A stretch of 63,886 nt of DNA, taken from positions 1 to 63,886 of the IMG/VR virus record IMGVR_UViG_3300050120_000442. One strand, 5' to 3'. Made by a program: the position numbers and the translations under genes. The notes under the pieces were generated by a model. The model had not been told where the DNA came from. It saw nothing but the letters and a program-made list of their open reading frames with translations, and searched no databases. This DNA comes from a virus. Each line of letters starts with the position of its first letter. Position 1 is the stretch's first letter. Shown here piece after piece: positions 1 through 63,886 of this stretch.

Positions 1-183
1 GTGACTGAAGCTATCGAGTTCCTCGCGTTGCCAGCCGTCGAACGGCTGGTTGGTCTGAAGAAAAGCAAGATCTACGCGATGGTGACAGAAGGCCTGTTCC
101 CGAAGCCGATCAAGCTCGGGCGCGCGAACCGCTGGCCCAACACCCATATCGCCGCGTGGCAGAAGGCGCAGATGGCCGCCTGA
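1..183 (+). CDS. AlpA-like helix-turn-helix regulator
   Basis: A 60-residue protein that is essentially one MerR/AlpA-type helix-turn-helix. The segment LKKSKIYAMVTEGLFPKP has the usual spacing of the AlpA family (recognition helix, then G-x-F-P-x-P, then a basic strand), and RWPNTHIAAWQ matches the wing and last helix. AlpA proteins act as transcriptional activators of integrase genes or as excision directionality factors, so a role in integration control is plausible. If the molecule is circular, this gene would lie divergently next to the integrase. It starts with GTG at the first base of the window, so its upstream region is not visible. Its TGA stop overlaps the next start (TGATG). The exact regulatory role is inference. 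Confidence 0.75.
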   Translation: MTEAIEFLALPAVERLVGLKKSKIYAMVTEGLFPKPIKLGRANRWPNTHIAAWQKAQMAA

Positions 184-929
184 TGCCCAACAGTGACGAC
201 GACCTGCTCGGCGTACTGCCGCAGGAAAAGCCGAAGCGTGGCGGCGGCCGACCGACCAACGAAGCTGTTGCCGCGCGCGAGAGTGAGCGGCGCGCACAGA
301 TCGAAGAGAGTCTTCGGGGGTCGCAGTTCGCCAAGCAGGGCAAGAGCGCCCTGGGCGATCCGTATAGCATCCAGGCCGGCGTCAACATCACCTGGCTCTG
401 TCAGGCCTTCCGGCAGGACATCAAGACTGTCCGCCGCAAGCTGGCCGACCTGGACCCGATCGGTGTCGGCGCCCGGAAGATGGAGATCTACGACTTCCCC
501 GCCGCGGCCTCGCGACTGGCCAAGCCGCTGCCCGACGCGATGGCCCAGTTCATCCGGGGGATGCGGGTCCAAGACCTGCCGATCCAACTGCAGCATCCGT
601 ATTGGTCGGCCATGCGGGTCCGCCAGATCTACGAGGAACACGCTGGCCAGCTATGGAAAACCGACGACGTCCTGGAGGTCTTCGCCGACACCTTCAAGAC
701 CATCAAGTCGCAGATGCAGCTCTGGGTGGATGACGTCGATTCCAATCAGGAGCTTACCAATGACCAGCGCATCCTGCTCGGCCAGATGGTCGATGGGCTC
801 CAGGATGACATCCACGCCCGCCTGGTCGAGATGCCCAAGCTCAAGCAGACCCGCAGTTCGGCAGAGGCTCCCGACATGAAGTCGATGAAGATCGACCTGG
901 CCGAGGACGACGCGGACGTGATCGGATGA
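183..929 (+). CDS. Putative terminase small subunit
   Basis: A 248-residue protein just upstream of the large terminase, the usual place for the DNA-recognition subunit of the packaging motor. The middle part (NITWLCQAFRQDIKTVRRKL, about residues 70-89) looks like a helix-turn-helix as in Nu1-like small terminases (DUF1441 type). The ATG at 183 overlaps the preceding stop, and the 3' end overlaps the next gene by four bases (ATGA). Two acidic short motifs stand out: DDDLLGVLP near the N-terminus and DDADVIG at the extreme C-terminus. Both belong to the recurring [DE]-rich LIG-type motif seen in other proteins of this window. The assignment rests on position and HTH pattern, so a different DNA-binding role is possible. 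Confidence 0.6.
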   Translation: MPNSDDDLLGVLPQEKPKRGGGRPTNEAVAARESERRAQIEESLRGSQFAKQGKSALGDPYSIQAGVNITWLCQAFRQDIKTVRRKLADLDPIGVGARKMEIYDFPAAASRLAKPLPDAMAQFIRGMRVQDLPIQLQHPYWSAMRVRQIYEEHAGQLWKTDDVLEVFADTFKTIKSQMQLWVDDVDSNQELTNDQRILLGQMVDGLQDDIHARLVEMPKLKQTRSSAEAPDMKSMKIDLAEDDADVIG

Positions 930-1606
930 GCCGCCCCAAGTTGCTCGACCTTTACTGCGGAGCGGGTGGCGCAGCCAAGGGCTACCACGACGCTGGCTTC
1001 GACGTGACCGGCGTCGATCTAAGCCCGCAGCCCCGCTTCCCATTCAAGTTCGTCGAGGGCGACTGCCTAGTGCTAGACCCGAAGTGGATCAGGCGGAACT
1101 TCGACGCGGTCCACGCGAGCCCGACCTGCCAGGCCCATACGAAGCTAAAGACCATGCACAATGCCCGCCCCCACCTGGACCTTATCCCAGGGACGAGGGC
1201 GATCCTGGAGGCCTGCGGGCTGCCCTGGATCATTGAGAACGTCGTCGGCGCTCCGCTGATAGACCCTATCATCCTGTGCGGCACGATGTTCGGGCTGGCG
1301 GCCGGCGAGCTGGAGCTTCAGCGCCATCGTCAGTTCGAGGCCAACTTCAAGCTCTACGGCTCGACCTGCCGCCATCACGGCCGCGGCACGATCGGCATCT
1401 ACGGCGATCACATCCGCGACAGGCGCCGGCGCGCCGGCAGCCAGGACCGTGGCCGAGCTGACCCCACGTTCGCGGACGGCTGCAAGGCCATGGGCATCGA
1501 CTGGATGCAGATGACCGAGCTGTGCCAGTCGATCCCGCCGGCCTACACAAGCTTCCTGGGCGCCCAGCTCCGCTACCAGGTCGAGACGTGGGACCTTATC
1601 GGATGA
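926..1606 (+). CDS. C5-cytosine DNA methyltransferase-like protein
   Basis: A 226-residue protein with the architecture of a short phage C5-cytosine methyltransferase. Motif I (LLDLYCGAGGAAKGY, residues 6-20) binds AdoMet, the catalytic cysteine lies in SPTCQ (C68), and ENV of motif VI is at residues 104-106. The normal PCQ of motif IV reads TCQ here, and the protein is much shorter than a classical Dcm enzyme, with little room for a target-recognition domain. Such phage proteins may modify DNA against host restriction. It overlaps both neighbours by four bases, so it is translated with the terminase genes. The C-terminus ends WDLIG, another copy of the recurrent tail motif. Whether it is active with Thr before the catalytic Cys cannot be told from sequence. 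Confidence 0.7.
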   Translation: MSRPKLLDLYCGAGGAAKGYHDAGFDVTGVDLSPQPRFPFKFVEGDCLVLDPKWIRRNFDAVHASPTCQAHTKLKTMHNARPHLDLIPGTRAILEACGLPWIIENVVGAPLIDPIILCGTMFGLAAGELELQRHRQFEANFKLYGSTCRHHGRGTIGIYGDHIRDRRRRAGSQDRGRADPTFADGCKAMGIDWMQMTELCQSIPPAYTSFLGAQLRYQVETWDLIG

Positions 1607-2304
1607 ACGAACGCGAAAAGATTGCTGCCATCATCCGTGCTCTGCGGGCCAAGACCGTTGAGAACGGCTGCACCGAAGATGAGGCCATCGCCGCCGCGGC
1701 GAAGATCGTGGAGCTGCTCGCCCGCTACAACTTGACGGTGGACGAAGTCGAGATGCGAGCTTCGCCGTTCAAGAAGCACAAGGAGGTCCACTATGACCCC
1801 GTTGGCGAGCGGGTGTGGAAGCCGGCGGTCGCCATCGCGAAGCTGACGGGCTGCACGACCTGGAAGTCCGGCCCTGGCGTGCATCCGGCAGAGATATACT
1901 TCTTCGGCTTCGAGCATGAGGTCGAGATCGCGAAATACCTGCTGGAGGTTTGCGCTGGCGCCATGCGGCGTGAGCAGGACAAGATCCTAGTGAACTACCG
2001 CCGTCTGGCGCCGGCGATGCAGCGCCGCAGGGTAGCCCCGTTCCTCGACGGGATGGCAGACCGGCTCTATCGGCGCATCCTCGAACTCATTCCGCCGACC
2101 CCGACCGGCACCGGCCTGGTGGTCCTGCGCAATGCGCTGCTCGCCAAGGCGCTGAAAGATACCGGAGTCGCCCTGAAGAAGACAAACGCCCGACCCAGCC
2201 TAGACTATGACCCGGCCTACGGCGCCGGGCGCCGGGCGGCTGACAAGGTGGCGCTGAACCCGGCCCTCGGCGGCAGCGGCGCTATCCGAGCCCTGCTGGG
2301 ATGA
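1603..2304 (+). CDS. DUF2786/DUF7168-type phage protein
   Basis: A 233-residue protein whose N-terminal 40 residues (REKIAAIIRALRAKTVENG, then AARLLARYNLT-like helices) match the DUF2786 helical domain. It is followed by a mixed alpha/beta region (YFFGFEHEVEIAKYLLE) typical of the partner domain DUF7168. These proteins are common in tailed phages; no biochemical role is established to my knowledge. The ATG at 1603 overlaps the methyltransferase stop (ATGA), and its own stop overlaps the large terminase start (ATGA), placing it firmly in the packaging operon. The family call is from motif recognition only. Confidence 0.65.
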   Translation: MNEREKIAAIIRALRAKTVENGCTEDEAIAAAAKIVELLARYNLTVDEVEMRASPFKKHKEVHYDPVGERVWKPAVAIAKLTGCTTWKSGPGVHPAEIYFFGFEHEVEIAKYLLEVCAGAMRREQDKILVNYRRLAPAMQRRRVAPFLDGMADRLYRRILELIPPTPTGTGLVVLRNALLAKALKDTGVALKKTNARPSLDYDPAYGAGRRAADKVALNPALGGSGAIRALLG

Positions 2305-4388
2305 CCTTCCAGTACCCTTCGATCCAGGACATGATCGTGGACACGGCGGCCCTCATCCGGCCGCCCGAGCGCCTCACCGTGTCCCAGGCGGCGGCGAAGT
2401 ATCGCTACCTGAACAACCCCGGCTCCTTCGTCGGCTACTGGAACAACGACTTCGCCCCCTACCTGATCGAGCCCATGGATGTGCTGACGTCCCTGGACTA
2501 CACGGGCATGATCTTCGCCGGCCCGGCGCGTACCGGCAAATCCGATATGTTTTTCAATTGGATGGGTCACACGGCGATCTGCGATCCCGCTGACATGATG
2601 CTCGTCCACATGACGAACAACACAGCCCGCGACTGGTCCCAGGGCGACCTGGCCAAGGTGTTCCGCCACTCGAAAGCGATCGGCTCGAAGCTGTCCCGTG
2701 GCCGGCAGAACGACAACGTCCACGACAAGCACTTCACGTCCGGGATGCGCCTCCTGGTCAAGTACCCAGCCATCTCCGAGCTGAGTGGCAAGACGATCCC
2801 GCGGCTGTGGCTGATGGACTACGACCGCATGACCCAGGACGTGGAGGGTGAAGGTAACCCCTTCGACCTGACCCGGACCCGCGCCGTGACCTTCAAGAAG
2901 TTCGGCATGTGCGTGGCCGAGTCCTCGCCCGGCTTCGAGGTCGAGGGCGCCAACTGGATCGCGGGCTCCCCGCATGAGGCGCCGCCGACCGAAGGCATCC
3001 TGGCGCTCTACAACCGCGGCGACCGGCGCCGCTGGTACTGGAGCTGCCCGCAGTGCCAGGGCAAGTTCGAGCCCGACTTCCACCTGTTCGACTACCCGAA
3101 GTCCAGCGATCACATGGAAGCCGCCGAGCAGGTCACGATGATCTGCCCGTTCGACGGCTTCCCGATCACGCCCGACTTCAAGAAAGAGCTGAACATCGGC
3201 GGCCGTTGGATCAAGGACGGCATGGTCTGGATGCCCGATGGCCAGATCGTCGGCAAGCCGTTCCGCACCGATATCGCCTCCTTCTGGATGAAGGGTCCTG
3301 CCGCCGCGTTCCAGGACTGGAAGACCCTGGTCCTGAAGTACCTTCAGGCCACGGAGGACTACGACAAGACAGGCAGCGAGCAAGCGCTGAAGACGACGAC
3401 CAACGTCGATCAGGGGCTACCCTACACGCCCAAGGCGACGCTGATCGAGCGCCTGCCCGAAGACCTGAAGAACCGCGCGGTCGATTGGGGCGGCGAGGCC
3501 AACGAGCCTGTCGTGCCCCCCGGCGCGCGGTTCATCATCGCCACGATCGACGTGCAGAAGCGGGCCTTTGTCGTGCAGGTCCATGGCATCGGGGTCGGTG
3601 GCGATATTTGGATCATGGACGCCTTCAAGATCAGGCACTCCGCGCGCCTGAACGAACAGGGTGAGCGGATGGTCCTGGACCCTGCCGGCTACCCCGAGGA
3701 CTGGCAAACCCTGGTGGACCAGGTCATCGAGCGCACCTACCCGCTGTCGGATGGCTCGGGCCGCCGGATGATGGTCAAGGCCATCGGCTGCGACTCCGGC
3801 GGTAAGGCCGGCGTGACGACCAACGCCTACGCCTTCTGGCGCTGGCTCAAGAGCGACCCGTCGATCTCGCACGCCAACCATCACCGACGCTTCCAACTGG
3901 TCAAGGGCGAGCCCAGCAAATCCGCGCCGCGCATTCGGCTCGGCTATCCCGACAGCCAACGGAAAGACCGGAACGCGGGCAACCGCGGCGATGTCCCCGT
4001 CCTGTTCATCAACTCGAACCTGGTGAAGGATCAGATCTCCGCGATGCTCGGCCGGATCGACCCGGAGGGCGGCATGGTTCACTTCCCGAGCTGGATGCCC
4101 GACTGGCTCTACACGCAGCTCACCGCCGAGACCCGGTCATCCAAAGGCTGGACGAATGGCAACAAGCGCAACGAGGCCTTCGACTGCCTGGCCTATGCCG
4201 TGGCCATCGGCCTGAACGCTCGCCAGGTCATGCCGCCGGTCGAGAAGATCGACTGGGGGAACCCGCCGAAGTGGGCCGCAGACTGGGATTTGAATGACCT
4301 CGTCTTTGCCGACAAAATCAACAAAAGGTTTGCTACTCAACCCAAAAGTGTTATTGACTTGGAGGCTCTAGGTTCCGCTCTCGGCTAG
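2301..4388 (+). CDS. Terminase large subunit, GpA family
   Basis: The 695-residue motor and nuclease of DNA packaging, of the lambda gpA type. Walker A is GPARTGKSD at residues 74-82, a Walker B-like segment (LWLMDYDRM) lies near residue 170, a zinc-finger-like CPQCQ/CPFDG pair near 250-285, and the nuclease domain opens with ATIDVQKRAF near residue 413. The length is close to that of lambda gpA. The last 25 codons (about 4300-4375) are unusually AT-rich for this genome and contain degenerate copies of the TCAAC operator (4318, 4337), as if a regulatory site has been accommodated within the reading frame. Translation is coupled to the preceding gene by ATGA. Confidence 0.95.
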   Translation: MTFQYPSIQDMIVDTAALIRPPERLTVSQAAAKYRYLNNPGSFVGYWNNDFAPYLIEPMDVLTSLDYTGMIFAGPARTGKSDMFFNWMGHTAICDPADMMLVHMTNNTARDWSQGDLAKVFRHSKAIGSKLSRGRQNDNVHDKHFTSGMRLLVKYPAISELSGKTIPRLWLMDYDRMTQDVEGEGNPFDLTRTRAVTFKKFGMCVAESSPGFEVEGANWIAGSPHEAPPTEGILALYNRGDRRRWYWSCPQCQGKFEPDFHLFDYPKSSDHMEAAEQVTMICPFDGFPITPDFKKELNIGGRWIKDGMVWMPDGQIVGKPFRTDIASFWMKGPAAAFQDWKTLVLKYLQATEDYDKTGSEQALKTTTNVDQGLPYTPKATLIERLPEDLKNRAVDWGGEANEPVVPPGARFIIATIDVQKRAFVVQVHGIGVGGDIWIMDAFKIRHSARLNEQGERMVLDPAGYPEDWQTLVDQVIERTYPLSDGSGRRMMVKAIGCDSGGKAGVTTNAYAFWRWLKSDPSISHANHHRRFQLVKGEPSKSAPRIRLGYPDSQRKDRNAGNRGDVPVLFINSNLVKDQISAMLGRIDPEGGMVHFPSWMPDWLYTQLTAETRSSKGWTNGNKRNEAFDCLAYAVAIGLNARQVMPPVEKIDWGNPPKWAADWDLNDLVFADKINKRFATQPKSVIDLEALGSALG

Positions 4389-4396
4389 GATGTTAG

Positions 4397-4627
4397 ATGC
4401 TGTCACCGGCCGACCTGCAGATCGCCAAGACGAACCTTGTAGCCGCGCAGGCCGCCTACCACAGCCTGGTTCTGGGTAATGCCGTAGCGTCCTTCAAGGA
4501 CAGCAACGGCGAGTCGGTGACCTACACCGCCGCCAGCGCCTCGCGCCTAGCCGACTACATCAAGACCCTTCAGGACCAGATCAACCCGTGCGCGCGCATC
4601 TCTGCGCCGATGAGGTTCTGGTTTTGA
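4397..4627 (+). CDS. gpW-like head-tail joining protein
   Basis: A 76-residue protein located between large terminase and portal, exactly where lambda W sits, and of the same size. The pattern of an N-terminal helix (DLQIAKTNLVAAQAAYHSLV), a short beta hairpin (VTYTAASA) and a second helix (LADYIKTLQDQI) is that of the gpW/gp25 family, which plugs the portal and prepares the head for tail attachment. Its TGA stop overlaps a possible TTG start of the portal gene (TTGA). Confidence 0.85.
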   Translation: MLSPADLQIAKTNLVAAQAAYHSLVLGNAVASFKDSNGESVTYTAASASRLADYIKTLQDQINPCARISAPMRFWF

Positions 4628-6417
4628 AATACTCGCCCGATATCGAACTTCTGCTTGGGAGCGCGGCCCACGACGCGATCCCGGCCGCGCCGTCTCCCGC
4701 CGCCGGTGATCTCCCGGTAGCGGGAGGCGGCGACAGGGCGTTGGTGGGTGGCGCTTATGAGGGCGCGCGGATCTTCGACAAGGAGATCGCCCTCTGGCAG
4801 CCCGGCCTCGGCTCGGCCGACATGGACCTGCTTCCCGAGAAGCCGTTCATCGACGCCCGCGTCCGCGACAGCTTCCGCAACGACGCCTACGTGGCGAACG
4901 GCGGCGAGCTGCAGAAGGACAACATCGTCGGCGCGTCGTTCCTCCTGAACGCCAAGCCCGCCACCAAGGCCCTCGCTCAGGTCGATAAGACCTTCGACGA
5001 GTCCTGGGAATCCGAGATGCAGGAGGAAGTGGAGACGATCTTCACCCTCCTGGCCGAGAGCCCGAACAACTGGCTCGACGTCACCCGCGTCAACACCCTG
5101 ACCGAGATGACGCGACTGGCCGTGGGCATCCATTCGGCGGCCGGCGAAGTTCTGGCCACGGCCGCGTGGATGCGCGACGGGCGCCCGTTCAACACCGCTC
5201 TCCAGATGATCGACCTCGATCGCCTGTCTAACCCGTTCGGGCAGTGGAACAACCGCAACCTGCGCGACGGCGTGGTGAAGACCGACTACGGGATGCCGGT
5301 CGGCTACCAGATCCGTAACGGCCACCCCGCCGACTTCAACAACTTCGGCACCCTGGACTATCAGAAGTGGACCTTGGTCCCGGCCGCAAAGCCGTGGGGC
5401 CGACTTCAGACTCTCCACATCCTGGAACAGAACCGCGTCGATCAGAGCCGCGGCGTCTCGGGCATCGTCTCGATGCTCAAGGAACTGCGGATCACCAAGA
5501 AGTTCCGAGACGTCGTGCTCCAGAACGCCGTGGTCAACGCGACCTACGCCGCCTCGATCGAGTCCGATCTGCCGAGCGATCAGGTTATGGCGCAGCTCGG
5601 CGGCGGCAACGTCTCCGAAGCCGCATACCAGGAAGCCATCACCCAGTACGGGCTGGGTTTCCTCGGCGCCATCGGCCAGTATGCCAAGGGCTCCAAGAAC
5701 ATGGCGATCGACGGGGTGAAGATCCCGCACCTGTTCCCCGGCACGAAGCTGCAGATGCGGCCCGCCGGGCAAGGTGGCCCACTCGGCAACGACTTCGAGC
5801 AGTCGCTGCTGCGCTACATCGCGGCGGGCCTGGGCGTGTCCTACGAGCAACTCTCGAAGGACTACAGCCAGTCGAACTACTCGTCCGTCCGTGCGGCGAT
5901 GACCGAGACGTGGAAGACCATGCAAGGGCGCAAGCGGCGCGTGGCCGATCGCTTCGCCGGCACCGCCTACCGCCTGTGGCTGGAAGAAGCCATCAACAAG
6001 AACGCGCTCTCCACGATCCCCGTGTCGAAGAAGGATCTCTTCTACACGGGAGGCAAGCTGAACCTGCGCTTCGACGCCATCGCCGGATGCGAGTGGGTCG
6101 GCGCCAGCCGCGGCCAGATCGACGAGCTTAAGGAAACCCAAGCCGCGATCCAGCGCATCCTGTTCGGCCTGTCCACCTGGGAAGACGAACTCGGTCGCCT
6201 GGGCAAGGACTGGCGGAAGGTGTTCGCCCAGATCCAGCGCGAGCAGACCGACCGTGAGACGCGCGGCATCCTTCAAAACATCCAGTCCGATATGGCGAAC
6301 GCCACGACGGGCGCCGTCAGCACCGATGAACCGGGCGAGGGCACCACGGCCGAGGGCGCGGCCGGCGCTCCCGCCAGCGGCGCCAAGAAGCCCGCCCCGA
6401 AAGGCGCAAAGAAATGA
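4624..6417 (+). CDS. Portal protein, lambda gpB family
   Basis: The 597-residue portal forms the dodecameric ring at the capsid vertex through which DNA enters. It is recognised from its position after terminase and gpW, its length, and family-like stretches such as ADMDLLPEKPFIDARVRDSF, HLFPGTKLQM and YIAAGLGVSYEQLSKDYSQSNYSSVRAA. The TTG at 4624 is chosen because it overlaps the gpW stop and precedes the conserved region; a GTG at 4588 would add 12 residues. The C-terminal 45 residues are Ala/Gly/Lys-rich and low complexity. A long open frame on the opposite strand (4570-6276) is a shadow of this gene. Confidence 0.92.
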   Translation: MKYSPDIELLLGSAAHDAIPAAPSPAAGDLPVAGGGDRALVGGAYEGARIFDKEIALWQPGLGSADMDLLPEKPFIDARVRDSFRNDAYVANGGELQKDNIVGASFLLNAKPATKALAQVDKTFDESWESEMQEEVETIFTLLAESPNNWLDVTRVNTLTEMTRLAVGIHSAAGEVLATAAWMRDGRPFNTALQMIDLDRLSNPFGQWNNRNLRDGVVKTDYGMPVGYQIRNGHPADFNNFGTLDYQKWTLVPAAKPWGRLQTLHILEQNRVDQSRGVSGIVSMLKELRITKKFRDVVLQNAVVNATYAASIESDLPSDQVMAQLGGGNVSEAAYQEAITQYGLGFLGAIGQYAKGSKNMAIDGVKIPHLFPGTKLQMRPAGQGGPLGNDFEQSLLRYIAAGLGVSYEQLSKDYSQSNYSSVRAAMTETWKTMQGRKRRVADRFAGTAYRLWLEEAINKNALSTIPVSKKDLFYTGGKLNLRFDAIAGCEWVGASRGQIDELKETQAAIQRILFGLSTWEDELGRLGKDWRKVFAQIQREQTDRETRGILQNIQSDMANATTGAVSTDEPGEGTTAEGAAGAPASGAKKPAPKGAKK

Positions 6418-7772
6418 CAGCCAAGAATCCTTTGATCGCCCGCTTCGTGGGTGCGGCTGCTGCGGCCTTCGTCGCCGCCGAGAGCCAGACCCAGTTCGAG
6501 AGCTGTCTGCATGAAGCTCACCAGGTCATGCAGCACCCGGCGTACCTTGAGGCGGTAGCCTCGCAGGTCAACGCCGGCCCAGCCGACTTCTGGGCGTTCG
6601 ATCCGAACTCCTACATGGCGTCGCTGCGCCCGTATGTCGTCGTAGACGGCATCCTCCAGATCCCGGTCAAGGGAGTGCTCCTGCACGACCTGCCGTATGC
6701 CCTGGGCTCCTGGGCCACCGGTTACGCCTACATCTGGGAAGCGTTCAAGCGCGGCATGGCCGACCCGGCAGTAAAGGGCATCGCCCTGGTCTGCGACTCG
6801 CCTGGCGGCCAGGTGGCCGGCAACTTCGAGCTGGTCGATAAGATGTGGGCGCTGAAGGGCTCCAAGCCCATCCGTGGCTTCGCCTCGGAGTGCGCCTATT
6901 CGGCCGCCTACTCGATCATCTCCGTGTCCGACGTGATCTACGTCACGCGCACCGGCGGCGTTGGTTCGATCGGTGTCGTGACGTCCCATGTGGATACCTC
7001 CAAGGCCGATGCGAAGTACGGTCTAAAATTCACCTTTATCTATGCCGGTCAACATAAAGTTGACGGTAATCAACATGAACCGCTGCCCGCCGATGTCAAG
7101 GGCCGGATTCAAAAGCGCATCGACGCGCTCTACGCCGTTTTCGTGTCCACCGTGGCGCGGAACCGGGGGATGGAGGAACAGGCCGTTCGGGACACCGAGG
7201 CCCTGACCTTCACCGCCGAAGACGCCCTGTCGATCGGACTAGCCGACAAAATCGGCTCGCTCGACGACTCCCTGGCCGCATATGCGGCTGACCTGTCCCC
7301 CGATGAAGGAGACGAATCCATGTCCACCCCCCAAGGGACGGTCGAACAAGCCGTCCATGAAGCTGCCGTCGCCAGCGCACGCGCCGAAGGTCTTGCCACC
7401 GGCATCACCCAAGGCACCGCTGCCGGCCTGAAGGACGGCGCCAGCGCCGAACGCACTCGGATCAGCGCCATCCTGGCGTCGGCCGAAGGCAAGGAACGCC
7501 CGGTCGCCGCGCTCGCGGCTGCCACGGATACCGAGCTGAGCGTCGAAGCTGCCGCGACCTTCCTGGCCAAGATGCCCAAGGAAACCGCCGTCGCTGCCGT
7601 CGCCCCGGCGAACGGCTTCCTGGCCGCGATGGAAACCGGCGACAACGCGGCTCTGCTGGCGAGCGGTCATGCCGCTGCCGATGCTGTCGTCAATGCCGAC
7701 AGCCCGGACACCGTCCTGGCCGCCGCCGCCGCCTTCGGCATCCCCGGTATGCGGGCGCCTGCCAAGCAGTAG
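6414..7772 (+). CDS. Head maturation protease (S49/ClpP-like) with C-terminal scaffold
   Basis: A 452-residue protein like lambda gpC. The protease domain spans about residues 75-290: the oxyanion segment CDSPGG is at 127-132, the nucleophile Ser is S163 in AYSAAY, and the general-base Lys is K215 in AGQHKVDG, the Ser/Lys dyad of S49 peptidases. From about residue 303 the protein becomes Ala-rich and helical, as in scaffolding proteins, and an internal start makes that part separately. It cleaves capsid precursors and scaffold during head assembly. The region coding for the catalytic lysine (about 7021-7080) is conspicuously AT-rich and contains a perfect TCAAC-N5-GTTGA palindrome (7049-7063). 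The start overlaps the portal stop by four bases. Confidence 0.9.
   Translation: MTAKNPLIARFVGAAAAAFVAAESQTQFESCLHEAHQVMQHPAYLEAVASQVNAGPADFWAFDPNSYMASLRPYVVVDGILQIPVKGVLLHDLPYALGSWATGYAYIWEAFKRGMADPAVKGIALVCDSPGGQVAGNFELVDKMWALKGSKPIRGFASECAYSAAYSIISVSDVIYVTRTGGVGSIGVVTSHVDTSKADAKYGLKFTFIYAGQHKVDGNQHEPLPADVKGRIQKRIDALYAVFVSTVARNRGMEEQAVRDTEALTFTAEDALSIGLADKIGSLDDSLAAYAADLSPDEGDESMSTPQGTVEQAVHEAAVASARAEGLATGITQGTAAGLKDGASAERTRISAILASAEGKERPVAALAAATDTELSVEAAATFLAKMPKETAVAAVAPANGFLAAMETGDNAALLASGHAAADAVVNADSPDTVLAAAAAFGIPGMRAPAKQ
7049..7063. promoter_or_regulatory. Operator palindrome TCAAC-N5-GTTGA (exact) inside the protease gene
   Basis: Exact copy with spacer ATAAA, extended to a 17-bp palindrome by flanking G and C. 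It overlaps the codons for the catalytic lysine of the head protease in an AT-rich patch; it could partly reflect codon constraints. Confidence 0.5.
7320..7772 (+). CDS. Nested scaffolding protein (Nu3-like), internal in-frame start
   Basis: The ATG at 7320 lies in frame inside the protease gene and is preceded by a good Shine-Dalgarno sequence (GAAGGAG), an arrangement identical in logic to lambda C/Nu3. The 150-residue product (starting MSTPQGTVEQ) is Ala/Glu/Thr-rich and helical, as expected for an assembly scaffold that is later removed by the protease. The sequence shows the start and the ribosome site; that the shorter protein is made is inferred from the lambda paradigm. Confidence 0.75.
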   Translation: MSTPQGTVEQAVHEAAVASARAEGLATGITQGTAAGLKDGASAERTRISAILASAEGKERPVAALAAATDTELSVEAAATFLAKMPKETAVAAVAPANGFLAAMETGDNAALLASGHAAADAVVNADSPDTVLAAAAAFGIPGMRAPAKQ

Positions 7773-7814
7773 CCCGACCTCTCGCCCATCTCTTCAACCG
7801 CAAGGATTTGCGCC

Positions 7815-8507
7815 ATGAACGACGTGACCATCCCGTATCCCAACCCCGGCGTTGCGAGCTTTGAACAGCTCGACACCTGGCATCAGCAGTTCTACCTGGC
7901 CGGCAGCTATCCGCCGTCCAAGACCCACACCTTCCAGGTCGAGCAGAACCAGACCCTGGCTCAATTCCAGGTCGTGGGCCTGAACGCCCGCCGCAAGCTG
8001 GTCCCGGCGACTGTCGTCGAGACGATCACCTACTACGCCGAGAGCGCGACCGTGGCGAACCCCGGTTCGGGCGGCACCAACGGCGTGCAAACCGTGACCG
8101 GCACGACCGGGACCGGCACGAAGTTCCAAGCGTCCGTCACCATTGCCGGTGGCGAAGTGGTCTCCGTCAACAGCTTCGTGGTGGAAGGCAGCTACTCCGT
8201 GGCTCCCGCCGCCCCGACTGTTGAACCCGTGACCGGCGCCAGCCTGACCGGCGCCGAGCTGAACGTCGTGTTCGCCGAACTGGTGAGCACTGCGGCCGGC
8301 ATCCAGGCCATGGGCGTCATGACCGAAGGCGTCACGACCGTCGAAGGTCAGGACACGGTGGGGCTGCCCGTCTTCTACTCGGGCAACTTCGACAAGAACA
8401 CCCTGGTTTGGGACGCGTCCTTCGCTCAGGACTCGGACAAGTTCAACGCCTTCCGCGGCGCGCCGTCCCCCACCCAGATCGTCATCGGGGATCGTCAGGG
8501 CTCCTAA
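7815..8507 (+). CDS. Head decoration protein
   Basis: A 230-residue protein between protease/scaffold and major capsid, the place of lambda gpD. It contains the usual decoration-protein signatures: an early LAGSYPPSKTHTF and QTLAQFQVVGLNARRKLVPA, and GIMTEG-like GVMTEGVTTVEG near residues 165-176. It is longer than gpD (about 110) because a Gly/Thr/Val-rich insert of beta character lies at about residues 78-140 (NPGSGGTNGVQTVTG). That insert is probably an additional surface-exposed domain. Decoration proteins cap the three-fold axes and stabilise the expanded capsid. Confidence 0.85.
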   Translation: MNDVTIPYPNPGVASFEQLDTWHQQFYLAGSYPPSKTHTFQVEQNQTLAQFQVVGLNARRKLVPATVVETITYYAESATVANPGSGGTNGVQTVTGTTGTGTKFQASVTIAGGEVVSVNSFVVEGSYSVAPAAPTVEPVTGASLTGAELNVVFAELVSTAAGIQAMGVMTEGVTTVEGQDTVGLPVFYSGNFDKNTLVWDASFAQDSDKFNAFRGAPSPTQIVIGDRQGS

Positions 8508-8528
8508 GCTCGAACGTCGCCTTCCAAA

Positions 8529-8543
8529 TCAACTTTTAGTTTA
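8529..8543. promoter_or_regulatory. Operator palindrome, one mismatch
   Basis: TCAAC-TTTTA-GTTTA between decoration and capsid genes; it merges with the Shine-Dalgarno TAGGAG of the capsid gene. Confidence 0.6.
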
Positions 8544-8556
8544 GGAGCCAACCAAA

Positions 8557-9645
8557 ATGGCGAATCCCTACGAACTCTGGTCCTTCCACAAGTCTCTGGG
8601 AGTGGTCCGCAACGTCATCCCCGAGTTCACCTACTGGTCCGATATGTTCGGCAGCCAGATCAACTCGACCGACGAGTATATCGACTTCGAGAAGCTGCCG
8701 GCCCTGAACCGTCGTCTGGCGCCGTTCGTGCGTCCGCTCGGCACCGGCAAGGCGATCTACACCGACAACTCGACCGCCTACCGGTTCAAGCCGGCCTACG
8801 TGAAGCTGAAGGACGCGGTGGACTCCACCAAGATCCTGACGAAGATCCCCGGCATCGACCCGATCCTGGCCCCGGCCATCCTCAACAACCCCATGGCGCG
8901 TCGCGACGCCCTGAAGGCCGCCATGGCTGTTCAGCACGTCCGCACGATCCAACGTCGTTGGGAATGGATGGGCGCCCGCGCCATGATCGACGGCGGCATC
9001 ACGATCTCGGGGCCGGACTATCCGTCCGTCTACCTCGACTTCCGCCGCGACGCCGGCCAGACGATCGTGCTGGGCTCGGGCAACCGCTGGGGTGACTCGG
9101 GCGTCTCGATCCTGGGCCTGATCCAGGAATGGGCCGATCTGATGTTCGCTCCGGTCGGCGGCTTCGGCGGCTTCCCGGTTCGCATCACCGTGGGCTCCAA
9201 GGCCTGGTCGGCGATGCGGGTGGACCCCGAGATCAAGGACAACATGAACAAGTTCTTCCCGGACACGGGAACCTTGGTCGAGCGTGGTCTGATCGGGTCC
9301 GAGAAGGTCATCAAGGTCGGCAATCTGGGCATCGGTGGCACGTCCGGCGCCCAGATGGAAATCTGGCTCTACCGCGACAGCTACCAAGCTGACGACGGCA
9401 GCGAAGTCCAGATGATGGAAGCCACGGACATCGTCATGACGGCGAGCCCCGGCGCCATCAACGGTCACCGTTGCTTCGGCGCGATCATCGACCCCTGGGC
9501 GGAATACCAGTCGTTCGACATCTTCGCCCGCAACTACATGACCCAGGACGACCCGGCGGCGGAATACATGCTGCACCAGTCCGCGCCTCTGATGGTTCCG
9601 ATCAATCCGAACGGCACCCTCAAGGCGACCGTTGTCGCGGCCTAA
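8557..9645 (+). CDS. Major capsid protein, lambda gpE family
   Basis: The 362-residue HK97-fold coat protein, close in length to lambda gpE (341). It follows the decoration gene. Family-like features are the N-terminal RNVIPEFTYWSDMFG, the KPAYVKLKDAVD segment and the C-terminal AIIDPWAEYQSFDIFARNYMTQDDPAAEYMLHQSAPL. The start is preceded by TAGGAG (8541-8546), which overlaps a one-mismatch copy of the operator palindrome (8529-8543). A perfect hairpin followed by another operator copy lies immediately downstream. Confidence 0.93.
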   Translation: MANPYELWSFHKSLGVVRNVIPEFTYWSDMFGSQINSTDEYIDFEKLPALNRRLAPFVRPLGTGKAIYTDNSTAYRFKPAYVKLKDAVDSTKILTKIPGIDPILAPAILNNPMARRDALKAAMAVQHVRTIQRRWEWMGARAMIDGGITISGPDYPSVYLDFRRDAGQTIVLGSGNRWGDSGVSILGLIQEWADLMFAPVGGFGGFPVRITVGSKAWSAMRVDPEIKDNMNKFFPDTGTLVERGLIGSEKVIKVGNLGIGGTSGAQMEIWLYRDSYQADDGSEVQMMEATDIVMTASPGAINGHRCFGAIIDPWAEYQSFDIFARNYMTQDDPAAEYMLHQSAPLMVPINPNGTLKATVVAA

Positions 9646-9659
9646 GTCGAAACCCCTAA

Positions 9660-9685
9660 ATCCCCCGGACGTGTGTCCGGGGGAT
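9660..9685 (+). terminator. Perfect hairpin after the major capsid gene
   Basis: ATCCCCCGGAC-GTGT-GTCCGGGGGAT, an 11-bp perfect stem, 14 bases after the capsid stop, immediately followed by a one-mismatch operator (9685-9699) rather than a T-run. It may reduce read-through so that capsid is made in excess. Confidence 0.7.
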
Positions 9686-9699
9686 CAACCAAAAGGTGA
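9685..9699. promoter_or_regulatory. Operator palindrome, one mismatch
   Basis: TCAAC-CAAAA-GGTGA, abutting the capsid hairpin. Its right half overlaps the ribosome site AAGGTGA of the gene at 9704. Confidence 0.6.
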
Positions 9700-9703
9700 T
9701 TTT

Positions 9704-10021
9704 ATGCCTCTCGCTTTCGCGATCAATACCATCCATCACACCGCTCCCGCGGTGGGCAAAGCTGAGCCGAAGCGCACCGTCCAGAAGGCCGGCGCCGTGT
9801 TCATCCTGTCGGCCGAAGACAAGGCCGACTTCCTGAAGTTGAAGGCCGTGCGCGAGCCGACCACGGAAGAACTGCAGCTCTACGGCCTGGCCACCGGTCA
9901 GTACGTGGACAAGGCCTCGATCAAGAGTTCGACCAAGGTCGTGGCGCCCGTCGCTGAAGCCGAGACCCCGCCCGCCGTGGTGGCTGCCGTCGTCGGCGAA
10001 TCCGACGACAGCATCGGCTGA
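9704..10021 (+). CDS. Small head-region protein of unknown function
   Basis: A 105-residue protein directly after the capsid gene. I chose the ATG at 9704 because it follows AAGGTGA and the hairpin/operator element; the longer frame would run back through the hairpin. No family is recognised. The middle (AVFILSAEDKADFLKLKAVREPTTEELQLY) is a helical segment of the kind found in head-completion proteins, and the tail is Ala/Val/Glu-rich. It ends SDDSIG, one of the recurrent acidic tail motifs. A role in head completion is suggested by position only. Confidence 0.6.
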   Translation: MPLAFAINTIHHTAPAVGKAEPKRTVQKAGAVFILSAEDKADFLKLKAVREPTTEELQLYGLATGQYVDKASIKSSTKVVAPVAEAETPPAVVAAVVGESDDSIG

Positions 10022-10024
10022 TAA

Positions 10025-10405
10025 GTGAGCGCCTTCCGTGACATCAAGCGGACGGCACGTCGGGACCTGCACCGGTTGGCGCAGGTCCCGGCTTACTACC
10101 TGCTGTCCGCCGACGCGGAGCCGACGCTCTGCCATGTGAGGCTGCACCTGACCTTCGGCACGGTTGGCGACATCAAAGGCGCCCGGATGTACCCGGCCGA
10201 GATGGTCAACGACTCCCCCAAGATCGTTTTCAACCTTGTCGAGTTTCCCCGGCCGTCCAAGGGCGGGATTATTTCGATCGAGGCTGGCGAGGCCTACCAG
10301 ATCGACCACATGAGCCCCGTGGACGATGAGTTCCAGACCGCCGACGTCAAGCGCCTCACGGCCGCTCTGTGCGTCGGCCTGCCGGTTCCGGACCCCAATT
10401 CATGA
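10025..10405 (+). CDS. Putative head-tail connector protein
   Basis: A 126-residue protein, GTG start, three bases after the previous stop. It sits between capsid and gpZ-like genes, where head-tail attachment proteins (FII-like) are encoded. The sequence is mainly beta (PTLCHVRLHLTFGTVG, KIVFNLVEFPRP, GGIISIEAGEAYQIDHM), compatible with a connector fold, but I do not recognise a specific family. The overlap with the next gene (ATGA) supports co-translation. Confidence 0.55.
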   Translation: MSAFRDIKRTARRDLHRLAQVPAYYLLSADAEPTLCHVRLHLTFGTVGDIKGARMYPAEMVNDSPKIVFNLVEFPRPSKGGIISIEAGEAYQIDHMSPVDDEFQTADVKRLTAALCVGLPVPDPNS

Positions 10406-10995
10406 GCGATGCCGGGAACTATGGCATCGCCGTCGAAGGCCTGGCCGACCTCACCGACATCACCAACCTGGATGAGCGTATTCTACGCAACGCCGCGCGG
10501 GCGATCAACACGACGGCCGACCGCGGGCGCACCGCCTCGGCCAGGGCGATCCTCACCCAAATTCACTTCCCAGCGTCCTACCTCAACCCGTCAGAGGGAC
10601 GCCTCGTCGTCACCCAGCGCGCGGCCGGACAGAGCTTGAGCGCGACCATCAAGGGCCGTGATGCGCCGACATCCCTGGCCCGGTTCGTCGTGGGCTCGAA
10701 GAAGCCCCTGGCGCCGGGCGGCGTGACCGTCGAAGTGAAGCCCGGTCATGCCCGCTTCCTAAAGCGCGCCTTCATCTTCCCGCTGAAGAACGACAACCTC
10801 GGCCTAGCCATGCGAACCGCCGATGGGTCGCCGCCAGCCAAGGCCTACAAGCCCAAGAAGATCGGGGCAGGGCTCTACCTGCTGTTCGGCCCGTCCGTCG
10901 ATCAGGCCTTCAAGGCAGTTCGCGAAGACGTCACGCCGGCCCTGCTCGACTTCCTGGATGACGAGTTCAACCGCCTCATGGATGCCGGCATATGA
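10402..10995 (+). CDS. Minor tail protein Z-like tail completion protein
   Basis: A 197-residue protein resembling the lambda gpZ family in order, size and pattern: an N-terminal helical part (ILRNAARAINTTADRGRTASARAIL), a strand-rich middle (GRLVVTQRAAG...SLSATIKGRDAP) and LARFVVGSKKPLAPGGVTVEVKPG. gpZ-like proteins complete the tail end that joins the head. The ATG at 10402 overlaps the previous stop, and the stop overlaps the next start. Confidence 0.7.
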   Translation: MSDAGNYGIAVEGLADLTDITNLDERILRNAARAINTTADRGRTASARAILTQIHFPASYLNPSEGRLVVTQRAAGQSLSATIKGRDAPTSLARFVVGSKKPLAPGGVTVEVKPGHARFLKRAFIFPLKNDNLGLAMRTADGSPPAKAYKPKKIGAGLYLLFGPSVDQAFKAVREDVTPALLDFLDDEFNRLMDAGI

Positions 10996-11564
10996 CAGCT
11001 CCCGTACCCACGCGCCTGAAGACGCTGATCGCGCTCACCGATCTGCTGAAGACGATCACGCCGGACAACGGATACCAAACCGATCTGTCGGACTTCGTGG
11101 ACGCCAACAGCAAGACCCAGAGCCGCGTGTTCCGCGGCCGTGCGCTGTTCGGCGAGGACGATCCGCTGCCGATGCTGGCCATCCTGGAGAACCCGCACGC
11201 GGACTTGGCGGGCGTCGTGTCGCCGCGGGGCGGCGCGGTGACGGAGTCGTCGTGGGAGCTGCTGATCCAAGCGTTCGTCGAAGACGATCTGGATAACCCT
11301 ACCGACCCTGCGCACATCATCATGGCAGACGTGAAGCAGTGCCTGGCCACCGAACGGATGAAGATCCAGCGCCAGGGCCGAGACCCTCTGCGGAACACGT
11401 CCGGCATCCGCAACAACGATTTGCTGGGGATGGGCGGTGTCGTGACCGACATTAAACTCGCCCCAGGGGTGGTTCGTCCGCCCGATCAGACTTCAGCCAA
11501 GGCAATGTTCTGGCTGCAAGTGGCCCTGGTGATGGCTGAGGATATCTCAAAGCCGTTTGCCTAA
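10992..11564 (+). CDS. Tail terminator-like protein (gpU position)
   Basis: A 190-residue protein between gpZ-like and major tail genes, the position of the tail terminator. It begins with a helix (RLKTLIALTDLLKTITP) and has strand-rich segments (PLPMLAILENP, SSWELLIQAFVEDDL) like the alpha/beta fold of minor tail U proteins that cap the growing tail tube. The sequence similarity is not strong enough to be certain. A one-mismatch operator copy follows the stop at 11574. Confidence 0.55.
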   Translation: MTAPVPTRLKTLIALTDLLKTITPDNGYQTDLSDFVDANSKTQSRVFRGRALFGEDDPLPMLAILENPHADLAGVVSPRGGAVTESSWELLIQAFVEDDLDNPTDPAHIIMADVKQCLATERMKIQRQGRDPLRNTSGIRNNDLLGMGGVVTDIKLAPGVVRPPDQTSAKAMFWLQVALVMAEDISKPFA

Positions 11565-11573
11565 GGGTCAAAA

Positions 11574-11588
11574 TCAACCTATGGTAGA
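11574..11588. promoter_or_regulatory. Operator palindrome, one mismatch
   Basis: TCAAC-CTATG-GTAGA in the gap before the major tail protein gene, 21 bases from its ATG. Confidence 0.58.
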
Positions 11589-11609
11589 CAACGCAACAAG
11601 GAGTTGATA

Positions 11610-12416
11610 ATGGCGATCGTTCCCCCCTCTGAGAATAACTACACCCTTGGCCGGGGCGTGCTGTTTTTCGCGCCCTTCCTGCCTGGCACTCAAACCCCCA
11701 GCGGCGAGCGTGACTTCGGCGACGTCAACTCGATCGACATCACCTTCAAGACGACCGACCTGGATCACTATTCGTCTCGCGCGGGCGTGAAGGAACTTGA
11801 TCAGTCGATCACCTTGCAGGTCGATCGCACCGGGTCCTTCACCACGGAGAACATCAACTCGGATAACCTGGCCCTGTTCTTCCTGGGTTCGGCTTCCAAG
11901 ATCACCCAGTCGGCGGACACCGTCACCGCCGAAGTCACCGCCGACGTCGAGCCTGGCTTGTACTACCAACTCGGCGCCACCGCCGAAAATCCGGTCGGCA
12001 ATCGCGGCCTCGATCCGGCCACGCCGATCGTCGTTACCGGCAGCATCTCCAGCCCGCCGACCTATGTCGTCGAAGAGGACTACACGATCGACTATGATCT
12101 GGGTCGCCTCTACATCGTGCCGGGCGGCGCGATCACGGGCGGCCTCAGCATCAAATCGACCTACGATCTGCTGGCCGGTTCGCGTGACGCCGTGATTTCG
12201 AGCAACGTTCCGATCGAAGGCCAACTGCGGTTCATCGCCTTCAACCCGACCGGGACAGACGACGATGCGCTGATGCCCTGGGTTCGGATCACCCCGAACA
12301 GCAACCTGTCGCTGATCGGCGACAAGTTCACCGCCTTGCAGTTCGACCTGAAGGTCTTGAAGAAGACCTCCCAGAACCAAGAGGCCCTCTACATTGACGG
12401 CCGCGTGGCTGCGTAA
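11610..12416 (+). CDS. Major tail tube protein
   Basis: A 268-residue protein with the features of siphovirus tail-tube subunits: N-terminal NYTLGRGVLFFAPF, a conserved GDVNSIDITFKTTDLDHYSS strand pair and a C-terminal Ig-like extension (TYVVEEDYTIDYDLGRLYIV). The order before the gpG/gpGT pair and the tape measure confirms the role. An in-frame TTG at 11604 exists, but ATG at 11610 is preferred because AAGGAG lies six bases upstream of it. Confidence 0.88.
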   Translation: MAIVPPSENNYTLGRGVLFFAPFLPGTQTPSGERDFGDVNSIDITFKTTDLDHYSSRAGVKELDQSITLQVDRTGSFTTENINSDNLALFFLGSASKITQSADTVTAEVTADVEPGLYYQLGATAENPVGNRGLDPATPIVVTGSISSPPTYVVEEDYTIDYDLGRLYIVPGGAITGGLSIKSTYDLLAGSRDAVISSNVPIEGQLRFIAFNPTGTDDDALMPWVRITPNSNLSLIGDKFTALQFDLKVLKKTSQNQEALYIDGRVAA

Positions 12417-12431
12417 GGTAGGATCAGAACC

Positions 12432-12866
12432 GTGGGCCTGAAACATCTTACGTTGAACGTCGAAACCATTGTGACCCCGGCCGGTGATTTTACCGTCCGG
12501 GGTCTGAACTTCGACGACATCTCCACGCTTGTCCGGTTGAACTTCGAGGCGCTGTCGGCCGTGTTCGCCAACGCCAAGATGGACGCCAAGGGCGAGATCA
12601 AGGATCTGAAACTGAATAACACGGCCGCTCTGGCTGGTTCCCTTGCGACCTCCGCGCCTCAAGTCGTCGCGCAGATCATCGCTCTGGGCGCCGACGAGGA
12701 CGACCTGAGTGAGGTCGCGAAGATCCCGTTCCCCAACCAGCTCGAAGCCTTGGAGGCGATCGGTAAGCTGACCTTCGCCACCGAAGGTTCTCCAAAAAAA
12801 GTGCTGGAGACCGTCATTCGGATCGTAAACGGCGCGACGTCAACCCTCGGCAGCCTGAAAACCTAA
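12432..12866 (+). CDS. Tail assembly chaperone, gpG-like (short form)
   Basis: A 144-residue protein between tail tube and tape measure, the position and size of lambda gpG (140). Tail assembly chaperones wrap the tape measure protein before tube polymerisation. Near its 3' end the frame contains CCA AAA AAA GTG, with seven adenines in the correct phase for -1 slippage, so this short form and a longer gpGT-like fusion should both be made. The start is GTG at 12432. Confidence 0.85.
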   Translation: MGLKHLTLNVETIVTPAGDFTVRGLNFDDISTLVRLNFEALSAVFANAKMDAKGEIKDLKLNNTAALAGSLATSAPQVVAQIIALGADEDDLSEVAKIPFPNQLEALEAIGKLTFATEGSPKKVLETVIRIVNGATSTLGSLKT

Positions 12867-13102
12867 GCGAGTGGGTATGGAGCCTGCGCAAGCAGGTCAG
12901 CCTGCTTCTCGGTAACGGCCACCACGACGCGCAGTTCTATCCGGTCGGCCTGGTGTGGGACGAAGCGAGACTGGTTGCAGAGCGGCTCAACGGCCTCGAA
13001 GCAACCAGAGCTTCCCTGCTCAAGTTGGCGGTTTCCGGGGTCCTCTCAGAGGAAGCCGGCAAAGAGTTCGCTAAGACTATCAAGAGTTTAACTGAGGAAT
13101 AG
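12432..13102 (+). CDS. Tail assembly chaperone gpGT-like fusion by -1 frameshift
   Basis: Reading the gpG-like frame to the heptamer at 12794-12800 and slipping back one base opens a second frame that stays open for 100 codons and stops at TAG 13100-13102, six bases before the tape measure start. The fused product is about 223 residues (123 + 100). The T-like part runs SEWVWSLRKQVSLLL, then GNGHHDAQFYPVGLVW, and ends KSLTEE. It has no start codon of its own, which explains why the gap between G and tape measure looks empty. The two-product arrangement is well established for long-tailed phages; the slip itself is inferred. Confidence 0.82.
12794..12800 (+). other. Programmed -1 ribosomal frameshift slippery site
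   Basis: Seven consecutive adenines read as A-AAA-AAA in the gpG-like frame (codons CCA AAA AAA GTG), the X_XXY_YYZ geometry needed for tandem tRNA-Lys slippage. It lies about 70 bases before the zero-frame stop and opens exactly the frame that fills the gap to the tape measure gene. Confidence 0.85.
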
Positions 13103-13107
13103 ATTGC

Positions 13108-16100
13108 ATGGCTGGTTCTGACCGCGACATCAATCTAGTCATCAGAGCCAAGAACGACGCGACTAAAGCCATCGACAGCGTCTCCGAGGCGCTCAAGCAA
13201 CTGGCCGGCATCCAGAACGATGTCGGCCAGTCTGCTGACAAGGCCGATGGCCTGCTCGGCGAACTGACCCAATCCCTGACCAACCTGATCCGCCAAGCCC
13301 AAGGCCTCGCAGCCCTGGGCACCGTGGCCGGTCAGCTCGATCGCGCAGCCGCCGCCGTCGATCGCCTGGAGAACTCCGCGCGGGCCGCAGGCGACGCCGC
13401 GACCCCCCTAGTCGAGAAATACGAAGCCGCGGCTGCCGCCACCGCCCAGCTCTCCGAGCGCGCGGAGCAGGCCAAGACCGCGATCGAAGCCCAGACCGCC
13501 GCGACGGCGGAAGCCAAGACCGCCAACTCCGCACTGGCCGAGGAACTCAAGAAGGCGGAAGCCTCCTATCGCGGGATCTACGAACAGGTCGCCAAGGCTA
13601 AGGCGCCCAGCGATGCGTTGAAGACGTCCCTGAACGAACAGGGGAACGCTCTCCAAACCCTTGTAGAGCGGCAGGAGCAGGCCCAGGCCGCCTACAACGC
13701 GCAGCGCGAAGCCCTGACCGCCGCGAAGTCCGACTACAAGCTGCTGGATACGCAGGTCACGGCCGCCGCCGGCGCCCAGACCAAGCTGGAGACGGAGTCG
13801 ACCAAGGCGACCGCCGCGGTCGGACGCGCCGAAGCCACCCTGGCCAAGGCCCGCGAAGAACTCGGTCTGATCGCGCAGCTCGGCGGCCAGGCCAGCGCGG
13901 CTCTCGGCAACGTCGCCCTGAGCCAGGAAGCCCTGTCGAAGGCGTCCCTCGATACGGCGGCCAACCTAGCGGCGGTGAAGGCGGCTGCCGATCGTCAGAG
14001 CGCGGCGGGTGTTGCTACGGGCGGTGCGCCTACGACCGGAGCCTCGGCTGCCGCGACGGCCGCCTACCGCGCTCAGGTTCAGGCTGTCCGTGAAGCGCAA
14101 GCCGCGTGGACCGCGGCCAAGGCTTCCGCGACCGCCCTAGGCGCCGAGATGGCGCGCACCGGGGAACCGACGCTCCAACTCAAGACCGACTTCCTGGTGA
14201 CCCGTGAGGCGGCCGAGTCCGCCCGCCAGGCCTACCTGGATCAGGCCGAGGCGCTGAACCAGGTACGCGGCGTCACGCAGGGGAGCATCTCGTCGTTCCT
14301 GCAACTGGCGCAGGCGATGGAATCCGAGCAGCACGCAGCGGCCGTCGCCGGCACGGCGCTACGGGATATCCCGCCGATCGCGCCCCGGATCGAGGAAGAC
14401 ACCTTCAGCCTTCGCGCCTTCCTGGCCGCGCTGTTCCAAGTCCCGCAAGCCGCCGGCGCCGCCGAGGCGGGCGTCACAAAGTTTGGCAGCGCCGGGCACG
14501 AGTCCTTCAGCATCACCCAGCGTATGCGCTCGGAGATCGTTGGCCTGGCCACGGCCTACGTCGGCTTCTACGGCGTCATCAGCCAGATCATCGGCGTCGT
14601 CGCCACGCTACGGTCGGTCGAATCCGCGCAGGCCCGTCTCGGCGTCGTGTTCGAGGGCGACCAAGCCGCGGCCGGACAGGAAATCGGCTTCGTCTACGCC
14701 CAGGCCCAGCGCCTCGGCATCGAGTTCTCCGTGCTGGCGGGCGAATACACCAAGGTCGCCATCGCGGCCAAGGAAGCCAACTTCTCGACCGACGCCACCC
14801 GCAAGATCTTCCTGGCGTTCGCCGAGGCCTCGCGTGTCGCTGGCCTGTCCACGTCCGACATCGAGAGCGCCTTCCTCGGCCTGCGCCAGTCCATCGAGCG
14901 CGGCACGATCAACGCCCGCAACTTCAACCTGGAGATCGGCTCGCGCGTCCCCGGCGCGATGCAGGCCATGGCGGCGGCCCTGGGTGTCACCGTCCCGAAG
15001 CTGACCCAGCTTGAGAAGGCCGGCGGCATGGTGGCGGCCTCCCAGGAAACCCTGGTGCGGTTCGCCGACAACCTGGCCGCCCGGTATGCCGGTGCGTTGC
15101 CTGACGCCCTGAAGCAGACCAACGCCGAGATCGGCCGCTTCCAGACCAACCTGCAAGGCGCGCAGCTTCAGGTCGCGAACGGCGGGTTCGCCGACGCGCT
15201 GAAGGACGCACTGGTGTCCCTGGACAAGGAGTTCCAGAGCGACAACGGCGCCAAGTTCTTCGGTGAGGTTGGCCATGGCCTGGGCCTCATCGTCGGCGTC
15301 ATCCCCGTGGTCGTGCAGAACTTCGGCCTGCTGGTGTCCGCCGGCCGGGCGTTCGTCGCCCTGAAGATCGCAGAATACGTGATCGGCCTGGTCGGCGGGC
15401 AGGGCAAGTTCTCCGTCGCCATGAAGGCCGCCGCGCTCGACGTAGACCGTATGACTGCGGCACTGGCGGCGATGAGCCTGGAGAAGACGGCGTCCGAGTT
15501 CGGTACGCTGCGCCTTCAGGTCGCCGTGGCCGCCGCCAGCCTGAGCACGATGAAGGTGGAGGCGATCGCTGCCGCTGCCGGCACCGCAGTTCTGGACGGC
15601 GCCCTCGTCGCCATGCGCGGCGTCATGATCAGCCTGACGGCCGTGGCCAAAACCCTGTGGGTGGCTGTCGGTGGATTCCCCGGCCTGATCCTCACGGCCG
15701 CAACCTTCATCCTGTCCGGCCTGCTGGGTGACTGGATCGGTGGCGTCGGCCAGGCGAACGAAGCACTCACGACACACGAAGAGATCGTCCGCAAAATTCG
15801 CGCGGCCTACGACGACGTGGGCACCAGCGTAGACAAGATCAAGGACAAGCTGAAAGAGGTCTCCAGCATCCAAGCAGAGATCAACGCCCAGGCTATCGGG
15901 CAACAACTCCTGGATCTACGCAGCAAAACGAAGGGTCCGTCGCTGGGTCCGTCTGATGGTGAGGCCGTCAACTTCTCCAAGAGTGAGGCGGCAGTAGACA
16001 AGGCTGTAGTCGCATTCAAAGCCGGCGCGATCTCGGCCACCAACTTCAAGACGCAGATCAACGCCATCGCCGAAGCCGACCCGCAGCTCGACCGCAAACT

Positions 16101-18525
16101 GGTCAAGCAGTTGCTGGACTCGGCAGACAGCGCCCACAAGCTTGAGACGGGCCTGATCGAAGCCAACGCCGTCGTGGATATGCTGAAGGGCACGGCCACG
16201 GATGCCGAGAAGGCTCTGCTCGGCCTGGGCAAGGCCGCGGCCACCGCGTTCGCGACGTCCCCGCTTGAGGCCTACACCAAGGCCCTGAAGGAGATGCAGG
16301 CCGAGATCCCTGAACTCGCCAAGGCGATGAAGGCCCAGGATGCGGTCAAGAAGCTCGACGACGAGCTGCGCGCCGGCCAGCTCGACCTTCAGGGCGACCT
16401 GAATAGCAAGGACCCCGCCACAAAGGCCAAGGCGCAGGCCCAGAGCGACACGCTCGCTAATGCCCACGCGGCAGCCGTGTCTCAGGCGCTCGGCGCCGCG
16501 AACGCGGACAACGCCCTGACCGGTGGCCGTAGTGGCGATCTGCTGTCGAGCGCCGCCAAGTTCCGCGGCGACACGGCCAACGGCAGCTCCGACGTCCTGG
16601 AGACGCTGTTCAAGAAGGCCAATATCAACCTCGATCCGACGCAGACCGCGTGGTGCGCGGCGTTCGTCAGCGCGATCCTGGCCTCCAACAGCCTGCCGGT
16701 TCCGACGAAGAACCCCACGGCTGCCCGGTCCTTCCTGAACTACGGCTCCGAGGTCACCCCGGAGAAAGCCGAGAAGGGCGACATCGTCATCCTCAAGGGC
16801 GCCGCAGGTGCGTCTAGCGGCCATGTCGGCTTCTTCGACGGCTACTCGGCAGACGGCAGCCACGTCAATGTCCTGGGTGGCAACCAAGGGCAGGCGGGCG
16901 GCGGCGCGGTAAAGGACTCGTCCTTCCCGACCAGTTCGCTGCTGGGTATCCGTCGCGCGCCGACCGCGCCCGAGCAAGCCAAGCAGGCCGACGAAGATCA
17001 GGACCGGATCGACAAATTCAAGCAGTCGATCACCGACCTGGTCAATGGCCTCCTGGCCGACGCCAGCGCGATTGAGGTTTCCGCCAAGCAGGCCTTCATC
17101 AACTCCAAGCTGGAGCAGGCCCAGAAGGATGCGGAGACCGCCAGCCGCCCTGGCAAGCCTGTCACCCTGTCGGATGCCGACAAGGCCAACGTCGCGTCCG
17201 CTGCTGGCACCGAGTTCGATGCCAAGGCCAACGCCGACGCGGGCAAGCAGGTCGCGGCGCTCCAGCTTCAGATCAACGCCAAGCTGAAGGGTGACGTCGA
17301 GGATCTGACCCGCGACGAGTACGCGTTGAACGAGGCGAAGAAGGCCGGCGTGGATATCGCCACGCAAAACGGCCAGAAATACATCGAACTCGCCGGTCAA
17401 CTATTCGACATGACTGCCCGGCAGAAGGCGTTCAACAGCGTCATCGGTCTGAGCCAGCAAGCAAAATCGCTGCAGGGCCAGGTCGGACAAGCCTTCAAGC
17501 AGGGTGATGGTCAGGGCGCCGCCGAACTGCAGACCCAGCTCAACGCGGTCCTCGCCGACCTGAAGGCCGCGCTGCCGGCCGCCAAAGCGTTCGCTGACGC
17601 CATGGGCGATCAGAAGCTGACGGCACAACTCGACAAGGTCAACGCCCAGCTCCTGACGATGAAGGTCAATCTGACCGATGCGAAGGAGATCAACGGTCTG
17701 CTCGCCAATGGCCTCGGCGGTGCCTTCGACAAGGTGGCCGAGTCGCTGGGCAAGTTCGCCAGCGGCTTCGGACAACTGAAGAATGTCGTCGCGGACGCGC
17801 GCACGGCACTTCTTCAATTTGCCGGTGACTTCCTAAAGCAGATCGCCGAGATGATCATCAAGCAGCAGCTTCTGATGTTGCTGCAGAAGTCGCCGATCGG
17901 TGGCGCCATCTCTGGCGCGGTGAACTCCCTCACGGGCGCCGCTGGGAGCGCGGGCCTGCTTACCGCAGGGACGACGTTGAACACCGCCGGCGCCTTGTTG
18001 ACCTCTGCCTCGGTTGCCTGGGAGGCTACCAGCGCCACGATCCTGGGCGCGGCGAGCGTGCTGAGCGGCGCGTCGGGCTTGCAGATCGTGGCGGCCACTG
18101 ACGAGGAAGCGGCGGCCTCGGCGCAGGAGATGGCCGAGTTGGTCGGGCTGTTCCATGGCGGCGGCGTCGTTGGCTCCGTTGGGGGCATGACCCGCAACGT
18201 ATCGCCGTCGATCTTCAATGGAGCCAATCGGTATCATACCGGCGGTTTCGCCGGCCTGGCGGCAGGAGAGGTCCCCGCCATTCTCCAGAAGAATGAGGAG
18301 ATCCTCACGACGGCCAACCCACGTCATGCCTTCAATCAGGGACAGACGGGCAGCGGGTCGTCGCAGCCGACGCACTCCCCGGTGAAGATCGTCAATGCCT
18401 TCTCCCCCGGCGACGTCCTGGCGGCCAGCCTTGAGACCGAGGTCGGCCAGAAGTCGATCCTGAATCATGTCCGTAGCAATCGAGGCGCATGGCAGTCGGC
18501 CATGGGCAACGGTGGCCGGTCGTGA
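13108..18525 (+). CDS. Tape measure protein with embedded CHAP-like peptidoglycan hydrolase domain
   Basis: An 1805-residue tail-length ruler. The first 400 residues are Ala/Lys/Glu/Gln-rich coiled coil, with hydrophobic stretches near residues 730-770 and 835-880 as is usual for tape measures. Within the C-terminal half, about residues 1140-1290, is a compact amidase-like domain: QTAWCAAFVSA has the nucleophile Cys1183, and GAASSGHVGF-type sequence has His1239 (S-G-H-V-G-F), followed by VNVLGGNQG. This is the CHAP/NlpC-P60 pattern (TIGR02594-like). Such domains let the tail open the cell wall during DNA entry. Residues 1600-1805 are again hydrophobic and Gly/Ala-rich. The protein would predict a tail of roughly 250 nm if the usual 0.15 nm per residue applies. 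Confidence 0.93.
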   Translation: MAGSDRDINLVIRAKNDATKAIDSVSEALKQLAGIQNDVGQSADKADGLLGELTQSLTNLIRQAQGLAALGTVAGQLDRAAAAVDRLENSARAAGDAATPLVEKYEAAAAATAQLSERAEQAKTAIEAQTAATAEAKTANSALAEELKKAEASYRGIYEQVAKAKAPSDALKTSLNEQGNALQTLVERQEQAQAAYNAQREALTAAKSDYKLLDTQVTAAAGAQTKLETESTKATAAVGRAEATLAKAREELGLIAQLGGQASAALGNVALSQEALSKASLDTAANLAAVKAAADRQSAAGVATGGAPTTGASAAATAAYRAQVQAVREAQAAWTAAKASATALGAEMARTGEPTLQLKTDFLVTREAAESARQAYLDQAEALNQVRGVTQGSISSFLQLAQAMESEQHAAAVAGTALRDIPPIAPRIEEDTFSLRAFLAALFQVPQAAGAAEAGVTKFGSAGHESFSITQRMRSEIVGLATAYVGFYGVISQIIGVVATLRSVESAQARLGVVFEGDQAAAGQEIGFVYAQAQRLGIEFSVLAGEYTKVAIAAKEANFSTDATRKIFLAFAEASRVAGLSTSDIESAFLGLRQSIERGTINARNFNLEIGSRVPGAMQAMAAALGVTVPKLTQLEKAGGMVAASQETLVRFADNLAARYAGALPDALKQTNAEIGRFQTNLQGAQLQVANGGFADALKDALVSLDKEFQSDNGAKFFGEVGHGLGLIVGVIPVVVQNFGLLVSAGRAFVALKIAEYVIGLVGGQGKFSVAMKAAALDVDRMTAALAAMSLEKTASEFGTLRLQVAVAAASLSTMKVEAIAAAAGTAVLDGALVAMRGVMISLTAVAKTLWVAVGGFPGLILTAATFILSGLLGDWIGGVGQANEALTTHEEIVRKIRAAYDDVGTSVDKIKDKLKEVSSIQAEINAQAIGQQLLDLRSKTKGPSLGPSDGEAVNFSKSEAAVDKAVVAFKAGAISATNFKTQINAIAEADPQLDRKLVKQLLDSADSAHKLETGLIEANAVVDMLKGTATDAEKALLGLGKAAATAFATSPLEAYTKALKEMQAEIPELAKAMKAQDAVKKLDDELRAGQLDLQGDLNSKDPATKAKAQAQSDTLANAHAAAVSQALGAANADNALTGGRSGDLLSSAAKFRGDTANGSSDVLETLFKKANINLDPTQTAWCAAFVSAILASNSLPVPTKNPTAARSFLNYGSEVTPEKAEKGDIVILKGAAGASSGHVGFFDGYSADGSHVNVLGGNQGQAGGGAVKDSSFPTSSLLGIRRAPTAPEQAKQADEDQDRIDKFKQSITDLVNGLLADASAIEVSAKQAFINSKLEQAQKDAETASRPGKPVTLSDADKANVASAAGTEFDAKANADAGKQVAALQLQINAKLKGDVEDLTRDEYALNEAKKAGVDIATQNGQKYIELAGQLFDMTARQKAFNSVIGLSQQAKSLQGQVGQAFKQGDGQGAAELQTQLNAVLADLKAALPAAKAFADAMGDQKLTAQLDKVNAQLLTMKVNLTDAKEINGLLANGLGGAFDKVAESLGKFASGFGQLKNVVADARTALLQFAGDFLKQIAEMIIKQQLLMLLQKSPIGGAISGAVNSLTGAAGSAGLLTAGTTLNTAGALLTSASVAWEATSATILGAASVLSGASGLQIVAATDEEAAASAQEMAELVGLFHGGGVVGSVGGMTRNVSPSIFNGANRYHTGGFAGLAAGEVPAILQKNEEILTTANPRHAFNQGQTGSGSSQPTHSPVKIVNAFSPGDVLAASLETEVGQKSILNHVRSNRGAWQSAMGNGGRS

Positions 18526-19730
18526 CCCTTCCACTGTTCAACTTCACCGCCGACTGGGGCGCAGCCTCGCTCAAGATCACCCGCGAGTTCAAGACCGATA
18601 TCATCGTCAGCCGCTCAGGCCGCGAGCAGCGGCGCGCGCTGCGCGACACCCCGCGCAAGTCGGTGGAGTTTACGAGCACGCTATCCGGCGCAACCCTGCG
18701 GGCCTTCTACCGGACGATGGAGAAGTCGGGAGGCCAGACGGGCGTGCTGCCTGACTTCAGTCGCTCCCTGGATATCACCGCCCCGGCGTCGGCTGGCGGG
18801 TTTACTGTGGATGTTGGCTCGATCCCTGACTGGATCGCGGACGGCCTGAACGTTGTGTTGATGACGCTCGATGGTGTCACGGCCGAGACCCTGGTCATCA
18901 GTACGACCTCGACCACGTCGCTGACTTTCATGAGCGCCCTGGTAAATGCGTGGAGTGCACCGGCGGTCGTCCGGCCAGGGCTTACGGGTCGCCTCGCCGT
19001 GGACACGTCGGCTAGTCAGATCACGGATGGCGTCAACCAGGTCTCGGTCCACTTCGACGTCTCGCCGGGGAGCGAGCGGGGGATTTCAGATGGCGCCGCG
19101 GCGCTGATCTACGATAGCCGCGAGGTCTTCCTCCTGCAGCCTAATTGGGCGTCGGCGGTAACCCCTAGCTACCATAGTCCGTTCGAGGTTCTCGACTACG
19201 GGTTCGGCGTGGTGGGATACTATAACCCGATCACCTTCAACACGCGCATCAAGCAAGCCGTGTACCTGGCCAGGTCGCCCGTCGAGGCGCTGTTCATGGA
19301 GCAGTTCCACCAGCGTATGCGCGGGCAGCGTGGGGAGTTCTATGCGCCGACCTGGGAGAATGATCTCCCGCTGAAGGTCCCCGCCGTGGCGCTGGCTGCC
19401 AGCATCCGCGTGGATGGCCGCGACACCCACGACGCCTACACCGGCGACACGGTCTACGGCGCTATCGCGATCATCCTGAATGACGGTAGCCTGATCACCC
19501 GCCAAGTCGTGTCGCTGACACTGGTGTCGGACGGGATCGGCACCAACGACACCCTGGTCAACCTCGACGCGGAACTCGGCGTCGATATCACCGCTGCCAA
19601 CGTCAGCGCCATATCCTGGATGCCCGTCTGTCGCTTGGCCTCTGATACCCTGACAACCGAATGGTTGACGGATGGGGTTGCGCAGTTCCAATTAAATCAA
19701 CAAACGGTTGAGAATTTACCCCCGGAGTGA
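18522..19730 (+). CDS. Distal-tail-like minor tail protein
   Basis: A 402-residue protein immediately after the tape measure, with a GTGA overlap that fixes the GTG start at 18522. Its placement before a phage_BR0599/DUF2163-type hub protein is the same as that of the distal tail protein in alphaproteobacterial gene transfer agents and related phages. Recognisable elements are an N-terminal strand region (LPLFNFTADWG...LKITREFKTDI), RKSVEFTSTL and a C-terminal VEALFMEQFHQRMRGQRGEFYAPTWENDL, which resembles the end of such baseplate proteins. A perfect operator palindrome lies inside the 3' end (19697-19711). Confidence 0.6.
   Translation: MTLPLFNFTADWGAASLKITREFKTDIIVSRSGREQRRALRDTPRKSVEFTSTLSGATLRAFYRTMEKSGGQTGVLPDFSRSLDITAPASAGGFTVDVGSIPDWIADGLNVVLMTLDGVTAETLVISTTSTTSLTFMSALVNAWSAPAVVRPGLTGRLAVDTSASQITDGVNQVSVHFDVSPGSERGISDGAAALIYDSREVFLLQPNWASAVTPSYHSPFEVLDYGFGVVGYYNPITFNTRIKQAVYLARSPVEALFMEQFHQRMRGQRGEFYAPTWENDLPLKVPAVALAASIRVDGRDTHDAYTGDTVYGAIAIILNDGSLITRQVVSLTLVSDGIGTNDTLVNLDAELGVDITAANVSAISWMPVCRLASDTLTTEWLTDGVAQFQLNQQTVENLPPE
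19697..19711. promoter_or_regulatory. Operator palindrome TCAAC-N5-GTTGA (exact) at the 3' end of a tail gene
   Basis: Exact copy with spacer AAACG, within the last codons of the distal-tail-like gene and about 30 bases before the hub gene start. Confidence 0.62.
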
Positions 19731-19742
19731 TAGGGGTATTTC

Positions 19743-20570
19743 ATGACGTTTGACGCTCAGGAATCCAGTCGTGCTCTGGGCGCCCCCATAGGCCTGCTCC
19801 TGTTCACATACGGGGACGGCGACGGCGACTACTACGGATACACGGACGGCGAAGAGACGGTCACATTCAACTCAAAGTTGTTTGTGCCGATCCCGACTGA
19901 CCAGGATGCGGTAGTCGCCTCGGGCACGCTCGACAAGGCCACGATCGATATCCGGCTCCCACAAGACACCGACATCGTCAAGCTGTTCGATATCTACCCG
20001 CCATCCTACGTGGTCCTGCTGTCGATCTATCAGGGTCACGTCGGCAACACCGACTTCGAGTTGGCCTGGGCGGGTCGCGTTCTCAGCTTCAAGACCCAGG
20101 CCAACGAGACGGCGTTCACCTGTGAACCGATCTCCACGACGCTCCTGCGCATGGGTCTGAGCCGGAAGTACCAGTACGGCTGCCCTCATGTGCTTTACGG
20201 GCCGCAGTGTGGCGCCGACAAGGCTGCCGCAACAACGGCGATCACCGTCGAGGCCGTGGACGGCCCGATCGTGACGCTTCCCGGCGGCTGGGATGCCGGC
20301 CAGTCCACCAACTACCTAAACGGATTGGCCACCTGGACGACGCCGGACGGCAGGGTCGAGACGCGGACGATCCTGCAGATCATCGACGCAGAGAACGTCC
20401 AGCTCGGCGGCGCGATCCAAGGCCTCGTTGGCGGGGGCACTATCAACATGACGCTCGGCTGCAACCACCAGATGGGCGGCTGCATCATGCACAACAACAT
20501 CCAAAACTTCGGCGGATGCCCTTGGATTCCCTTCAAGAATCCAATCGGCGTGACCAACAACTTCTTCTAA
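19743..20570 (+). CDS. Tail hub protein, BR0599/DUF2163-like with cysteine cluster
   Basis: A 275-residue tail-tip protein. The N-terminal half (GAPIGLLLFTYGDGD through AWAGRVLSF) forms the hub domain. The C-terminal half carries conserved cysteines in CPHVLYGPQC, GCNHQMGGC and GGCPWIPFKNP, the pattern of the phage_BR0599 domain. Related domains in lambda gpL bind an iron-sulfur cluster, and the cysteines here could do the same; that is an inference by family. It lies in the same order as the hub gene of gene transfer agents. Confidence 0.82.
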   Translation: MTFDAQESSRALGAPIGLLLFTYGDGDGDYYGYTDGEETVTFNSKLFVPIPTDQDAVVASGTLDKATIDIRLPQDTDIVKLFDIYPPSYVVLLSIYQGHVGNTDFELAWAGRVLSFKTQANETAFTCEPISTTLLRMGLSRKYQYGCPHVLYGPQCGADKAAATTAITVEAVDGPIVTLPGGWDAGQSTNYLNGLATWTTPDGRVETRTILQIIDAENVQLGGAIQGLVGGGTINMTLGCNHQMGGCIMHNNIQNFGGCPWIPFKNPIGVTNNFF

Positions 20571-20582
20571 GGGAGCCCGGAT

Positions 20583-20813
20583 ATGCCGTTCTGGGCCATC
20601 GCCCTACTTATCGCGGTCGTAGTCGAGGTCATCGCCTACGCCATCATCCCGAAGCCGGCGGCTCCCAAGCCGCCGGCCGTGCAGGATGAGCAGACCCCGA
20701 CCGCCGACGCGAGCAAGCCGATCCCCGTTATCTTCGGCGAACTCACAGTCAACGGGACCAATGTCTTGTGGGTCGGGAACAAGTCGCAAAACACCTACGA
20801 CGTGACGTCCTGA
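20583..20813 (+). CDS. Small tail-tip protein with N-terminal membrane-like segment
   Basis: A 76-residue protein. Residues 3-22 (FWAIALLIAVVVEVIAYAII) are strongly hydrophobic, followed by a Pro/Lys-rich linker (PKPAAPKPPAVQ) and then SKPIPVIFGELTVNGTNVLWVG, which resembles the N-terminal strand block found at the start of tail-tip/hub proteins such as gpI/gpJ-like proteins. It may be a split-off N-terminal domain of the large tail-tip protein downstream. No specific family name is claimed. Confidence 0.6.
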   Translation: MPFWAIALLIAVVVEVIAYAIIPKPAAPKPPAVQDEQTPTADASKPIPVIFGELTVNGTNVLWVGNKSQNTYDVTS

Positions 20814-21013
20814 TGGCTGAACTGATTATCACCCTCAACGACATTCGCCACGCGGGCCGCTGCGGCGCCGGGACCAAGCGTTGGTTTCAAGCCCATGGGC
20901 TGGACTTCCGCGACTTCGTGAAGAACGGCATCCCAGCCTCCAAACTGACCGCGACCGGCGATCACTACGCCCTGGATGTCGTGGCGAAAGCCGAGGCCCG
21001 CGCGAATGGGTAA
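20813..21013 (+). CDS. Small conserved tail-cassette protein
   Basis: A 66-residue protein whose ATG overlaps the previous TGA (TGATG) and whose end overlaps the next gene by eight bases. The sequence LNDIRHAGRCGAGTKRWFQAHGLDFRDFVKNGIP is of a type I have seen between small tail-tip genes and the large tail-tip gene in several phages of proteobacteria, but no function is known to me. A role in tail-tip assembly is inferred from the tight gene packing. Confidence 0.6.
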   Translation: MAELIITLNDIRHAGRCGAGTKRWFQAHGLDFRDFVKNGIPASKLTATGDHYALDVVAKAEARANG

Positions 21014-24000
21014 GTCCGCCGCCTCCAAGCAGCAGGTCACTGACTACCTGCTTGACCTCCATCTCGGCGTCTGCACGACGGCCGACGCCCTGACCGGGAT
21101 CTACATCGATACGAAGGCGATCTGGGAAGGCGTGGCCAATGCGCAAACGCCGATCCCGGTCAACTTGCCGCAACTGAACGGCGGCCCAACTCAGAATGGC
21201 GGCCCGCAGGGGACTGTCTACTACCTGCCCGGCAACCCTGACCAGGTCATGCCCGACAACCTGGCCGCCAATTTCGGACTGACCGGCGCCACGTCGCCCG
21301 CCTTCCGCGGCATCGCGACTCTGTTCTTCACCGGCCTGAACAACCTCGATCTGTCCACCATCCTAGAAGGACTCCTGACAGGCGGTCTGGATGCTCTTGG
21401 AAGTCTGACCCGGCCGAACAACGCCTTCATCTGGACCTCCAACGATCCGATCATCGCGCAGAACGTCTCGGCGCGGATGCTGCGCGCGCCCAAGGGGCTA
21501 GATCCCACGATCGCGATGATGACGGAGTCCGTCGAAGTCACGACGGTCACCCACACGGTCACGACGACGAATAGCGACGGGAGTACGACAGACACCACGA
21601 CGTCGAACCAGTTCATCGTCGGCACCGATCCCAACAGCTTCCAGACGTTCGAGGGCGACGTCGTCGTGACGGCGGCGACCAACGTCAACACCGCCAACCC
21701 GGCCCATATCATCTACGAGGCGATGACCAACGTCGCGTGGGGTATGGGATGCCCGAGCGCGGCCTTCGACATCGACAGCTTCGCCGCCGCCGCCACGACC
21801 CTGTTCTCGGAGGGGCTGGGCCTGTCTGTGATGTGGGCGCAGCAATCGACGGTACAGGACTTCGTCAACGAGATCATCAACCACATTCAGGCGGTCCTCT
21901 ACCTGAACCCGACCACTGGGTTGTGGACGCTGATGCTGATCCGAGGCGACTACGACCCTGCGACGCTTCCCGTCTACGACCCGACCAACGCGACCCTGAG
22001 CAACTACCAGCGCAAGCTCTGGGGCGAGACCGTCAACGAAATCTCCGTCACCTGGACGAACCCGATCAACGAGGGCGCGGAGACGGTCACGGTCCAAGAC
22101 CTGGCCAACATCGCCATCCAGGGCGGCTCGAACCCAGACAGCCGCAACTACTACGGCCTTCGTACCGCTGCCCAGGCCACCGCACTGGCCGCGCGGGATC
22201 TGCGAGCTGCCGCAGCACCGCTACGCTCGATGCTGTTGATCGCCGATAGGGCGAGTTGGAAGCGGGTGCCCGGCCAGTGCATCGTCGTGAACTGGCCCGA
22301 GTATCGCGTCGAAGGCGCGATCATGCGGATCGGCAAGATCGACTACGGGAAGAAGACCGACCCGACGATCAAGATCACGCTGCTCGAAGACGTCTTCTCT
22401 CTCGATCACCCCACCTTCACGCAGGCACCGGGCTCGGCCTGGGTTGATCCGACCCAGCCACCGACGCCCATCGACAACGCCGAGATCATCACACTTCCGG
22501 CGTTCTTCACCCTGACGGCCGACTTCCAAGGCGCGCCGATCGAGGTGGACTACCCTGACGTGCTGGCTGCCGCGCTGGTCTATAAACAGGACCGCGAGGT
22601 CGCCAGCTTCGATCTCTACACGCCGATGACCGACGCCACGGGCGCGGACGGCTACGCGCTGGCCGGCACGAAAACGATCACCGAACGATCCGTTCTGTCG
22701 GCTGCTCTGGCGTCTGAGGCGGTCAGCACGGTCCCGAGCGCGATCGTGATCGACACAGACCGCGGTCCGATTGTCAGCGGCTTCGTCTTCATCGGCAACC
22801 ACGACAGCGACTTTGAAATCTGCCTGGTCACCGACACCACTAAGCCGAACATCAGCCTGGCGCGCGGCTGTCTGGATACGGTCCCGAAGGCGTGGCCCGC
22901 CGGCACACCGATATGGTTCACGAACCTCGGCGAACGTTTCGTCGATGAGAAGGTCGTCCGCTCTGTCGGCGAGACCGTCAACTACAAGTTCCTGACTCGG
23001 ACCTCGATCGGCACGCTGGACGAGCCTTCCGCGTTCGTCTTCTCGCAGACCGTGACGGCGCGGCCACACCTTCCGCTGCGGCCCGCCAACGTGAAGGTCA
23101 ACGGTCATGGTTTCGGCGACGTCGCCATTGGCGGATCGACCGACATCACGCTCACCTGGTCAACCCGCAACCGGACCCTGGAAGATGGACAGGCGCTGCG
23201 TTGGACCGACGCGCCGGTAGCGCCCGAGTATCGCCAGGGCACCGTCGTCACGGTCGCCGACAGCACAGGCACCGTCGTTTACCAGCAGTATGGCTTGTGG
23301 ACCGAAGACGATCTGATGATGCCGGCATCGTGGTTCGCCCGCTACTCCGACGTCTACATCACCGTGTCCTCGAACAAGGACGACCTGGCGTCATTACAGG
23401 GCCACGTCATCCATGTCACGGGGCTTCCCGGTGACAGCAGCGCGGCTCTGCCGCCGGCGCCGCCTGCACTGACCGATCCGCCGTCGCCCGCCGCCGCGCC
23501 GCTGCTGGCAAACTGGGAGATCTTCGGAACCAGTGTCTCGGGCACGGACGGTTCGGAGATCCCGGCGATCCAACTTGCGGGCTTTCCCGACGTGGCCTCG
23601 GTCGAAGACCTGGTTATCCGCTACCGGGTGAGCGCATCGGTCCCGTGGTTCGTGGCGCCGCTGATCCCGCTCAAGAACGACTTCATCTCGACCTACATCA
23701 CGGGGGTACTGGCCAAGACGGCCTACGACGTCCAGATCGCCTACCAGCTCAGCTACGGCGCTGACGGCACGATCCTGTCCGAGTGGCTGGATATGGGCAG
23801 CGTCACGACCGGCGCCGGCGTGTCATCGGATTCCGCTGCGCTTGGCGCCCGCATTGCGGGAGAAGTCCTGGCACTTCTCGATGGCGCCGTGGCGGACGGC
23901 GCGGCCCTTCTGGTGAACCTGAACCAGGCGATCGAGGACGCCGAGGTCTCTGCCGAAACGATCATCGCGCAGGCGATGCTGCAGACCCAGGTCCACGGTT

Positions 24001-25334
24001 ACCTGGAGGCGATGACCTATATCAACGATCAGCCGATCGGTCCGATCGTCCAGAATACTCAGGTCACGACCGCTACCCTGGTCGAGACGATCGCTATCAT
24101 GGGAACCGCCGACCTGACCGGCGGCGTGTTCGCCCTGAATATCACCGCCCTGTCGATCGACCCGATCACAGGCGAGAAGCTGAGCGATCGCTTCGCCACG
24201 CTGACCGCGAACGACAACGCGAACGCCGCAGCGACGACCACGGAGCAGACCGCGAGGGCGACCGCAGACACTGCGGAAGCGACGGCCCGCCTTGCCCTGG
24301 CCGTGACCGTGGGTGTCAACACCGCCGCCATTGCGAACAACTTCTCGACCCTGACGACCGCCGATACCGCCGAAGCGACCGCCCGCTTGGCACTGGCCGC
24401 CGTGGTGTCAACCAACTCGGCTACGATGACCACCAATGCCACGGCGGCGGCGACCGCCAACTCGGCGACCGCGTCGGAGTTGCACACCCTCGGCGCCTGG
24501 AACGGCGCCCACACGGCATTCAACATCGTCACGGCGAACACGACCTGGGACGGCGTCCAGACAGTCGCGAGTTATCTGACCGGCGTCACCGCATCGTTCG
24601 CCACGACCAACGCCGCCGTAGCCACAGAGGCGACCACGCGAGCTACGGCCGACACGTCAGAGGCCACGCTACGCACGGCCCTGGCCTCCACGGTCGGCAC
24701 GCACACGTCATCGATCAGTTTCATCCTGAGCGCGCTGGGCGGCAATCAGGCGACCGCGGTTCTGGCTGTTGACGTCAACGGCCATGTCACCGGCTTCACG
24801 ATCAATGGCTCGACCGCCCAGTTTGGCATCGTAGCCTCCGAGTTTGCGATCGTCGATCCGGGTGGTGGCGGGATCGCCACGTCGCCGTTCGTCTACTCGG
24901 CCGGCATCATCTACCTGAACAACACCGTCTACGCCCAGGCGATCATCGCCAACTCGATTACGACCGATCACCTGGTCAATAACTCGGTCACGGTTCCGTA
25001 CAACACCAGCATCGGCAGCTTCGCGCCCGGAACCGGCAGCGATCAGCAGATCATGGCGTTCACCGTCGTCATGGTGCGCCCCGGCTACATCAAGGTCGCA
25101 GCAACCATCAGCCTGGGCTTCTCGGCGATCCCGACATCTTGGAGCTGCCGCCTGCAGATCAACGGCGGCATTTACGCCATCGCCTCGGGCACGGTCCCTG
25201 GAGATAGCGTGGCGCTTAGCGGCGTCTGCATGGGCCTGGCTGCCGGCAGCTACGTCGTCGAAATCGTAGTCAACAACGGAAGCCATATCACGCCGGGCAG
25301 CTGCAATCTCGACGGACAGGGGACCTATAAATGA
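21006..25334 (+). CDS. Large tail-tip / central fibre protein (gpJ-like)
   Basis: A 1442-residue protein at the end of the tail-tip cassette. The central part (about residues 250-480: HIIYEAMTNVAWGMG, NEIINHIQAVLYLNPTTG, then NEISVTWTNP and the ...ITLLEDVF segment) matches the Phage-tail_3/gpJ-type hub fold. Residues 690-940 contain fibronectin-like strands and a Pro/Ala linker. From about 1050 to 1270 the protein is Thr/Ala-rich with repeated TTADTAEATARLALA-like units that should form a trimeric coiled coil or helical shaft. The C-terminal 120 residues are beta-rich and probably reach the host surface. The ATG at 21006 overlaps the preceding gene and replaces a longer frame starting at 20976. 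Confidence 0.85.
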   Translation: MGKSAASKQQVTDYLLDLHLGVCTTADALTGIYIDTKAIWEGVANAQTPIPVNLPQLNGGPTQNGGPQGTVYYLPGNPDQVMPDNLAANFGLTGATSPAFRGIATLFFTGLNNLDLSTILEGLLTGGLDALGSLTRPNNAFIWTSNDPIIAQNVSARMLRAPKGLDPTIAMMTESVEVTTVTHTVTTTNSDGSTTDTTTSNQFIVGTDPNSFQTFEGDVVVTAATNVNTANPAHIIYEAMTNVAWGMGCPSAAFDIDSFAAAATTLFSEGLGLSVMWAQQSTVQDFVNEIINHIQAVLYLNPTTGLWTLMLIRGDYDPATLPVYDPTNATLSNYQRKLWGETVNEISVTWTNPINEGAETVTVQDLANIAIQGGSNPDSRNYYGLRTAAQATALAARDLRAAAAPLRSMLLIADRASWKRVPGQCIVVNWPEYRVEGAIMRIGKIDYGKKTDPTIKITLLEDVFSLDHPTFTQAPGSAWVDPTQPPTPIDNAEIITLPAFFTLTADFQGAPIEVDYPDVLAAALVYKQDREVASFDLYTPMTDATGADGYALAGTKTITERSVLSAALASEAVSTVPSAIVIDTDRGPIVSGFVFIGNHDSDFEICLVTDTTKPNISLARGCLDTVPKAWPAGTPIWFTNLGERFVDEKVVRSVGETVNYKFLTRTSIGTLDEPSAFVFSQTVTARPHLPLRPANVKVNGHGFGDVAIGGSTDITLTWSTRNRTLEDGQALRWTDAPVAPEYRQGTVVTVADSTGTVVYQQYGLWTEDDLMMPASWFARYSDVYITVSSNKDDLASLQGHVIHVTGLPGDSSAALPPAPPALTDPPSPAAAPLLANWEIFGTSVSGTDGSEIPAIQLAGFPDVASVEDLVIRYRVSASVPWFVAPLIPLKNDFISTYITGVLAKTAYDVQIAYQLSYGADGTILSEWLDMGSVTTGAGVSSDSAALGARIAGEVLALLDGAVADGAALLVNLNQAIEDAEVSAETIIAQAMLQTQVHGYLEAMTYINDQPIGPIVQNTQVTTATLVETIAIMGTADLTGGVFALNITALSIDPITGEKLSDRFATLTANDNANAAATTTEQTARATADTAEATARLALAVTVGVNTAAIANNFSTLTTADTAEATARLALAAVVSTNSATMTTNATAAATANSATASELHTLGAWNGAHTAFNIVTANTTWDGVQTVASYLTGVTASFATTNAAVATEATTRATADTSEATLRTALASTVGTHTSSISFILSALGGNQATAVLAVDVNGHVTGFTINGSTAQFGIVASEFAIVDPGGGGIATSPFVYSAGIIYLNNTVYAQAIIANSITTDHLVNNSVTVPYNTSIGSFAPGTGSDQQIMAFTVVMVRPGYIKVAATISLGFSAIPTSWSCRLQINGGIYAIASGTVPGDSVALSGVCMGLAAGSYVVEIVVNNGSHITPGSCNLDGQGTYK

Positions 25335-25819
25335 ACGGCTATCTGGGCGTCTTCTTCAATCCCGGCCAGGGCTCTCGCGGCCTCACGCCACAGGATGCTG
25401 TGATCCTGCCCGTCCAGGGACCGCCAACCGTCCCGCACGGGGCCTTCTACGACCCCGCGCAGGCGGTGAATGGCCGCTGCGCCATCATGGGAACCTTCTC
25501 TGGAGAAGTGGCGCCTACCGAGACGCGCGCCTTCCTGGAGACCGGGGAGCACGATCGAAACTATTCCGAAACCCACTGCGTCGATGTCAGTGGGGCCACC
25601 CCTGTCCTAGTTGAAGCCCTCCCGATGACGGCGATCTGGGACCAGGTCACGCAGACCCTATCGGGATTGCCCGAGCCGTGTCTGATCTGGATCGACGGGG
25701 TGTTCCTGGAGACCTGCACGGACGGGATGGCTACCTTCGGCGGCCTGTTGCACGGCTCCTACAAGCTTCAGGTCCGCGCTGTCGGCTTCACCCCCAAGAC
25801 TTTCGCGGTGACGGTGTGA
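25331..25819 (+). CDS. Tail-associated protein of unknown function
   Basis: A 162-residue protein whose ATG overlaps the stop of the tail-tip gene. The sequence is mixed alpha/beta with no recognisable family. The C-terminal strand block (PCLIWIDGVFLETCTDG...HGSYKLQVRAVGFTPKTFAVTV) has the look of a PEGA or carboxypeptidase-regulatory-like beta-sandwich, which would fit a virion surface or fibre-attachment role. Confidence 0.5.
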   Translation: MNGYLGVFFNPGQGSRGLTPQDAVILPVQGPPTVPHGAFYDPAQAVNGRCAIMGTFSGEVAPTETRAFLETGEHDRNYSETHCVDVSGATPVLVEALPMTAIWDQVTQTLSGLPEPCLIWIDGVFLETCTDGMATFGGLLHGSYKLQVRAVGFTPKTFAVTV

Positions 25820-26025
25820 CCGACTACAGCGGCCATAGACCCGACCACAAGATCAAGCGCCAAGACGCCTTTGAAGCCGAAGGTCTGACCGCGCTCGAAC
25901 TCCTGGACGCCATTCTCAGCGACATCGACCCCAAGTGCCTGGGGCCGAACGGCTTAGCCGTGCTCGCCAAGCGCCAGGCCATCAAGGCACGCATCCCTAA
26001 ACCCTCGGAGATCAAGACCAAATGA
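25816..26025 (+). CDS. Small tail-region protein
   Basis: A 69-residue, helix-rich and charged protein (DAFEAEGLTALELLDAILSD, then LAVLAKRQAIKARIPKPSEI). The GTG at 25816 overlaps the previous stop (GTGA), and the ATGA overlap with the next gene at the other end marks it as translated in the same chain. No family is recognised. Confidence 0.5.
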   Translation: MTDYSGHRPDHKIKRQDAFEAEGLTALELLDAILSDIDPKCLGPNGLAVLAKRQAIKARIPKPSEIKTK

Positions 26026-26294
26026 CGACCCCTCTCGAAGACGCCATGGCCGCCCACAAAGCCGCTACCGATACCATCGCAAAGATCCCGCAAGCGGACG
26101 TCCTGGCCAAGCTCAACGATCTGCTGAGTGCCGATGCGTTCACCAGCGCCTTGGTGGAAATGGAGCCGCTCTTGCGCGTGGCGCCGCAAGGCACCGTTCA
26201 GCAGTCCCTGGTCAACATGATCACCAGCGCGCGCACGGCCGTCGAGGCCGTGAAGCAGGCACAGGCTGCGGCCGTCGCCCCCACCAAAGCCTGA
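26022..26294 (+). CDS. Small helical tail-region protein
   Basis: A 90-residue, almost entirely helical and Ala-rich protein (AHKAATDTIAKIPQADVLAKLNDLL). It may be a coiled-coil chaperone or fibre-assembly factor. It overlaps the previous gene by ATGA and is followed 14 bases later by another small gene. No family is recognised. Confidence 0.5.
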   Translation: MTTPLEDAMAAHKAATDTIAKIPQADVLAKLNDLLSADAFTSALVEMEPLLRVAPQGTVQQSLVNMITSARTAVEAVKQAQAAAVAPTKA

Positions 26295-26308
26295 ATCGGA
26301 GAACCTGA

Positions 26309-26848
26309 ATGACGACCTCGGATAACCCCACCTTCCTCGCCGCGATGACTCCGCTCTGGCATCAGCTCGGAGCCGGGGCGTTGTCCGAGGCCGACTTCAT
26401 GACGGCCGCCGAACCCGTCCTGGATGCCTGGGGCGGTTCGGACCTGCTGTCGAACCGCGCCCTATCCAAGCTGATCGTGGACACCATGGGGCGGGTTCAG
26501 AATACGCTGATGCTCCCCATCATCATCGAAGGATCGGCGGGGCCGGGGGAGCGGGTGTTCACCCAGTTCATCACGGCCAGCGGTATCCTGAGCCCGTCGA
26601 TCTGCGGCGGCCGGGTGTTGAACCTGCCGACTGAGACTTGGGTATTGACCCTGAAGAAGTGGTCGGCAACCGGCGGCGGGTTCGTGGATTGGGGGACCGT
26701 CACCGTCTCCACGGCCGGCGTGGTCGCCGTCTCGATCCCTGATCCGCAATTGATCGCGGGAGATCTGCTTGCCGGTTTCGCCCCGGCCACCCAGGACGCC
26801 ACGTTCGCCAATTTCTTCGGCGCCCTGACCGGCAGCGACGTGCTGTAA
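26309..26848 (+). CDS. Tail-region protein of unknown function
   Basis: A 179-residue protein with an N-terminal helical half and a C-terminal strand-rich half (GFVDWGTVTVSTAGVVAVSI). It is not recognised. It lies among fibre-associated genes, and the untranslated gap that follows (26849-26909) holds two or three degenerate operator copies. Confidence 0.5.
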   Translation: MTTSDNPTFLAAMTPLWHQLGAGALSEADFMTAAEPVLDAWGGSDLLSNRALSKLIVDTMGRVQNTLMLPIIIEGSAGPGERVFTQFITASGILSPSICGGRVLNLPTETWVLTLKKWSATGGGFVDWGTVTVSTAGVVAVSIPDPQLIAGDLLAGFAPATQDATFANFFGALTGSDVL

Positions 26849-26851
26849 TAA

Positions 26852-26885
26852 TCAACCAAATAGTATATCATCAACCAAAACGTAA
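26852..26885. promoter_or_regulatory. Tandem degenerate operator copies
   Basis: TCAAC-CAAAT-AGTAT (26852-26866) and TCAAC-CAAAA-CGTAA (26871-26885) with intact left halves 19 bases apart, in the AT-rich gap before the fibre-associated gene at 26910. Confidence 0.5.
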
Positions 26886-26909
26886 TTCCAACCCAACCGG
26901 AGACGACAC

Positions 26910-27338
26910 ATGGCTAAGAGTTCCACGTTCGACAACGACTTCCTGAAGCTCATCTTCAACGCGACTCCGATCGCCAACCTGGCCGACAACGCGGCCAGCT
27001 CGCCGTTGACCAACCTCTATATCTCACTCCACACTGCCGACCCGACCGCTGCCGGCACCCAGTCGTCCAACGAAGCGACCTACACCGGCTACGCCCGCGT
27101 CTCCACCGCCCGCACCACGGGCGCCTGGACTGTCACCGGCGCCAGCGTGTCACCCGTCTCCAATATCACCTTCCCCCCCTGCACCGCCGGCTCCAGTTCG
27201 GTAACCTACATGGGCGTGGGCGTTGCCTCCACCGGCGCGACCAAGCTGCTGTGGTCCGGGCCTGTGTCTCCGACGATCGCTGTCACAGCCGGCGTCACGC
27301 CGCTAATCAGCACCGCCACGACCATCGGCGAGGCCTAA
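26910..27338 (+). CDS. Phage tail fibre-like protein (Gp80-type domain)
   Basis: A 142-residue protein with the widespread phage signature LYISLHTADPTAAGTQSSNEATYTGYARV (quoted here in parts: LYISLHTADP and TYTGYARV), followed by beta strands and ending in a Thr-rich tail. Proteins with this signature are found next to fibre genes and are predicted virion components of the tail tip. It precedes the large fibre gene by 28 bases. Confidence 0.65.
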   Translation: MAKSSTFDNDFLKLIFNATPIANLADNAASSPLTNLYISLHTADPTAAGTQSSNEATYTGYARVSTARTTGAWTVTGASVSPVSNITFPPCTAGSSSVTYMGVGVASTGATKLLWSGPVSPTIAVTAGVTPLISTATTIGEA

Positions 27339-27366
27339 GTCAAACCACCAACCCAGGAGTAGTTAG

Positions 27367-29835
27367 ATGGCAACGCGCTACTGGGTTGGTGGGACCGGCA
27401 CTTGGGACGCCTCAACGACCACGCACTGGTCAGCTACGTCCGGCGGCTCGGGAGGGGCTACCGCCCCCACTTCTACCGACGACGCTGTCTTCGATAGCGC
27501 CTCGAACGCGACCGCCTACACCGTCAACCCCAGTTCAGGGGTGTGCGCGAACCTCACCATGGCGGCCCCCGCATCGGGGTCTGTCACGCTCGCTAATGGC
27601 GCGCTCGCGATCTCGGCCAGTGTGGCGCTCGCGGTAAGCGGAGTCGTTACGACGGCTACCTTGACCCTTACATCAACATCTACCGGCAACACGATCACCA
27701 CCAACGGGATCACGGTCGGACCGCTCACGTTTGACGGCGTCGGCGGGGGTTGGACCCTTTCGGGTAATGTGGTCAGCAGCGGCGAGGTCAACCTCAATAA
27801 TGGTGCGCTGAGTCTAGGAAACAATAACCTAACCTGTACCGACGTGCGGACCAGCAACTCCAATACCCGAAGCATCGCATTCGGTGTCGGCGGCATATAT
27901 TTAACAGGCAGCAGCAACACTGCCATATTCTACGCAAACACCGCCACGGGGCTGACGCTTACCGGAAGCAAGAACGTATACCTCACCTATTCAGGGTCGG
28001 TAGGTACGCGGTCGATCAATTGGGGTGTGAATGGCGGGACCGTCTCCAACGCCCTCAACGTCTTTGTGACAGGGGGAACCGACACAATCGACGTTGCTAT
28101 GAGCCAGATAGCCAGTCTCGACCTGACAGGCTTCTCCGGGACTATCACAGCAGGGGCAGCCACGACCACTGTGTACGGAAATCTCGTCGTGCCGGCGGCA
28201 GTGACATCCACTGTTGTAGGCGGGAATAATAAGGGCCTGACGTTTGCTCCCCCGACCGGAACAACAGCCACCATCACGACAAACGGTGTCGTAGTTGGCT
28301 TCGCAGTGATGATAAACGGCGCGGGCGCTGTCCAGCTCGCCGGGGACCTATCCCTAAACACTGCCCACACGCTGACCCTGACAGCCGGTACGTTCGATGC
28401 GAACGGCTACAATGTCACCACGGGGATATTCTCATCACCAGGTAGTAGCGCCCGAACCCTGCTGATGGGTAGCGGAACTTGGACGATCACTGGCAGCAGC
28501 ACCTCGGCCTGGGGTGTCGCGGCGACGGGACTAACCATCACCCCAGGCACGTCGCTCATCGACATGACCTCGGCCAGCGCCAAGACGTTCGCGGGCGGCG
28601 GCCTGACCTACTACAACGTCCGCCAGGGCGGCCTCGGCACGCTGACGATCACCGGCAACAACGCATTCAACGACATCAAGAACAACGCCCAGCCGGCGAG
28701 CATCCTGTTTACGCCAAGCGCTACTCAGACCATCGCGAACCTCGCTCTGGCCGGAACTTCTGGGAACCTGATCACCCTCGACACCACTACGGGGGCCGGG
28801 ACGTTCACGCTCAGTTCCCCGTCCGGCCTGCGCTCTGTCTCCTACTGTTCGATCACCAGGTCCACGGCCTCTGGTGGGGCGACATGGTACGCCCGCGCGA
28901 TAGATGGCAACGTCGATGGCGGCAGCAACACCGGCTGGGTATTTTCGGCAATCTCCATCGCCGCGGTCGTAGGGTCATCATCTGTCGCGGGGGTTGGCGT
29001 TGCCCAGGTGGTCACCACAGGCACGGTAACCGGCTGCGGCACCCTCGCGGGCGTCGGCCAGTCCGTCGCTATTGCCACCGGGACGATCACGGGTAGCGGC
29101 ACCGTTGCCGGGGTCGGTGGCTCGACCGCCGCAACCAGGGGCGTCGCGGCTGGCAACAGCACCGTGAGCGGGGTCGGCATCACCCTCGGCGTTTCGGTCG
29201 GCACCCTCGCGGGCAACAGCACCGTCGCCGCTGTCGGTCACTCCACCGCCGAAGCAGCAGGCACACTGGTCGGCTCTAGTTCGGTGGTCGGGAACGACGC
29301 GGCCACGGGCGTAATGGTCGGCACGCTCACGGGCATGTCGTCAGTGGTTGGCAGCATCACCGCGCTCACGCCAACCGTTGGGAACGTGCTCGGGACTAGT
29401 TCAGTTGCGGCCATCGGAGCGTCCACGGCCCTGTCTACGGGATCGCTGACGGGGGCTGCAAACGTGGTTGGCGTCGGGCAGTCTTTCGCCGTGTCCACCG
29501 GCATTATGATCGGGGGCGGCACCCTGGCCGGCGCCGGCCGATCGACCGCCGTATCGGTCGGCTCGCTCACCGGCATCAGCACGGTTGCGGGCACCGGGCA
29601 GGCCAACGCGCTATCTACCGGCGCGATCCTTGGCCTGGGTACGATCGCTGGCGCGATCACCGCAGAGATCTTCACCACGGGCACCCTGACCGGGTCGTCG
29701 TTCCTCAACGGCTACGAGCACGCTATCGCGACGATGACCGGCACCCTGACGGGCGGCAGCGTTCTCTTCGCTCGAACACGCGGCCGAAACAGCCATTACA
29801 CCATGCGGCGACTCTCGATCGCCCGAACCGCCTGA
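27367..29835 (+). CDS. Large beta-repeat tail fibre or adhesin
   Basis: An 822-residue Ser/Thr/Gly/Val-rich protein. The N-terminus (RYWVGGTGTWDASTTTHWS) is the common head of phage beta-helical fibre proteins. Residues 60-520 read as successive short strands (TLTLTSTSTGNTITTNG and so on) typical of a beta-solenoid. From about residue 540 to 790 there are roughly ten imperfect repeats of about 22 residues with core GTLTGSSTVAGVG, giving a second repetitive shaft. The last 30 residues are basic (RTRGRNSHYTMRRL). It has no visible catalytic motif, so receptor binding is the likeliest role. Local base composition at 27800-28400 is less GC-rich than in the flanking genes, which suggests a different origin for that segment. 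Confidence 0.75.
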   Translation: MATRYWVGGTGTWDASTTTHWSATSGGSGGATAPTSTDDAVFDSASNATAYTVNPSSGVCANLTMAAPASGSVTLANGALAISASVALAVSGVVTTATLTLTSTSTGNTITTNGITVGPLTFDGVGGGWTLSGNVVSSGEVNLNNGALSLGNNNLTCTDVRTSNSNTRSIAFGVGGIYLTGSSNTAIFYANTATGLTLTGSKNVYLTYSGSVGTRSINWGVNGGTVSNALNVFVTGGTDTIDVAMSQIASLDLTGFSGTITAGAATTTVYGNLVVPAAVTSTVVGGNNKGLTFAPPTGTTATITTNGVVVGFAVMINGAGAVQLAGDLSLNTAHTLTLTAGTFDANGYNVTTGIFSSPGSSARTLLMGSGTWTITGSSTSAWGVAATGLTITPGTSLIDMTSASAKTFAGGGLTYYNVRQGGLGTLTITGNNAFNDIKNNAQPASILFTPSATQTIANLALAGTSGNLITLDTTTGAGTFTLSSPSGLRSVSYCSITRSTASGGATWYARAIDGNVDGGSNTGWVFSAISIAAVVGSSSVAGVGVAQVVTTGTVTGCGTLAGVGQSVAIATGTITGSGTVAGVGGSTAATRGVAAGNSTVSGVGITLGVSVGTLAGNSTVAAVGHSTAEAAGTLVGSSSVVGNDAATGVMVGTLTGMSSVVGSITALTPTVGNVLGTSSVAAIGASTALSTGSLTGAANVVGVGQSFAVSTGIMIGGGTLAGAGRSTAVSVGSLTGISTVAGTGQANALSTGAILGLGTIAGAITAEIFTTGTLTGSSFLNGYEHAIATMTGTLTGGSVLFARTRGRNSHYTMRRLSIARTA

Positions 29836-29879
29836 CCCCCTATCAGGTGTTGCCGCAAAATCAACCCCGTGCTACATAA

Positions 29880-29894
29880 TCAACCGTCTGTTGA
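29880..29894. promoter_or_regulatory. Operator palindrome TCAAC-N5-GTTGA (exact), lysis cassette leader
   Basis: Exact copy with spacer CGTCT, 18 bases upstream of the endolysin ATG; a TCAAC half-site lies at 29861-29865. It is placed to keep lysis genes silent in a lysogen. Confidence 0.72.
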
Positions 29895-29912
29895 TTTTAG
29901 ATCGGGACCTTG

Positions 29913-30434
29913 ATGCTCGGCAATTACGACCCGTCCGAAGCCCTGGTCATCGCCGACGAAGGTTCGGCCTTCACGAATAACCCAAAAGATGCAGGCGGCC
30001 CCACACGCTACGGCGTCACCATGATCGCCCTGGCCGACTTCCTCGGGCGCCCGGTATCGATCGCCGAAGTCCAGGCGCTCACCCCCGACTCCGTCAAACC
30101 GATCTACAAGGCCAACTATTGGACCGCCGTGCGCGGCGACGAACTGCCTGCCGGCGTGGACTACTTCCTGTTTGACGCCGCCGTCCAGCACGGTCGGGGC
30201 AGGGCGGTGCGGTTCCTGCAGAGCGCCCTGTTGGTGGATGCTGATGGCGACTTCGGCGACAAGACCAAGCGCGCCCTCGACGGCATCAGCGACACCGTCA
30301 TGCTTATCACGCGGCTTAGCCAAATCCGGCGCGCCTTCTACCAGGGCATTCCCTCCTTCGACACCTTCGGCAAGGGCTGGACGGCCCGGCTGGCGCGCGT
30401 CACCGCGACTTCCACCAACTGGGCAAGGAACTGA
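29913..30434 (+). CDS. Endolysin, glycoside hydrolase family 108-like muramidase
   Basis: A 173-residue cell-wall hydrolase. The N-terminal VIADEGSAFTNNPKDAGG...RYGVT carries the catalytic Glu (E16) and the NDPxDxGG-like signature of GH108 N-acetylmuramidases; the C-terminal two thirds (FDAAVQHGRGRAVRFLQSALLVDADGDFG) match the peptidoglycan-binding region of the same family. No signal peptide is seen, so it needs a holin. ATG 29913 is preferred over an in-frame TTG at 29910. A perfect operator palindrome (29880-29894) lies just upstream, consistent with control of lysis. Confidence 0.88.
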   Translation: MLGNYDPSEALVIADEGSAFTNNPKDAGGPTRYGVTMIALADFLGRPVSIAEVQALTPDSVKPIYKANYWTAVRGDELPAGVDYFLFDAAVQHGRGRAVRFLQSALLVDADGDFGDKTKRALDGISDTVMLITRLSQIRRAFYQGIPSFDTFGKGWTARLARVTATSTNWARN

Positions 30435-30436
30435 CC

Positions 30437-30886
30437 ATGGGCATCCTGAACGACGCCGAGGACTTGAGCGGCGGAATCCTCTGGAAGGCTGGCGCGGTTG
30501 CGGGCGGCGTGGCGGCCGTGGTGCTGGGCATCGCGCTCACCGTGTCGAACGTCGAGAAGGGTCACCTTCAGAAGGACTACGACAAGGTCGAGCTGACGAT
30601 CAGCGATCCGCACACGGGTTACCTGGTGCAACTCGCCCAGAGCCGGACCAACGTGGATACTCTGACGGTCCAGGTGAACTCGCAGAACGACCGGATCAAC
30701 GCCATCTCGGCCGCCGACTCGGCCCGGATCGCCGCGCTGACACTGGCCGTCGATACGGCCAACCAAGCGGCGGCCGTGAGCCACTCCAAGATGCTGGCCG
30801 TCATGTCGGCCCCGCTCACCGCAGCGACCGCCTGCGGCCAGTACGACGAGGTCGATGCCCGCGTCCTGAGCCTGCTTCCCCAGTGA
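30437..30886 (+). CDS. Inner-membrane spanin-like protein
   Basis: A 149-residue protein with an N-terminal transmembrane helix (about residues 17-38, GAVAGGVAAVVLGIALTVS) followed by a periplasmic coiled coil (TNVDTLTVQVNSQNDRINAI). This is the topology of an i-spanin (Rz-like). It follows the endolysin by two bases and precedes a small lipoprotein gene, which fits a two-component spanin. A holin is the alternative. Confidence 0.6.
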   Translation: MGILNDAEDLSGGILWKAGAVAGGVAAVVLGIALTVSNVEKGHLQKDYDKVELTISDPHTGYLVQLAQSRTNVDTLTVQVNSQNDRINAISAADSARIAALTLAVDTANQAAAVSHSKMLAVMSAPLTAATACGQYDEVDARVLSLLPQ

Positions 30887-31062
30887 GTCAAAAGTTCCTG
30901 CTCAGCGCCGATCTCAAGGATACTCCAGGCCGGGTGAAGCTGACGTTCCTGGAGATAACCGTCGAGTACGCCCCGAACAACCGGGACTTCGACGCGCGTC
31001 CGTTCAACCTCCTGGATGCTGATCACCCGATCGTCCAGGTCATCAAGGAATCCTTCAAATGA
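30883..31062 (+). CDS. Small lysis-cassette protein
   Basis: A 59-residue protein beginning at GTG 30883, overlapping the previous stop (GTGA) and the next start (ATGA). It is a short beta-rich sequence (KVKLTFLEITVEYAP-like) without a membrane segment or known motif. The tight overlaps on both sides are the main evidence that it is translated. Confidence 0.45.
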   Translation: MSQKFLLSADLKDTPGRVKLTFLEITVEYAPNNRDFDARPFNLLDADHPIVQVIKESFK

Positions 31063-31367
31063 AGCGCCTTCTCATCGCCGCGGCATCAGTCGGTCTGCTG
31101 CTGGGCGCCTGCGTGGCGACTCCCTCGCCCGCGCCCCCCACGGAAATTGTGACGCAGGACGTGGACAAGCCTGTCGCCGCGTCCTGCGTGCCACCGAACG
31201 TCGGTCCAGCGCCGACAGGTTATGCTGACGACCCGACCGCCATGCGGGCCGCGAAGTCGGGCGCCGCGCGCTATGACCTCTCCGTCCAGGGCAGTTCGGA
31301 CAAAACCGACCGCCTGAACACTATTGAGCCCGTGCTCGAAGCCTGCCGCAAGGCGGGCGCCAAATGA
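31059..31367 (+). CDS. Small lipoprotein, candidate o-spanin (Rz1-like)
   Basis: A 102-residue protein with a lipoprotein signal peptide: basic MKRLL, a hydrophobic core and lipobox LLGAC with acceptor Cys17, followed by a Pro-rich stretch (TPSPAPPTE). It is the natural outer-membrane partner for the coiled-coil protein two genes upstream, as in Rz/Rz1 systems. The Pro-rich region and size are right, but the C-terminal part is longer than in classical Rz1. Confidence 0.6.
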   Translation: MKRLLIAAASVGLLLGACVATPSPAPPTEIVTQDVDKPVAASCVPPNVGPAPTGYADDPTAMRAAKSGAARYDLSVQGSSDKTDRLNTIEPVLEACRKAGAK

Positions 31368-31693
31368 CCCAGGATACCGCCGACCAGGCCCTTCAGGTTG
31401 CCCAGAGCGCCATCACCCGGATCGACAATCACGAAGAGATTTGCGCGATCCAACTCGCCGCCATCCTCGCCAAGATCGGCGAGCTAAAGAAGGTGATGGC
31501 CTGGAGCGCCGGGATCGTGGCGTCGGTTGTGCTGACCTCGCTCGGCTGGACCGTCGTCTACATCGTGACGTCCAAGGATAACCACGATCACCAGCTCGAA
31601 GCGCAGATCGCCGTGCTGCAGGGCCGCCCGCCCGTCTTCATCGCCCAGGGCAACGGCGACACCACAACCGTCACCCCCCTCAAGCCCCGCTAA
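31364..31693 (+). CDS. Holin-like single-span membrane protein
   Basis: A 109-residue protein with an N-terminal amphipathic helical region, one strong transmembrane helix (about residues 45-68, MAWSAGIVASVVLTSLGWTVVYIV) and a polar tail. Size, topology and position in the lysis cassette fit a holin of the XhlA-like or pinholin type. No family-specific residue pattern was found, so this is inference from context. Confidence 0.55.
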   Translation: MTQDTADQALQVAQSAITRIDNHEEICAIQLAAILAKIGELKKVMAWSAGIVASVVLTSLGWTVVYIVTSKDNHDHQLEAQIAVLQGRPPVFIAQGNGDTTTVTPLKPR

Positions 31694-31706
31694 ACCTGGA
31701 GACTCC

Positions 31707-33023
31707 ATGGCCGCAGCGCCCTTTGCCGTAGATCCCGACTGGGCACAGTACGGCACCCCGCGCCAGGTCGAAATCCTTGCGGCGGTGATCCTGCACGGCA
31801 GCAACAAGAAGGCGGCCGACGCGCTCGGGATGGCGCGGCAAAATGTCGATAGGGTCGTCCACAAACTCAGAGCCCGTGCCCTACTGGCCATGCGTCAGGC
31901 GGCGGTCGTGCCCAAGGGAACGGCCGGCTTCGTGGCTCTCGGACTGACCACGGCCTACGACGCCGCTGGCGCGGTCAAGAGCGAGTTTCTCCGCGAAGGC
32001 CCGGCACCGGTGTTCGAGCCAGGCGGGGAGGGGGAAGGCCCGGCGCGCGACGGCACGGACGGTTACTTCATAAAGGGCGTATCCACCTACTACCGCGGTG
32101 ACGGGAGCCAAGGTGGTCAGTGGGTCAAGACGAAGGCCGACGAGGAACAACGCCTCCAGGCGATCATGGCGGCCATTGCGTCGGCCTCCGCGAAGCTCCC
32201 CCGCCTGGTACCGTTACGCGGGCCTTTGCGGACCCTGCGCTCGCTGCTGAACCTCTACGTCTTCACCGACTACCATCTGGGTATGCGGGCTTGGAGCGAA
32301 GAGGGCGGCGCCGACTGGAACATGCAGATCGCCGAAGATCTGATCGTCCGCTGCTTCCAGCAGATGGTCGCGGATGCGCCGGCCGCCAGGGTCGGCTTCA
32401 TCGCCCAGCTCGGCGACTTCCTGCACTTCGATAGCCTGCTTCCGATGACGCCCACCAGCGGCCACGTGGTCGATGCGGCGGCCCACTACGAGCAGATCAT
32501 AGATGCGGCCCTGCGGATCATGCGCCGGCTGATCGACTTCGCCCTGCAGCATCATGAGGAAGTCGTCGTGCTGGCGGCCGAGGGAAACCACGACATCACT
32601 GGCTCGATGTGGCTGCGCGTGGCCATCAAGGCACTATACGAGAACGAGCCCAGGATCACGGTGGTTCGGGCCGCCGCGCCATTCTATGCCTACGAGCATG
32701 GCAAGACGATGCTTTCGTTCCACCATGGTCACCTAGTCAAGAAGGAATCCCTGCCTCTGACCTTCGCCGCAGCCTATGCGCCGATGTGGGGGCGCACGAC
32801 CAAGCGATACGCTCACTGCGGACACTACCACCATGAGGTCACGACCAAGGAAGAGTCCGGGATGCGGGTCCATCAGCATCCGACGCTGGCGCCGAATGAT
32901 AGCCACTCAGCCCGGCACGGGTATTTCTCCCAGCGCCAGACCTCAGTGACGACATACGATGAACGATTTGGGGAAGTTGGTAAGGCCACCCTCACGCCCG
33001 AGATGCTCGCCGACGCTATCTAA
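31707..33023 (+). CDS. HTH-metallophosphoesterase fusion protein
   Basis: A 438-residue protein. Residues 12-60 form a winged or sigma-like helix-turn-helix (YGTPRQVEILAAVILHGSNK, DALGMARQNVDRVV). From about residue 185 there is a calcineurin-like phosphoesterase: TDYHLG, GDFLHFD, EGNHD, HHGH and GHYHH supply the Asp, Asn and His ligands of a two-metal site in the right order. Such HTH-phosphoesterase proteins occur at the right end of the late region in several proteobacterial phages, with unknown substrate. The HTH suggests that the phosphatase or nuclease acts on DNA or is targeted to it. Its stop overlaps the stop of a leftward gene. Confidence 0.8.
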   Translation: MAAAPFAVDPDWAQYGTPRQVEILAAVILHGSNKKAADALGMARQNVDRVVHKLRARALLAMRQAAVVPKGTAGFVALGLTTAYDAAGAVKSEFLREGPAPVFEPGGEGEGPARDGTDGYFIKGVSTYYRGDGSQGGQWVKTKADEEQRLQAIMAAIASASAKLPRLVPLRGPLRTLRSLLNLYVFTDYHLGMRAWSEEGGADWNMQIAEDLIVRCFQQMVADAPAARVGFIAQLGDFLHFDSLLPMTPTSGHVVDAAAHYEQIIDAALRIMRRLIDFALQHHEEVVVLAAEGNHDITGSMWLRVAIKALYENEPRITVVRAAAPFYAYEHGKTMLSFHHGHLVKKESLPLTFAAAYAPMWGRTTKRYAHCGHYHHEVTTKEESGMRVHQHPTLAPNDSHSARHGYFSQRQTSVTTYDERFGEVGKATLTPEMLADAI

Positions 33024-33238
33024 GCCAGGATCTCAGTGGCCAAACGGCTGAAGAAGCCCACCTCCACACCGCCGTAGCGACCGGCCTCGATCAAGGGCCT
33101 CATGATCTGTCCGAGCAGAGACGCCCCGGCTCCATTCCGCATAGCGAAGATGAGGCGTTCAGCCTCCGCATGACCCTGCTCGTTTTCGAGTTGGTACTGC
33201 GACTTCATTTCAGAAACAAATTCGTTTTTAGCAAGCAT
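33020..33238 (-). CDS. Small unknown protein convergent to the late operon
   Basis: A 72-residue helical protein (EFVSEMKSQYQLENEQGHAEAERLIFAM). No family is recognised. It is the most promoter-proximal gene leftward of an AT-rich stretch (33239-33364) that contains a perfect TTGACA on this strand overlapping an operator palindrome, so it is probably expressed from its own promoter. Its stop overlaps that of the metallophosphoesterase gene on the other strand. Confidence 0.5.
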   Translation of the reverse strand: MLAKNEFVSEMKSQYQLENEQGHAEAERLIFAMRNGAGASLLGQIMRPLIEAGRYGGVEVGFFSRLATEILA

Positions 33239-33364
33239 AACGATACTATTGCCCCCCTACAGGATTTAAGCGGAAAGACGAAAGTCTATAATCCGTAATA
33301 TAAAACATAATAACCGCAGCCATAATGAACACATAAGTTAATCATGTGTCAACCAGTGGTTGAG
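33239..33364. promoter_or_regulatory. AT-rich intergenic region with promoter and operator
   Basis: This gap between the methyltransferase stop and the small gene at 33238 is strikingly AT-rich for this genome. On the minus strand a perfect TTGACA (bases 33346-33351) overlaps the operator palindrome at 33349-33363. A TATAAT occurs on the plus strand near 33287. The segment TTAA-N7-TCAA (33338-33352) also resembles a CtrA box with one mismatch. The promoter direction is inferred as leftward. Confidence 0.5.
33349..33363. promoter_or_regulatory. Operator palindrome TCAAC-N5-GTTGA (exact)
   Basis: Exact copy with spacer CAGTG. It overlaps a TTGACA -35-like sequence on the minus strand and lies at the 3' end of the adenine methyltransferase gene. 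Confidence 0.7.
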
Positions 33365-34597
33365 TTATCCTACTAAGTCCTTTTCATGGCTAGTGCCGAG
33401 CAATGTATTTATTTCATTATCGAAATAGAACGGCGCATCTGGTAACAGGAACCGGCGACGAATATCAGCCGAGAAACCATCATTGGCCTCGATCAGTACA
33501 CAGTCGAAACCCTCGGCCTTGGCCGCTGCTCCCGTCGTGCCGCTACCGGCAAAAGGGTCCAGGACCAGGCCGCCGGCCGGCGTCACCAAGCGGCAGAGCC
33601 AGCGCATCAGAGCGATCGGCTTAACGGTGGGGTGTTCGCTACCCGCCCGGTCGGCTTTGCCCGCCTTGGGATGGTAGTGAAGCGGATCTGCGGCAAGTTC
33701 TGCGACCCACTCATCTGAACCTACTGTGAACGCATTGTAGAAACGCGCGGTGTCGCCTGCGAACATTGCCGCCACTTCAGGCGATCCGTCGTGCAAGATA
33801 TTGGCCGGCCAGCGGCCTTTCGGCTGGACGAAGTCTCCACCCCCGTTGCGGAAGCCTGCACCCTTGCCACCCGCCCGATCTTCCGACTGCCACCCAGCCC
33901 CGCGCTCACGGCGCTCACCCGAGTAGGCGCCCCCGTTCAGGTTGTCCTCGGTGGGTGCCCGGCATGCGTCGATGTTGATGGCGCCGACGCCATGCATCAG
34001 GAAGTTCGCGGGGCCGTTCTTCTCGCTGAACGCCTTCTGGCCGACGTAGATGGGTTCCAGGGCGGGCTTGGTCGCCTGCGCCCCGTAATACCAACCGTCC
34101 CAGGCCTCGGCCTCGGGTGACACGGGAATGTATTCTCCGATCACCTTGGCCGGGACCACGCCCAGGTGTTTGTCGATCGCCATGGCCGCGTTGTGGGCCT
34201 TGGGCATTCCCGAGCCGTAGGCCCAGCCGAAGAACGGATGCATGATGAAGCCGGCCAGCTCCATGGCGCAGGCCTGCCAATGGCCGGTGCGCGGGCTGCT
34301 GAACGCCAGGACGTAGCCGCCGGGCTTGAGCACCTGGTAGATCAGATGCCAGAACTCCGGGTCGCGCTCGATGCCCGTGGCGTCCCAGGTGTTGCCCATG
34401 AACCCCCTGGACGCTCGGGCGAAGGCGCCGTCAGTCCCGTGCTTGGCCGGCGCGGCGTCCGCCTTCCCGAACCGCTTCGTGATCGAGGTCAGGCCATAGG
34501 GTGGGTCTGTGCAAACCGAGTCGACGAAGACACCATTCGCGATCATCCATCGCAGGACTTCGCGGTTATCGCCTTGGTGGAACTGAAGCTGGGTCAC
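33365..34597 (-). CDS. DNA adenine/N4-cytosine methyltransferase, beta-type order
   Basis: A 410-residue AdoMet-dependent methyltransferase. Catalytic motif DPPYGL comes near the N-terminus (CTDPPYGLTS), and the AdoMet-binding DPFAGSGTTGAAA lies near residue 360, the order of beta-class enzymes (the class of CcrM), with HPTVKP just before it. The central 150 residues are probably target recognition. I prefer GTG at 34597 (VTQLQFHQGDN) because GGAG precedes it by eight bases; a TTG at 34645 would add 16 residues. It is the last gene of the leftward operon containing the CtrA-like and GapR-like genes. It ends EKDLVG, one of the recurrent tail motifs. Specificity cannot be read from sequence. 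Confidence 0.88.
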   Translation of the reverse strand: MTQLQFHQGDNREVLRWMIANGVFVDSVCTDPPYGLTSITKRFGKADAAPAKHGTDGAFARASRGFMGNTWDATGIERDPEFWHLIYQVLKPGGYVLAFSSPRTGHWQACAMELAGFIMHPFFGWAYGSGMPKAHNAAMAIDKHLGVVPAKVIGEYIPVSPEAEAWDGWYYGAQATKPALEPIYVGQKAFSEKNGPANFLMHGVGAINIDACRAPTEDNLNGGAYSGERRERGAGWQSEDRAGGKGAGFRNGGGDFVQPKGRWPANILHDGSPEVAAMFAGDTARFYNAFTVGSDEWVAELAADPLHYHPKAGKADRAGSEHPTVKPIALMRWLCRLVTPAGGLVLDPFAGSGTTGAAAKAEGFDCVLIEANDGFSADIRRRFLLPDAPFYFDNEINTLLGTSHEKDLVG

Positions 34598-34661
34598 TGG
34601 GTCAGCTCCATTCCAAAGGTTAACGTGCTTTGGTGCGTCGAACAAGAACGAAAGGAGAACA

Positions 34662-34898
34662 TCAGCCGATCAGATCATCATCTTCGTCGGCACCGGTGAA
34701 CGGCATCACCGGCTGCAGGCTCATGTCGTAGCGCGTGGCCTTCGCCCGCCGGACGATAGACTCGAGCTTGGCGACGAAGGCAGGGATCGCGTTAATCCCC
34801 ATCACGTGCCCTGGGTGACCCTGGACGACGTGGCGCAGCCGCATGGTGATCGACTGGTCGCCGACTTCGATATCCAGGTTGCCGCAGTTTATGGTCAT
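34662..34898 (-). CDS. Small unknown protein with acidic DDDLIG tail
   Basis: A 78-residue protein with a beta-rich N-terminus (INCGNLDIEVGDQSITMRL), a helical centre and a C-terminus ending EDDDLIG, the clearest example of the repeated tail motif. No family is recognised. The start overlaps the stop of the preceding gene (ATGA), so it belongs to the CtrA-like operon. Confidence 0.55.
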   Translation of the reverse strand: MTINCGNLDIEVGDQSITMRLRHVVQGHPGHVMGINAIPAFVAKLESIVRRAKATRYDMSLQPVMPFTGADEDDDLIG

Positions 34899-35242
34899 CC
34901 GATCAGGTCGTCCTCAGGCGATGCCGGGGAGGGCTCCACGTGGGCCGGATCGACGTCGTCGTCACCCAGAGCCGGGGCGCGGGTCGTCTTGCCATCACTG
35001 GCCTTCTGGAGGGCGTGCAGGACAGCATCCGGCGCAGAGGGGCCATAGGCAAACTCGAAGAACTCGCTGTGGTCGCGCTTGCGGAGCGAGCATTGCCACT
35101 GGCCATCCGACCGGTGGCAGAGGTTGGACACGCGCAGCCCGCCCTCGCGGACCACCCGGAACAGGCGCTCCAGGGGTGGCGGGATGGCCATGGCCAGCAT
35201 CTGGGCGATCTCACCCTGCCGGGTCGCGGTATAGGCGCTCAT
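34895..35242 (-). CDS. Small unknown protein with acidic EDDLIG tail
   Basis: A 115-residue protein of unknown family. The middle (GLRVSNLCHRSDGQWQCSLRK) is strand-rich with two Cys residues, and the final 25 residues are acidic and Pro-rich, ending PEDDLIG. It overlaps both neighbours by ATGA, directly downstream of the CtrA-like gene, implying coupled translation with it. Confidence 0.55.
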   Translation of the reverse strand: MSAYTATRQGEIAQMLAMAIPPPLERLFRVVREGGLRVSNLCHRSDGQWQCSLRKRDHSEFFEFAYGPSAPDAVLHALQKASDGKTTRAPALGDDDVDPAHVEPSPASPEDDLIG

Positions 35243-35982
35243 GCAGCGTTCTCATGCCAAGCTCGATGTTCGGCTGACCCATCGTTGGCGGCCTCGGGTT
35301 GGACAGGCGCCGGGACCTCGCGCAGGACGTAGCCGCGGCCCCAGACCGTTTCGATACAGTCGCCGGCACCCGCAAGCTTCAGCTTCTTGCGCAGCTTGCA
35401 GATGAACACGTCGATGATCTTGATCTCGGGCTCATCCATGCCGCCGTAGAGGTGGTTGAGGAAGACCTCCTTGGTGAGGACGTTCCCCTTACGGAGCGCC
35501 AGTAGCTCCAGCATCCCGTATTCCTTGCCGGTCAGGTGGATAGGCTTGCCGTTTACCTGGAGGCCCTTGGCACGGGTATCGAGCGACAGGGCGCCAATCT
35601 CCAACAGCGATTGCGCATGACCCTTCGACCGGCGGATGATCGCGTCACCCCTGGCTATCAACTCGTCCAGGGCGAGCGGGATACCCAGATAGTCGTCGGC
35701 GCCGGCCGCGAACATGCGGACTTTTGCGTCGATGTCGGTAGTAGTCGAGATGATCATCACCGGGGACGCGATCTTCGCCGCCCTGATGCGGCGCAGAACA
35801 TCCAAGCCCGTCATATCGGGCAGGTCTAGGTTCAGCACGATCAGGTCGTATTCGTAGATCTTGGCCAAATCGATGGCTTCCGCGCCGAGGTCAGTCGTGA
35901 ACACCGTCTGCCCAGACGCCTTGAGCGCCAGTTCCATGGACCGGGCCAGGTTGTCGTCCATCTCGGCGATCAGGACTCGCAT
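35239..35982 (-). CDS. CtrA-like response regulator with a non-phosphorylatable receiver
   Basis: A 247-residue OmpR-type regulator. The DNA-binding half (HLTGKEYGMLELLALRKGN, then NHLYGGMDEPEIKIIDVFIC, then ETVWGRGYVLR) is nearly identical to what I remember of Caulobacter CtrA. The receiver has lost key residues: the phospho-acceptor position is Asn51 (VLNLDLPDMTG, where CtrA has LLDLNLPDMSG with D51), acidic-pocket residue 8 is Met, and the conserved Lys101 is Ile. S79 is retained. The C-terminus ends NAA, like the ClpXP-recognised Ala-Ala end of CtrA, after an added 20-residue linker. ATG 35982 is chosen because it aligns with CtrA and has GGAG seven bases upstream. It presumably binds CtrA sites without phosphorylation to redirect host cell-cycle transcription; that is inference. 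Confidence 0.9.
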   Translation of the reverse strand: MRVLIAEMDDNLARSMELALKASGQTVFTTDLGAEAIDLAKIYEYDLIVLNLDLPDMTGLDVLRRIRAAKIASPVMIISTTTDIDAKVRMFAAGADDYLGIPLALDELIARGDAIIRRSKGHAQSLLEIGALSLDTRAKGLQVNGKPIHLTGKEYGMLELLALRKGNVLTKEVFLNHLYGGMDEPEIKIIDVFICKLRKKLKLAGAGDCIETVWGRGYVLREVPAPVQPEAANDGSAEHRAWHENAA

Positions 35983-36287
35983 CACTTGGCTCCGTCGCAA
36001 AATTGATCAGGGGTGACTGAGGACGAGAGGTCGCCAAGGCCGCCCGACCAGCCTGGAATATCGACCAGGTAAGTCTTGGTGACCGGATCTAGGCCGACGA
36101 CTGTCCCGTTGGCGCATGTTCGGACAGCAGAGGCGCGCGCCCACTTCTCCGCGCGCACCGCAGCCGGATCTGTTGTCGGCGCACAGGCCGCTAGGCTGGC
36201 CAACGCAGTTAGGCCCATCATGAGCGATATCGCGCTGCCCACGGCAAGCAGTAGTCCGACCATGCGCGGCGTGTTGATCGACGACAT
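35982..36287 (-). CDS. Small lipoprotein in the CtrA-like operon
   Basis: A 101-residue protein with a signal peptide and lipobox (LASLAAC), followed by a short mature part with two further cysteines (TCANGT and FCDGAK). The start and stop overlap the flanking genes (TGATG at both ends). Its function is unknown. An envelope protein expressed with DNA-binding regulators suggests a lysogenic-conversion or superinfection-exclusion role, but nothing in the sequence proves it. Confidence 0.6.
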   Translation of the reverse strand: MSSINTPRMVGLLLAVGSAISLMMGLTALASLAACAPTTDPAAVRAEKWARASAVRTCANGTVVGLDPVTKTYLVDIPGWSGGLGDLSSSVTPDQFCDGAK

Positions 36288-36571
36288 CACAGACCCCCGA
36301 TCGCGGCGAGATAGAGGTCGAGGATGGCCTCTTCCTCCAGTCGCTTCGCCTCGTCCTGCTTGCGCAGGCGCACGACCATACGAAGGATCTTGACGTCGAA
36401 CCCTTCTCCCTTGGCTTCGAGGTAGACTTCCTTGATGTCCGCCATCACGGCAGCCTTGTCCTCATCCAGGCGCTCGACGCGCTCGATGATGGTCTTGAGG
36501 CGCCCCTGGGCAGTGGAGTTCAGGACGTCGATCGAAGCGTCGTCGCCGCTGTTGTGTCCCATGCCAGCCAT
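36287..36571 (-). CDS. GapR-like DUF2312 nucleoid-associated protein
   Basis: A 94-residue protein matching DUF2312: IIERVERLDEDKAAVMADIK, then EVYLEAKGEGFDVKILRMVV and LRKQDEAKRLEEEAILDLYL. This is the conserved helical core of GapR, an alphaproteobacterial protein that encloses overtwisted, AT-rich DNA and affects replication and cell-cycle transcription. The N-terminus MGHNSG is typical of phage-borne copies. The ATG at 36571 overlaps the previous stop (TGATG); the longer open frame upstream is a shadow. Placement three genes from a CtrA-like gene and in the same transcript suggests a joint effect on host chromosome behaviour. Confidence 0.88.
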   Translation of the reverse strand: MAGMGHNSGDDASIDVLNSTAQGRLKTIIERVERLDEDKAAVMADIKEVYLEAKGEGFDVKILRMVVRLRKQDEAKRLEEEAILDLYLAAIGGL

Positions 36572-36930
36572 CAGGCGGCGACCTTCTGCACTCGACCAAC
36601 CCTGGGCTTCGGCGCCTTGTAGGGCTCGGCGAGAGCGGCGCGCAGCGCGACCCCGAACCGCTGGCTCGACGAAAGGTACTTCGCCGGCAGCTCCGACACC
36701 TGGCAGTGCCGCACCGCCTCGATCGTCAGCCTGCGCGACATCCGCTTGCGTTCGCCGCGGGTCATCCGAACGCTCTCGACCGATCCGTCCGGCTGGAGGA
36801 TATCGACGTCCTTCACATTCTTCGACGGACGGCGAACGCCGCCACGCGGGGCGTGCCCGGCCTTGTAGTCGCGACCCATGGCCTGGGCCTGAGCCCACGG
36901 AACGAAGAGAGTTTGAGCTGCGTTAAACAT
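36571..36930 (-). CDS. Unknown basic protein, first gene of the CtrA-like operon
   Basis: A 119-residue basic protein (pI clearly high; RGGVRRPSKNVKD, TRGERKRMSRRLTIEAV). No family is recognised; it could bind nucleic acid. ATG 36930 is chosen because GGAG lies six bases upstream; the longer frame would run into the operator. It is the promoter-proximal gene of the leftward operon, with a perfect operator palindrome only 21 bases upstream. Confidence 0.55.
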   Translation of the reverse strand: MFNAAQTLFVPWAQAQAMGRDYKAGHAPRGGVRRPSKNVKDVDILQPDGSVESVRMTRGERKRMSRRLTIEAVRHCQVSELPAKYLSSSQRFGVALRAALAEPYKAPKPRVGRVQKVAA

Positions 36931-36950
36931 TTCGATCTCCGGTTTATTGG

Positions 36951-36965
36951 TCAACTTTAGGTTGA
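36951..36965. promoter_or_regulatory. Operator palindrome TCAAC-N5-GTTGA (exact), CtrA-operon leader
   Basis: Exact copy with spacer TTTAG. It lies between an AT-rich -10-like CATAAT/TTAT stretch (minus strand, about 36966-36973) and the Shine-Dalgarno of the gene at 36930, where a bound repressor would block initiation or early elongation of the CtrA-like operon. Confidence 0.72.
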
Positions 36966-36989
36966 TAATTATGGAAGCGCAAGGCCTCA

Positions 36990-37208
36990 TTAACGACGAA
37001 ATGCAGGTCGGTTCGTAAGGTCGGCCCAGTCCTGCATACGGACCTCGGAGTCGCCGCGCTTGCGGGCCTGCTCGGCAGCCCAGACGGCGTGCTCAGGCGT
37101 TCCAGGTTCGACAACCCTCGACACCGGCACAGGGCGTTTGCAAAGCGCGCACGCGCAGCCTAGGCCTGGGATGTAGACGTGGTCGAGCAGGTTTTCGTCG
37201 TCAGTCAT
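36990..37208 (-). CDS. Small Cys-containing unknown protein
   Basis: A 72-residue protein with CACALCKRP near the N-terminus, a half zinc-knuckle, and an otherwise charged helical C-terminus. It overlaps the upstream gene by ATGA. No family is recognised. Confidence 0.5.
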   Translation of the reverse strand: MTDDENLLDHVYIPGLGCACALCKRPVPVSRVVEPGTPEHAVWAAEQARKRGDSEVRMQDWADLTNRPAFRR

Positions 37209-37507
37209 GCTGCCAGTTTCTCCTTGGCACGGCGGCCCTTACGGGTGTCCCAGGTTTCCAGGAATCGATGGGGATTGCCGGGGCGAGCGATAGCCGGTTT
37301 TGCCCGATGGCCTTCACGAAGGGCGTAGACAGGTCGGGCGAACTTTCCCCGGCCTGGCGACTTGTCGATCCGCTCGATCGCGTATTTCAGGCAACCGATG
37401 ACCCGGCCGCGTGCCGCTTTAGGGATGAAGGCATACAACTCGGCCAGGGTGGCAGGGCCGAGGGCTAGCCGCGCCAGGATCAGCGGCGGGTAGATGGATT
37501 TGCTCAT
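37205..37507 (-). CDS. Small basic protein, possibly winged-helix
   Basis: A 100-residue basic protein. The first 65 residues (PPLILARLALGPATLAELYAFIP then RGRVIGCLKYAIERIDKS) have the helix-loop-helix spacing of a small winged helix DNA-binding domain with a final strand (RPVYALREGH). It is overlapped by both neighbours. A DNA-binding role is inference. Confidence 0.5.
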   Translation of the reverse strand: MSKSIYPPLILARLALGPATLAELYAFIPKAARGRVIGCLKYAIERIDKSPGRGKFARPVYALREGHRAKPAIARPGNPHRFLETWDTRKGRRAKEKLAA

Positions 37508-37743
37508 GCTGAGATCATGTAGCCGCGGCGGTCGGATTTCTCCGCCGTACGCAGCTCCATCTTCACAATGCCGGCGCCAACGAAGCGCGCGAGCTGCTGG
37601 CCTCGGTCGTTGGTGGTCAGCAGCCGGCAGGCCTTGCGTTCGGCCTTCAGGCGCCCACGGGCGAGGAAGACGACGAAGGTCATCGCCCGGCCGTCATAGA
37701 TGCCGACCAGTTTCCAACGCGTTCTTTCATCTGTTCCGCTCAT
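37504..37743 (-). CDS. Small unknown protein
   Basis: A 79-residue protein of beta/alpha character (WKLVGIYDGRAMTFVVFLARG), unknown family. The ATG at 37743 and the ATGA overlap with the next gene support translation in the small-gene operon that runs leftward from 41.7 kb. Confidence 0.5.
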   Translation of the reverse strand: MSGTDERTRWKLVGIYDGRAMTFVVFLARGRLKAERKACRLLTTNDRGQQLARFVGAGIVKMELRTAEKSDRRGYMISA

Positions 37744-37747
37744 GGAG

Positions 37748-37990
37748 TCAGATGCCTTTCATGCCAGTGAGGTTGATGGTTAAGGTGCGCTTCGTGGTGC
37801 CTTCGCTTTTTCCTTCAACAGGGGTGGCGTTGAGGAGGGCGTTGAGGAGGGCGTTGAGGAGGGCGTTGATCGTGCCGCGTGTTTCAGGGCCGGCGGTGTA
37901 AAAGAACGCGGGCCAGAACGTCCCAAGATGCTCGATCAGCAAGAGTTCGTTCTCGTCGCTAAGCCCCTCAGGGGAGGTGTTGGAGGTCAT
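37748..37990 (-). CDS. Small protein containing a 12-bp tandem repeat
   Basis: An 80-residue protein starting at ATG 37990, which overlaps the upstream stop. Its centre is built from a DNA tandem repeat that encodes NALL three times in a row (INALLNALLNALLNA). The rest is unremarkable. The repeat makes the protein length prone to vary in steps of four residues. The longer frame reaching 38341 is a shadow of the next gene. Confidence 0.5.
   Translation of the reverse strand: MTSNTSPEGLSDENELLLIEHLGTFWPAFFYTAGPETRGTINALLNALLNALLNATPVEGKSEGTTKRTLTINLTGMKGI
37825..37868. repeat. 12-bp tandem repeat, about 3.5 copies
   Basis: The unit GGCGTTGAGGAG is repeated head-to-tail about three and a half times (plus-strand reading). 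It stays in frame in the gene at 37748-37990. It is a likely slippage hotspot. Confidence 0.8.
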
Positions 37991-38400
37991 GGGGTGGGGT
38001 CCTTGATTTGGCCAGCGGCCCATTCGCGCATCCGTTGCCAGCGCGTCTCGGGCGTGTCGTCGTGCCAGCCGCCTTCGTCGTTCAGGTATTCGATCTCCTG
38101 AACGAGCGGCGCAGCGATACCGAAGGCGCGAGCGACTTGATCGGGGTCTTCCACGTCGATGCCATCCATCTCGACGCCCCGCTTCATGCCGACGCTGCCG
38201 ATGGCGCAGACCGAACCCTCTTTGTAGAGGTCGTGCGCGATCAGTCGCTTTTCGGGTAGAGCATCTAGGGCCTCGACCAACTCTTTCAGGAAGGCTTGCC
38301 CCCGCTTTCCCCGGATTGTGCTGGCGACAATTCCGCGCCACCGACCAAGTGCCAGAGCGTCGTCAATGCCATAGTCCTCGGAATATCCTGAGCGGCTCAT
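37987..38400 (-). CDS. Unknown phage protein
   Basis: A 137-residue protein resembling small acidic phage proteins with VCAIGSVGMKRGVEMDGIDVED and a C-terminal WQRMREWAAGQI segment. The family is common in phages and plasmids of proteobacteria, but no function is known to me. It overlaps both neighbours by four bases. Confidence 0.55.
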   Translation of the reverse strand: MSRSGYSEDYGIDDALALGRWRGIVASTIRGKRGQAFLKELVEALDALPEKRLIAHDLYKEGSVCAIGSVGMKRGVEMDGIDVEDPDQVARAFGIAAPLVQEIEYLNDEGGWHDDTPETRWQRMREWAAGQIKDPTP

Positions 38401-39566
38401 TTGTCTTCTCCTATCTGGGAGTCTGAAATCATGGCGCGGTACATCCGCATGAACCGGCCATCGCCTAGCCAGACGCCGTGGTCCTTGCAGTAGTCCGTTG
38501 CCGCTACGATCATCGCCTCAGTCGGCTCTTTCGGAACCAGCACCATCCCCTTAGGCACGCTACTAGCTGGGAAGAGGGCGAGAGCCGCCGCCAGCATCTT
38601 GCGGCTGCGGTCTGCGGTTTCGCGCATGTGCGATATGGTGGCGGGGCCGTCCCGGCTATGGGGCTCTAGACCCGCCTTGAACAGGGCTGGGGCAGCTACA
38701 CGACAGGCCGCCAAAACCATTTCATCAGTCACCTCCTCCCGTGTTGGCCGTTGGGTGGGTTGGGGTGTTGGGGCGGCCCACGATGCCAGTTCTGCGAGCC
38801 AATCAATGGGCTCCCCACCCCCTGTATCTGCTAGGGCGTCTAGAGCGGATAGGGCGTAGTCGTCGGCGGCTTCTCCGAACTCCGCGTCCTCAACCCGCAT
38901 CAGGGCAAGCTCAGGCTCGGCCTGGATGGAATTGTGCGTGTCGGTGCAGCCCTTCTCTTGAAGGAGGGCGTTTCGGACGGCCATGATTTCTGCCCAACCG
39001 TCGCCGTCGTTCAGGGCGTGAAGATTGCCGTGGTGGTAGGCGTCCTCGGCGAGCGTCAGCAGCGGACGGATCGCTTCCTCCAGCCCCGCTATCCTTTCAC
39101 GGGCCTTGGAGAGTTCGGCTTGCAACTCTTCGACGGTTTCTAGCGCGGCCTTTAGCTCGCCCTCTCGATTTCCGGCGTCGTGCTCCTGGTCTTCGGTCAG
39201 AATGGTCAGCCGCTCGTTCTCTTTCTTCAGCTTGGAGAGTTGGGCTTTCATAGCCGTCCATCCGGACAACTCGTCCCGCCAACCCGGGATAAACATGTCC
39301 AACGCGCCCGTGCCGAAGCCTCCGCGACAGTTACGGCCTTCTAGATCGATCAGGGCAGGTTGAGCGCTCCACTTCTTGCAGTAGCCCTCGTAAGCTCGCA
39401 GGTGCATGTGCCAGGGGATGCCTTCTGGCCAACCTTGCACCGGGGCGCGTTTCTCGACCGCCCGTTCCAATTCGTTCTGTTCACTCTCGGAGGGCATTAG
39501 GTCCGCCTGCTGTTGTGAGTTATTGTATTCGCTTGCGTTTGGGCTGGTAGACGTCGAGTTGTCCAT
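38397..39566 (-). CDS. Long coiled-coil unknown protein
   Basis: A 389-residue protein. Residues 120-180 form a strong coiled coil (LSKLKKENERLTILTEDQEH, then LKAALETVEELQAELSKARE), and the C-terminal third contains ATISHMRETADRSRKMLAAAL and the repeated phrase MVLVPKEPTEAMIVAA, which is a short module found in many unrelated phage hypothetical proteins. ATG 39566 is chosen; ten more codons are possible upstream. Its N-terminal region overlaps the neighbouring gene by 47 bases. Confidence 0.6.
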   Translation of the reverse strand: MDNSTSTSPNASEYNNSQQQADLMPSESEQNELERAVEKRAPVQGWPEGIPWHMHLRAYEGYCKKWSAQPALIDLEGRNCRGGFGTGALDMFIPGWRDELSGWTAMKAQLSKLKKENERLTILTEDQEHDAGNREGELKAALETVEELQAELSKARERIAGLEEAIRPLLTLAEDAYHHGNLHALNDGDGWAEIMAVRNALLQEKGCTDTHNSIQAEPELALMRVEDAEFGEAADDYALSALDALADTGGGEPIDWLAELASWAAPTPQPTQRPTREEVTDEMVLAACRVAAPALFKAGLEPHSRDGPATISHMRETADRSRKMLAAALALFPASSVPKGMVLVPKEPTEAMIVAATDYCKDHGVWLGDGRFMRMYRAMISDSQIGEDK

Positions 39567-39843
39567 TGAGACGGCGGCCTTTCTTTTGTGCGGCACGGAT
39601 CACGATCTCCCGATCACGTATGATCCCAGCGGCGCGTTTGAAGTTGTTGGCGGCGAACAGATCGTTGTCGCCTTCGGTCCAAACGATTGTTTGCTTGATG
39701 TGGGTCAGGCGAACCGTGCCGCCGGACCCGCGGACTGCTACGAGCTGCGCCGCATCCTCGGGATACTTGCACCACCCCAGGTACTCGTCGTCTGGGCTGA
39801 ACACCTTGTATTTCGGAGACATATCGTAGGTGCTGTTGCCCAT
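39520..39843 (-). CDS. Unknown small phage protein
   Basis: A 107-residue protein with a strand-rich first half (YKVFSPDDEYLGWCKYPEDAA) and a basic helical second half. Family unknown. It overlaps the next gene by 47 bases in a different frame, which is unusual; one of the two starts may be further downstream. Confidence 0.5.
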   Translation of the reverse strand: MGNSTYDMSPKYKVFSPDDEYLGWCKYPEDAAQLVAVRGSGGTVRLTHIKQTIVWTEGDNDLFAANNFKRAAGIIRDREIVIRAAQKKGRRLNGQLDVYQPKRKRIQ

Positions 39844-39868
39844 CGTATCGTCCTTCTTCGTGCCGGGA

Positions 39869-40300
39869 TTATTTGCCCGCGCACCACCGCAATATCTGGC
39901 TGTCCGGCCCTGGTCGCGCCCACATCACGCCATCGGCTAGGTCAGGGTAAACCGGGGTTATCGGGATACAGGGGATGTTCTCATTGTGATAGTATAGAGC
40001 GTCGCAGTCCGGGGGCTCTTGGCCTGCGACGACAATGGAGAGCCGCCGACGCGTAATCTCATGATACGGGTCCTTCCAGTAGACTAGGCAGCTAGCCTTG
40101 GATGTGATCGGTCGCACGACAAGCCGGCGGGGCAGCACTCGCGCCAGGTACGGCGGCATCACCAGCGGACGCGGGGCAATCTTGATGGGCCTGGTGACCG
40201 CGACCTCGACGCCAGACAGGTCCGCGACCTGAGCGAAGGTCGAGGAAGCGGCGCAGAGCATGGCGCAGGCCATCAGAGAGATCGCGATGAGCGGTTTCAT
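39869..40300 (-). CDS. Exported protein of unknown function
   Basis: A 143-residue protein with a clear Sec signal peptide (MKPLIAISLMACAMLCAASS, cleavage probably after TFA). The mature part has three Cys residues and is otherwise unrecognised. A periplasmic phage protein expressed from the lysogenic arm might change surface properties, but this is inference. Confidence 0.55.
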   Translation of the reverse strand: MKPLIAISLMACAMLCAASSTFAQVADLSGVEVAVTRPIKIAPRPLVMPPYLARVLPRRLVVRPITSKASCLVYWKDPYHEITRRRLSIVVAGQEPPDCDALYYHNENIPCIPITPVYPDLADGVMWARPGPDSQILRWCAGK

Positions 40301-40590
40301 GGGTAGTTCCTCTTTACCGCCTGCGCGGCTTCGTATTGGTCCTGGGCACTACGACCGGGAGGCGGATCGCCCATGATCTGAGCCGTCACGACCCTGGAGG
40401 GCTTGCGGTTGTCGTTGGCGCTGCGGCGAAAGATGATGCCGGACTCTGCGCCCGTCTGCTGGATTTCGCGCGGCGCGATAGACCGACCGTTGTCGAACAC
40501 AACCCCCTTTGATGACCCATGCTCAACCGGTTGTGAAGTCCTCGGCGAAAAGTTGTCCCAGGGCGTGACGGCTCTGATCTTGGCTTTCAT
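40297..40590 (-). CDS. Unknown small protein
   Basis: A 97-residue polar protein. ATG 40590 is supported by an ATGA overlap with the upstream gene; the open frame extending to 41049 is a shadow of other genes. No motif is recognised. Confidence 0.45.
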   Translation of the reverse strand: MKAKIRAVTPWDNFSPRTSQPVEHGSSKGVVFDNGRSIAPREIQQTGAESGIIFRRSANDNRKPSRVVTAQIMGDPPPGRSAQDQYEAAQAVKRNYP

Positions 40591-40760
40591 GACCGCACCA
40601 GCCCGGCCATGCGTTCCTTCATGGCGATCTCGTTGCGGATGCGGTCGCGCCCGCCGAGCCGCTGATAGACGCCCTGCATGACCCGCATCTGGTCTTCGGT
40701 GTGCCGGCCCTCCATCAGGGCGAGCAGCGCCTTTTCCTCGGTCGCGTTGAGGGTCAGCAT
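40587..40760 (-). CDS. Small helical protein
   Basis: A 57-residue, entirely helical protein (ATEEKALLALMEGRHTEDQM) with a basic C-terminus. It is translationally coupled on both sides. Family unknown. Confidence 0.45.
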   Translation of the reverse strand: MLTLNATEEKALLALMEGRHTEDQMRVMQGVYQRLGGRDRIRNEIAMKERMAGLVRS

Positions 40761-41455
40761 GACGGCCGGTCCTGCTCGGTGTGCTCGATCTGAAGGCTGG
40801 ATTGGTGGTGGCTGGTGATGCACGCGACACCGGTGGAGTCCGTCCACTCGACGATGGCCATCCCAGCTTTCGTATGACCGCGGACCTCGCCTGACGGGCC
40901 ACCGTGCCAATGCCGAACCGTGTCGCCGACATCGAATTTGCGCGGGGTCTGCCAACTGCATGGCGTGCGGCCGTGGTAGCGGACGGCGTCGCTAAACAGC
41001 GACTTGGCGGCGGGCTCGGCCGCGACTTCCCGAGCACAAGCTTCCGCAAGCTTCGTGGCGTCGGACTTCTCGATGATGGGGCGGTGGATCAGCTTGAAGC
41101 GGGTAGACATCCAGCAATGCGGTCGGTCTTTTAGAACGACGTAGCCGTGCGCGTTGACATATTGGGTAAGAACTACGTGCTTATCGCCCGTCTCAAGAAG
41201 ACCGCCGCTGTCGTATGCATCGACGACTTGAACCATATCGCCGGGAAGAAACTCTCCCGGATTCTCGATCACCTCGTAGTGTTCGGCCGGACACCAACTG
41301 GAGCAACCCGCCTGATCCAGGTAGCGGATGCAGGGCGGTCCAGAGATGCGGTTGGCGACACTGGTCACCACCACGACATCGCCGATGTCGTGGCAGCCAG
41401 CGATGGGAAAGCAGATGCGGCGAACCGTATCGCCAGCCTTCAGCGGGCGTCCCAT
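40754..41455 (-). CDS. Two-module SH3-like phage protein
   Basis: A 233-residue protein made of several small beta-barrel-like modules: LKAGDTVRRICFP...GDVVVVTSVANR near the N-terminus, EFLPGDMVQVVDAYDSGG in the middle, and FDVGDTVRHWHGGPSGEVRG near the C-terminus. The repeated GD-[TM]-V pattern is that of KOW/DUF2158/SH3-like segments. This may be a triplicated small domain. Function unknown. ATG 41455 is fixed by a TGATG overlap with the upstream gene. Confidence 0.55.
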   Translation of the reverse strand: MGRPLKAGDTVRRICFPIAGCHDIGDVVVVTSVANRISGPPCIRYLDQAGCSSWCPAEHYEVIENPGEFLPGDMVQVVDAYDSGGLLETGDKHVVLTQYVNAHGYVVLKDRPHCWMSTRFKLIHRPIIEKSDATKLAEACAREVAAEPAAKSLFSDAVRYHGRTPCSWQTPRKFDVGDTVRHWHGGPSGEVRGHTKAGMAIVEWTDSTGVACITSHHQSSLQIEHTEQDRPSC

Positions 41456-41709
41456 CAGCGTGCGCCCGACTTGCCGACCTTGCGGCGGTTCTTGATGACG
41501 CTGGCACGGGCAGCGGCCGATGCACGCTTGTCGCTGAGCAGGATCGCCCGGCGTTGGCCTTGCCGAGACAGGACCGCCGCCGGCGGTCCATAGGTTGCGG
41601 TGTTCGCTTCGAGCTTGGCGATGTGGTTGAACCGAGTCCGATCGGCGCCAGTCTTCACGACTTCCGGATAGGTCTTCGTCTCGGTGTTGGTGGCCGTCGC
41701 GCTGGTCAT
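41455..41709 (-). CDS. Small basic unknown protein
   Basis: An 84-residue basic protein (QRRAILLSDKRASAAARASVIKN), the first gene of the leftward small-gene operon. Two perfect operator palindromes lie upstream (41725 and 41769), strongly suggesting repressor control of this operon. Family unknown. Confidence 0.5.
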   Translation of the reverse strand: MTSATATNTETKTYPEVVKTGADRTRFNHIAKLEANTATYGPPAAVLSRQGQRRAILLSDKRASAAARASVIKNRRKVGKSGAR

Positions 41710-41724
41710 CTGTGCCTCTGTCTC

Positions 41725-41739
41725 TCAACTGCGTGTTGA
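41725..41739. promoter_or_regulatory. Operator palindrome TCAAC-N5-GTTGA (exact)
   Basis: Exact copy with spacer TGCGT, 16 bases upstream of the ATG at 41709 (leftward). It is paired with a second exact copy 44 bases away. Confidence 0.72.
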
Positions 41740-41768
41740 GAGGATGAAGCCATGGCGCTAAACCATAG

Positions 41769-41783
41769 TCAACCGAAAGTTGA
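41769..41783. promoter_or_regulatory. Operator palindrome TCAAC-N5-GTTGA (exact)
   Basis: Exact copy with spacer CGAAA, in the gap between the membrane protein gene at 41792 and the operon starting at 41709. A third TCAAC half-site is at 41792-41796. Confidence 0.72.
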
Positions 41784-41791
41784 TTATGTTC

Positions 41792-42127
41792 TCAACTTTT
41801 TTGGGACTGACCGATCTCAAGATTGCCGCCGCCTGGCACGCCGACCTTGATCTCCGACGCGGTGTTGGACGACACGAAGATCAGCAGGCCCACAGCCTGG
41901 ACGCCGAGCGACACCCAGAGCGCGATGCCGATGGCCTTGATCACGTCATGCAGGGCACTCTCGGGGAAGGCGTGCAGGGTGAGCCACGCCGTGAGCGCGA
42001 AGGTCTCGATCATCACCGAGGCAAGGAAGCAGATCAGCGTCCACTCGCCCTTCGTCGTCGGCTTGATCGTCTTGACCATGGCCGGCGTCTCGATCGCCGC
42101 GGCCTGGCCGTCTGTCATTTCAGGCAT
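41792..42127 (-). CDS. Two-span membrane protein
   Basis: A 111-residue protein with two hydrophobic segments (about residues 29-52, TLICFLASVMIETFALTAWL, and 65-86, AIGIALWVSLGVQAVGLLIF). It could be a superinfection-exclusion protein or an accessory holin; nothing identifies it further. It is last in its transcript, with operator copies just after its stop. Confidence 0.55.
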   Translation of the reverse strand: MPEMTDGQAAAIETPAMVKTIKPTTKGEWTLICFLASVMIETFALTAWLTLHAFPESALHDVIKAIGIALWVSLGVQAVGLLIFVSSNTASEIKVGVPGGGNLEIGQSQKS

Positions 42128-42239
42128 GATGGCGCATCCGAGGACTGGGGTTAATGCGCCACATAATCACGTAAAGGTGGATTTGTCCACGTTTAGGTTG
42201 ACTGTGTGATTGCGGCGTGATCTGGTCGGCGGGTCAAGT

Positions 42240-42358
42240 CGAGCCGATGTGCCCGCGATGTTGAGACCTAGCAGGAGGCTGTCATGAAATATCACGGATA
42301 GATGCCGTCATCATGTGAGCACCCAAGGCCCTTCCGTTCAGTCGGGAGGGCCTTTTGA
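42240..42358 (+). ncRNA. Possible short terminated transcript (sRNA or leader)
   Basis: A strong ribosome site and a five-codon mini-ORF (MKYHG) are followed within 25 bases by an intrinsic terminator, so any rightward transcript starting here would be a short RNA of about 100 bases. The sequence shows the elements; a promoter was not identified, so the RNA itself is speculative. Confidence 0.25.
42325..42356 (+). terminator. Intrinsic terminator
   Basis: An 11-bp stem (AAGGCCCTTCC pairing with GGGAGGGCCTT, one G-U pair), loop GTTCAGTC, followed by a T-run. It is read rightward and also isolates the lipoprotein gene that starts at 42506 from upstream transcription. Confidence 0.75.
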
Positions 42359-42505
42359 TTCCTGACTCACGGCTGCGGCTAGAGCCCACATTTTCCGGGA
42401 ACGAGCTGCATCCCTACCCAGGGGGCCAATTCGGATCTGACCCCCTGGACCTTGCCTCTGCCAGCGTTGCGGTGCAACGGTGCGCGCCACGACATGGGGG
42501 ATGCG

Positions 42506-42829
42506 ATGCGCGGATTTGCTCTAGGGGTTGGCCTGGCGGCGCTGATTGGATTAGCGGGTTGCACTAGCGTCGGATCGAACTTTGATCAGGCGACGGCCGA
42601 CGCGTTGGCGCCCGGCATGACGTTCGCCGAGGTTCGCGCAAAGCTAGGGGCGCCCAATGCCATCGCAACACGCGCGGATGGGTCAACCGTCGCCACGTGG
42701 ACTCATGGGGACGTGAACGGGTTTACGGGTAAGGTCGCGGCGCGCGCCGTGCGGATATCCTTTGACACGTCCGGCCGGATGACTGGCCAGATTCAGCGGT
42801 CACAGATTGCCGGCGGCCCGCGTCTATAG
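42506..42829 (+). CDS. BamE/SmpA-like small lipoprotein
   Basis: A 107-residue lipoprotein: MRGFALGVGLAALIGLAGC has the lipobox LAGC, followed by a BamE/SmpA-like domain (ALAPGMTFAEVRAKLGAPNA). Bacterial BamE proteins support outer-membrane protein assembly. The gene is the only rightward one between 33 and 51 kb and is set off by its own upstream terminator, like a moron gene expressed from a prophage. ATG 42506 is chosen because it leaves a standard lipoprotein signal; starts at 42494 or 42452 are possible. Effects on the host envelope or on superinfection are inference. Confidence 0.7.
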   Translation: MRGFALGVGLAALIGLAGCTSVGSNFDQATADALAPGMTFAEVRAKLGAPNAIATRADGSTVATWTHGDVNGFTGKVAARAVRISFDTSGRMTGQIQRSQIAGGPRL

Positions 42830-42849
42830 GCCCGCAACATGGCAGACTC

Positions 42850-44139
42850 CTAGCGCCCCTTGGCCATGCGATGTAGCGTGAAGGCGAACAACAGGCCGAG
42901 GCATATCAAGATGGGCTTGGCGTGGCCACTGGCGGCGATGGCCAGGGCGCCGCCGAAACCCGCGACGATGAGCAATCCGAACAGGGCGAACACGCCGGCG
43001 CCGTTGCCTGGCGTCTCAACAGGGGCGGGCGAGATCCCGACGCCGGTAAACTTGATCTCCACGCCAGGGAACAGGACGGGAAGCGGGGGCATGGTCACGC
43101 GCACCAAGTCGCACGGCCGCGGCGATCCATCTTCGCCGATGGTGGATACAAGCGCCTGGCCAACCCCCATGGTCATAATCAGCCCTGCAGCGTCTAGCTT
43201 CGGGTTGATCGGCATGGTTTCGGCCGCGACACGGGCGGCGCGTTGATCCTGTACCGTGGCGCCGCGCAAGGCGTGCTGAACACGGTTGCCGAGCTGGGCG
43301 AGGATGGCGGCCGGTATGTCGGCGGGTGATTGCGTGGCGAAGTAGACCCCGACTCCCTTAGATCGAATGAGCCGGATTATCCGCTCGATGCGTTGAATCA
43401 AGGGCGGCGGTGCGTCGGCGAACAACAGGTGCGCCTCGTCGAAAAACAGGACGAGTCGCGGCTTATCGAGGTCGCCCACTTCGGGGAGTCGGTCATACAG
43501 GTCACAGAGCACGAAAAGCAGATACGCGCCGTATAGCGCGGGCGATCGGATAAGCCGGGTAGCGTCGAGGACGTGGACAAAGCCGGGCGTCATCAACTTC
43601 GCCACGTCAAAGCATGGTCCGATCAATGCGCCGGCGCACCCTTCGCGCTCTATCCCTAAAAGGGTGCGCTGAACGGCGCCGACGCTTGCGGGCGATATCA
43701 GCCCATATCGGGCACCAAGGCCTTTCGGATTGCTGGCCAGCTTGCGCAGGACGTCGCGGAAATCGCCTAGCGTGTTGATGGGAGTCCGTGTGTCGCTCGC
43801 ATAGGCGAAAGCGATATCCGTCACCCCGGCTTGCGCCTCGGATAGATTGAGCGCGCGCGCCAGTAGATCAGGGCCAAGCGCCTTAACGGTCAACCGGGCG
43901 TTCCGCATTGGGTCTAGCAGGACTTGACCGTCTAGCGCGGCCGTGAGAGGCGCCAGGTCGCCTTTAACGTCAGCGATGAATACGGCCGCGCCGGCATCGG
44001 CGAACCCTTGCGCCAGCTTGGCCACGGTGACGGATTTACCCGTTCCCGTGGCGCCCGCGATCAAGCCATGCCGGTTTGCGAATTGGCTTGCGATATAGGA
44101 CGCGCCGCCGTTGCCTTGGCCAATGGGGATTCGGGTCAT
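42850..44139 (-). CDS. HerA/YjgR-like (DUF853) ATPase with C-terminal membrane anchor
   Basis: A 429-residue P-loop ATPase. GLIAGATGTGKSVTVAKLAQ contains Walker A, VLFFDEAHLLFADAPPPLI contains Walker B, and RSKGVGVYFATQSPADIP and LGNRVQHALRG are close to what I recall of E. coli YjgR, a HerA-family protein. It is shorter than YjgR, and its end differs: two hydrophobic segments (GVFALFGLLIVAGFGGALAI and PILICLGLLFAFTL) would anchor it in the membrane. ATG 44139 is chosen with GAGG eight bases upstream. It heads no known defence pair; a DNA-translocation or anti-mobile-element role is speculation. Neighbouring genes include a second small membrane protein. Confidence 0.82.
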   Translation of the reverse strand: MTRIPIGQGNGGASYIASQFANRHGLIAGATGTGKSVTVAKLAQGFADAGAAVFIADVKGDLAPLTAALDGQVLLDPMRNARLTVKALGPDLLARALNLSEAQAGVTDIAFAYASDTRTPINTLGDFRDVLRKLASNPKGLGARYGLISPASVGAVQRTLLGIEREGCAGALIGPCFDVAKLMTPGFVHVLDATRLIRSPALYGAYLLFVLCDLYDRLPEVGDLDKPRLVLFFDEAHLLFADAPPPLIQRIERIIRLIRSKGVGVYFATQSPADIPAAILAQLGNRVQHALRGATVQDQRAARVAAETMPINPKLDAAGLIMTMGVGQALVSTIGEDGSPRPCDLVRVTMPPLPVLFPGVEIKFTGVGISPAPVETPGNGAGVFALFGLLIVAGFGGALAIAASGHAKPILICLGLLFAFTLHRMAKGR

Positions 44140-44363
44140 CGACGAATCCTCAAACGTGCAGGGACGCGCGGCAACGCTTTCAAAGCGGTAACCGTAAGGC
44201 CACAGTTCCGGGCGAGGTCGCGCCACGCTGCAGGCAACGCCTTTCTACCGTCTGAGTCGTGGCCTACGCCCGTTTGATCTTTCCAGCCGGTCCCGTCCTG
44301 CAGAATGATCACATAGCCCGCCGCAAAGCGGGCCGGTTCAATTCGGATTGTGGGCGCCATCAT
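44136..44363 (-). CDS. Small basic protein in the HerA-like operon
   Basis: A 75-residue basic protein (TVTALKALPRVPARLRIRR at the end) overlapping both flanking genes by ATGA, which makes co-translation with the ATPase likely. No family is recognised. ATG 44363 or 44360 may be used. Confidence 0.5.
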   Translation of the reverse strand: MMAPTIRIEPARFAAGYVIILQDGTGWKDQTGVGHDSDGRKALPAAWRDLARNCGLTVTALKALPRVPARLRIRR

Positions 44364-44560
44364 GAGAACACCGCGAAAAGAATGATCAGGCCACCGACAA
44401 GGGCGATGGCGCCGAGGGCGCGCAAAGCCGTGTTGATGACATTGCCAAGGAATAGGCTATGGCCCGTTGTCTCGAATGCTTGGCCGGCGCGTTGGCAAGT
44501 GCGCTGCGCAGCCTGATAGTGGGCCGTTGCGTATGTGAAGGAGTCCACGGTGCGCCTCAT
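44360..44560 (-). CDS. Small C-tail-anchored membrane protein
   Basis: A 66-residue protein with a helical N-terminal part containing one Cys (YQAAQRTCQRAGQAFETTGH) and a C-terminal membrane helix (ALRALGAIALVGGLIILFAVF). It is translated between the ATPase operon genes and could assemble with the membrane-anchored ATPase. ATG 44560 overlaps the preceding stop. Confidence 0.5.
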   Translation of the reverse strand: MRRTVDSFTYATAHYQAAQRTCQRAGQAFETTGHSLFLGNVINTALRALGAIALVGGLIILFAVFS

Positions 44561-44838
44561 TGGCCGGACTCGTCTAAATCGACGGTCGCAATCCAAGCGC
44601 CCGGCTTGCCGATATATGCCGTTCCCGAATTGCTGAAACACGCGACATAGACTCGGCGCCAACGGCCTTCCCATTTGACCATGTATTGCGACGGAAGGCG
44701 GGCGCCATAACCACTCGCGGTATAGCTAAGCCCGCATTCTTGCCACCATAGCGGAACCCGCTTTGCGGGTACGGATAGCGTGAGGAACGGGCCAGGGGAG
44801 ACGGTCGCGCTAGACCCGAATTGCAGAAAAGCTTTCAT
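44557..44838 (-). CDS. Unknown protein
   Basis: A 93-residue beta-rich protein (GPFLTLSVPAKRVPLWWQ, then PSQYMVKWEGRWRRVYVACF). No signal peptide. No family is recognised. It appears to be the first or second gene of the HerA-like operon. Confidence 0.5.
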   Translation of the reverse strand: MKAFLQFGSSATVSPGPFLTLSVPAKRVPLWWQECGLSYTASGYGARLPSQYMVKWEGRWRRVYVACFSNSGTAYIGKPGAWIATVDLDESGQ

Positions 44839-44847
44839 GCTGCAGCC

Positions 44848-45339
44848 TCAGTTGTAGAAAGTGGCGAGAGGGAAGGTTTCGCGAACGGTCGCCTTGGCAT
44901 CGGCGCGATCACTGGCGCGGAACGTCTGATCTAGGCGGCCGTCATCCGTCGCGGCCCAATAGAGCGGCTCGCCTTGGCCCCAATAGGCGCCGCAATCGTC
45001 ATAGCCGCCCGAGTCCAGCCGAACGCGGCGAAGGGTGACCTTGGGCCGATCATTCGTTTCGCGGGCTTGCGCTGCAGGGATAAGCGCCAGCGTGGCCTGG
45101 GCCTCTTCCTGAAAGTAATGAACGGCTTCGAACCAATAGCGGGCCTTCAGTCCGTCCGGGGTTTTCCGGTTTTCACGGTCGCGTTCCGCCTGGCGCGCGA
45201 ACGACTTGAGTTGCGCCGCCGCGACCTGCAGTTGCTCAACAGTCCGCGTATCAGGGGCGATAGACGGGCGACCCATCGGCGCCCCGCGTTTCCAATCGCC
45301 CATGTAGCCTTGCGGCGCGTTCGTCTCGAATGACGGCAT
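44848..45339 (-). CDS. Unknown protein
   Basis: A 163-residue protein. The first 20 residues are polar; about residues 30-100 form helices (LQVAAAQLKSFARQAERDRE), and the C-terminal half has strands (YDDCGAYWGQGEPLYWAATD). The upstream gap holds a perfect operator (45352-45366) whose minus-strand right half, GTTGAGGA, also provides the ribosome site. Family unknown. Confidence 0.5.
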   Translation of the reverse strand: MPSFETNAPQGYMGDWKRGAPMGRPSIAPDTRTVEQLQVAAAQLKSFARQAERDRENRKTPDGLKARYWFEAVHYFQEEAQATLALIPAAQARETNDRPKVTLRRVRLDSGGYDDCGAYWGQGEPLYWAATDDGRLDQTFRASDRADAKATVRETFPLATFYN

Positions 45340-45351
45340 TTGGGTTAGTCC

Positions 45352-45366
45352 TCAACTAAAGGTTGA
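45352..45366. promoter_or_regulatory. Operator palindrome TCAAC-N5-GTTGA (exact)
   Basis: Exact copy with spacer TAAAG, 13 bases upstream of the leftward ATG at 45339. Its minus-strand right half merges with the Shine-Dalgarno sequence GAGGA. Confidence 0.72.
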
Positions 45367-45380
45367 TTGAGTTGGCGAGA

Positions 45381-45776
45381 CTAGACGGCGTGCAGGACGC
45401 GATAGCCGGCCTTTTCGAGGGCGCGAGTCCAGTCGTTCGAGTCCATACCTGGCGCGGCGTCCTGCATAGCCTTGCGATCCGCTAGAAGACGATGGCCGTA
45501 AGGCGTCATTCCGTCCTCGTATTCGCCCCTGCCATATTCCGGTATCTTGGAAATAGCGTGCGCCACGGCGGCGGAACGCTTGTCATAGCCGTAACCATTG
45601 GCAAAGCCGCGAACCATTTCCACGCCAATCAAATGCACATAAGCATACAGGCGGCTCGCACCGTCGCGCGGAAACTTGATTGCGACAGTCGCAACGCGGT
45701 CACCTTCCTTATTCAAGATCACGAAAGCCGAAACCTGCGCAAACGCCGCTTTGTGTTGTTCGTAAATGTCAGCCAT
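45381..45776 (-). CDS. Unknown protein
   Basis: A 131-residue protein with an alternating strand/helix pattern (QVSAFVILNKEGDRVATVAIKF, quoted in part: AFVILNKEGDRVATVAIKF) and a conserved-looking NGYGYDKRSAAVAHA. This type occurs in proteobacterial phages and plasmids; its function is unknown to me. ATG 45776 is preferred over 45812. Confidence 0.5.
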   Translation of the reverse strand: MADIYEQHKAAFAQVSAFVILNKEGDRVATVAIKFPRDGASRLYAYVHLIGVEMVRGFANGYGYDKRSAAVAHAISKIPEYGRGEYEDGMTPYGHRLLADRKAMQDAAPGMDSNDWTRALEKAGYRVLHAV

Positions 45777-45825
45777 TTCCGTGTTCCCTTGTGTGTCGCC
45801 TATAAACGACAATTCGGTTTAGTAG

Positions 45826-45840
45826 TCAACCAAAAGTGGA
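45826..45840. promoter_or_regulatory. Operator palindrome, one mismatch
   Basis: TCAAC-CAAAA-GTGGA. It lies between the small genes at 45776 and 45849, next to an AT-rich TTATAAT-like segment. Confidence 0.6.
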
Positions 45841-45848
45841 TTATAATT

Positions 45849-46181
45849 TCAACGGTACGAAAAGGCGAAATGCCGGCCGTGCTGATCTTTGCCGTGATTA
45901 TCGCAAATGACAGACGCGCCGCGCACGGCTTCGGAATACATGCCGCCGGGGTTGAGGGCGTCTAGCAGGGTTGCCGCGCCGGTTGCGTGCGGATTGACTG
46001 GCCAGGCGAGCGAAAGGCCCGTGCGGCGGTTCATATAGGCAGCAGGTAGCGTTCCCGTGTCGTCCGGCATGATCAGGCGATAGGAAGCGGCAAAGCCGTT
46101 CGCCTGCAGCGGCCCAATCTCTTCAAGGTAGAGATTGACGGCGGGGTTTTGTTTGATCGAGCTGGCCAGGGTTAAAGACAT
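45849..46181 (-). CDS. Unknown protein
   Basis: A 110-residue protein (YLEEIGPLQANGFAASYRLIM and a His-rich end GKDQHGRHFAF). No family is recognised. It lies in a run of small leftward genes with AT-rich gaps. ATG 46181 is preferred; eight extra codons would be possible. Confidence 0.45.
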   Translation of the reverse strand: MSLTLASSIKQNPAVNLYLEEIGPLQANGFAASYRLIMPDDTGTLPAAYMNRRTGLSLAWPVNPHATGAATLLDALNPGGMYSEAVRGASVICDNHGKDQHGRHFAFSYR

Positions 46182-46183
46182 TA

Positions 46184-46369
46184 TCAAACCTCCAGAACTT
46201 CGCACGGCATCGACGGATTTTGGCTTAAATAAAGAAAGCCATCACGAGGATTGAACAGTTTGCCCTTAAGTCCAGACTTGGACATTAGATAGCAATCGTC
46301 CAGCTTATGGGTGAATGCGTTGAACCGCATTACCATTTTATAGTTCTGAGTATTGGCTATATCGCCCAT
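46184..46369 (-). CDS. Small unknown protein
   Basis: A 61-residue protein (MGDIANTQNYKMVMRFNAFT) with two Cys. The long frame reaching 46627 is discarded because it covers another gene and the start at 46369 gives a normal composition. Family unknown. Confidence 0.45.
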   Translation of the reverse strand: MGDIANTQNYKMVMRFNAFTHKLDDCYLMSKSGLKGKLFNPRDGFLYLSQNPSMPCEVLEV

Positions 46370-46380
46370 TGTCTGATTCC

Positions 46381-46563
46381 CTAGCGATAGAAGGTCAAAA
46401 TGTTGCCGGAAACCTGGGCTAGGTGGTCTTCTGTGTGAACATACCCACCTAACGCGCCCGCGAGGACGTTTGCGAAGGTGAGCAAGGCCCGAATGCGGTA
46501 ACAGGTGCGGCCGAAGTCGTCGGTCATCGTGTCGGTGGTGATCAGCTCGTATTTCTTCGTCAT
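46381..46563 (-). CDS. Small unknown protein
   Basis: A 60-residue protein (KKYELITTDTMTDDFGRTCY) with a short hydrophobic middle. No family is recognised. Its AT-rich upstream gap contains one exact and one degenerate operator copy. Confidence 0.45.
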   Translation of the reverse strand: MTKKYELITTDTMTDDFGRTCYRIRALLTFANVLAGALGGYVHTEDHLAQVSGNILTFYR

Positions 46564-46623
46564 CTGGGCAAGTCCTCGTTGTGTGATTTCGTGTCGCCTT
46601 TGTGCGACTCTTTGGTTTAGTAG

Positions 46624-46638
46624 TCAACTAAACGTTGA
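46624..46638. promoter_or_regulatory. Operator palindrome TCAAC-N5-GTTGA (exact)
   Basis: Exact copy with spacer TAAAC, upstream of the leftward small-gene run (first gene starts at 46563). A degenerate second copy is at 46647-46661. Confidence 0.72.
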
Positions 46639-46681
46639 TTTCATAATCAACAAAACGCAATGCGTCTCGCGGCGTTCCGTT

Positions 46682-46882
46682 TCAGTCGGTTTTGCGGAAT
46701 CGGTGGACGCGAGCGGGCGGCGCCACTTCGACGGTCACCCCTGCAGCCGCCATCGCATCGACGACCTTGGATAAACCCTTGGCCGTGAAGCGTACCTCAA
46801 TCAGCGCCCGCACCTTCGCCAGCTCGGGCGACACACGGTCAATCACGACGATCTTGCGCCGGCCGTCATCAGACGTTGACAT
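46682..46882 (-). CDS. Small protein downstream of the antitoxin
   Basis: A 66-residue protein (KVRALIEVRFTAKGLSKVVD) of unknown family, overlapping the 3' end of the HigA-like gene by 14 bases. It may be a third component of the toxin-antitoxin operon; this is inference from the overlap. Confidence 0.5.
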   Translation of the reverse strand: MSTSDDGRRKIVVIDRVSPELAKVRALIEVRFTAKGLSKVVDAMAAAGVTVEVAPPARVHRFRKTD

Positions 46883-47285
46883 GCGACTTGCCTTTCGTGC
46901 GGCCCTTGGACGCTTGGCCAGGTTGATAGGTGGTCACCTTGCCAATGCCGAGAGTCGTTGTGGTCCGCCCGTCTTCGTGATGCTCAATAGTCGGATTGAA
47001 TGTAGGCGTTACCGCGATGAGTTGAACGCCAAGCGCCTCAACAACCTTAAGCACTGTCGCTAGTTCCGGGTTACCGTCATGAGATAATGAGCGATAAAGC
47101 GTTTGCCTGTTCAATCCAGTGTCACGCGCCAGCTTCGCAAAGTTGTTAGCGCGCATACATATACCTAGTGCATCGGCGATCACTGCAGCGTTTCCACTAG
47201 ACATTGCGCTATTGAGGTATCCTGCGATGTCGTCTGGCGTTAATAGGTGTTCTGCCGGATCGAACGGCGTTGTTTCAACAGTCAT
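46869..47285 (-). CDS. HigA-like antitoxin (addiction module antidote)
   Basis: A 138-residue protein with an XRE-type helix-turn-helix: NFAKLARDTGLNRQTLYRSL followed by HDGNPELATVLKVVEALGVQ. This is the signature of the HigA/TIGR02684-like antidote family. It is longer than usual because of a 45-residue C-terminal extension (THEDGRTTTTLGIGK-like). It overlaps the toxin gene by ATGA, in toxin-first order as in higBA loci. Antitoxins of this family repress their own promoter. Confidence 0.82.
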   Translation of the reverse strand: MTVETTPFDPAEHLLTPDDIAGYLNSAMSSGNAAVIADALGICMRANNFAKLARDTGLNRQTLYRSLSHDGNPELATVLKVVEALGVQLIAVTPTFNPTIEHHEDGRTTTTLGIGKVTTYQPGQASKGRTKGKSHVNV

Positions 47286-47575
47286 AGTTTAATGTCCTTT
47301 GCTAGTTGCTTAGCGCGCTTGATCGCCCTCTTCTGATCCGACTTATCGGAACCGGATAAAAGCACGATCAATATATCCGCTTTCTTGATTAGATAGACAC
47401 GATAGCCAGGACCTACATTAACCCGCAATTCTGAGACGCCATCGCCAACCGACTTCAGGTCGCCTAGGCCAAGCGTCAAACGTTGGACGTGATCCAAGAT
47501 GACGCGTGCGCCAGCTCGATCACGTAAGCCGTCAATCCATTGGCCGAACGTCTGAGTCTTGCGAACCTCGATCAT
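47282..47575 (-). CDS. RelE/HigB-like toxin (addiction module killer)
   Basis: A 97-residue protein of the RelE/ParE superfamily, TIGR02683-like: RKTQTFGQWIDGLRDRAGARVI, then LGDLKSVGDGVSELRVN, then GPGYRVYLIKKADILIVLLS (quoted in parts). In this family the toxin is an mRNA interferase that acts on the ribosome. It is encoded directly upstream of its antitoxin. The pair would stabilise the prophage or plasmid state or act in phage exclusion. Confidence 0.82.
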   Translation of the reverse strand: MIEVRKTQTFGQWIDGLRDRAGARVILDHVQRLTLGLGDLKSVGDGVSELRVNVGPGYRVYLIKKADILIVLLSGSDKSDQKRAIKRAKQLAKDIKL

Positions 47576-47721
47576 TCGTCACTGTCGCTTATAGGCGACA
47601 CACTGTCAACGCTCATTCGTGCTGACCTGTAGCTATAGGCTTTATCTATCGTGTGGTCCGTTTGCATAGACTGAGTAATTGTCACCTTTTAGGTGTATCG
47701 ACGTTATCTATAACGCATTTG

Positions 47722-47736
47722 CCAACTCAAAGTTGA
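47722..47736. promoter_or_regulatory. Operator palindrome, one mismatch
   Basis: CCAAC-TCAAA-GTTGA, upstream of the toxin gene, about 150 bases from its start. Confidence 0.6.
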
Positions 47737-47958
47737 GAATAGCTGACCGTTGCCGGCATTTAATGAAGCCGGTGTTACGGTGTAACAGTCCTAAGTCGTT
47801 GTATTTGTTTGGCTCTGGGCCCCCTCTAGCGATTTTCGACGTCCGGGGCAGGCGCAGAGCCGGGGAGGGGGAGCGATCTCAAACGGCCTTATCCGACCTG
47901 TTTGGCGCGTATAGCCATAGATTGCCTCGATATCATCCGAAAAACGCGCATACGATCT

Positions 47959-48241
47959 GGAACAGGTGGAACAGGTCCGAAAGCCGCGCCAAAAAGCTGT
48001 TCCAGCGCAAATGACTGAATTTATTGAGCAATCACAGGTGGAACAGGTGGAACAGCTTTCTATAAGGACTGTCGTAATAAGGGTAAGAGTCAGAAGGGGC
48101 TAAAGCCTCCACACTGGCCGAGCAGGGCGCGAAATAAAAACACCCCGTACAGCAAGACTCCTGGGAATCCGTGTTCCGGCTGTGCAACCTGTTCCACCGG
48201 ATGAAATTCTCAATGATTTCAAGGGTGCCGGCTGGAACAGG
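47959..48241. repeat. GGTGGAACAGGT iteron array
   Basis: Copies of GGAACAG(GT) at 47959-47967 and 47968-47976 (tandem), 47997-48003 (inverted), 48040-48048 and 48049-48055 (tandem), 48188-48195 (inverted, within a full inverted GGTGGAACAGGT) and 48234-48241. The tandem pairs share the spacing of nine bases. Typical initiator-binding iterons behave like this, though a regulatory role cannot be excluded. Confidence 0.65.
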
Positions 48242-48258
48242 AATCGGGTCGAAAACGA

Positions 48259-48290
48259 AAAAGGCCCCTGGATTTCTCCAGAGGCCCATT
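48259..48290 (-). terminator. Intrinsic terminator after the primase-helicase gene
   Basis: On the minus strand: stem GGCCTCTGG / CCAGGGGCC (one mismatch) with loop AGAAAT, followed by TTTTT. It should end the leftward transcript of the primase-helicase gene, 20 bases after its stop codon. Confidence 0.75.
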
Positions 48291-48292
48291 TC

Positions 48293-48307
48293 TCAACTCA
48301 GAGTTGA
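48293..48307. promoter_or_regulatory. Operator palindrome TCAAC-N5-GTTGA (exact)
   Basis: Exact copy with spacer TCAGA, located between the stop codon of the primase-helicase gene and its terminator. This is not a promoter position, which favours a stoperator-like role in elongation or termination. Confidence 0.7.
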
Positions 48308-48310
48308 CAA

Positions 48311-50755
48311 TTACTTCAGGCAGAGGGAGCCGGTTCTCCGGGAAACTCGCTGCTTCCCGTACTTCTCGAACCGCATGAATCCGTCCGAGTACCAGCCCTT
48401 GATCTTCTTCATCGCGCGCCCGAGCTGCTGGGATTGGATCTGACCGTAACCCGCGGCGTCCCTGCCCAAGCACGTCTCCCAGACCTCAAGCAGGCACGTC
48501 TCCTGCCGCAGGACCGGAAGGTCGCCTAGCACGTCGTCCAGGTCAGCCAAGCCAGTCTCATCGACGATGGGCCGGTCCAGCCAGGCTTCGATCTTACCGG
48601 CGAGGCCGTCTTCCGCAGACTCGACCCGGCGGTCCTCCTGGATACGCACGGCCTCACCGCTGGCGTCCTCGCCAGTCAGGTAGAGCGGCAGGTCGCCGTA
48701 TTCGCCGTGCTTCGCCCGCATCACGTCGTAGGCCGCCTTGGCTTCCGCCCAGACCTGGTCAACCTCGACCGCGAAGCCCGCGGTGTCGATCTCATCGACC
48801 TCGCATCGGATAGGCCAGAAGCGCCGGCCGCCGGTGTCGTCTCGCAGATATTCCTGGTCGTTGGTCGAGCCGAGCATGATGCACTGGCGGTCGTATTGCT
48901 GCGCCCGCCGGGCATAGGACAGGCGGACCTTGTCGCTCTGCCTGGAGATGAAGGCCTTGATCTGGCGCACGTCGGCGCGGCCGAAGCCGGACAGCTCCGG
49001 GATTTCCAAGATCCAGGAGCCTTGCATCGACTCGACCATCTGCTTCGGGTCGTGGAAGTCGCCGTCAAGCTCGCTGAACCAATCCTTGGCCAGGATGCGG
49101 ATGAAGGTGGACTTCCGCTTGCCCTGCAGACCTTCGAGGATGGTGGCGAAGTCGAACTTGTGGCCGGGCTTCATCACCCGAGCGACGCCGCCGACTAGCG
49201 TCATCCTGGCTACCGCGCGCGTATAGGGTGTGTCGTCGGCGCCGAGGAAGCGGATGAACAGGCTGTCGAGCCGCGGCACGCCATCCCAGGTCAGGCCGGA
49301 CAGGTACTCGCGGACGGGGTGGAAGGCGTTGTCGCGGGAGATGATGTCGATCGCGGCGTGCAGGTCCCGGTCGCTGATCTTGATGCCGTAGCCGCCCTGG
49401 CGGGTGGGCGCTTCCATCATGGCGCGGACGGCGTTGTCCTTGTCGTCGGTCCACAGGTCGCCGTTGACCTTGTCCTTCAAGACCCAGATAGGGCCTTCGA
49501 GTTGGACGGTGCCCTTGGGCGACTCCTTGCGGGCGATCTTCTTGCCCGGCATCCCGCGCTGGACCGACTCGCCGGTGAACTCGTTGAACGCCACGACGGT
49601 CTTCAGGCGCGGGTCGTTGCACACGATCAGCTTGACGTTGTGCAGGGTCGGCTTGATCGCCCCTTCCTCGTTGCGGTCGATCTTCGAGACCCATCCCAGG
49701 CTTGGCTTCGCCGGCTCGACCACCGCGACGGTGCCCAGGACGTCATCGTCGTCACCGGGCAGCTCGCCGAGCAGATCGTCGTCCGTCTCGATATTCTCGA
49801 ACAGGCCCACGCCGCTCAGCTCGTCGCGCAGGCGAGCGTCGGCCGCGGCCTTCAGGAGCATGGCGAACCGCATCGACTTGCCCGTGATGCGGAACGACTT
49901 CCACACCCGAACCAGGTCTTTCTCATCGAATTTGGCGGACTGCTTGGAGAACGCGCGCCACAGCCGCAGGCCGCCGTCGCCGCCCTCGAACTGGTGGTGG
50001 AGCGCCATGCCCACCGTCGTCCAGCCCTCGCGGTCCTCGCACCACTCGCCGAGCGGCAGGGCGGCCAGGGTCGCGTCGATCTCGTCGAGCGTGAGGTCCA
50101 TCGGCTGCTTGTGCAGATGGGCAGTGAGGTCGTTGTCGTCCTGGCCCTTGGAATCTTCCATGGCCAGGGTGGCGTGCCAGGACTTGACCCGATCGGCCGA
50201 CACGACAGGCCCGAGGCCCATCTCCACCAGGTCGAAGTCGAACTCCCGTGCCCAGAGGTAGGGGTTGCCTGTGACCGGGTGGATCGACGGCGGAAGCACG
50301 ACCTGCTTGCCGGTGCCGAACAGCTCGATCTCCCAGACCCAGTGCTTCTTGCCCTCGGTATCGTGAAAGAACTCGACGCTGTGCGCGACCTTCTTCGAGC
50401 GGAACGGCTCGGTGGTAAGGAAATAGAAGTGCCGGCTGTCGCCGCCGGACCCCGAGATCACGGTCGGCACGTCGGCATACTCTGGCAGGAAGTCGCGCAG
50501 TCGCGCCTTCGCCTGTTCGATCATCTCGGGCTTGCGGACGTCGAGGTCCAAGACCTGGAGGTACAGCTTTCCGATACGCGACGGCTCGCCCAGGCGCACG
50601 CCGACGTTATAGCCGGGGCGGTAGGCGCGCTTCAGGGCATCAAATGAGTATACGGGCTCAGATGCCCAAGCATTGGTGAAGGGCGCTTTGGACCGCTCGC
50701 GCAGCCAGTGGACGGCGAACCCCGCCTCCACAAGATGTTTTACGTCATCAAGCAA
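48311..50755 (-). CDS. Primase-polymerase / VirE-type helicase fusion
   Basis: An 814-residue replication protein. The N-terminal third (FAVHWLRERSKAPFTNAWA, VLDLDVRKPEMIEQAK, VISGSGGDSRHFYFL, WEIELFGTGKQVVLPPSIHP) is a bifunctional primase-polymerase domain with its metal-binding D-x-D and G-G-D/H elements. The C-terminal half is a virulence-associated E (PF05272) helicase: LEGLQGKRKSTFIRIL has the P-loop, followed by GSWILEIPELSGF and STNDQEYLRDDTGGRRFW. Between them a linker holds DDDLLGELPGDDDDVLG, and DLDDVLGDLP occurs near the end; both are internal copies of the recurrent acidic motif. The TTG at 50755 (GGGG upstream) is the best start I find; the 5' end is uncertain. It is alone in the leftward replication position. 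Confidence 0.88.
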   Translation of the reverse strand: MLDDVKHLVEAGFAVHWLRERSKAPFTNAWASEPVYSFDALKRAYRPGYNVGVRLGEPSRIGKLYLQVLDLDVRKPEMIEQAKARLRDFLPEYADVPTVISGSGGDSRHFYFLTTEPFRSKKVAHSVEFFHDTEGKKHWVWEIELFGTGKQVVLPPSIHPVTGNPYLWAREFDFDLVEMGLGPVVSADRVKSWHATLAMEDSKGQDDNDLTAHLHKQPMDLTLDEIDATLAALPLGEWCEDREGWTTVGMALHHQFEGGDGGLRLWRAFSKQSAKFDEKDLVRVWKSFRITGKSMRFAMLLKAAADARLRDELSGVGLFENIETDDDLLGELPGDDDDVLGTVAVVEPAKPSLGWVSKIDRNEEGAIKPTLHNVKLIVCNDPRLKTVVAFNEFTGESVQRGMPGKKIARKESPKGTVQLEGPIWVLKDKVNGDLWTDDKDNAVRAMMEAPTRQGGYGIKISDRDLHAAIDIISRDNAFHPVREYLSGLTWDGVPRLDSLFIRFLGADDTPYTRAVARMTLVGGVARVMKPGHKFDFATILEGLQGKRKSTFIRILAKDWFSELDGDFHDPKQMVESMQGSWILEIPELSGFGRADVRQIKAFISRQSDKVRLSYARRAQQYDRQCIMLGSTNDQEYLRDDTGGRRFWPIRCEVDEIDTAGFAVEVDQVWAEAKAAYDVMRAKHGEYGDLPLYLTGEDASGEAVRIQEDRRVESAEDGLAGKIEAWLDRPIVDETGLADLDDVLGDLPVLRQETCLLEVWETCLGRDAAGYGQIQSQQLGRAMKKIKGWYSDGFMRFEKYGKQRVSRRTGSLCLK

Positions 50756-50795
50756 CTTCGTCCCCGATCGATTGAGTTCGTGGAAGGACGAAATC

Positions 50796-51071
50796 TCAAC
50801 CCATGACGAAGGCGAACAACTCTTGCGGGACGAGCCTGCCGTTGGAGGCTTCGATAGTCTTGCGAGCACCGGCGACGCTCATCTTGCCGCTTCGCAGCCA
50901 CTTATAGACGCCCTCGTCAGACATCTCGATCGACTTGGCGAAGGCCTTGACGTCGAAAATGCCCTGGTTGGTCCGCAGGTCCGGGAAGCTGGCGTCGAGC
51001 AGCTTATAGAGCGGGTGGTTGTAGAACATGGCGGGGTCGGGGGTCTTAGCGGCGGCCGTGGCGTCGTTCAT
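50796..51071 (-). CDS. Small helix-turn-helix protein (Cro-like)
   Basis: A 91-residue protein whose second half (GIFDVKAFAKSIEMSDEGVY, then KWLRSGKMSVAGARKTIEAS) is a helix-turn-helix of the XRE/Cro kind. It lies at the divergence between leftward primase and rightward early genes, the classical place of an early regulator. The adjacent gap (51072-51237) carries degenerate operator copies and a promoter-like sequence. Whether it binds the same palindrome as the repressor at 60.5 kb is unknown. Confidence 0.65.
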   Translation of the reverse strand: MNDATAAAKTPDPAMFYNHPLYKLLDASFPDLRTNQGIFDVKAFAKSIEMSDEGVYKWLRSGKMSVAGARKTIEASNGRLVPQELFAFVMG

Positions 51072-51237
51072 GGAGTGCTCCGGGAAATCTGCGTGATCTA
51101 CCCGTAGCCCTCAATTCCATAATTATCAACAAAAGAGTGGTTATAATCACTATTTGGTTGACTTTGGTTCGGGCTCATAGATTTTAGGAGGCACTGGCGG
51201 GCCACCCCGCAGTCATCAAAATCTGGAGATCGACAAC
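51072..51237. promoter_or_regulatory. Divergent early control region
   Basis: A 166-base AT-rich gap between leftward (50796) and rightward (51238) genes. It holds TCAACAAAAGAGTGG (51126), and TCACT-ATTTG-GTTGA (51147-51161, two mismatches). TTGACT (51159-51164) is followed 15-17 bases later by TAGATT/ATTTTA, a weak sigma-70-like rightward promoter. This is the likely start of the rightward early transcript. Confidence 0.5.
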
Positions 51238-51726
51238 ATGAGCTTGGAAGCCGCCCTGGCCGCCAACACCGAAGCCCTCACCGTTCACACCGCTGCGCTG
51301 AATAGCCACGCGGCGCTGCTGCAGGAAGCCAATGCCGGCCGCGAAGCCGCTGTCGCCTCGCTGACCGGCGCTGTGACCGAGGGCAAGCACAAGGGCCGCA
51401 CGCCCGGCAGCAAGGCCGCCGAAAAGGCCGCCGCTGCTGCCCCCGCCGCCCCGGCTCCTGCCGAGGCCGTCGAAGAAGTGGTGACCGCCGACGTCCTGCG
51501 GGCCAAGGCCGGCGCGTTCCTGAACGTGGCCGAGCCCGAGAAGGCCGAGCGCAAGACCTTCGTGAAGTCGATCAACGCCCACTTCGGCGCCGAGACCATC
51601 GTGACGATCCCGGCTGAGAACTTCGCCCAGGTCGTGGGCTGGTTCGACCGCTTCGCTGCCGGCGAGAAGGTCAACTTCTCCGAGGGCGAGGATGAAGTCG
51701 AAGGCGAAGACGACGGCATCGGCTAG
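51238..51726 (+). CDS. Unknown acidic protein with EDDGIG tail
   Basis: A 162-residue protein: an Ala-rich helical N-terminus, a Pro/Ala linker (APAAPAPAEAVEEVV), then a small folded part (AKAGAFLNVAEPEKAERKTF to FDRFAAGEKV), and an acidic C-terminus ending EDDGIG. The first gene of the rightward early operon. Family unknown; the linker and acidic tail suggest a protein that binds a partner. Confidence 0.6.
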   Translation: MSLEAALAANTEALTVHTAALNSHAALLQEANAGREAAVASLTGAVTEGKHKGRTPGSKAAEKAAAAAPAAPAPAEAVEEVVTADVLRAKAGAFLNVAEPEKAERKTFVKSINAHFGAETIVTIPAENFAQVVGWFDRFAAGEKVNFSEGEDEVEGEDDGIG

Positions 51727-51740
51727 CCGACCCTACGGAA

Positions 51741-51762
51741 CCCTCGGCCTTCGGGCCGGGGG
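51741..51762 (+). terminator. GC-rich hairpin after stop codon, copy 1
   Basis: CCCTCGGCC-TTC-GGGCCGGGG forms a stem-loop without a T-run, 15 bases after the stop at 51726. An almost identical element follows the gene ending at 52030. It may act as a transcript-stabilising or attenuating hairpin. Confidence 0.5.
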
Positions 51763-51850
51763 CAATCCGGCGAGCGGACGGCTGTATTGCGAACGACCTG
51801 CTGCGGGTCGCGCCCACTCCCCAGACTGCCCCCATCAACAGGAGATGACC

Positions 51851-52030
51851 ATGCCGACCCTCAAAGAAATCGACGCCCATCTCGTAACCATCGGCGCAAC
51901 CGTGAAGAAGGGCGCCGAATACGCCGAGCACGCCTCGATCGACGCCATGATCGCCCTCGTCGGCAGCACCTTGAAGGCGTTGCACATCATCGCCTCTCCC
52001 GCCGCCACGGACTCCGCACTGGTTCCGTAA
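51851..52030 (+). CDS. Small helical unknown protein
   Basis: A 59-residue protein starting at ATG 51851 after AGGAGATGACC. Two helices (LKEIDAHLVTIGATVKKGAE and IDAMIALVGSTLKALHIIAS). Family unknown. It lies between two near-identical hairpins. Confidence 0.5.
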   Translation: MPTLKEIDAHLVTIGATVKKGAEYAEHASIDAMIALVGSTLKALHIIASPAATDSALVP

Positions 52031-52041
52031 GGACGACCGGA

Positions 52042-52062
52042 CCCTCGGCCTTCGGGCCGGGG
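52042..52062 (+). terminator. GC-rich hairpin after stop codon, copy 2
   Basis: A second copy of the stem-loop CCCTCGGCC-TTC-GGGCCGGGG, 12 bases after the stop at 52030. The duplication hints that gene and hairpin were amplified together. Confidence 0.5.
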
Positions 52063-52133
52063 TGTTCCGCTGAGGCGTCGGCTGAATCCCCCCGCAGACC
52101 GACGTCTCTGCCGAACACCTGAAGGAGATCGCC

Positions 52134-52370
52134 ATGAGCTGGCATATCGAGTTTCACGCTGCGTCGAAGGCCTCCGCGATCGCGCAGATCGATGAGAGAC
52201 AGGTCAAAAGTTACGGGCATTTTCCCGTCGCCGCGGCCTCCGTGATCAAAGAAACTGTCGCCCTGCTGGCGACCGTCGAAAACTCGATCATCTACGTGAA
52301 GTCGTCGGGCCACAACGACGCCTCGAACGGTAACGTCGAGACCACCGTGCGCCTGTTCCTGCTGGTCTGA
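52134..52370 (+). CDS. Small unknown protein
   Basis: A 78-residue beta/alpha protein (WHIEFHAASKASAIAQID...NVETTVRLFLLV). Resembles small phage proteins of unknown function. GAAGGAGATC precedes the ATG; the stop overlaps the next ATG by one base. Confidence 0.5.
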   Translation: MSWHIEFHAASKASAIAQIDERQVKSYGHFPVAAASVIKETVALLATVENSIIYVKSSGHNDASNGNVETTVRLFLLV

Positions 52371-52858
52371 TGCCGATCCTCCGATCTCTGATCACCGGCC
52401 CCGTGTGGGAGTCGTTCGCCAAGCTCGCCTACGGGCGTGACCCGGACGTCTACATCGGCGGCAAGGAGGACACCTACCTCGAACGCTGGTGGGTGATCCC
52501 GCGCAATCCGTTCTTCAACGTCTACCTGCATCATGTCATGCGGTCGGACGACGATAGGGCTCTCCACTCACATCCTTGGCTTTTCAATCTCTCGTTAATC
52601 CTGGCCGGCAGCTACGTCGAGCACGCCGCCGAGGGCAAGGTCGAACGCAAGGCCGGCGACCTGAAGCTTCGGATCGGCCCGGCCTTCCATCGCCTGGAGA
52701 TCACTGACGGAGCCTGCTGGACGCTGTTCATCACCGGCCCAAAGTGCCGCATGTGGGGCTTTCGTTGTCCGAAAGGCTTCGTGCCCTGGACGCAGTATGT
52801 CCTGAACGATGGCCTGGGCTCATCCACCATTGGCGGCGGTTGCGGGGAGTTCGCATGA
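52370..52858 (+). CDS. Cupin-like phage protein
   Basis: A 162-residue protein with a beta-helix/cupin pattern: NVYLHHVMRSDDDRALHSHPW (in two parts) gives His ligands typical of a cupin metal site, followed by LSLILAGSYVEHA and RIGPAFHRLEITDGACWTLFITG. Found in several phages; substrate unknown. A dioxygenase-like or sugar-binding role is possible. ATGA overlap with the next gene. Confidence 0.6.
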   Translation: MPILRSLITGPVWESFAKLAYGRDPDVYIGGKEDTYLERWWVIPRNPFFNVYLHHVMRSDDDRALHSHPWLFNLSLILAGSYVEHAAEGKVERKAGDLKLRIGPAFHRLEITDGACWTLFITGPKCRMWGFRCPKGFVPWTQYVLNDGLGSSTIGGGCGEFA

Positions 52859-53166
52859 GCGAGGGTTACGAAATCTTCGAGGCGGACGTGCTCGCCTATG
52901 ACCCTTTCGCTGGGGACTTCGGCGATCCTTCGGGCCGACTCCTTAGCGACAAGATGGTGCGCGCCGCAAAGACCCACGACGGCTGCCATATTTGCGCTGG
53001 CCCCGTCGCCAAGGGAGACAGGCACCGAAGCCGTGTCGAGATATTCGACGGCGAAATGCTGTCGTTCCGCTGGTGCTGGTCCTGCTGCACCGCCATGGCG
53101 CGCAATTGGGACGATGCCGGGGATGAGATTTGCGCCCGGCAAGATCTGCATGGAAACCATCAATGA
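52855..53166 (+). CDS. Small zinc-binding-like protein
   Basis: A 103-residue protein with DGCHICAGPVAKGDRHRSRV and FRWCWSCC, giving two C-x2-C pairs spaced like a treble-clef zinc finger. It may be a remnant HNH-like or a plain zinc-binding protein; no catalytic His-Asn pair is seen. ATGA overlap on both sides puts it in the nucleotide/replication operon. Confidence 0.55.
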   Translation: MSEGYEIFEADVLAYDPFAGDFGDPSGRLLSDKMVRAAKTHDGCHICAGPVAKGDRHRSRVEIFDGEMLSFRWCWSCCTAMARNWDDAGDEICARQDLHGNHQ

Positions 53167-53744
53167 GACTGATCGCATTCGCCGGCCTCAAGGGTTCGGG
53201 CAAGGACACTGCCGCACAGGTCTTCGTCGAGTCGGGCTTCGCGCACGTCAAGATGGCGGGGCCGCTGAAGGCCATGCTGCGGACGCTCCTGGAGTACCAG
53301 GGCACCGACGCGCGTACCATCGAAGCGGCGATCGACGGTCACCTGAAGGAGGCCCGGATCGGCTACCTGTGCAACCGCACACCGCGGCACGCGATGCAGA
53401 CATTGGGGACCGAGTGGGGCCGCGAGCACATGGCCAGCGACTTCTGGATCGAGATTGCCAGGAACCGGATCGAGTCGCTCGACCGCAACGTGGTCATCAG
53501 CGATATCAGGTTCCCGAACGAGGTCGAGCTAGTCCGTGAGCTGGGTGGCAAGGTCTATCGGATCGACCGACACCAGGCAGCCAACGATGATGTCCATCCG
53601 TCCGAGGCGCTGATTCTGGACCTGGAAGTCGATGGCGTCGTGCGGAATATATCCGACACCGCCGCCCACTTCGCAGAATACATCGAGTGCCTGTTCGGGC
53701 TGCAGCATTCGCGCCTACCCAGCTCCATCAGGTCCGACCCGTAG
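53163..53744 (+). CDS. Deoxynucleoside monophosphate kinase
   Basis: A 193-residue nucleotide kinase. LIAFAGLKGSGKDTAAQVF carries the P-loop (G-x-x-G-S-G-K-D), NVVISDIRFPNEVELVRELGG is the conserved D-x-R-F-x-N-E motif of phage dNMP kinases, and IDRHQAANDDVHPSEAL matches the R-H-x-S-E segment. It raises dNMPs to dNDPs for phage DNA synthesis. ATG 53163 overlaps the preceding stop. Confidence 0.85.
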   Translation: MRLIAFAGLKGSGKDTAAQVFVESGFAHVKMAGPLKAMLRTLLEYQGTDARTIEAAIDGHLKEARIGYLCNRTPRHAMQTLGTEWGREHMASDFWIEIARNRIESLDRNVVISDIRFPNEVELVRELGGKVYRIDRHQAANDDVHPSEALILDLEVDGVVRNISDTAAHFAEYIECLFGLQHSRLPSSIRSDP

Positions 53745-54976
53745 TGGCTGCCCACGCCCGCGTTGGCCCGTCATCGCTCACCCGCGTCATCCTGTGCCGC
53801 GGCTCCGTGCGCGCGACGGACGGCCTGCCGAACCCCGACAGCGAGGCGTCGGCCGAGGGCACCGTCCTCCACGACATCGCCGCCGACTGTATGGAGAACG
53901 GCCTGGATGCCGAGGACTTCGTCGGTCAGACCTACAAGCAGGGCGGCTTTGAGTTCACGATCGGCTACGAGGACGATGAGGTCGATCCGCGTTGCATGAA
54001 CGACGCCATGGATTGGGCGCGTCAGCAGCCCGGTCTGCGGTTCGTCGAGCAGCGCGTCGAACTAGATCCCTGGATGCCGGACCAGTTCGGCACGCTCGAT
54101 CTCGGCTGGCTCTACGAAGACCTGCTGACCGTGTTCGACTGGAAGTTCGGCCGCGGCGTACTGGTCCGCGTCATGACCAACGACCAGCTCCGGGCCTACG
54201 CGCTGGGCCTGCTGCGCCTCATCCGGGCGCTCGGACACCCAGACCCTACGCGCATCAGGATCATCATCGAGCAGCCGCGCTGCCCCGGCGGCGCCCGGTA
54301 CTTCGAGCCCTGGGAAATCACGCTCGCCGAGCTGCTGGAATGGGGCGAGTTCATCAAGGGCGTGATGTTCGAGATCGACGATCCAGACGCGCCCCGACAT
54401 GCCGGCGAGAAGCCGTGCCGGTTCTGCACTGCCCAGAACAAGCCCGAGGGCTGTCCCGAGCACACGGCCTTTGAACTCGACCTGGTGGGCCTGAAGTTCT
54501 CCAACCTGGACGAAGACGACGAACCCTCGCTGCCGGACTACGACCTGCTGACGCCCGCCCGCCGCAGCTACATCGTCCGCCACAGGTCGATGTTCACGGC
54601 CTGGCTGGAGCGCCTCCATGCCAGCGCGCTTGAGGATGCCTTGATCGGCAACCCGACGCCAGGCCTGAAGGCGGTAGACGGTCAGCGCGGCAATCGGACC
54701 TACACCGACGCCGCGGCGGTCGAGGCCTTCCTCATCCCGATTCTCGGTGACAAAACTTTCAACCAAAAGTTGATTACACCACCAAAGGTTGAGGCTATAA
54801 TGATGCCCGGCAAAAAGAAGCCGGGTCACCCCGCCGCCTGGGCGGAACTGCAGGACTTCATCACCCAGAGCGACGGCAAACCCATCCTCGTCTCTGAGGA
54901 CGATCCTCGGCCCGCCAAACAGGCGGCCGTTGACCGGTTCGAGGACTTAGACGCCCCCGAGCTTTCCACCACCTGA
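53744..54976 (+). CDS. DUF2800 PD-(D/E)XK nuclease-like protein
   Basis: A 410-residue protein. The core reads LDPWMPDQFGTLDLGWLYED, then LTVFDWKFGRGVLV, then LRAYALGLLRL: the D ... DWK pattern of Cas4/RecB-type nucleases, and CRFCTAQNKPEGCPEH adds cysteines as in iron-sulfur-bearing members. DUF2800 proteins are standard partners of DUF2815 ssDNA-binding proteins in phages and are probably recombination nucleases. Start GTG 53744. The 3' third contains an AT-rich patch (54755-54805) with a perfect operator and a TATAAT, presumably an internal promoter for the following genes. Confidence 0.85.
   Translation: MAAHARVGPSSLTRVILCRGSVRATDGLPNPDSEASAEGTVLHDIAADCMENGLDAEDFVGQTYKQGGFEFTIGYEDDEVDPRCMNDAMDWARQQPGLRFVEQRVELDPWMPDQFGTLDLGWLYEDLLTVFDWKFGRGVLVRVMTNDQLRAYALGLLRLIRALGHPDPTRIRIIIEQPRCPGGARYFEPWEITLAELLEWGEFIKGVMFEIDDPDAPRHAGEKPCRFCTAQNKPEGCPEHTAFELDLVGLKFSNLDEDDEPSLPDYDLLTPARRSYIVRHRSMFTAWLERLHASALEDALIGNPTPGLKAVDGQRGNRTYTDAAAVEAFLIPILGDKTFNQKLITPPKVEAIMMPGKKKPGHPAAWAELQDFITQSDGKPILVSEDDPRPAKQAAVDRFEDLDAPELSTT
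54759..54801 (+). promoter_or_regulatory. Operator plus promoter-like sequence inside the DUF2800 gene
   Basis: An exact operator TCAAC-CAAAA-GTTGA (54759-54773), a second half-site ending GTTGA (54788-54792) and TATAAT at 54796-54801 lie within an AT-rich patch of a GC-rich reading frame. TTGATT to TATAAT spacing is 20 bases, longer than ideal. The likely target is the downstream ssDNA-binding protein gene at 55009. Confidence 0.55.
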
Positions 54977-55008
54977 AACCGTGAAAACGAGAAACCGAAG
55001 GAGCCACC

Positions 55009-55623
55009 ATGGCTGAAGAAGAGAAGAAGTCGGCAGTCGCCGGCACCGAAGTCCAACTGACCAACGTCCGTCTGTCGTTCGAGCACGTGTTCGTGCCGAC
55101 CGCCTCGATCGCCGGTGGCAAGCTGAAATACCGCGCCACCTTCCTGATGGACCCCGAGACCTCCGAGGGCAAAAAGAACATCGCCCGCTGCGAAAAGGCG
55201 ATGGCTGCGGCCGAGATGCACACCTTCAAGAAGACGGGCATCAAGTACAAGGACGACCGCTGCTGCCTGACGGATGGCGAGGACAACGTCAGCCAGACCA
55301 CGGGCGAGCCCTACGAGGGCTACGTCGGCATGAAGGCCGTCTCGGCGGCCAACGGCAAGCGAATCCAGGTTGTGGACCGCAACCCGAAGGTTCCGATCAT
55401 GGCCGACGACGACAAGGTCTACAGCGGCTGCATGGTCAACGCCGTGATCCGCTTCTACTGCATCAAGGACCCGGAAAAGGGCGGCAATGGCTGCTTCGCG
55501 TCGCTGGAGTGCGTGCAGTACGTCAGCAAGGGCGTGGCGTTCGGCGCCGAGCCGGTCGATGCGTCCACCAAGTTCGCCAACCTCGGCGACGACGATGACG
55601 GCATCGACGACGACATCGGCTGA
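55009..55623 (+). CDS. DUF2815 ssDNA-binding protein
   Basis: A 204-residue protein of the DUF2815 family, an OB-fold single-strand DNA-binding protein: VQLTNVRLSFEHVFVPTA, KYRATFLMDPETSEGKKNI, GMKAVSAANGKRIQVVDRNP, and SGCMVNAVIRFYCI. The acidic C-terminus (DDDDGIDDDIG) corresponds to the protein-interaction tail of SSBs, though it ends DDIG instead of the bacterial DDIPF. It coats ssDNA at the replication fork and recruits partners. Confidence 0.87.
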   Translation: MAEEEKKSAVAGTEVQLTNVRLSFEHVFVPTASIAGGKLKYRATFLMDPETSEGKKNIARCEKAMAAAEMHTFKKTGIKYKDDRCCLTDGEDNVSQTTGEPYEGYVGMKAVSAANGKRIQVVDRNPKVPIMADDDKVYSGCMVNAVIRFYCIKDPEKGGNGCFASLECVQYVSKGVAFGAEPVDASTKFANLGDDDDGIDDDIG

Positions 55624-55638
55624 TCCACCCTTCGGTTA

Positions 55639-55656
55639 CCCCGGCGTGGGCCGGGG
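55639..55656 (+). terminator. GC-rich hairpin next to operator
   Basis: CCCCGG-CGTGGG-CCGGGG stem-loop 16 bases after the DUF2815 stop; the operator palindrome starts four bases after the stem, in place of a T-run. The same hairpin-operator arrangement is found after the capsid gene. Confidence 0.55.
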
Positions 55657-55659
55657 GAA

Positions 55660-55674
55660 TCAACCTTTAGTTGA
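55660..55674. promoter_or_regulatory. Operator palindrome TCAAC-N5-GTTGA (exact)
   Basis: Exact copy with spacer CTTTA. Its right end GTTGAGGA doubles as the Shine-Dalgarno of the exonuclease gene at 55682, so a bound protein or a fold in the RNA would affect initiation there. Confidence 0.72.
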
Positions 55675-55681
55675 GGATGCT

Positions 55682-56332
55682 ATGCAAGACGTAATGGTCG
55701 ATCTCGAAACCCTGGGTGACACCCCTGGGAGCGCCATTCTGTCCATCGGCGCCGTCGCGTTCGACCCCGAAACCGGCGAGATCGACGACGGCTTCTACAC
55801 CGTGATCAACGTCAATTCCTGCGTTGTCGCCGGGCTGACCTTCACCCAGGGTACCTTGGACTGGTGGAAGAAACAGTCGCCCGAGGCCAGGGGCGTCCTG
55901 AAGGCCGCCTACGCTGACACAGCCCCATCGCTGCACACGGCCTTGATCGCGCTGAACGCCTACCTGGCGCGCTTCGGCGGCCTGCGGAATTGCAAGGTCT
56001 GGGGCAACGGCGCCAGCTTCGATAACTCGATGCTCACCTTGGCCTACAAGGGGGCAGGCGCTCCGCTGGGGTGGCAATTCTGGAACGACCGCGGCTACCG
56101 GACCCTGAAGAACGAGTGGCCGCAGGTACCGCTTGGCGTCCGCGTAGGGGTCTTCCACAACGCCCTGGACGACGCCAAGACCCAGGCCGCGCACGCCCTG
56201 GAAATCTACGCTTTCAAGCGCCGCGTCCTGGCGGCCTTCGCCACCCAGGGACAGGTGGCCGAGATTGTCGGCAAAATAGACGCGGTGCTGACCCGGATTG
56301 AAGCCGAGGTCGAGGAAGACCTCGTCGGCTGA
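55682..56332 (+). CDS. DnaQ-like 3'-5' exonuclease
   Basis: A 216-residue RNase H-fold exonuclease (Rv2179c/DUF5051-like). VMVDLETLGDTPGSAILSIG is the Exo I motif with D-x-E, VWGNGASFDNSML is Exo II with the catalytic Asp, and FHNALDDAKTQAAHAL is Exo III (H-x-A-x-x-D). Placed between ssDNA-binding protein and polymerase, it could provide proofreading or process recombination ends. C-terminus EEDLVG matches the recurrent tail. Confidence 0.85.
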   Translation: MQDVMVDLETLGDTPGSAILSIGAVAFDPETGEIDDGFYTVINVNSCVVAGLTFTQGTLDWWKKQSPEARGVLKAAYADTAPSLHTALIALNAYLARFGGLRNCKVWGNGASFDNSMLTLAYKGAGAPLGWQFWNDRGYRTLKNEWPQVPLGVRVGVFHNALDDAKTQAAHALEIYAFKRRVLAAFATQGQVAEIVGKIDAVLTRIEAEVEEDLVG

Positions 56333-58293
56333 TGGCTACGCTGATCACCGATACCGAATGTTTTCCCGGCTTCTGGTGCGCAGGCTTCAAGGTCTACGAG
56401 ACCAAGCAGGTCATCGTTCTGGAGCACAGCGCCCGCCGGCCGCTCGATCGCGCCAGGCTTGAGCGCCTCATGCGCGCCCACCGGATCATCACCTTCAACG
56501 GCCTGTCCTACGACATGGCCATGATCTGGGCGGCGATCCGTGGCTACTCCACCGAGAAGCTGAAGATCCTCAATGATCAGATCATCCAGGGCCGCGTGCG
56601 CTGGTGGGAGCTGGAAGACCTGCTCGGCTTCAAGCTCCCGAAGCTCAACCACATCGACCTGATCGAGCCGCAGCCCAACGCCATCGCCAGCCTGAAGACG
56701 CTGAACGGGCGCCTGCACGGCAAGAAGATGCAGGATCTGCCGTACCCGATCGACGCCATCCTGACGCCCGAGCAGATGGATCAGACGATCGCCTACATGG
56801 GCAATGACCTGGACGCGACCGAGCTGCTGTTCGAGTCGCTCAAAGAGCCCCTGGAGCTGCGCGAGGCGATCAGCGCCGACCTCAAGATCGACGTCCGGTC
56901 GAAGTCCGACACCCAGGTCGGCTTCGCCATCCTGAAGAAGCGGATCGAAGACGCATCCGGCGAGCGCTTGGGCAAACCCGTCGTCCGGCTCGGCAGCACA
57001 TTTACCTACCACATCCCGGAATACATCCGGTTTCAGACGCCGCAACTCCAAGAAATTCTGGAGCAAATCAGGGCGTATCACTTCGTCGTAAAAGACACCG
57101 GCAAGGTAGAGTTGCCGAAATTCCTCAGCGCGACGAAGATCAAGATCGGTGATCTAGAATACCAGATGGGGATCGGTGGGCTACACTCCACCGAAGCCAA
57201 TCGTTCGGTCTTCTCGACTGAGGATGCTGTACTGATCGACGCTGACGTCGGGTCCTATTATCCGGCTATCGCGATCAACGGCGAGATGTACCCGCCGGCC
57301 CTGGGCAAGATCTCGGTGTCCATCTTCCGCGGCGTCCGGGATGAGCGGATCGTCGCCAAGCGCGCCAAGGCTAAGACCAAGGCCGAGGGCCTGAAGATCG
57401 CCCTGAACGGCGGTCTTTTCGGTAACACCAGCAACCGGTACTCGCCGGCCTACTCGCCCGTGATGACGATCGCCATCACCCTGACGGGGCAGCTCGCGCT
57501 GCTGATGTTGATCGAGCGCGCCGAGAGCGCCGGCATAACGGCCGTCAGCGGCAACACGGACGGCGTGACCTTCCTCTGCCCGAAGGCCCAAGCCAATCCG
57601 ATCGAGAACGACCGCCTGCTCCCCTGGCCGGAAGACCGCAAAATCTCCTTCAGCTCGACCCTGAAAGAGATCACCGACCAGTGGATGACCGCGACCGGCT
57701 TCGACCTGGAGTTCGTCGGTTACAAGTCGATGCACAACGCCTCGGTGAACACCTACTTCGCCATCAAGAACGACGGCAAGGTCAAACGGAAGGGGCTCTA
57801 CTCGAACCCCTGGAACGACCCGAGCGCCATCCGTGAGCAGCTCATGAAGAACCCGAACATGACCATCTGTTCCGACGCGGCCTTGGCCTTCATCCAGCAC
57901 GGCACGCCGGTCGCCCAGACGATCCGCGACTGCGCCGACATCCGCCAGTTCGTGACCGTCGTGAACGTCCAGGGCGGCGGGACCTGGCGAGGCGAATACC
58001 TCGGCAAGGTGGTGCGGTTCTACTGGGGCGAGGACGGCGATACCATCCTCTACAAAACCCCGCACGCGACGACCGGCAACTTCAAAAAGGTCTCGAAGAC
58101 GGACGGCGCCCGCCCGCTGATGACGCTGCCGGACAAGCTGCCGGCCGACATCGACTACGCCCGCTACATCGCCGAGGCGAATGACATCTTGATTGACGTC
58201 GGCTTCCGAGCCGCGCCGCCGGCGCCTGTGAAGCTCAAGCCCCTCAAGCTGAAGCCAAGGCAAGCCCTCCTGTACGCCTGCATTTTTCCTTAA
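56332..58293 (+). CDS. Phage DNA polymerase, family B-like
   Basis: A 653-residue replicative polymerase. N-terminal ITDTECFPGFW and ITFNGLSYDMAMIWA are 3'-5' exonuclease motifs; the palm motifs are DADVGSYYPAIAI (motif A, D-x-x-S-x-Y-P-like), LKIALNGGLFGNTSNRYS (motif B, K-x3-N-G-x-x-G) and VSGNTDGVTF (motif C, D-T-D-like with G). This combination is typical of a phage family of B-type polymerases. It overlaps the exonuclease stop by one base. The C-terminal 25 residues are Lys/Pro-rich. Some AT enrichment is seen near 57000-57230. Confidence 0.87.
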   Translation: MATLITDTECFPGFWCAGFKVYETKQVIVLEHSARRPLDRARLERLMRAHRIITFNGLSYDMAMIWAAIRGYSTEKLKILNDQIIQGRVRWWELEDLLGFKLPKLNHIDLIEPQPNAIASLKTLNGRLHGKKMQDLPYPIDAILTPEQMDQTIAYMGNDLDATELLFESLKEPLELREAISADLKIDVRSKSDTQVGFAILKKRIEDASGERLGKPVVRLGSTFTYHIPEYIRFQTPQLQEILEQIRAYHFVVKDTGKVELPKFLSATKIKIGDLEYQMGIGGLHSTEANRSVFSTEDAVLIDADVGSYYPAIAINGEMYPPALGKISVSIFRGVRDERIVAKRAKAKTKAEGLKIALNGGLFGNTSNRYSPAYSPVMTIAITLTGQLALLMLIERAESAGITAVSGNTDGVTFLCPKAQANPIENDRLLPWPEDRKISFSSTLKEITDQWMTATGFDLEFVGYKSMHNASVNTYFAIKNDGKVKRKGLYSNPWNDPSAIREQLMKNPNMTICSDAALAFIQHGTPVAQTIRDCADIRQFVTVVNVQGGGTWRGEYLGKVVRFYWGEDGDTILYKTPHATTGNFKKVSKTDGARPLMTLPDKLPADIDYARYIAEANDILIDVGFRAAPPAPVKLKPLKLKPRQALLYACIFP

Positions 58294-58296
58294 TAA

Positions 58297-58311
58297 TCAA
58301 CCATATAGTTA
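58297..58311. promoter_or_regulatory. Degenerate operator copy
   Basis: TCAAC-CATAT-AGTTA in the short gap between the polymerase and VRR-NUC genes; a second TCAAC is at 58316-58320. The left half is intact, the right half is shifted by one base. Confidence 0.45.
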
Positions 58312-58321
58312 GGACTCAACC

Positions 58322-58618
58322 GTGCGCGAACTCGTCGTCGAAACTGAAGGCTCAAAGCTTTTCACGTCCACGGGCTGGCGCGTTTACAAGGTCGTCTTTC
58401 CCGGCGTCCGCGGCGCCCCCGATCGGTGGATGCTGAAGTCAGGGATCTGGGCGCTCGTCGAATACAAGAAGTTCGGCGAGAAGCCGGACGCCCAGCAGCA
58501 GAAACGCCACAACGAACTGCGCGGCCAGGGCCAGCGCGTCTGGGTGATCGACAACATCCCCGCCATCTACGCGCTCCATGCGAAGCTGGAAGCCGAGATC
58601 GCAGCGCGTGCTCGATGA
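58322..58618 (+). CDS. VRR-NUC domain nuclease
   Basis: A 98-residue protein that is a single VRR-NUC domain: KVVFPGVRGAPDRWML, ALVEYKKFGEKPDAQQQKRH (E-x-K catalytic pair) and VWVIDNIPAIYAL. Structure-specific nucleases of this type sit next to SNF2 helicases and polymerases in phages. Start GTG 58322. Its end overlaps the helicase gene by 11 bases. Confidence 0.85.
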   Translation: MRELVVETEGSKLFTSTGWRVYKVVFPGVRGAPDRWMLKSGIWALVEYKKFGEKPDAQQQKRHNELRGQGQRVWVIDNIPAIYALHAKLEAEIAARAR

Positions 58619-60440
58619 TCTCATCCGCGTTGCCCTGGAGATCTGGCCGACCGACCTAAGACCAGTCAGGACGTGCTCCTGGGCGCGTGAGGACTTCCGC
58701 GACTATCAGGTGCAGCTCACCGACATGGTCAAGCTGTGCGTCCGGCCCGGCCCAAAGAAGAAACCCGGCATCATTCTGGCCCTGGAGCCGGGCGCCGGGA
58801 AGACGGCGATCGTGCTGACGGCCGCCCGCGATCTGCTCGACGAAGGCACGATCCGCAAGGCGCTCGTCACCGCCCCGCTCCTGGTCGCCAAGACCGTCTG
58901 GTCTGAAGAGATCGGCGAGTGGGAGCACCTGAAGGACACAACCTGGACGCTGATCCGCGCCGAGGACGATGACCCGGAGATCGTGGCGGCAGGGGAGGCG
59001 GCCTACGCCAAGGCCTTCGCCTTCCACTCGACCCTGTTCGAGGCCGAGGTCATGAACGAAGCCCGGCGCAACCCGAGCCAGGCCTCAGCGCGCAACATTG
59101 TCCGCGACCGCTGGGCGCGCGACGCATTCGACATGCTATCCGCCGAGGACCAGGCTCAGCTCAGGCGCCCGCGTTACAAGGGCGATGACCCGCTGCTGAT
59201 GCAGGCGGCGCTCGCGGCTGGCGCCCAGAAGATGCCGAAGGCCACCCCATCCGACCTGGCCAATCTCCACCGCATGGAGGCCGTCGCGACAGCCAAGGAG
59301 ACGCTCCTGCGTCGGCTAGCGGCCGAGCCGACCGAGATCCACATCATCAACAAAGAGGCCCTTCTCTGGCTCTGGAATCACTTCGGCGAAGGTAGCCGCT
59401 GGCCCTACGACATAATCATCGGCGACGACCTGCGCGAGTTCCGATCCGGCAAAGCGCGCTCGGCCGGCGGTGTCGCCGTCACCGCGAAGGGTAAGAAGGC
59501 CGCGGCGCCGCTGTCGCGCTGGGGCGTCCTGGCCGCGGCCCGCAAGCACGTCAAGGCCATGATCGAGTTGACGGGCACGCCGACGCCCAAGGGCCTGCAC
59601 AACCTCTGGGGGGTGGCCTACCTGGTGGACCTCGGCGAGCGCTTGGGCCTGAACCTCGAAGCGTTCATGCGGCGCTACTTCGACGTCAACCAGTACGATC
59701 GCTCGATCGAGCCTCGCGAGCACGCCTTCGCTTCCATTATCGGCAAGCTGAAGGACATCATGTTCAGCTTGGACCCGAAGGCGATCGGTGAGCTGCCTCC
59801 GTTCCTGCCGGTGCCAATCCGCGTCGAGCTGCCGGCCGATGTCCTCCAAGCCTACAAGACCTTCAGGAAGGAGCTGGTCTCCGAGGAATACGACGTCGAG
59901 GCCGTCAACGGCGGGGTCCTGCACGGCAAGCTTCTGCAGTTCGCCAACGGCTCGATGTACCAGGAGGATGGGAACGATATCCACATCCACGACCTTAAGA
60001 TCGAAGCTTTGAAGAACCTGGTGGAGGCCCTCGACGGCACGCCGCTGCTCGTCGCTTACACCTTCCAGTTCGACATCGAGCGAATCATGAAAGCGTTGCC
60101 GAAGGCCGTCCTGTTGACGCCGTCGAACGCGCTCGACTTCACGCGGCGCTGGAACAAGGATGAGATAGCAGTCGGGCTCGTTCACCGCGCATCGGCAGGT
60201 CACGGCCTGAACATGCAGAAGGGGACGGGTCATATGTGTGAGTACGGTCTGACCACAGACGCGGAGCTGTTCTTGCAGTTCAAAAAGCGGATATTGCGGT
60301 CAGGTCGAAAGACGTCGGTGATTAACCACATCATCATCGCCAAGGGCACGATCGACGAAGACGTTTATCCTATGTACCTCAACCCCCGGATAGAGAATCA
60401 GGAGCAAATTCTTGAGGCTCTCCGACTGACTCAGCGTTAA
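58608..60440 (+). CDS. SNF2-like superfamily 2 helicase
   Basis: A 610-residue helicase. YQVQLTDMVKL and LALEPGAGKTAIVLTAARDL are the Q-like and Walker A motifs, KALVTAPLLVAKTVW is Ia, IIIGDDLREFRSGKAR is motif II with DD in place of the usual DE, MIELTGTPTPKGLHNLW is motif III, and HRASAGHGLNMQKG is motif V/VI-like. An insertion of about 120 residues (residues 110-230) separates Ia and II. It commonly accompanies VRR-NUC and primase in phage replication modules. GTG 58608 overlaps the nuclease gene. Confidence 0.85.
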   Translation: MLDDLIRVALEIWPTDLRPVRTCSWAREDFRDYQVQLTDMVKLCVRPGPKKKPGIILALEPGAGKTAIVLTAARDLLDEGTIRKALVTAPLLVAKTVWSEEIGEWEHLKDTTWTLIRAEDDDPEIVAAGEAAYAKAFAFHSTLFEAEVMNEARRNPSQASARNIVRDRWARDAFDMLSAEDQAQLRRPRYKGDDPLLMQAALAAGAQKMPKATPSDLANLHRMEAVATAKETLLRRLAAEPTEIHIINKEALLWLWNHFGEGSRWPYDIIIGDDLREFRSGKARSAGGVAVTAKGKKAAAPLSRWGVLAAARKHVKAMIELTGTPTPKGLHNLWGVAYLVDLGERLGLNLEAFMRRYFDVNQYDRSIEPREHAFASIIGKLKDIMFSLDPKAIGELPPFLPVPIRVELPADVLQAYKTFRKELVSEEYDVEAVNGGVLHGKLLQFANGSMYQEDGNDIHIHDLKIEALKNLVEALDGTPLLVAYTFQFDIERIMKALPKAVLLTPSNALDFTRRWNKDEIAVGLVHRASAGHGLNMQKGTGHMCEYGLTTDAELFLQFKKRILRSGRKTSVINHIIIAKGTIDEDVYPMYLNPRIENQEQILEALRLTQR

Positions 60441-60469
60441 CCGTGTCAAGAGAAAAAGTTGATAATGAG

Positions 60470-60484
60470 TCAATTTTAGGTTGA
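60470..60484. promoter_or_regulatory. Operator palindrome, one mismatch
   Basis: TCAAT-TTTAG-GTTGA, 70 bases upstream of the repressor ATG. Confidence 0.62.
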
Positions 60485-60511
60485 CCAATTGTCGCACCAC
60501 AAATAAACATC

Positions 60512-60526
60512 TCAACAGAAAGTTGG
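60512..60526. promoter_or_regulatory. Operator palindrome, one mismatch
   Basis: TCAAC-AGAAA-GTTGG, 28 bases upstream of the repressor ATG. Confidence 0.62.
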
Positions 60527-60553
60527 CTCCCCTCAACTTTATGGAGTGATGAA

Positions 60554-61279
60554 ATGACCACCGAGCCCGAGGTTCCGCCTGCTGCTCGCCTGATCCGTGA
60601 GAACGGAAAGGAAGTCCGTGAGCCCGGCTTCGCCAAGCGTTTGCAACAGGCGATGGACAACAATCCCTACGTGCCAGACATGATGTATGGCCGGATGACC
60701 TGGGTCCGAAAGGAGCTAGAGAGCCGGTTTGGCGTCAAGGTCAGCCTGCAAGGTCTCGGCCGCTGGTATTATGGTGAGACCAAACCAAAGGTTGGAAATC
60801 TGGTTGCCCTGGCCAAGCTCCTGGACGTTGACTCGATCTGGCTGGCGCACGGTATTGAATCCGAGATGACGCCGCGCGAACAGAAAGTCCGTAACGCCCT
60901 GGTCGATGGCGCCGTCAATCTTGTCGCAGGCTTGATCCAGATGAACGGCGGCCACCCCGCCTTCCCCGAGTCTGACGATGAGCGGGCCGAGAAGAGTCGG
61001 ATTGATCTCTACGCGATCATCAAGGGCGCGCAGTACGCCTTCCATGTCTCCACGGCCCAGGAAGTCCCTGGCGCCCAGCGGTTCATCCTGCCAACCAACT
61101 ATATGGAGGCGTTTCAGATGGGTGTCGTGCTGACCGACATGGCCGGCATCACTTTGATCGAGATCACCGAAGACCTGGTCGAGCAGCGCGGCACGAAGAA
61201 GGGTCACGGCTTCGAGGTCATCCTGAACGAAGCGGAGATCGAGGCTGCCAAGATCCACAGCCTTCGCAACCGATTGTAG
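60554..61279 (+). CDS. XRE-type phage repressor, candidate operator-binding protein
   Basis: A 241-residue protein. After a 35-residue N-terminal arm, residues 40-100 (MTWVRKELESRFGVKVSLQG, then LGRWYYGETKPKVGNLVALA, then KLLDVDSIWLAHG) are an XRE helix-turn-helix. The C-terminal domain (RIDLYAIIKGAQYAFHVSTA to IHSLRNRL) is alpha/beta and lacks the Ser-Lys dyad of LexA/CI repressors, so induction by RecA cleavage is not expected. Flanked on both sides by copies of the palindrome, it is the best candidate for their cognate protein and for immunity; direct evidence is lacking. Confidence 0.7.
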   Translation: MTTEPEVPPAARLIRENGKEVREPGFAKRLQQAMDNNPYVPDMMYGRMTWVRKELESRFGVKVSLQGLGRWYYGETKPKVGNLVALAKLLDVDSIWLAHGIESEMTPREQKVRNALVDGAVNLVAGLIQMNGGHPAFPESDDERAEKSRIDLYAIIKGAQYAFHVSTAQEVPGAQRFILPTNYMEAFQMGVVLTDMAGITLIEITEDLVEQRGTKKGHGFEVILNEAEIEAAKIHSLRNRL

Positions 61280-61286
61280 GAAATAG

Positions 61287-61313
61287 TCAACTTTGGGTTG
61301 ACTAAAAGGTTGA
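61287..61313. promoter_or_regulatory. Overlapping operator pair downstream of the repressor
   Basis: Exact TCAAC-TTTGG-GTTGA (61287-61301) merges with a second right half TGACT-AAAAG-GTTGA (61299-61313). A TTGACT here precedes CTAGGG by 17 bases, a weak promoter-like arrangement for the MazG-like gene at 61356. Confidence 0.68.
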
Positions 61314-61355
61314 GTTTCATCTAGGGTCTTCAGAGAAATCTGGAGGCCCTTTTTC

Positions 61356-62228
61356 ATGTCTCTCGCCGACGTCAAGCGCGCCACTTTCCGCCCTAGCGGC
61401 TACCGCACGCTCGGCTATGCCGAGGGCGAAGGACCGAAGGCCGCGCGGTTCGACTACCACGGCTGGAAGGTCTGGATTCCCTACACCGCCCTGGTGTTCG
61501 CCGAGGGCCGCTTCCAAGCCCCGCTCTGGGCCATCGAGTCATCCAAGAATTATCAATCGAAACGTGAGGACATAACCATGACGGAACAACGACGCTTCTT
61601 CCCCATCCAAGTCGGTGACGGGCCGCTGAACACGCGCGCAGCCCAGACCCACCTGAAGAACTGCACCGCCGGCTGGTGGACCGCCCTGAAGGATGTCCCT
61701 GCGATCTCTGCCGGCGACGCCCTGCACGGCAAGCGTAACGTCGGCGAGCTGCTGATGCTCTGTGTGTCCGAGGTCGCCGAGGGTGCCGAGGGTTGGCGCG
61801 AGTCCCTGATGGATGACAAGCTGCCCGATCGGGAAATGATCGAAGTCGAGCTGGCCGATGTGGTGATCCGCGTGCTGGACCTGTCGGGCTCGGCCTCCCT
61901 GGACCTGGACGGCGCGACGCTCGATCTGCAGAACGCCGGGCTTACGGAACATCTCCATGGCCAGAACATGGAGGGCTATCTGCTCCTACTGGTCTGCGAG
62001 TTCGCCGCGGCGATGGAGGGACACCGGAAGTCAGCGCCCGACCGCAAGCTCCCGCAACGTCAGGCCTTCGAGGTCCGCCTTGCCGCCGCGCTCTTGCTTG
62101 TCGGTGAGATCGCCGCTGAGTTTGAACTCGACGTCGAAGGCGCGATCATCGAGAAGGAAGCCTTCAACGCCCAGCGCGAGGACCACAAGCTCGAACAACG
62201 TCGCCTGGCCGGCGGGAAGGCGTACTGA
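61356..62228 (+). CDS. MazG-like nucleotide pyrophosphohydrolase with N-terminal extension
   Basis: A 290-residue protein. From residue 75 it contains two MazG-like helical repeats: GELLMLCVSEVAEGAEGWRE with E-x-x-E-x-x-E-like acidic pattern, then EVELADVVIRVLDLSG, and a second EGYLLLLVCEFAAAMEGHRK, then AAALLLVGEIAAEFELDVEG. Such enzymes hydrolyse NTPs/dNTPs or ppGpp. Residues 1-70 (RPSGYRTLGYAEGEGPKAAR) look like a separate small protein fused in frame. An internal ATG at 61578 with GAGGA seven bases upstream could make the MazG part alone. TGGAGG precedes ATG 61356. Confidence 0.78.
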   Translation: MSLADVKRATFRPSGYRTLGYAEGEGPKAARFDYHGWKVWIPYTALVFAEGRFQAPLWAIESSKNYQSKREDITMTEQRRFFPIQVGDGPLNTRAAQTHLKNCTAGWWTALKDVPAISAGDALHGKRNVGELLMLCVSEVAEGAEGWRESLMDDKLPDREMIEVELADVVIRVLDLSGSASLDLDGATLDLQNAGLTEHLHGQNMEGYLLLLVCEFAAAMEGHRKSAPDRKLPQRQAFEVRLAAALLLVGEIAAEFELDVEGAIIEKEAFNAQREDHKLEQRRLAGGKAY

Positions 62229-62230
62229 TC

Positions 62231-62452
62231 ATGGAAGACGCTGATTTCCAGGCTGGCGATGTGGTGGTGCTGAAGTCGGGGTCGCCGCCGATGACGGTGG
62301 CGCGGACCTGGGTGGACGACCGCTACGCCGCCAACAGGCAGTACGCCAACTGCGTCTACTACAACCCGGTCCTGGGCAACATCGAGAAGAACCTCAACAT
62401 CTGCGTCGATCTGATCGAAGCGGCCCCACCCGGTCATGTGGTGCTGCGATGA
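62231..62452 (+). CDS. DUF2158-like small protein
   Basis: A 73-residue protein with FQAGDVVVLKSGSPPMTVAR, the strand pattern of DUF2158 (YodC-like), followed by a variable part with one Cys pair (CVYYNPVLG, ICVDLIE). Its role is unknown. It starts two bases after the MazG-like gene and overlaps the next gene by ATGA. Confidence 0.7.
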   Translation: MEDADFQAGDVVVLKSGSPPMTVARTWVDDRYAANRQYANCVYYNPVLGNIEKNLNICVDLIEAAPPGHVVLR

Positions 62453-62667
62453 TCCTACCCACCTGGATTCCAAAGGTCGGCCGCCCGTTCAACCCGGATT
62501 ACGCTGAGACCTGGGAAGTCATGGATGACAACGCTAAGCGTTGGTCCTGGCTGTTCGATGCTGCTGTCGTGGTGGTCATGATCGGCGTGCTGCTGGTCTT
62601 CAGCCGATTAAGTCCTCATCATCTTCTGCCAGTCGATCGAGGAAGTCTGCCCACCATTGCATCATGA
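62449..62667 (+). CDS. Small single-span membrane protein
   Basis: A 72-residue protein with a hydrophobic helix (about residues 32-52, SWLFDAAVVVVMIGVLLVF). Its 3' end overlaps the 3' end of the convergent integrase gene by 68 bases. Family unknown; the ATGA overlap with the DUF2158-like gene supports expression. Confidence 0.5.
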   Translation: MILPTWIPKVGRPFNPDYAETWEVMDDNAKRWSWLFDAAVVVVMIGVLLVFSRLSPHHLLPVDRGSLPTIAS

Positions 62668-63799
62668 TCTTGCGGCCGGGTAGATACTCGGCAGCATTGT
62701 AGGCCTCGCGTACCTGGTTCTTGTCCTTGTGCGCGAGCTGCCGCTCGATCCAGTCGCGGTGAAACCCGTGCTCGTTGAGGACAGTGGACGCCATCCGCCG
62801 GAAGCCATGGCCGGTCATGTCTGTCGTCCCGTAGCCCATCCGCCGCAGCGCCGCGTTGATGGTGTTCTCGCTGATCGGCCGGGTGATCGAGCGCACCGCC
62901 GGGAACAGCAGTTCGCCCGGCGTCATCCCCATCGCCTCCCGGACGACCGCGACGGCCTGGCGCGAGAGCGGGACGAAGTGGGGGAGGGTCATCTTCATCC
63001 GCTCGGCTGACAGCGTCCAGATCCCGGCGTCCAGATCGAACTCCGACTTGGCGGCGAACCGCAGCTCCTTCGACCGCACGAACGTCAGCGCCACAAGCTG
63101 CAGGGCCGACCGCGTCGCGAAGTTGCCATCGTAGCCGCGCAGGGACCTCACCAGCGGCCCGATCCTTTTCGGATCGAGTATGGCGGCGTGGTGGGTGACC
63201 TTGGGTGCCAGGGTGGCTCCCCTGAGCGGCACGGTAGGATCGTGGATCGCCCTGGCCGTGCGAATCGCGAACCGGAACACGGCGCTGCAGGTCGAGCGCA
63301 GGCGAACCGCGCTTTCCAGCCGTCCGGTCTTCTCCACCCGTGCCAGGATCTCCAAAACTTCCGGCGGCATGATGTCGGCGACAGGTCTGTTGCCCAGCAT
63401 CGGGTAGGCCAGGCTCAGAAGCCAGGTGTGCTTCTTGATCGTGCCGGGGGTGGCGCCGTCCGCCGTCCGCCGCAGGAGCCATTCCTCGGCGACGACCTTG
63501 AAGGTGTTCGCTGAGCTGACGGCCGCCGTGATCTTGGCCAGGCGCTTGACGACGGACGGGTCCTGGCCACCGGCCAGTGTCTTGCGAGCAGTCTCGCGCG
63601 CCGCCCGCGCCGCGCCCAGGCCAACCAACGGGTAGGCGCCGAGGGTCAGCTTTTTCTGCTTCCCGCTGAACCGGTAGGCGAGATTCCAGGCCTTCGACCC
63701 GTTGGTCCGCACCAGTAGGTAGAGTCCGAAGGCGTCGCTGAGCTTGTAGTCCTTCGCCCGAGCCTTGGCCGATCGGACCTCTAATTCGGTGAGCGCCAT
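62600..63799 (-). CDS. Tyrosine integrase, P4-like
   Basis: A 399-residue site-specific recombinase. The N-terminal DUF4102-type arm-binding domain (MALTELEVRSAKARAKDYKL, SDAFGLYLLV, then YRFSGKQKKLTLGAYPLV) is followed by a core-binding region and the catalytic domain: TFVRSKELRFAAKSEFDL has the first Arg, GHGFRRMASTVLNEHG the H-x-x-R box, LAHKDKNQVREAYNAAEYL the last His and the Tyr nucleophile. It catalyses integration at an att site I cannot locate here. ATG 63799 is preferred; the open frame reaches the window edge. The C-terminus DDEDLIG is a further copy of the recurrent tail. Confidence 0.93.
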   Translation of the reverse strand: MALTELEVRSAKARAKDYKLSDAFGLYLLVRTNGSKAWNLAYRFSGKQKKLTLGAYPLVGLGAARAARETARKTLAGGQDPSVVKRLAKITAAVSSANTFKVVAEEWLLRRTADGATPGTIKKHTWLLSLAYPMLGNRPVADIMPPEVLEILARVEKTGRLESAVRLRSTCSAVFRFAIRTARAIHDPTVPLRGATLAPKVTHHAAILDPKRIGPLVRSLRGYDGNFATRSALQLVALTFVRSKELRFAAKSEFDLDAGIWTLSAERMKMTLPHFVPLSRQAVAVVREAMGMTPGELLFPAVRSITRPISENTINAALRRMGYGTTDMTGHGFRRMASTVLNEHGFHRDWIERQLAHKDKNQVREAYNAAEYLPGRKIMMQWWADFLDRLAEDDEDLIG

Positions 63800-63886
63800 G
63801 TGCCCTCTGTTGGCCTGGAGAGGGTAGCTCTGGCAGAAGGCCACCCGAAAGGCCAACAAAAACGGTGGCTCTATACGGAACTTCAT

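Follow-up and report, generated by a model that had tools for sequence, protein, structure and literature searches.

Results

Gene content of the phage and the gene run around ctrA

The DNA analyzed here, referred to as the window, is the whole of virus record IMGVR_UViG_3300050120_000442, a stand-alone virus contig of 63,886 bp. Its phage genes encode terminase, portal, capsid, protease, tail proteins, DNA polymerase and integrase, with matches to head, portal and tail PHROGs. The terminase shares 57% identity with that of Achromobacter phage AchV4, 53% with Ruegeria DSS3-P1 and 49% with Rhodobacter RcRios, which is assigned to Casjensviridae by its own record; judged by terminase and structural genes, the window is a Chi-like (Casjensviridae) siphophage. 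The first-pass annotation had described the ctrA-like gene as phage-borne, and the terminase, portal, capsid, tail and integrase genes of the window bear this out. The phage is probably temperate, because it carries a tyrosine integrase gene (62600..63886, minus strand) and an HTH repressor-like gene (60554..61279, plus strand; HTH_3-like but below the Pfam cut-off, PHROG "transcriptional regulator/repressor"). These two genes make the earlier term "prophage" a fair one, although the record itself is a virus contig standing on its own. No tRNA genes that might hint at the host were found in the window. An antitoxin-like HTH protein (PF21716, addiction module antidote) is encoded at 46869-47285 on the minus strand.

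The ctrA-like gene (35239..35982) lies in a tightly packed run of minus-strand genes in the order gapR, orf, ctrA, orf, orf and DNA methyltransferase, with a palindrome at its head. The head of the run is occupied by a hypothetical gene (36571..36930; start MFNAAQ, GGAG before the start), followed by a 94-aa GapR homologue upstream of ctrA (36287..36571; PF10073, E 8.9e-31) and a small ORF of 102 aa with a lipoprotein-like N-terminus and no clear family (35982..36290). The stop codon of the 102-aa ORF overlaps the ctrA start codon (TGATG), and translational coupling of the two is therefore indicated. Downstream of ctrA are two hypothetical genes without a Pfam match, one of 115 aa whose start overlaps the ctrA stop codon (34895..35242; ATGA) and one of 78 aa (34662..34898), and the run ends with an N6/N4-type DNA methyltransferase (33365..34645; PF01555, E 6e-23; phrog_67), for which codon scoring prefers a start at 34597. 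GANTC, the CcrM methylation site, was counted 128 times in the whole window, against ~173 expected from neighbouring-base counts. A scan for promoters and terminators near the ctrA gene gave results at chance level.

Loss of the phosphorylation residues in the phage CtrA

In model alphaproteobacteria the cell cycle depends on the essential regulator CtrA, which is controlled through phosphorylation of Asp51. Translation of the window ORF (35982-35239) gives a 247-aa protein ending in WHENAA, with a receiver (residues 1-120) and an OmpR/PhoB winged-helix DNA-binding domain (approximately residues 125-222). Pfam detects Response_reg at residues 3-111 (E 1.5e-19) and Trans_reg_C at residues 145-220 (E 2e-20). 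Proteins of this architecture that resemble it best are CtrAs, the best match of the receiver is the Brucella CtrA receiver, and the CtrA recognition helix and DNA-binding-domain signature are present (MDEPEIKIIDVFICKLRKKL ... ETVWGRGY). On a tree of cellular CtrAs the protein forms a long end branch with no settled position, and for this reason donor and host are given only as Alphaproteobacteria.

Codons 8, 51 and 101 of the window gene are ATG (Met), AAC (Asn) and ATC (Ile). We take Asp8 to be the Mg2+ site, Asp51 the phosphate acceptor and Lys101 the phosphate contact. In a genome scan covering many orders, position 51 was Asp and position 101 was Lys in all 80 cellular CtrAs, and position 8 was Asp in 79 and Gly in the remaining one. 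A second set, drawn from genomes spread evenly across the class, had Asp8, Asp51 and Lys101 in 30 of 30 proteins. Pooling the two sets (110 in total, with two of the 30 coming from genomes already in the set of 80) gave Asp51 with Lys101 in 110/110 and Asp8 in at least 109/110. The receiver structure of Brucella CtrA (PDB 4QPJ chain C), which aligns to the window receiver without a gap, also has Asp at its position 51. The three changed residues had been named in the first-pass annotation, and the codons and the 110 cellular proteins confirm them; at the acceptor position, on which that proposal had been staked, the alignment has Asn51 and no Asp.

With Asp8, Asp51 and Lys101 all gone, the receiver, as read from its sequence, cannot accept phosphate at the normal site, as the first-pass annotation had predicted. 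Bypass of the CckA/ChpT relay, also proposed there, would be the simplest reading. Its further suggestion was that the protein may still be cleared by proteolysis through the C-terminal Ala-Ala. The protein does end in ENAA, but an AA end occurs in only 13 of the 80 cellular CtrAs and in 6 of the 77 predicted window genes, the capsid gene included, and makes a weak pointer to ClpXP turnover.

Asymmetry between the two domains and predicted fold

We compared the domains at near-invariant positions, meaning those where at least 95% of the 80 cellular CtrAs agree. In its DNA-binding domain the window protein retains 43 of 43 such positions, in line with the earlier statement that this domain is nearly the same as in CtrA, whereas its receiver retains 31 of 38. 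All seven changes (L5I, D8M, D51N, L78I, G80T, K101I and F103L) thus fall in the receiver (7/7, against 0/43 for the DNA-binding domain; one-sided P = 0.0036) and lie within or beside the phosphorylation site; three of the five catalytic positions are among them (P = 0.035). The receiver losses, by this sequence comparison, are not scattered drift. The residues K87, D96, D97, E107, R111, R117 and R118 are all retained, and presumably form the alpha4-beta5-alpha5 dimer interface as established for the OmpR/PhoB family.

The receiver is predicted to be normally folded. In an AlphaFold model most of its residues have a pLDDT above 90, and the modelled receiver superimposes on 4QPJ with a TM-score of 0.95 (by target length) and an rmsd of 1.1 A; the arrangement of the two domains is uncertain (pTM 0.58). 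The whole-chain model superimposes best on DNA-bound CosR (8uvx_B, TM 0.89 by target length) and PmrA (4s04), and the phosphorylation-independent HP1043 (2hqr) is also among its structural matches. We concluded that the DNA-reading half of the protein is under strong constraint and that the switch half is chemically dead yet folded, with its dimer face retained.

Viral relatives and recurrent loss of the switch

Scans of viral sequences yielded 17 two-domain viral CtrAs including the one in the window; four of the 17 come from putative viral contigs (L092, L093, L095 and L098), and replication or packaging genes of phage were found in L091, L094, L101 and L102. Position 51 is altered in 9 of the 17. 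Asp51 is kept in eight (L091-L093, L095-L098 and L103), Glu51 is found in four (L004, L094, L099 and L102), Asn51 in the window and L100, and Gly51 in L101; the two remaining proteins, L105 and L106, have partial receiver deletions, and the position is lost or misaligned there. In all four Glu51 proteins Asp8 is replaced (P, S, P, P) and Lys101 is retained, while both Asn51 proteins have lost Lys101. The Glu51 proteins correspond, as natural variants, to D51E, the phosphomimetic used in the laboratory. A tree was built with these columns left out; on it, position 51 underwent at least seven changes of state, all in viral rows, although the tree was a quick one and many of its nodes are weak.

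Repeated and differing loss of the switch in related phages suggests that phages may run or block the host programme irrespective of host signals. It is quite possible, if somewhat short of an even chance, that phages have convergently freed CtrA from CckA-ChpT as a locked mimic, as a phosphate-blind form or by deletion of the receiver. The locked-mimic route would combine Glu51, loss of Asp8 and retention of Lys101 (four phage proteins, about three tree lineages); the phosphate-blind route would combine Asn51 with loss of Lys101 (the window and L100).

The same survey bears on the view that the receiver simply decayed once a host gene had been captured; on this view the protein depends on its DNA-binding domain alone, the missing switch serves no specific purpose, and decay would end in deletion of the receiver. 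In all viral copies the receiver is less similar to cellular CtrA than is the DNA-binding domain, two receivers are partly deleted, and many more viral proteins consist of the DNA-binding domain only, with new N-termini, including those of R. capsulatus Casjensviridae (RcRios among them) and of RDJL phages. Against decay, the window receiver has no indel, has a good predicted fold and keeps every interface residue that was tested, its losses cluster at the active site, and Glu51 recurs with Lys101 retained. We regard decay as improbable.

The proteins with the DNA-binding domain only form a large set (L117-L151, RDJL and RcRios). An AA end is present in 20 of 37 of them versus 43 of 335 surrounding long ORFs, an excess inflated by related sequences. 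In gp59 of RcRios (L226:2647-3252), annotated only as helix-turn-helix, the CtrA DNA-binding domain is fused to DUF6456. In eight viral contigs (L108, L110-L116) a host-like ctrA is represented near the contig end by its 3' part alone, broken at the same codons (LNHLYGGMDEPE), and in L110 a tyrosine integrase gene adjoins the break. The common break codons and the position of this integrase suggest prophages with an attachment site inside the host ctrA.

Sister phage G002 (L091/L002) resembles the window in having GapR directly upstream of ctrA; identities to the window proteins are 74% for GapR, 54% for the terminase, 45% for the repressor and 60% for CtrA. Unlike the window protein, G002 CtrA has D8, D51 and K101 intact and has lost the dimer-interface residues K87 and E107. 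Phage use of CtrA does not depend on losing the switch, since G002 CtrA, seemingly in the same position, keeps all three residues. Cellular CtrAs show little or no variation at K87 and E107, and the ctrA gene of G002 is thus damaged at other places than that of the window. Among 49 GapR loci from the viral scan, none had a CtrA-like domain within 5 kb, which rules out GapR-CtrA as a general phage module; the pairing is recurrent, not general.

CtrA boxes and a dispersed phage palindrome

Canonical CtrA boxes (TTAA-N7-TTAAC) are not enriched in the window. The scan, which covered canonical boxes, perfect or with one mismatch, as distinct from half-sites and degenerate sites, found no perfect box and one place with a one-mismatch box (~1.25 expected), and a CtrA-box regulon within the phage was dropped. 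One-mismatch boxes also precede ctrA in L102 and L100; these include sigma-70-like -35 sequences, and we gave them no weight.

A different element is abundant. The palindrome TCAAC-N5-GTTGA is present in 13 exact copies and one variant, with ~0.5 expected for the looser form TCAA-N7-TTGA. Eleven of the 14 sites lie outside predicted coding sequence, mostly just before genes, although noncoding sequence makes up 10% of the genome (P = 3e-9). One site (TCAACTTTAGGTTGA, 36951..36965) has its centre 28 bp ahead of the gene that opens the ctrA run, and two others, at 60470 and 61287, lie on either side of the HTH repressor-like gene. The palindromes are probably a dispersed operator set of the phage owned by this HTH gene, and the simplest reading is that the operator of the repressor would also control the ctrA run.

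Could the window CtrA itself bind these palindromes and govern a regulon of the phage? The number and noncoding placement of the sites, including the one before its own run, would fit, and so would their build, with two TNAA-type half-sites at the 7-bp spacing of TTAA-N7-TTAA. The recognition-helix residues, however, are those of host CtrA, the repeats of the palindrome are inverted and some of their bases altered, and two copies flank the repressor-like gene. The palindrome was also not found in ~24 kb of sequence of G002, which has GapR-CtrA but a diverged repressor. The palindrome as a CtrA site was therefore ranked below the HTH-repressor explanation, and we give a phage regulon of this kind little credence.

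Discussion

We favor, with a little better than even confidence, the reading in which the window CtrA is blind to the phosphorelay, works mainly at CtrA sites of the host and is encoded in a run controlled by a phage operator. The lack of enrichment for canonical CtrA boxes in the phage makes sites on the host chromosome the more probable targets. The operator would silence the gapR-ctrA-methyltransferase run in lysogeny or until early infection, a timing read only from the operator-like palindrome. Once made, CtrA would dimerize without phosphate and bind CtrA boxes on the host chromosome, and CtrA-controlled host genes (replication origin, motility or division, depending on the host) would be fixed in one state; GapR and the methyltransferase would meanwhile act on DNA topology and methylation. 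Chances are about even that occupancy of the sites would be activating, as proposed for gafA in Rhodobacter, or would block host CtrA~P. CtrA normally prefers the phosphorylated form for DNA binding (PMC9437464), and an unphosphorylatable CtrA could therefore be a weak binder.

The protein might instead be a dominant-negative decoy that pairs with host CtrA through the retained dimer interface, or occupies CtrA sites but fails to recruit polymerase, so that CtrA-dependent genes would be turned off or the replication origin released. One version has flagella or pili genes switched off as superinfection exclusion in a Chi-like phage. In favor of a decoy, the dimer-interface residues are retained and the phosphate chemistry is lost, and by terminase the relatives of the window are flagellotropic Chi-like phages (for flagellotropism, PMC9437464). 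Several related phage CtrAs with Glu51 and Lys101, on the other hand, look like activating mimics, and the direction of the effect is not readable from sequence. We consider a decoy rather unlikely, and keep the phosphorelay-blind CtrA on host sites as the preferred reading.

The first-pass interpretation is partly supported as a whole. It missed the GapR, methyltransferase and operator context, the published phage CtrA (PMC6363796) and the recurrence of switch loss. If phages have indeed freed CtrA from the relay repeatedly and convergently, viruses would possess a general means of taking over a master regulator of the bacterial cell cycle, which in the window comes together with GapR and a methyltransferase. 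The natural viral CtrAs with Asn51, with Glu51 or without a receiver form an allelic series, to which G002 adds a sister protein with an intact switch, and this series allows one to ask how unphosphorylated CtrA acts on DNA and whether phages steer the host cell cycle with a regulator beyond the reach of host signals.

Compared with alphaproteobacterial CtrA, an OmpR/PhoB response regulator, the window protein has a collinear receiver and winged helix (up to ~63% identity) and shares the C-terminal AA with some cellular members; it differs in that D8, D51 and K101 are replaced and in being phage-encoded beside gapR and a methyltransferase. Work on R. capsulatus has proposed that unphosphorylated CtrA activates gafA and has shown that overexpression of D51A CtrA doubles gene transfer (PMC6363796). 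Phages that defer lysis are, like the window, alphaproteobacterial phages tied to CtrA: they carry CtrA boxes and read host CtrA (PMC9437464), whereas the window phage carries the CtrA protein in a genome without an excess of boxes. The first report of GapR in a Casjensviridae phage, by its authors' account, dates from 2025 (PMC12185513).

In the open-access papers searched, we found neither the E51/D8/K101 pattern nor GapR-CtrA pairing described, nor any phage CtrA whose acceptor residue is substituted; phage CtrA appears in these papers only as a receiver-less protein. Such a CtrA has been published for Roseobacter phage RDJLphi1 (PMC6363796). RDJLphi1 and its relatives share with the window a phage-borne CtrA DNA-binding domain freed from phosphorylation, but their proteins (151-153 aa) have no receiver and carry an extra C-terminal stretch, whereas the window protein has a folded dead receiver and a different gene context. 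Among chromosomal regulators, CosR of Campylobacter jejuni has N51 and is proposed to work without phosphorylation (PMC3938529); in CosR and in HP1043 of Helicobacter pylori, with N51 or a deleted phospho-site, phosphorylation-independent action is reported or proposed (PMC3938529, PMC3139631). Both resemble the window protein in missing the phospho-site, the window protein retains the alpha4-beta5-alpha5 interface, and the CosR-DNA structure is a close fold match; they are, however, regulators of Campylobacterota and are neither CtrA nor viral. We concluded that a phage-borne CtrA freed from phosphorylation is already known, and that a folded receiver with a substituted acceptor is a new form of it.

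Follow-up and report, generated by a model that had tools for sequence, protein, structure and literature searches.

The window, by which we mean the whole stretch of DNA analysed, is a 63,886-base (63.9 kb) IMG/VR virus record. Judging from its sequence, it very probably represents a temperate siphophage of the Casjensviridae (Chi/Nazgul-like). The siphophage type is seen in the terminase, portal, head protease and capsid proteins, and the terminase has its best match within the Casjensviridae, with 57% identity to Achromobacter phage AchV4. A temperate lifestyle is very probable because a tyrosine integrase is present; its ORF matches Phage_integrase, Phage_int_M and Arm-DNA-bind_3, each over the Pfam cut-off, as well as the integrase family phrog_1 (E=4e-60). 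Structural genes run rightward from 1 to 33 kb, a leftward block occupies 51 to 33 kb, and replication genes run rightward from 51 to 60.4 kb, ending with a helicase gene that is followed by the repressor gene. The resulting order of helicase (58578-60440), repressor (60554-61279), integrase (62600-63886) and terminase (2301-4388) agrees with that of relatives, in which an HTH regulator likewise lies between the helicase and the integrase or terminase. The features of the locus, together with the small regulatory gene discussed below, are as follows.

48311-50869, minus strand, primase-polymerase/VapE-like helicase, adjoining the Cro-like gene
50796-51071, minus strand, small Cro-like HTH protein whose gene diverges from the rightward early genes
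60470-60484, no strand, operator-like palindrome with one mismatch, TCAATttttagGTTGA, 70 bp upstream of the repressor start
60512-60526, no strand, operator-like palindrome with one mismatch, 28 bp upstream of the repressor start
60554-61279, plus strand, immunity-repressor-type gene of 241 aa, with an XRE HTH at about residues 24-100, a linker helix at 107-130 and a C-terminal alpha/beta domain at 134-235
61287-61301, no strand, exact operator palindrome flanked by the repressor stop codon and a terminator-like hairpin, with a half-site at 61309-61313
61323-61350, plus strand, intrinsic-terminator-like hairpin 3' of the repressor gene (one found against 1.3 expected in shuffles, weak alone)
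62600-63886, minus strand, tyrosine integrase, 428-aa ORF up to the window end, whose true start is probably an internal ATG

The preliminary description had recognised an XRE-type gene at this locus, and a 241-aa ORF of that type is indeed present on the plus strand. Taken alone, the window protein matches HTH_3 with E=5.7e-4 and 20.3 bits, under the Pfam cut-off of 23, and HTH_3 is matched by all 16 of 16 repressor homologues, with a best E of 1e-9. Profile matches of the N-terminal part in the PDB include TP901-1 CI and P22 C2, and the protein matches the transcriptional regulator family phrog_2967 with E=2.2e-17. By tblastn the repressor reaches Casjensviridae relatives with E down to 1e-44, and there is a weak likeness to the CI of 933W-like phages (E=3e-3). 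Although a single-sequence query against viral_contigs returned no relatives, an alignment query did find them. Homologues are 22-42% identical overall and occupy the same place in many Casjensviridae, where the orthologues show 36-42% identity. The gene is orthologous to the HTH regulator between the helicase and the integrase or terminase in AchV4 (AchV4_0078), Klebsiella phage YMC16, Rhodobacter RcD-cluster phages (gene 19) and others; KPNN133_007 and SS2019XI GP080 are further named orthologues.

Some homologues lie outside recognisable phages. A Komagataeibacter plasmid (L014, 18599-20690), which has a Cro-like gene nearby, and Phenylobacterium sp. J426 (L087) carry copies with no recognisable phage genes in the vicinity, and these are possibly remnants or domesticated copies. 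The Marinobacter plasmid phiTHAF39 (L015) is a circular 56-kb extrachromosomal phage of Casjensviridae type that carries both the repressor and CAAC-N5-GTTG sites, which suggests that some members of the phage family persist as phage-plasmids.

Around the repressor gene of the window, both near-exact upstream copies that had been described were recovered (60470-60484 and 60512-60526, each with one mismatch), along with the extra half-sites, which are isolated ones at 60458 and 60533. An overlapping exact pair had also been described downstream, at 61287-61313. The copy at 61287-61301 is exact; the second, at 61299-61313 (TGACTaaaagGTTGA), has three mismatches and only its right half is intact. 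The description of the locus as the densest cluster is true only in a loose sense: no 915-bp window has more than its three sites of at most one mismatch, which lie within 832 bp, but the exact copies that stand closest together are 41725/41769, and half-sites are equally or more numerous at other places.

Across the window, TCAAC-N5-GTTGA is the best de novo palindrome. It occurs in 13 exact copies against 0.025 expected from Markov shuffles or 0.148 from the half-site product, and 12 more copies have one mismatch, where about one is expected. Besides the exact copy 3' of the repressor gene, the exact copies, none with a strand, are these.

7049-7063, inside the head protease/scaffold gene
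19697-19711, 32 bp 5' of the ORF at 19743, overlapping the end of the preceding ORF
29880-29894, 16 bp 5' of the ORF at 29910
33349-33363, intergenic, at the left-hand end of the leftward block
36951-36965, 53 bp upstream of the leftward ORF 36287-36898
41725-41739, at the start of the leftward ORF 40754-41728
41769-41783, 41 bp upstream of the leftward ORF 40754-41728
45352-45366, 13 bp upstream of the leftward ORF 44848-45339
46624-46638, at the start of the leftward ORF 46184-46627
48293-48307, after the primase stop codon and ahead of a terminator-like hairpin (48287-48262, minus strand)
54759-54773, within the gene for the DUF2800/Cas4-like exonuclease, some 200 bp from its 3' end
55660-55674, over the ribosome-binding region of an exonuclease gene whose likely start ATG is at about 55682

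For the exonuclease near 55682, the Pfam domain starts at residue 68 of the longer ORF. At two leftward gene starts (45797-45840 and 46595-46638) the palindrome is followed by the same longer block, TTGACTACTAAACC...GTCG...GGCGACAC, which may be a repeated promoter with a hairpin. Separately, GTTGA recurs every 12 bases inside an ORF at 37829-37869 (37829, 37841, 37853 and 37865), forming a short tandem repeat that has no connection with the operator.

To ask which protein the palindrome accompanies, sites were counted over whole records of relatives, a few of which are near-duplicates, the repressor-bearing set being limited to records of at least 45 kb. At least two exact copies were present in 13 of 23 repressor-bearing records (up to 19 copies) and in 0 of 11 records lacking a detectable repressor. 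The association gives P=0.0018 by Fisher's test and P=0.024 by a rank test, values that take no account of shared ancestry. It also holds between phages of a single host genus: Achromobacter phage AchV4, with the repressor, has 9 sites and phiAxp-2, with none, has 1, and Klebsiella phage YMC16, with the repressor, has 6 whereas MAG26fr, with none, has 0. By this contrast, the distribution of the palindrome does not track the host. De novo searches also rank it first or among the leading palindromes in AchV4, YMC16, Pseudomonas phage SS2019XI (as CAAC-N5-GTTG) and phiTHAF39, whose repressors are 25-38% identical to that of the window. In 11 phages the repressor gene has an exact copy 15-153 bp ahead of its start, and exact copies also lie just upstream of the repressor in Sphingomonas and Aquamicrobium contig prophages (L088 and L090).

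Fewer than two exact copies were found in 10 of the 23 repressor-bearing records; among these, the word is shifted or looser in RcCWillis and the SS2019XI group. In the Rhodobacter phage RcCWillis, TCAAC-N5-GTTGA is absent and TCAC-N7-GTGA, a word that likewise spans 15 bp but departs at the +/-4 position, is present in 15 copies against 1.35 expected. One copy is located 5' of the repressor and another 5' of the ribonucleotide reductase gene, and both positions recur in RcGingersnap. Such a word is what a shift in the specificity of the bound protein would be expected to leave behind. In the stretches read of DSS3-P1 and of the records G013, G021, G022 and G024, no alternative palindrome was convincing.

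Other repeated words were seen along the way. Within 58979-65295 of RcCWillis, AGTCAAC-N-GTTGACT lies about 23-24 bp upstream of a TTTCAC...GTGAAA operator at four of five places and 37 bp upstream at the fifth; the pair has the look of a repeated early promoter unit, with a -35 element first and then an operator covering the -10 box. The first 50 kb of the repressor-less BcepNazgul contains a strong dispersed palindrome of its own, GAAGT-N-ACTTC, in 15 copies against 0.16 expected, beside which G021 shows a weak AAAGT-N-ACTTT signal.

The proposal that this gene encodes the palindrome-binding protein is thus well supported at the level of sequence comparison by the co-occurrence, the autoregulatory placement and the parallel operator shift. 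Counting against it are the repressor-bearing records with fewer than two exact copies and two further observations: both sites 5' of the window's own repressor are imperfect, and the recognition helix reads SLQGLGRWYY in the window and SHEAVRKWFA in AchV4 despite the same operator.

We consider it likely, with a probability of about 0.82, that the protein encoded here serves a temperate Casjensviridae phage as its immunity (lysogeny) repressor, acting as a dimer on genome-wide TCAAC-N5-GTTGA sites with autoregulation and stoperator-like silencing. The gene family, the temperate context, the statistics and placement of the sites, their co-occurrence with the repressor and the operator shift in RcCWillis are the observations on which this reading is built. 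In the mechanism that we infer, a repressor dimer would read the palindromes through its HTH at about 20 copies over the whole genome. Sites around the gene and at its own promoter would allow the repressor to regulate its own synthesis, sites over early promoters would shut these off, and sites a few bases 5' of gene starts within long operons would serve as stoperator-like road-blocks to transcription. The prophage would thereby be silenced, as would a superinfecting phage with matching sites. RcD-cluster phages, which carry an orthologue, form apparent lysogens that are superinfection-resistant and release particles in stationary phase (PMC8601537). Counting against this reading, AchV4 behaved lytically in the laboratory and yielded no stable lysogens (PMC7996906).

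The position of the sites relative to genes bears on how they might act. Sites of at most one mismatch fall between -20 and 80 bp from the next gene start in 15 of 25 cases in AchV4 (13% expected, P=5e-8) and in 14 of 23 in YMC16 (12% expected, P=2e-8). In the window, where a hand-curated gene set was used, an ORF start follows most exact sites at a distance of 0-55 bp, two lie between a stop codon and a terminator-like hairpin (3' of the repressor gene and 3' of the primase), and sites are present in the late block and the early blocks alike. The placement at gene starts and before terminators is no more than suggestive of a stop to transcription elongation. The DUF2800 exonuclease genes of the window and AchV4 both hold a site some 200-250 bp short of their ends, and that of YMC16 holds one with a single mismatch there; this recurrence could be explained by conservation of the protein.

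The alternative that survives best accepts the operators as real but has the repressor active at few promoters only, with most dispersed sites doing something else, for example forming a decoy pool that sets the repressor level, or serving DNA bridging or compaction. That the palindrome, unlike mycobacteriophage stoperators, has no orientation would suit this, as would the sites inside genes at 7049 and 54759. However, the strong clustering just 5' of gene starts in the two annotated relatives fits an effect on transcription, and so do the two exact sites between a stop codon and a hairpin; we regard the decoy or bridging role as a real but distinctly less probable possibility.

A second alternative makes the small HTH protein at 50796-51071 the chief binder of the palindromes; it would control the lytic genes, with the XRE gene as just one of its targets. 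This small protein matches no Pfam or PHROG family over the cut-off. Its gene, about 9.5 kb from the repressor gene, corresponds in position to AH2 gp77, annotated as Cro, and the protein is better read as Cro-like. It is divergent from the rightward early operon, a similar gene stands at the same place in many relatives, and degenerate palindrome sites occur in the divergent gap. The Cro and CI proteins of lambdoid phages share common operators, and the Cro-like protein may likewise bind some of the sites here. But Phobos, whose Cro-like protein is very similar to that of YMC16 and which has no repressor, contains only one site, and the repeated palindrome is absent from it and from other relatives with a gene in the Cro position but no repressor. 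Conversely, SS2019XI has a very different small HTH protein, about 12% identical to that of the window, yet keeps the palindrome, with 12 CAAC-N5-GTTG sites. Because of Phobos and SS2019XI, the palindrome does not follow the Cro-like protein, which is disfavoured as the main binder and improbable in that role. Still less credible is a host-factor site or promoter element unrelated to the repressor: the half-site does contain TTGAC, like a -35 box, and some leftward sites could put it at the -35 position, but most exact sites have no good -10 box 16-18 nt from the half-site, 12 of the 13 showing 3-4 mismatches there, and the -35 role was rejected. Many sites are also too near start codons for it, and phages of alpha-, beta- and gammaproteobacteria carry the motif, whereas those that infect the same host genera but have no repressor do not.

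The repressor we favour differs from the classical ones in its C-terminal half. It had been described as lacking a LexA/CI-like Ser-Lys peptidase, and this was borne out: a search of the 16 homologues at E up to 10 gave no match to the S24 peptidase domain, and the predicted fold is different. The structure prediction that had been suggested for this domain was made with AF2 on the 16-sequence alignment (pLDDT 89), and a single-sequence model (pLDDT 47) was discarded. In the model the C-terminal part resembles PD-(D/E)XK nucleases, not S24. Foldseek against the PDB matched it to I-Ssp6803I (E=6.4e-4, probability 1.00) and also to archaeal Hjc resolvases, EcoRV and PvuII; E ranges from 6.4e-4 to 1e-2 for I-Ssp6803I and Hjc, with TM-scores that are moderate (0.5-0.56 by target). 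In a viral structure library the matches were a PD(D/E)XK endonuclease and a Holliday junction resolvase. D151 of the catalytic motif is present in 11 of 16 homologues, whereas the E-x-K position reads H/N/F-x-S/A/V and carries lysine in 0 of 16. A search for PDB sequence matches to the domain gave none, and an hhalign comparison with the VRR-NUC and DUF2800 nucleases that the phages themselves encode was negative, as were its controls. The domain thus resembles a catalytically dead nuclease-like fold, a statement of predicted fold rather than of family membership, and probably mediates dimerisation or senses a signal. A literature search run without the exact family name, which does not imply absence, found no published phage repressor with a nuclease-like C-terminal domain.

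Because a self-cleavage domain is lacking, induction probably proceeds by an antirepressor, through the C-terminal domain sensing a ligand or structure, or by competition from the Cro-like protein. Nothing seen here points to the host cell-cycle signals that the preliminary description had proposed, and that induction must use these or the small HTH protein at 50796 is not established. An antirepressor, a DNA-sensing C-terminal domain and simple spontaneous switching are equally open as candidates. A more specific version holds that the degenerate PD-(D/E)XK-fold domain is itself the switch, with branched, broken or single-stranded DNA releasing the repressor independently of SOS. The structural matches to nucleases and resolvases from Foldseek and the viral library and the degenerate, lysine-free E-x-K position are in keeping with it, and WYL-domain regulators such as DriD are switched by ssDNA (PMC12340889). 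On the other side, neither hhalign nor the PDB sequence search gives sequence-level support for the nuclease fold, the TM-scores are moderate and the fold may serve dimerisation only; we think such a switch improbable. Slightly more doubtful still is the broadest proposal, in which a whole proteobacterial phage family would use symmetric-site stoperators, the prophage being silenced at about 20 sites by an XRE protein whose dead nuclease domain is an inducer sensor reading DNA structures, so that induction would be independent of RecA-promoted cleavage.

Several known systems resemble the proposed immunity repressor in part. Lambda CI and LexA share an XRE-type HTH with it, but the window protein, unlike them, has no S24 Ser-Lys peptidase, its Cro-like gene lies at the distance given above and its operators are genome-wide. 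The C1 repressor of phage P1 has many operators dispersed over the genome, as in the window, but these are asymmetric and of 17 bp. In cluster A mycobacteriophages such as L5 and Bxb1, one repressor acts on up to about 30 stoperators, most of them not promoter-associated, with an autoregulatory site at the repressor gene (PMC6550527). Sites of the L5 type span 13 bp, lack symmetry and mostly share one orientation; the structure of a cluster A repressor shows a monomer using two domains (PMC9283540). Genome-wide sites and an autoregulatory site are common to both systems, whereas the 10 fixed positions of the window sites are perfectly palindromic and so have no orientation, and the relatives examined here have proteobacterial hosts. 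MrpR of Bacillus phage SPbeta is a master repressor acting on repeated elements across the prophage, with the fold of a DNA enzyme whose activity is gone (PMC10516654); that fold is of the tyrosine-recombinase type, whereas here an XRE HTH would be the reader and an enzyme-like fold is predicted only. Closest are the HTH regulators of Casjensviridae lysogeny modules, which are like that of the window, stand after the helicase and are accompanied by an integrase in most; AchV4 and YMC16 share the palindrome as well. Neither PMC7996906 nor PMC8601537 mentions operators or palindromes, and a genome-wide operator set linked to the repressor was found neither there nor in literature searches. The gene family is already known, annotated as HTH regulator or repressor; the new variant part is the dispersed symmetric sites and the unusual C-terminal domain.

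Dispersed stoperator-type immunity is best known from actinobacteriophages, and a comparable design seems to extend across a phage family of alpha-, beta- and gammaproteobacteria. The family supplies natural deletion controls, in lytic relatives with neither the repressor nor the sites, and at least one natural shift in operator specificity, whereby repressor-operator co-evolution becomes directly testable. Homo- and heteroimmunity groups are predicted among isolates such as AchV4, YMC16 and the RcD cluster, and the unusual C-terminal domain poses a concrete question, that of prophage induction without self-cleavage.
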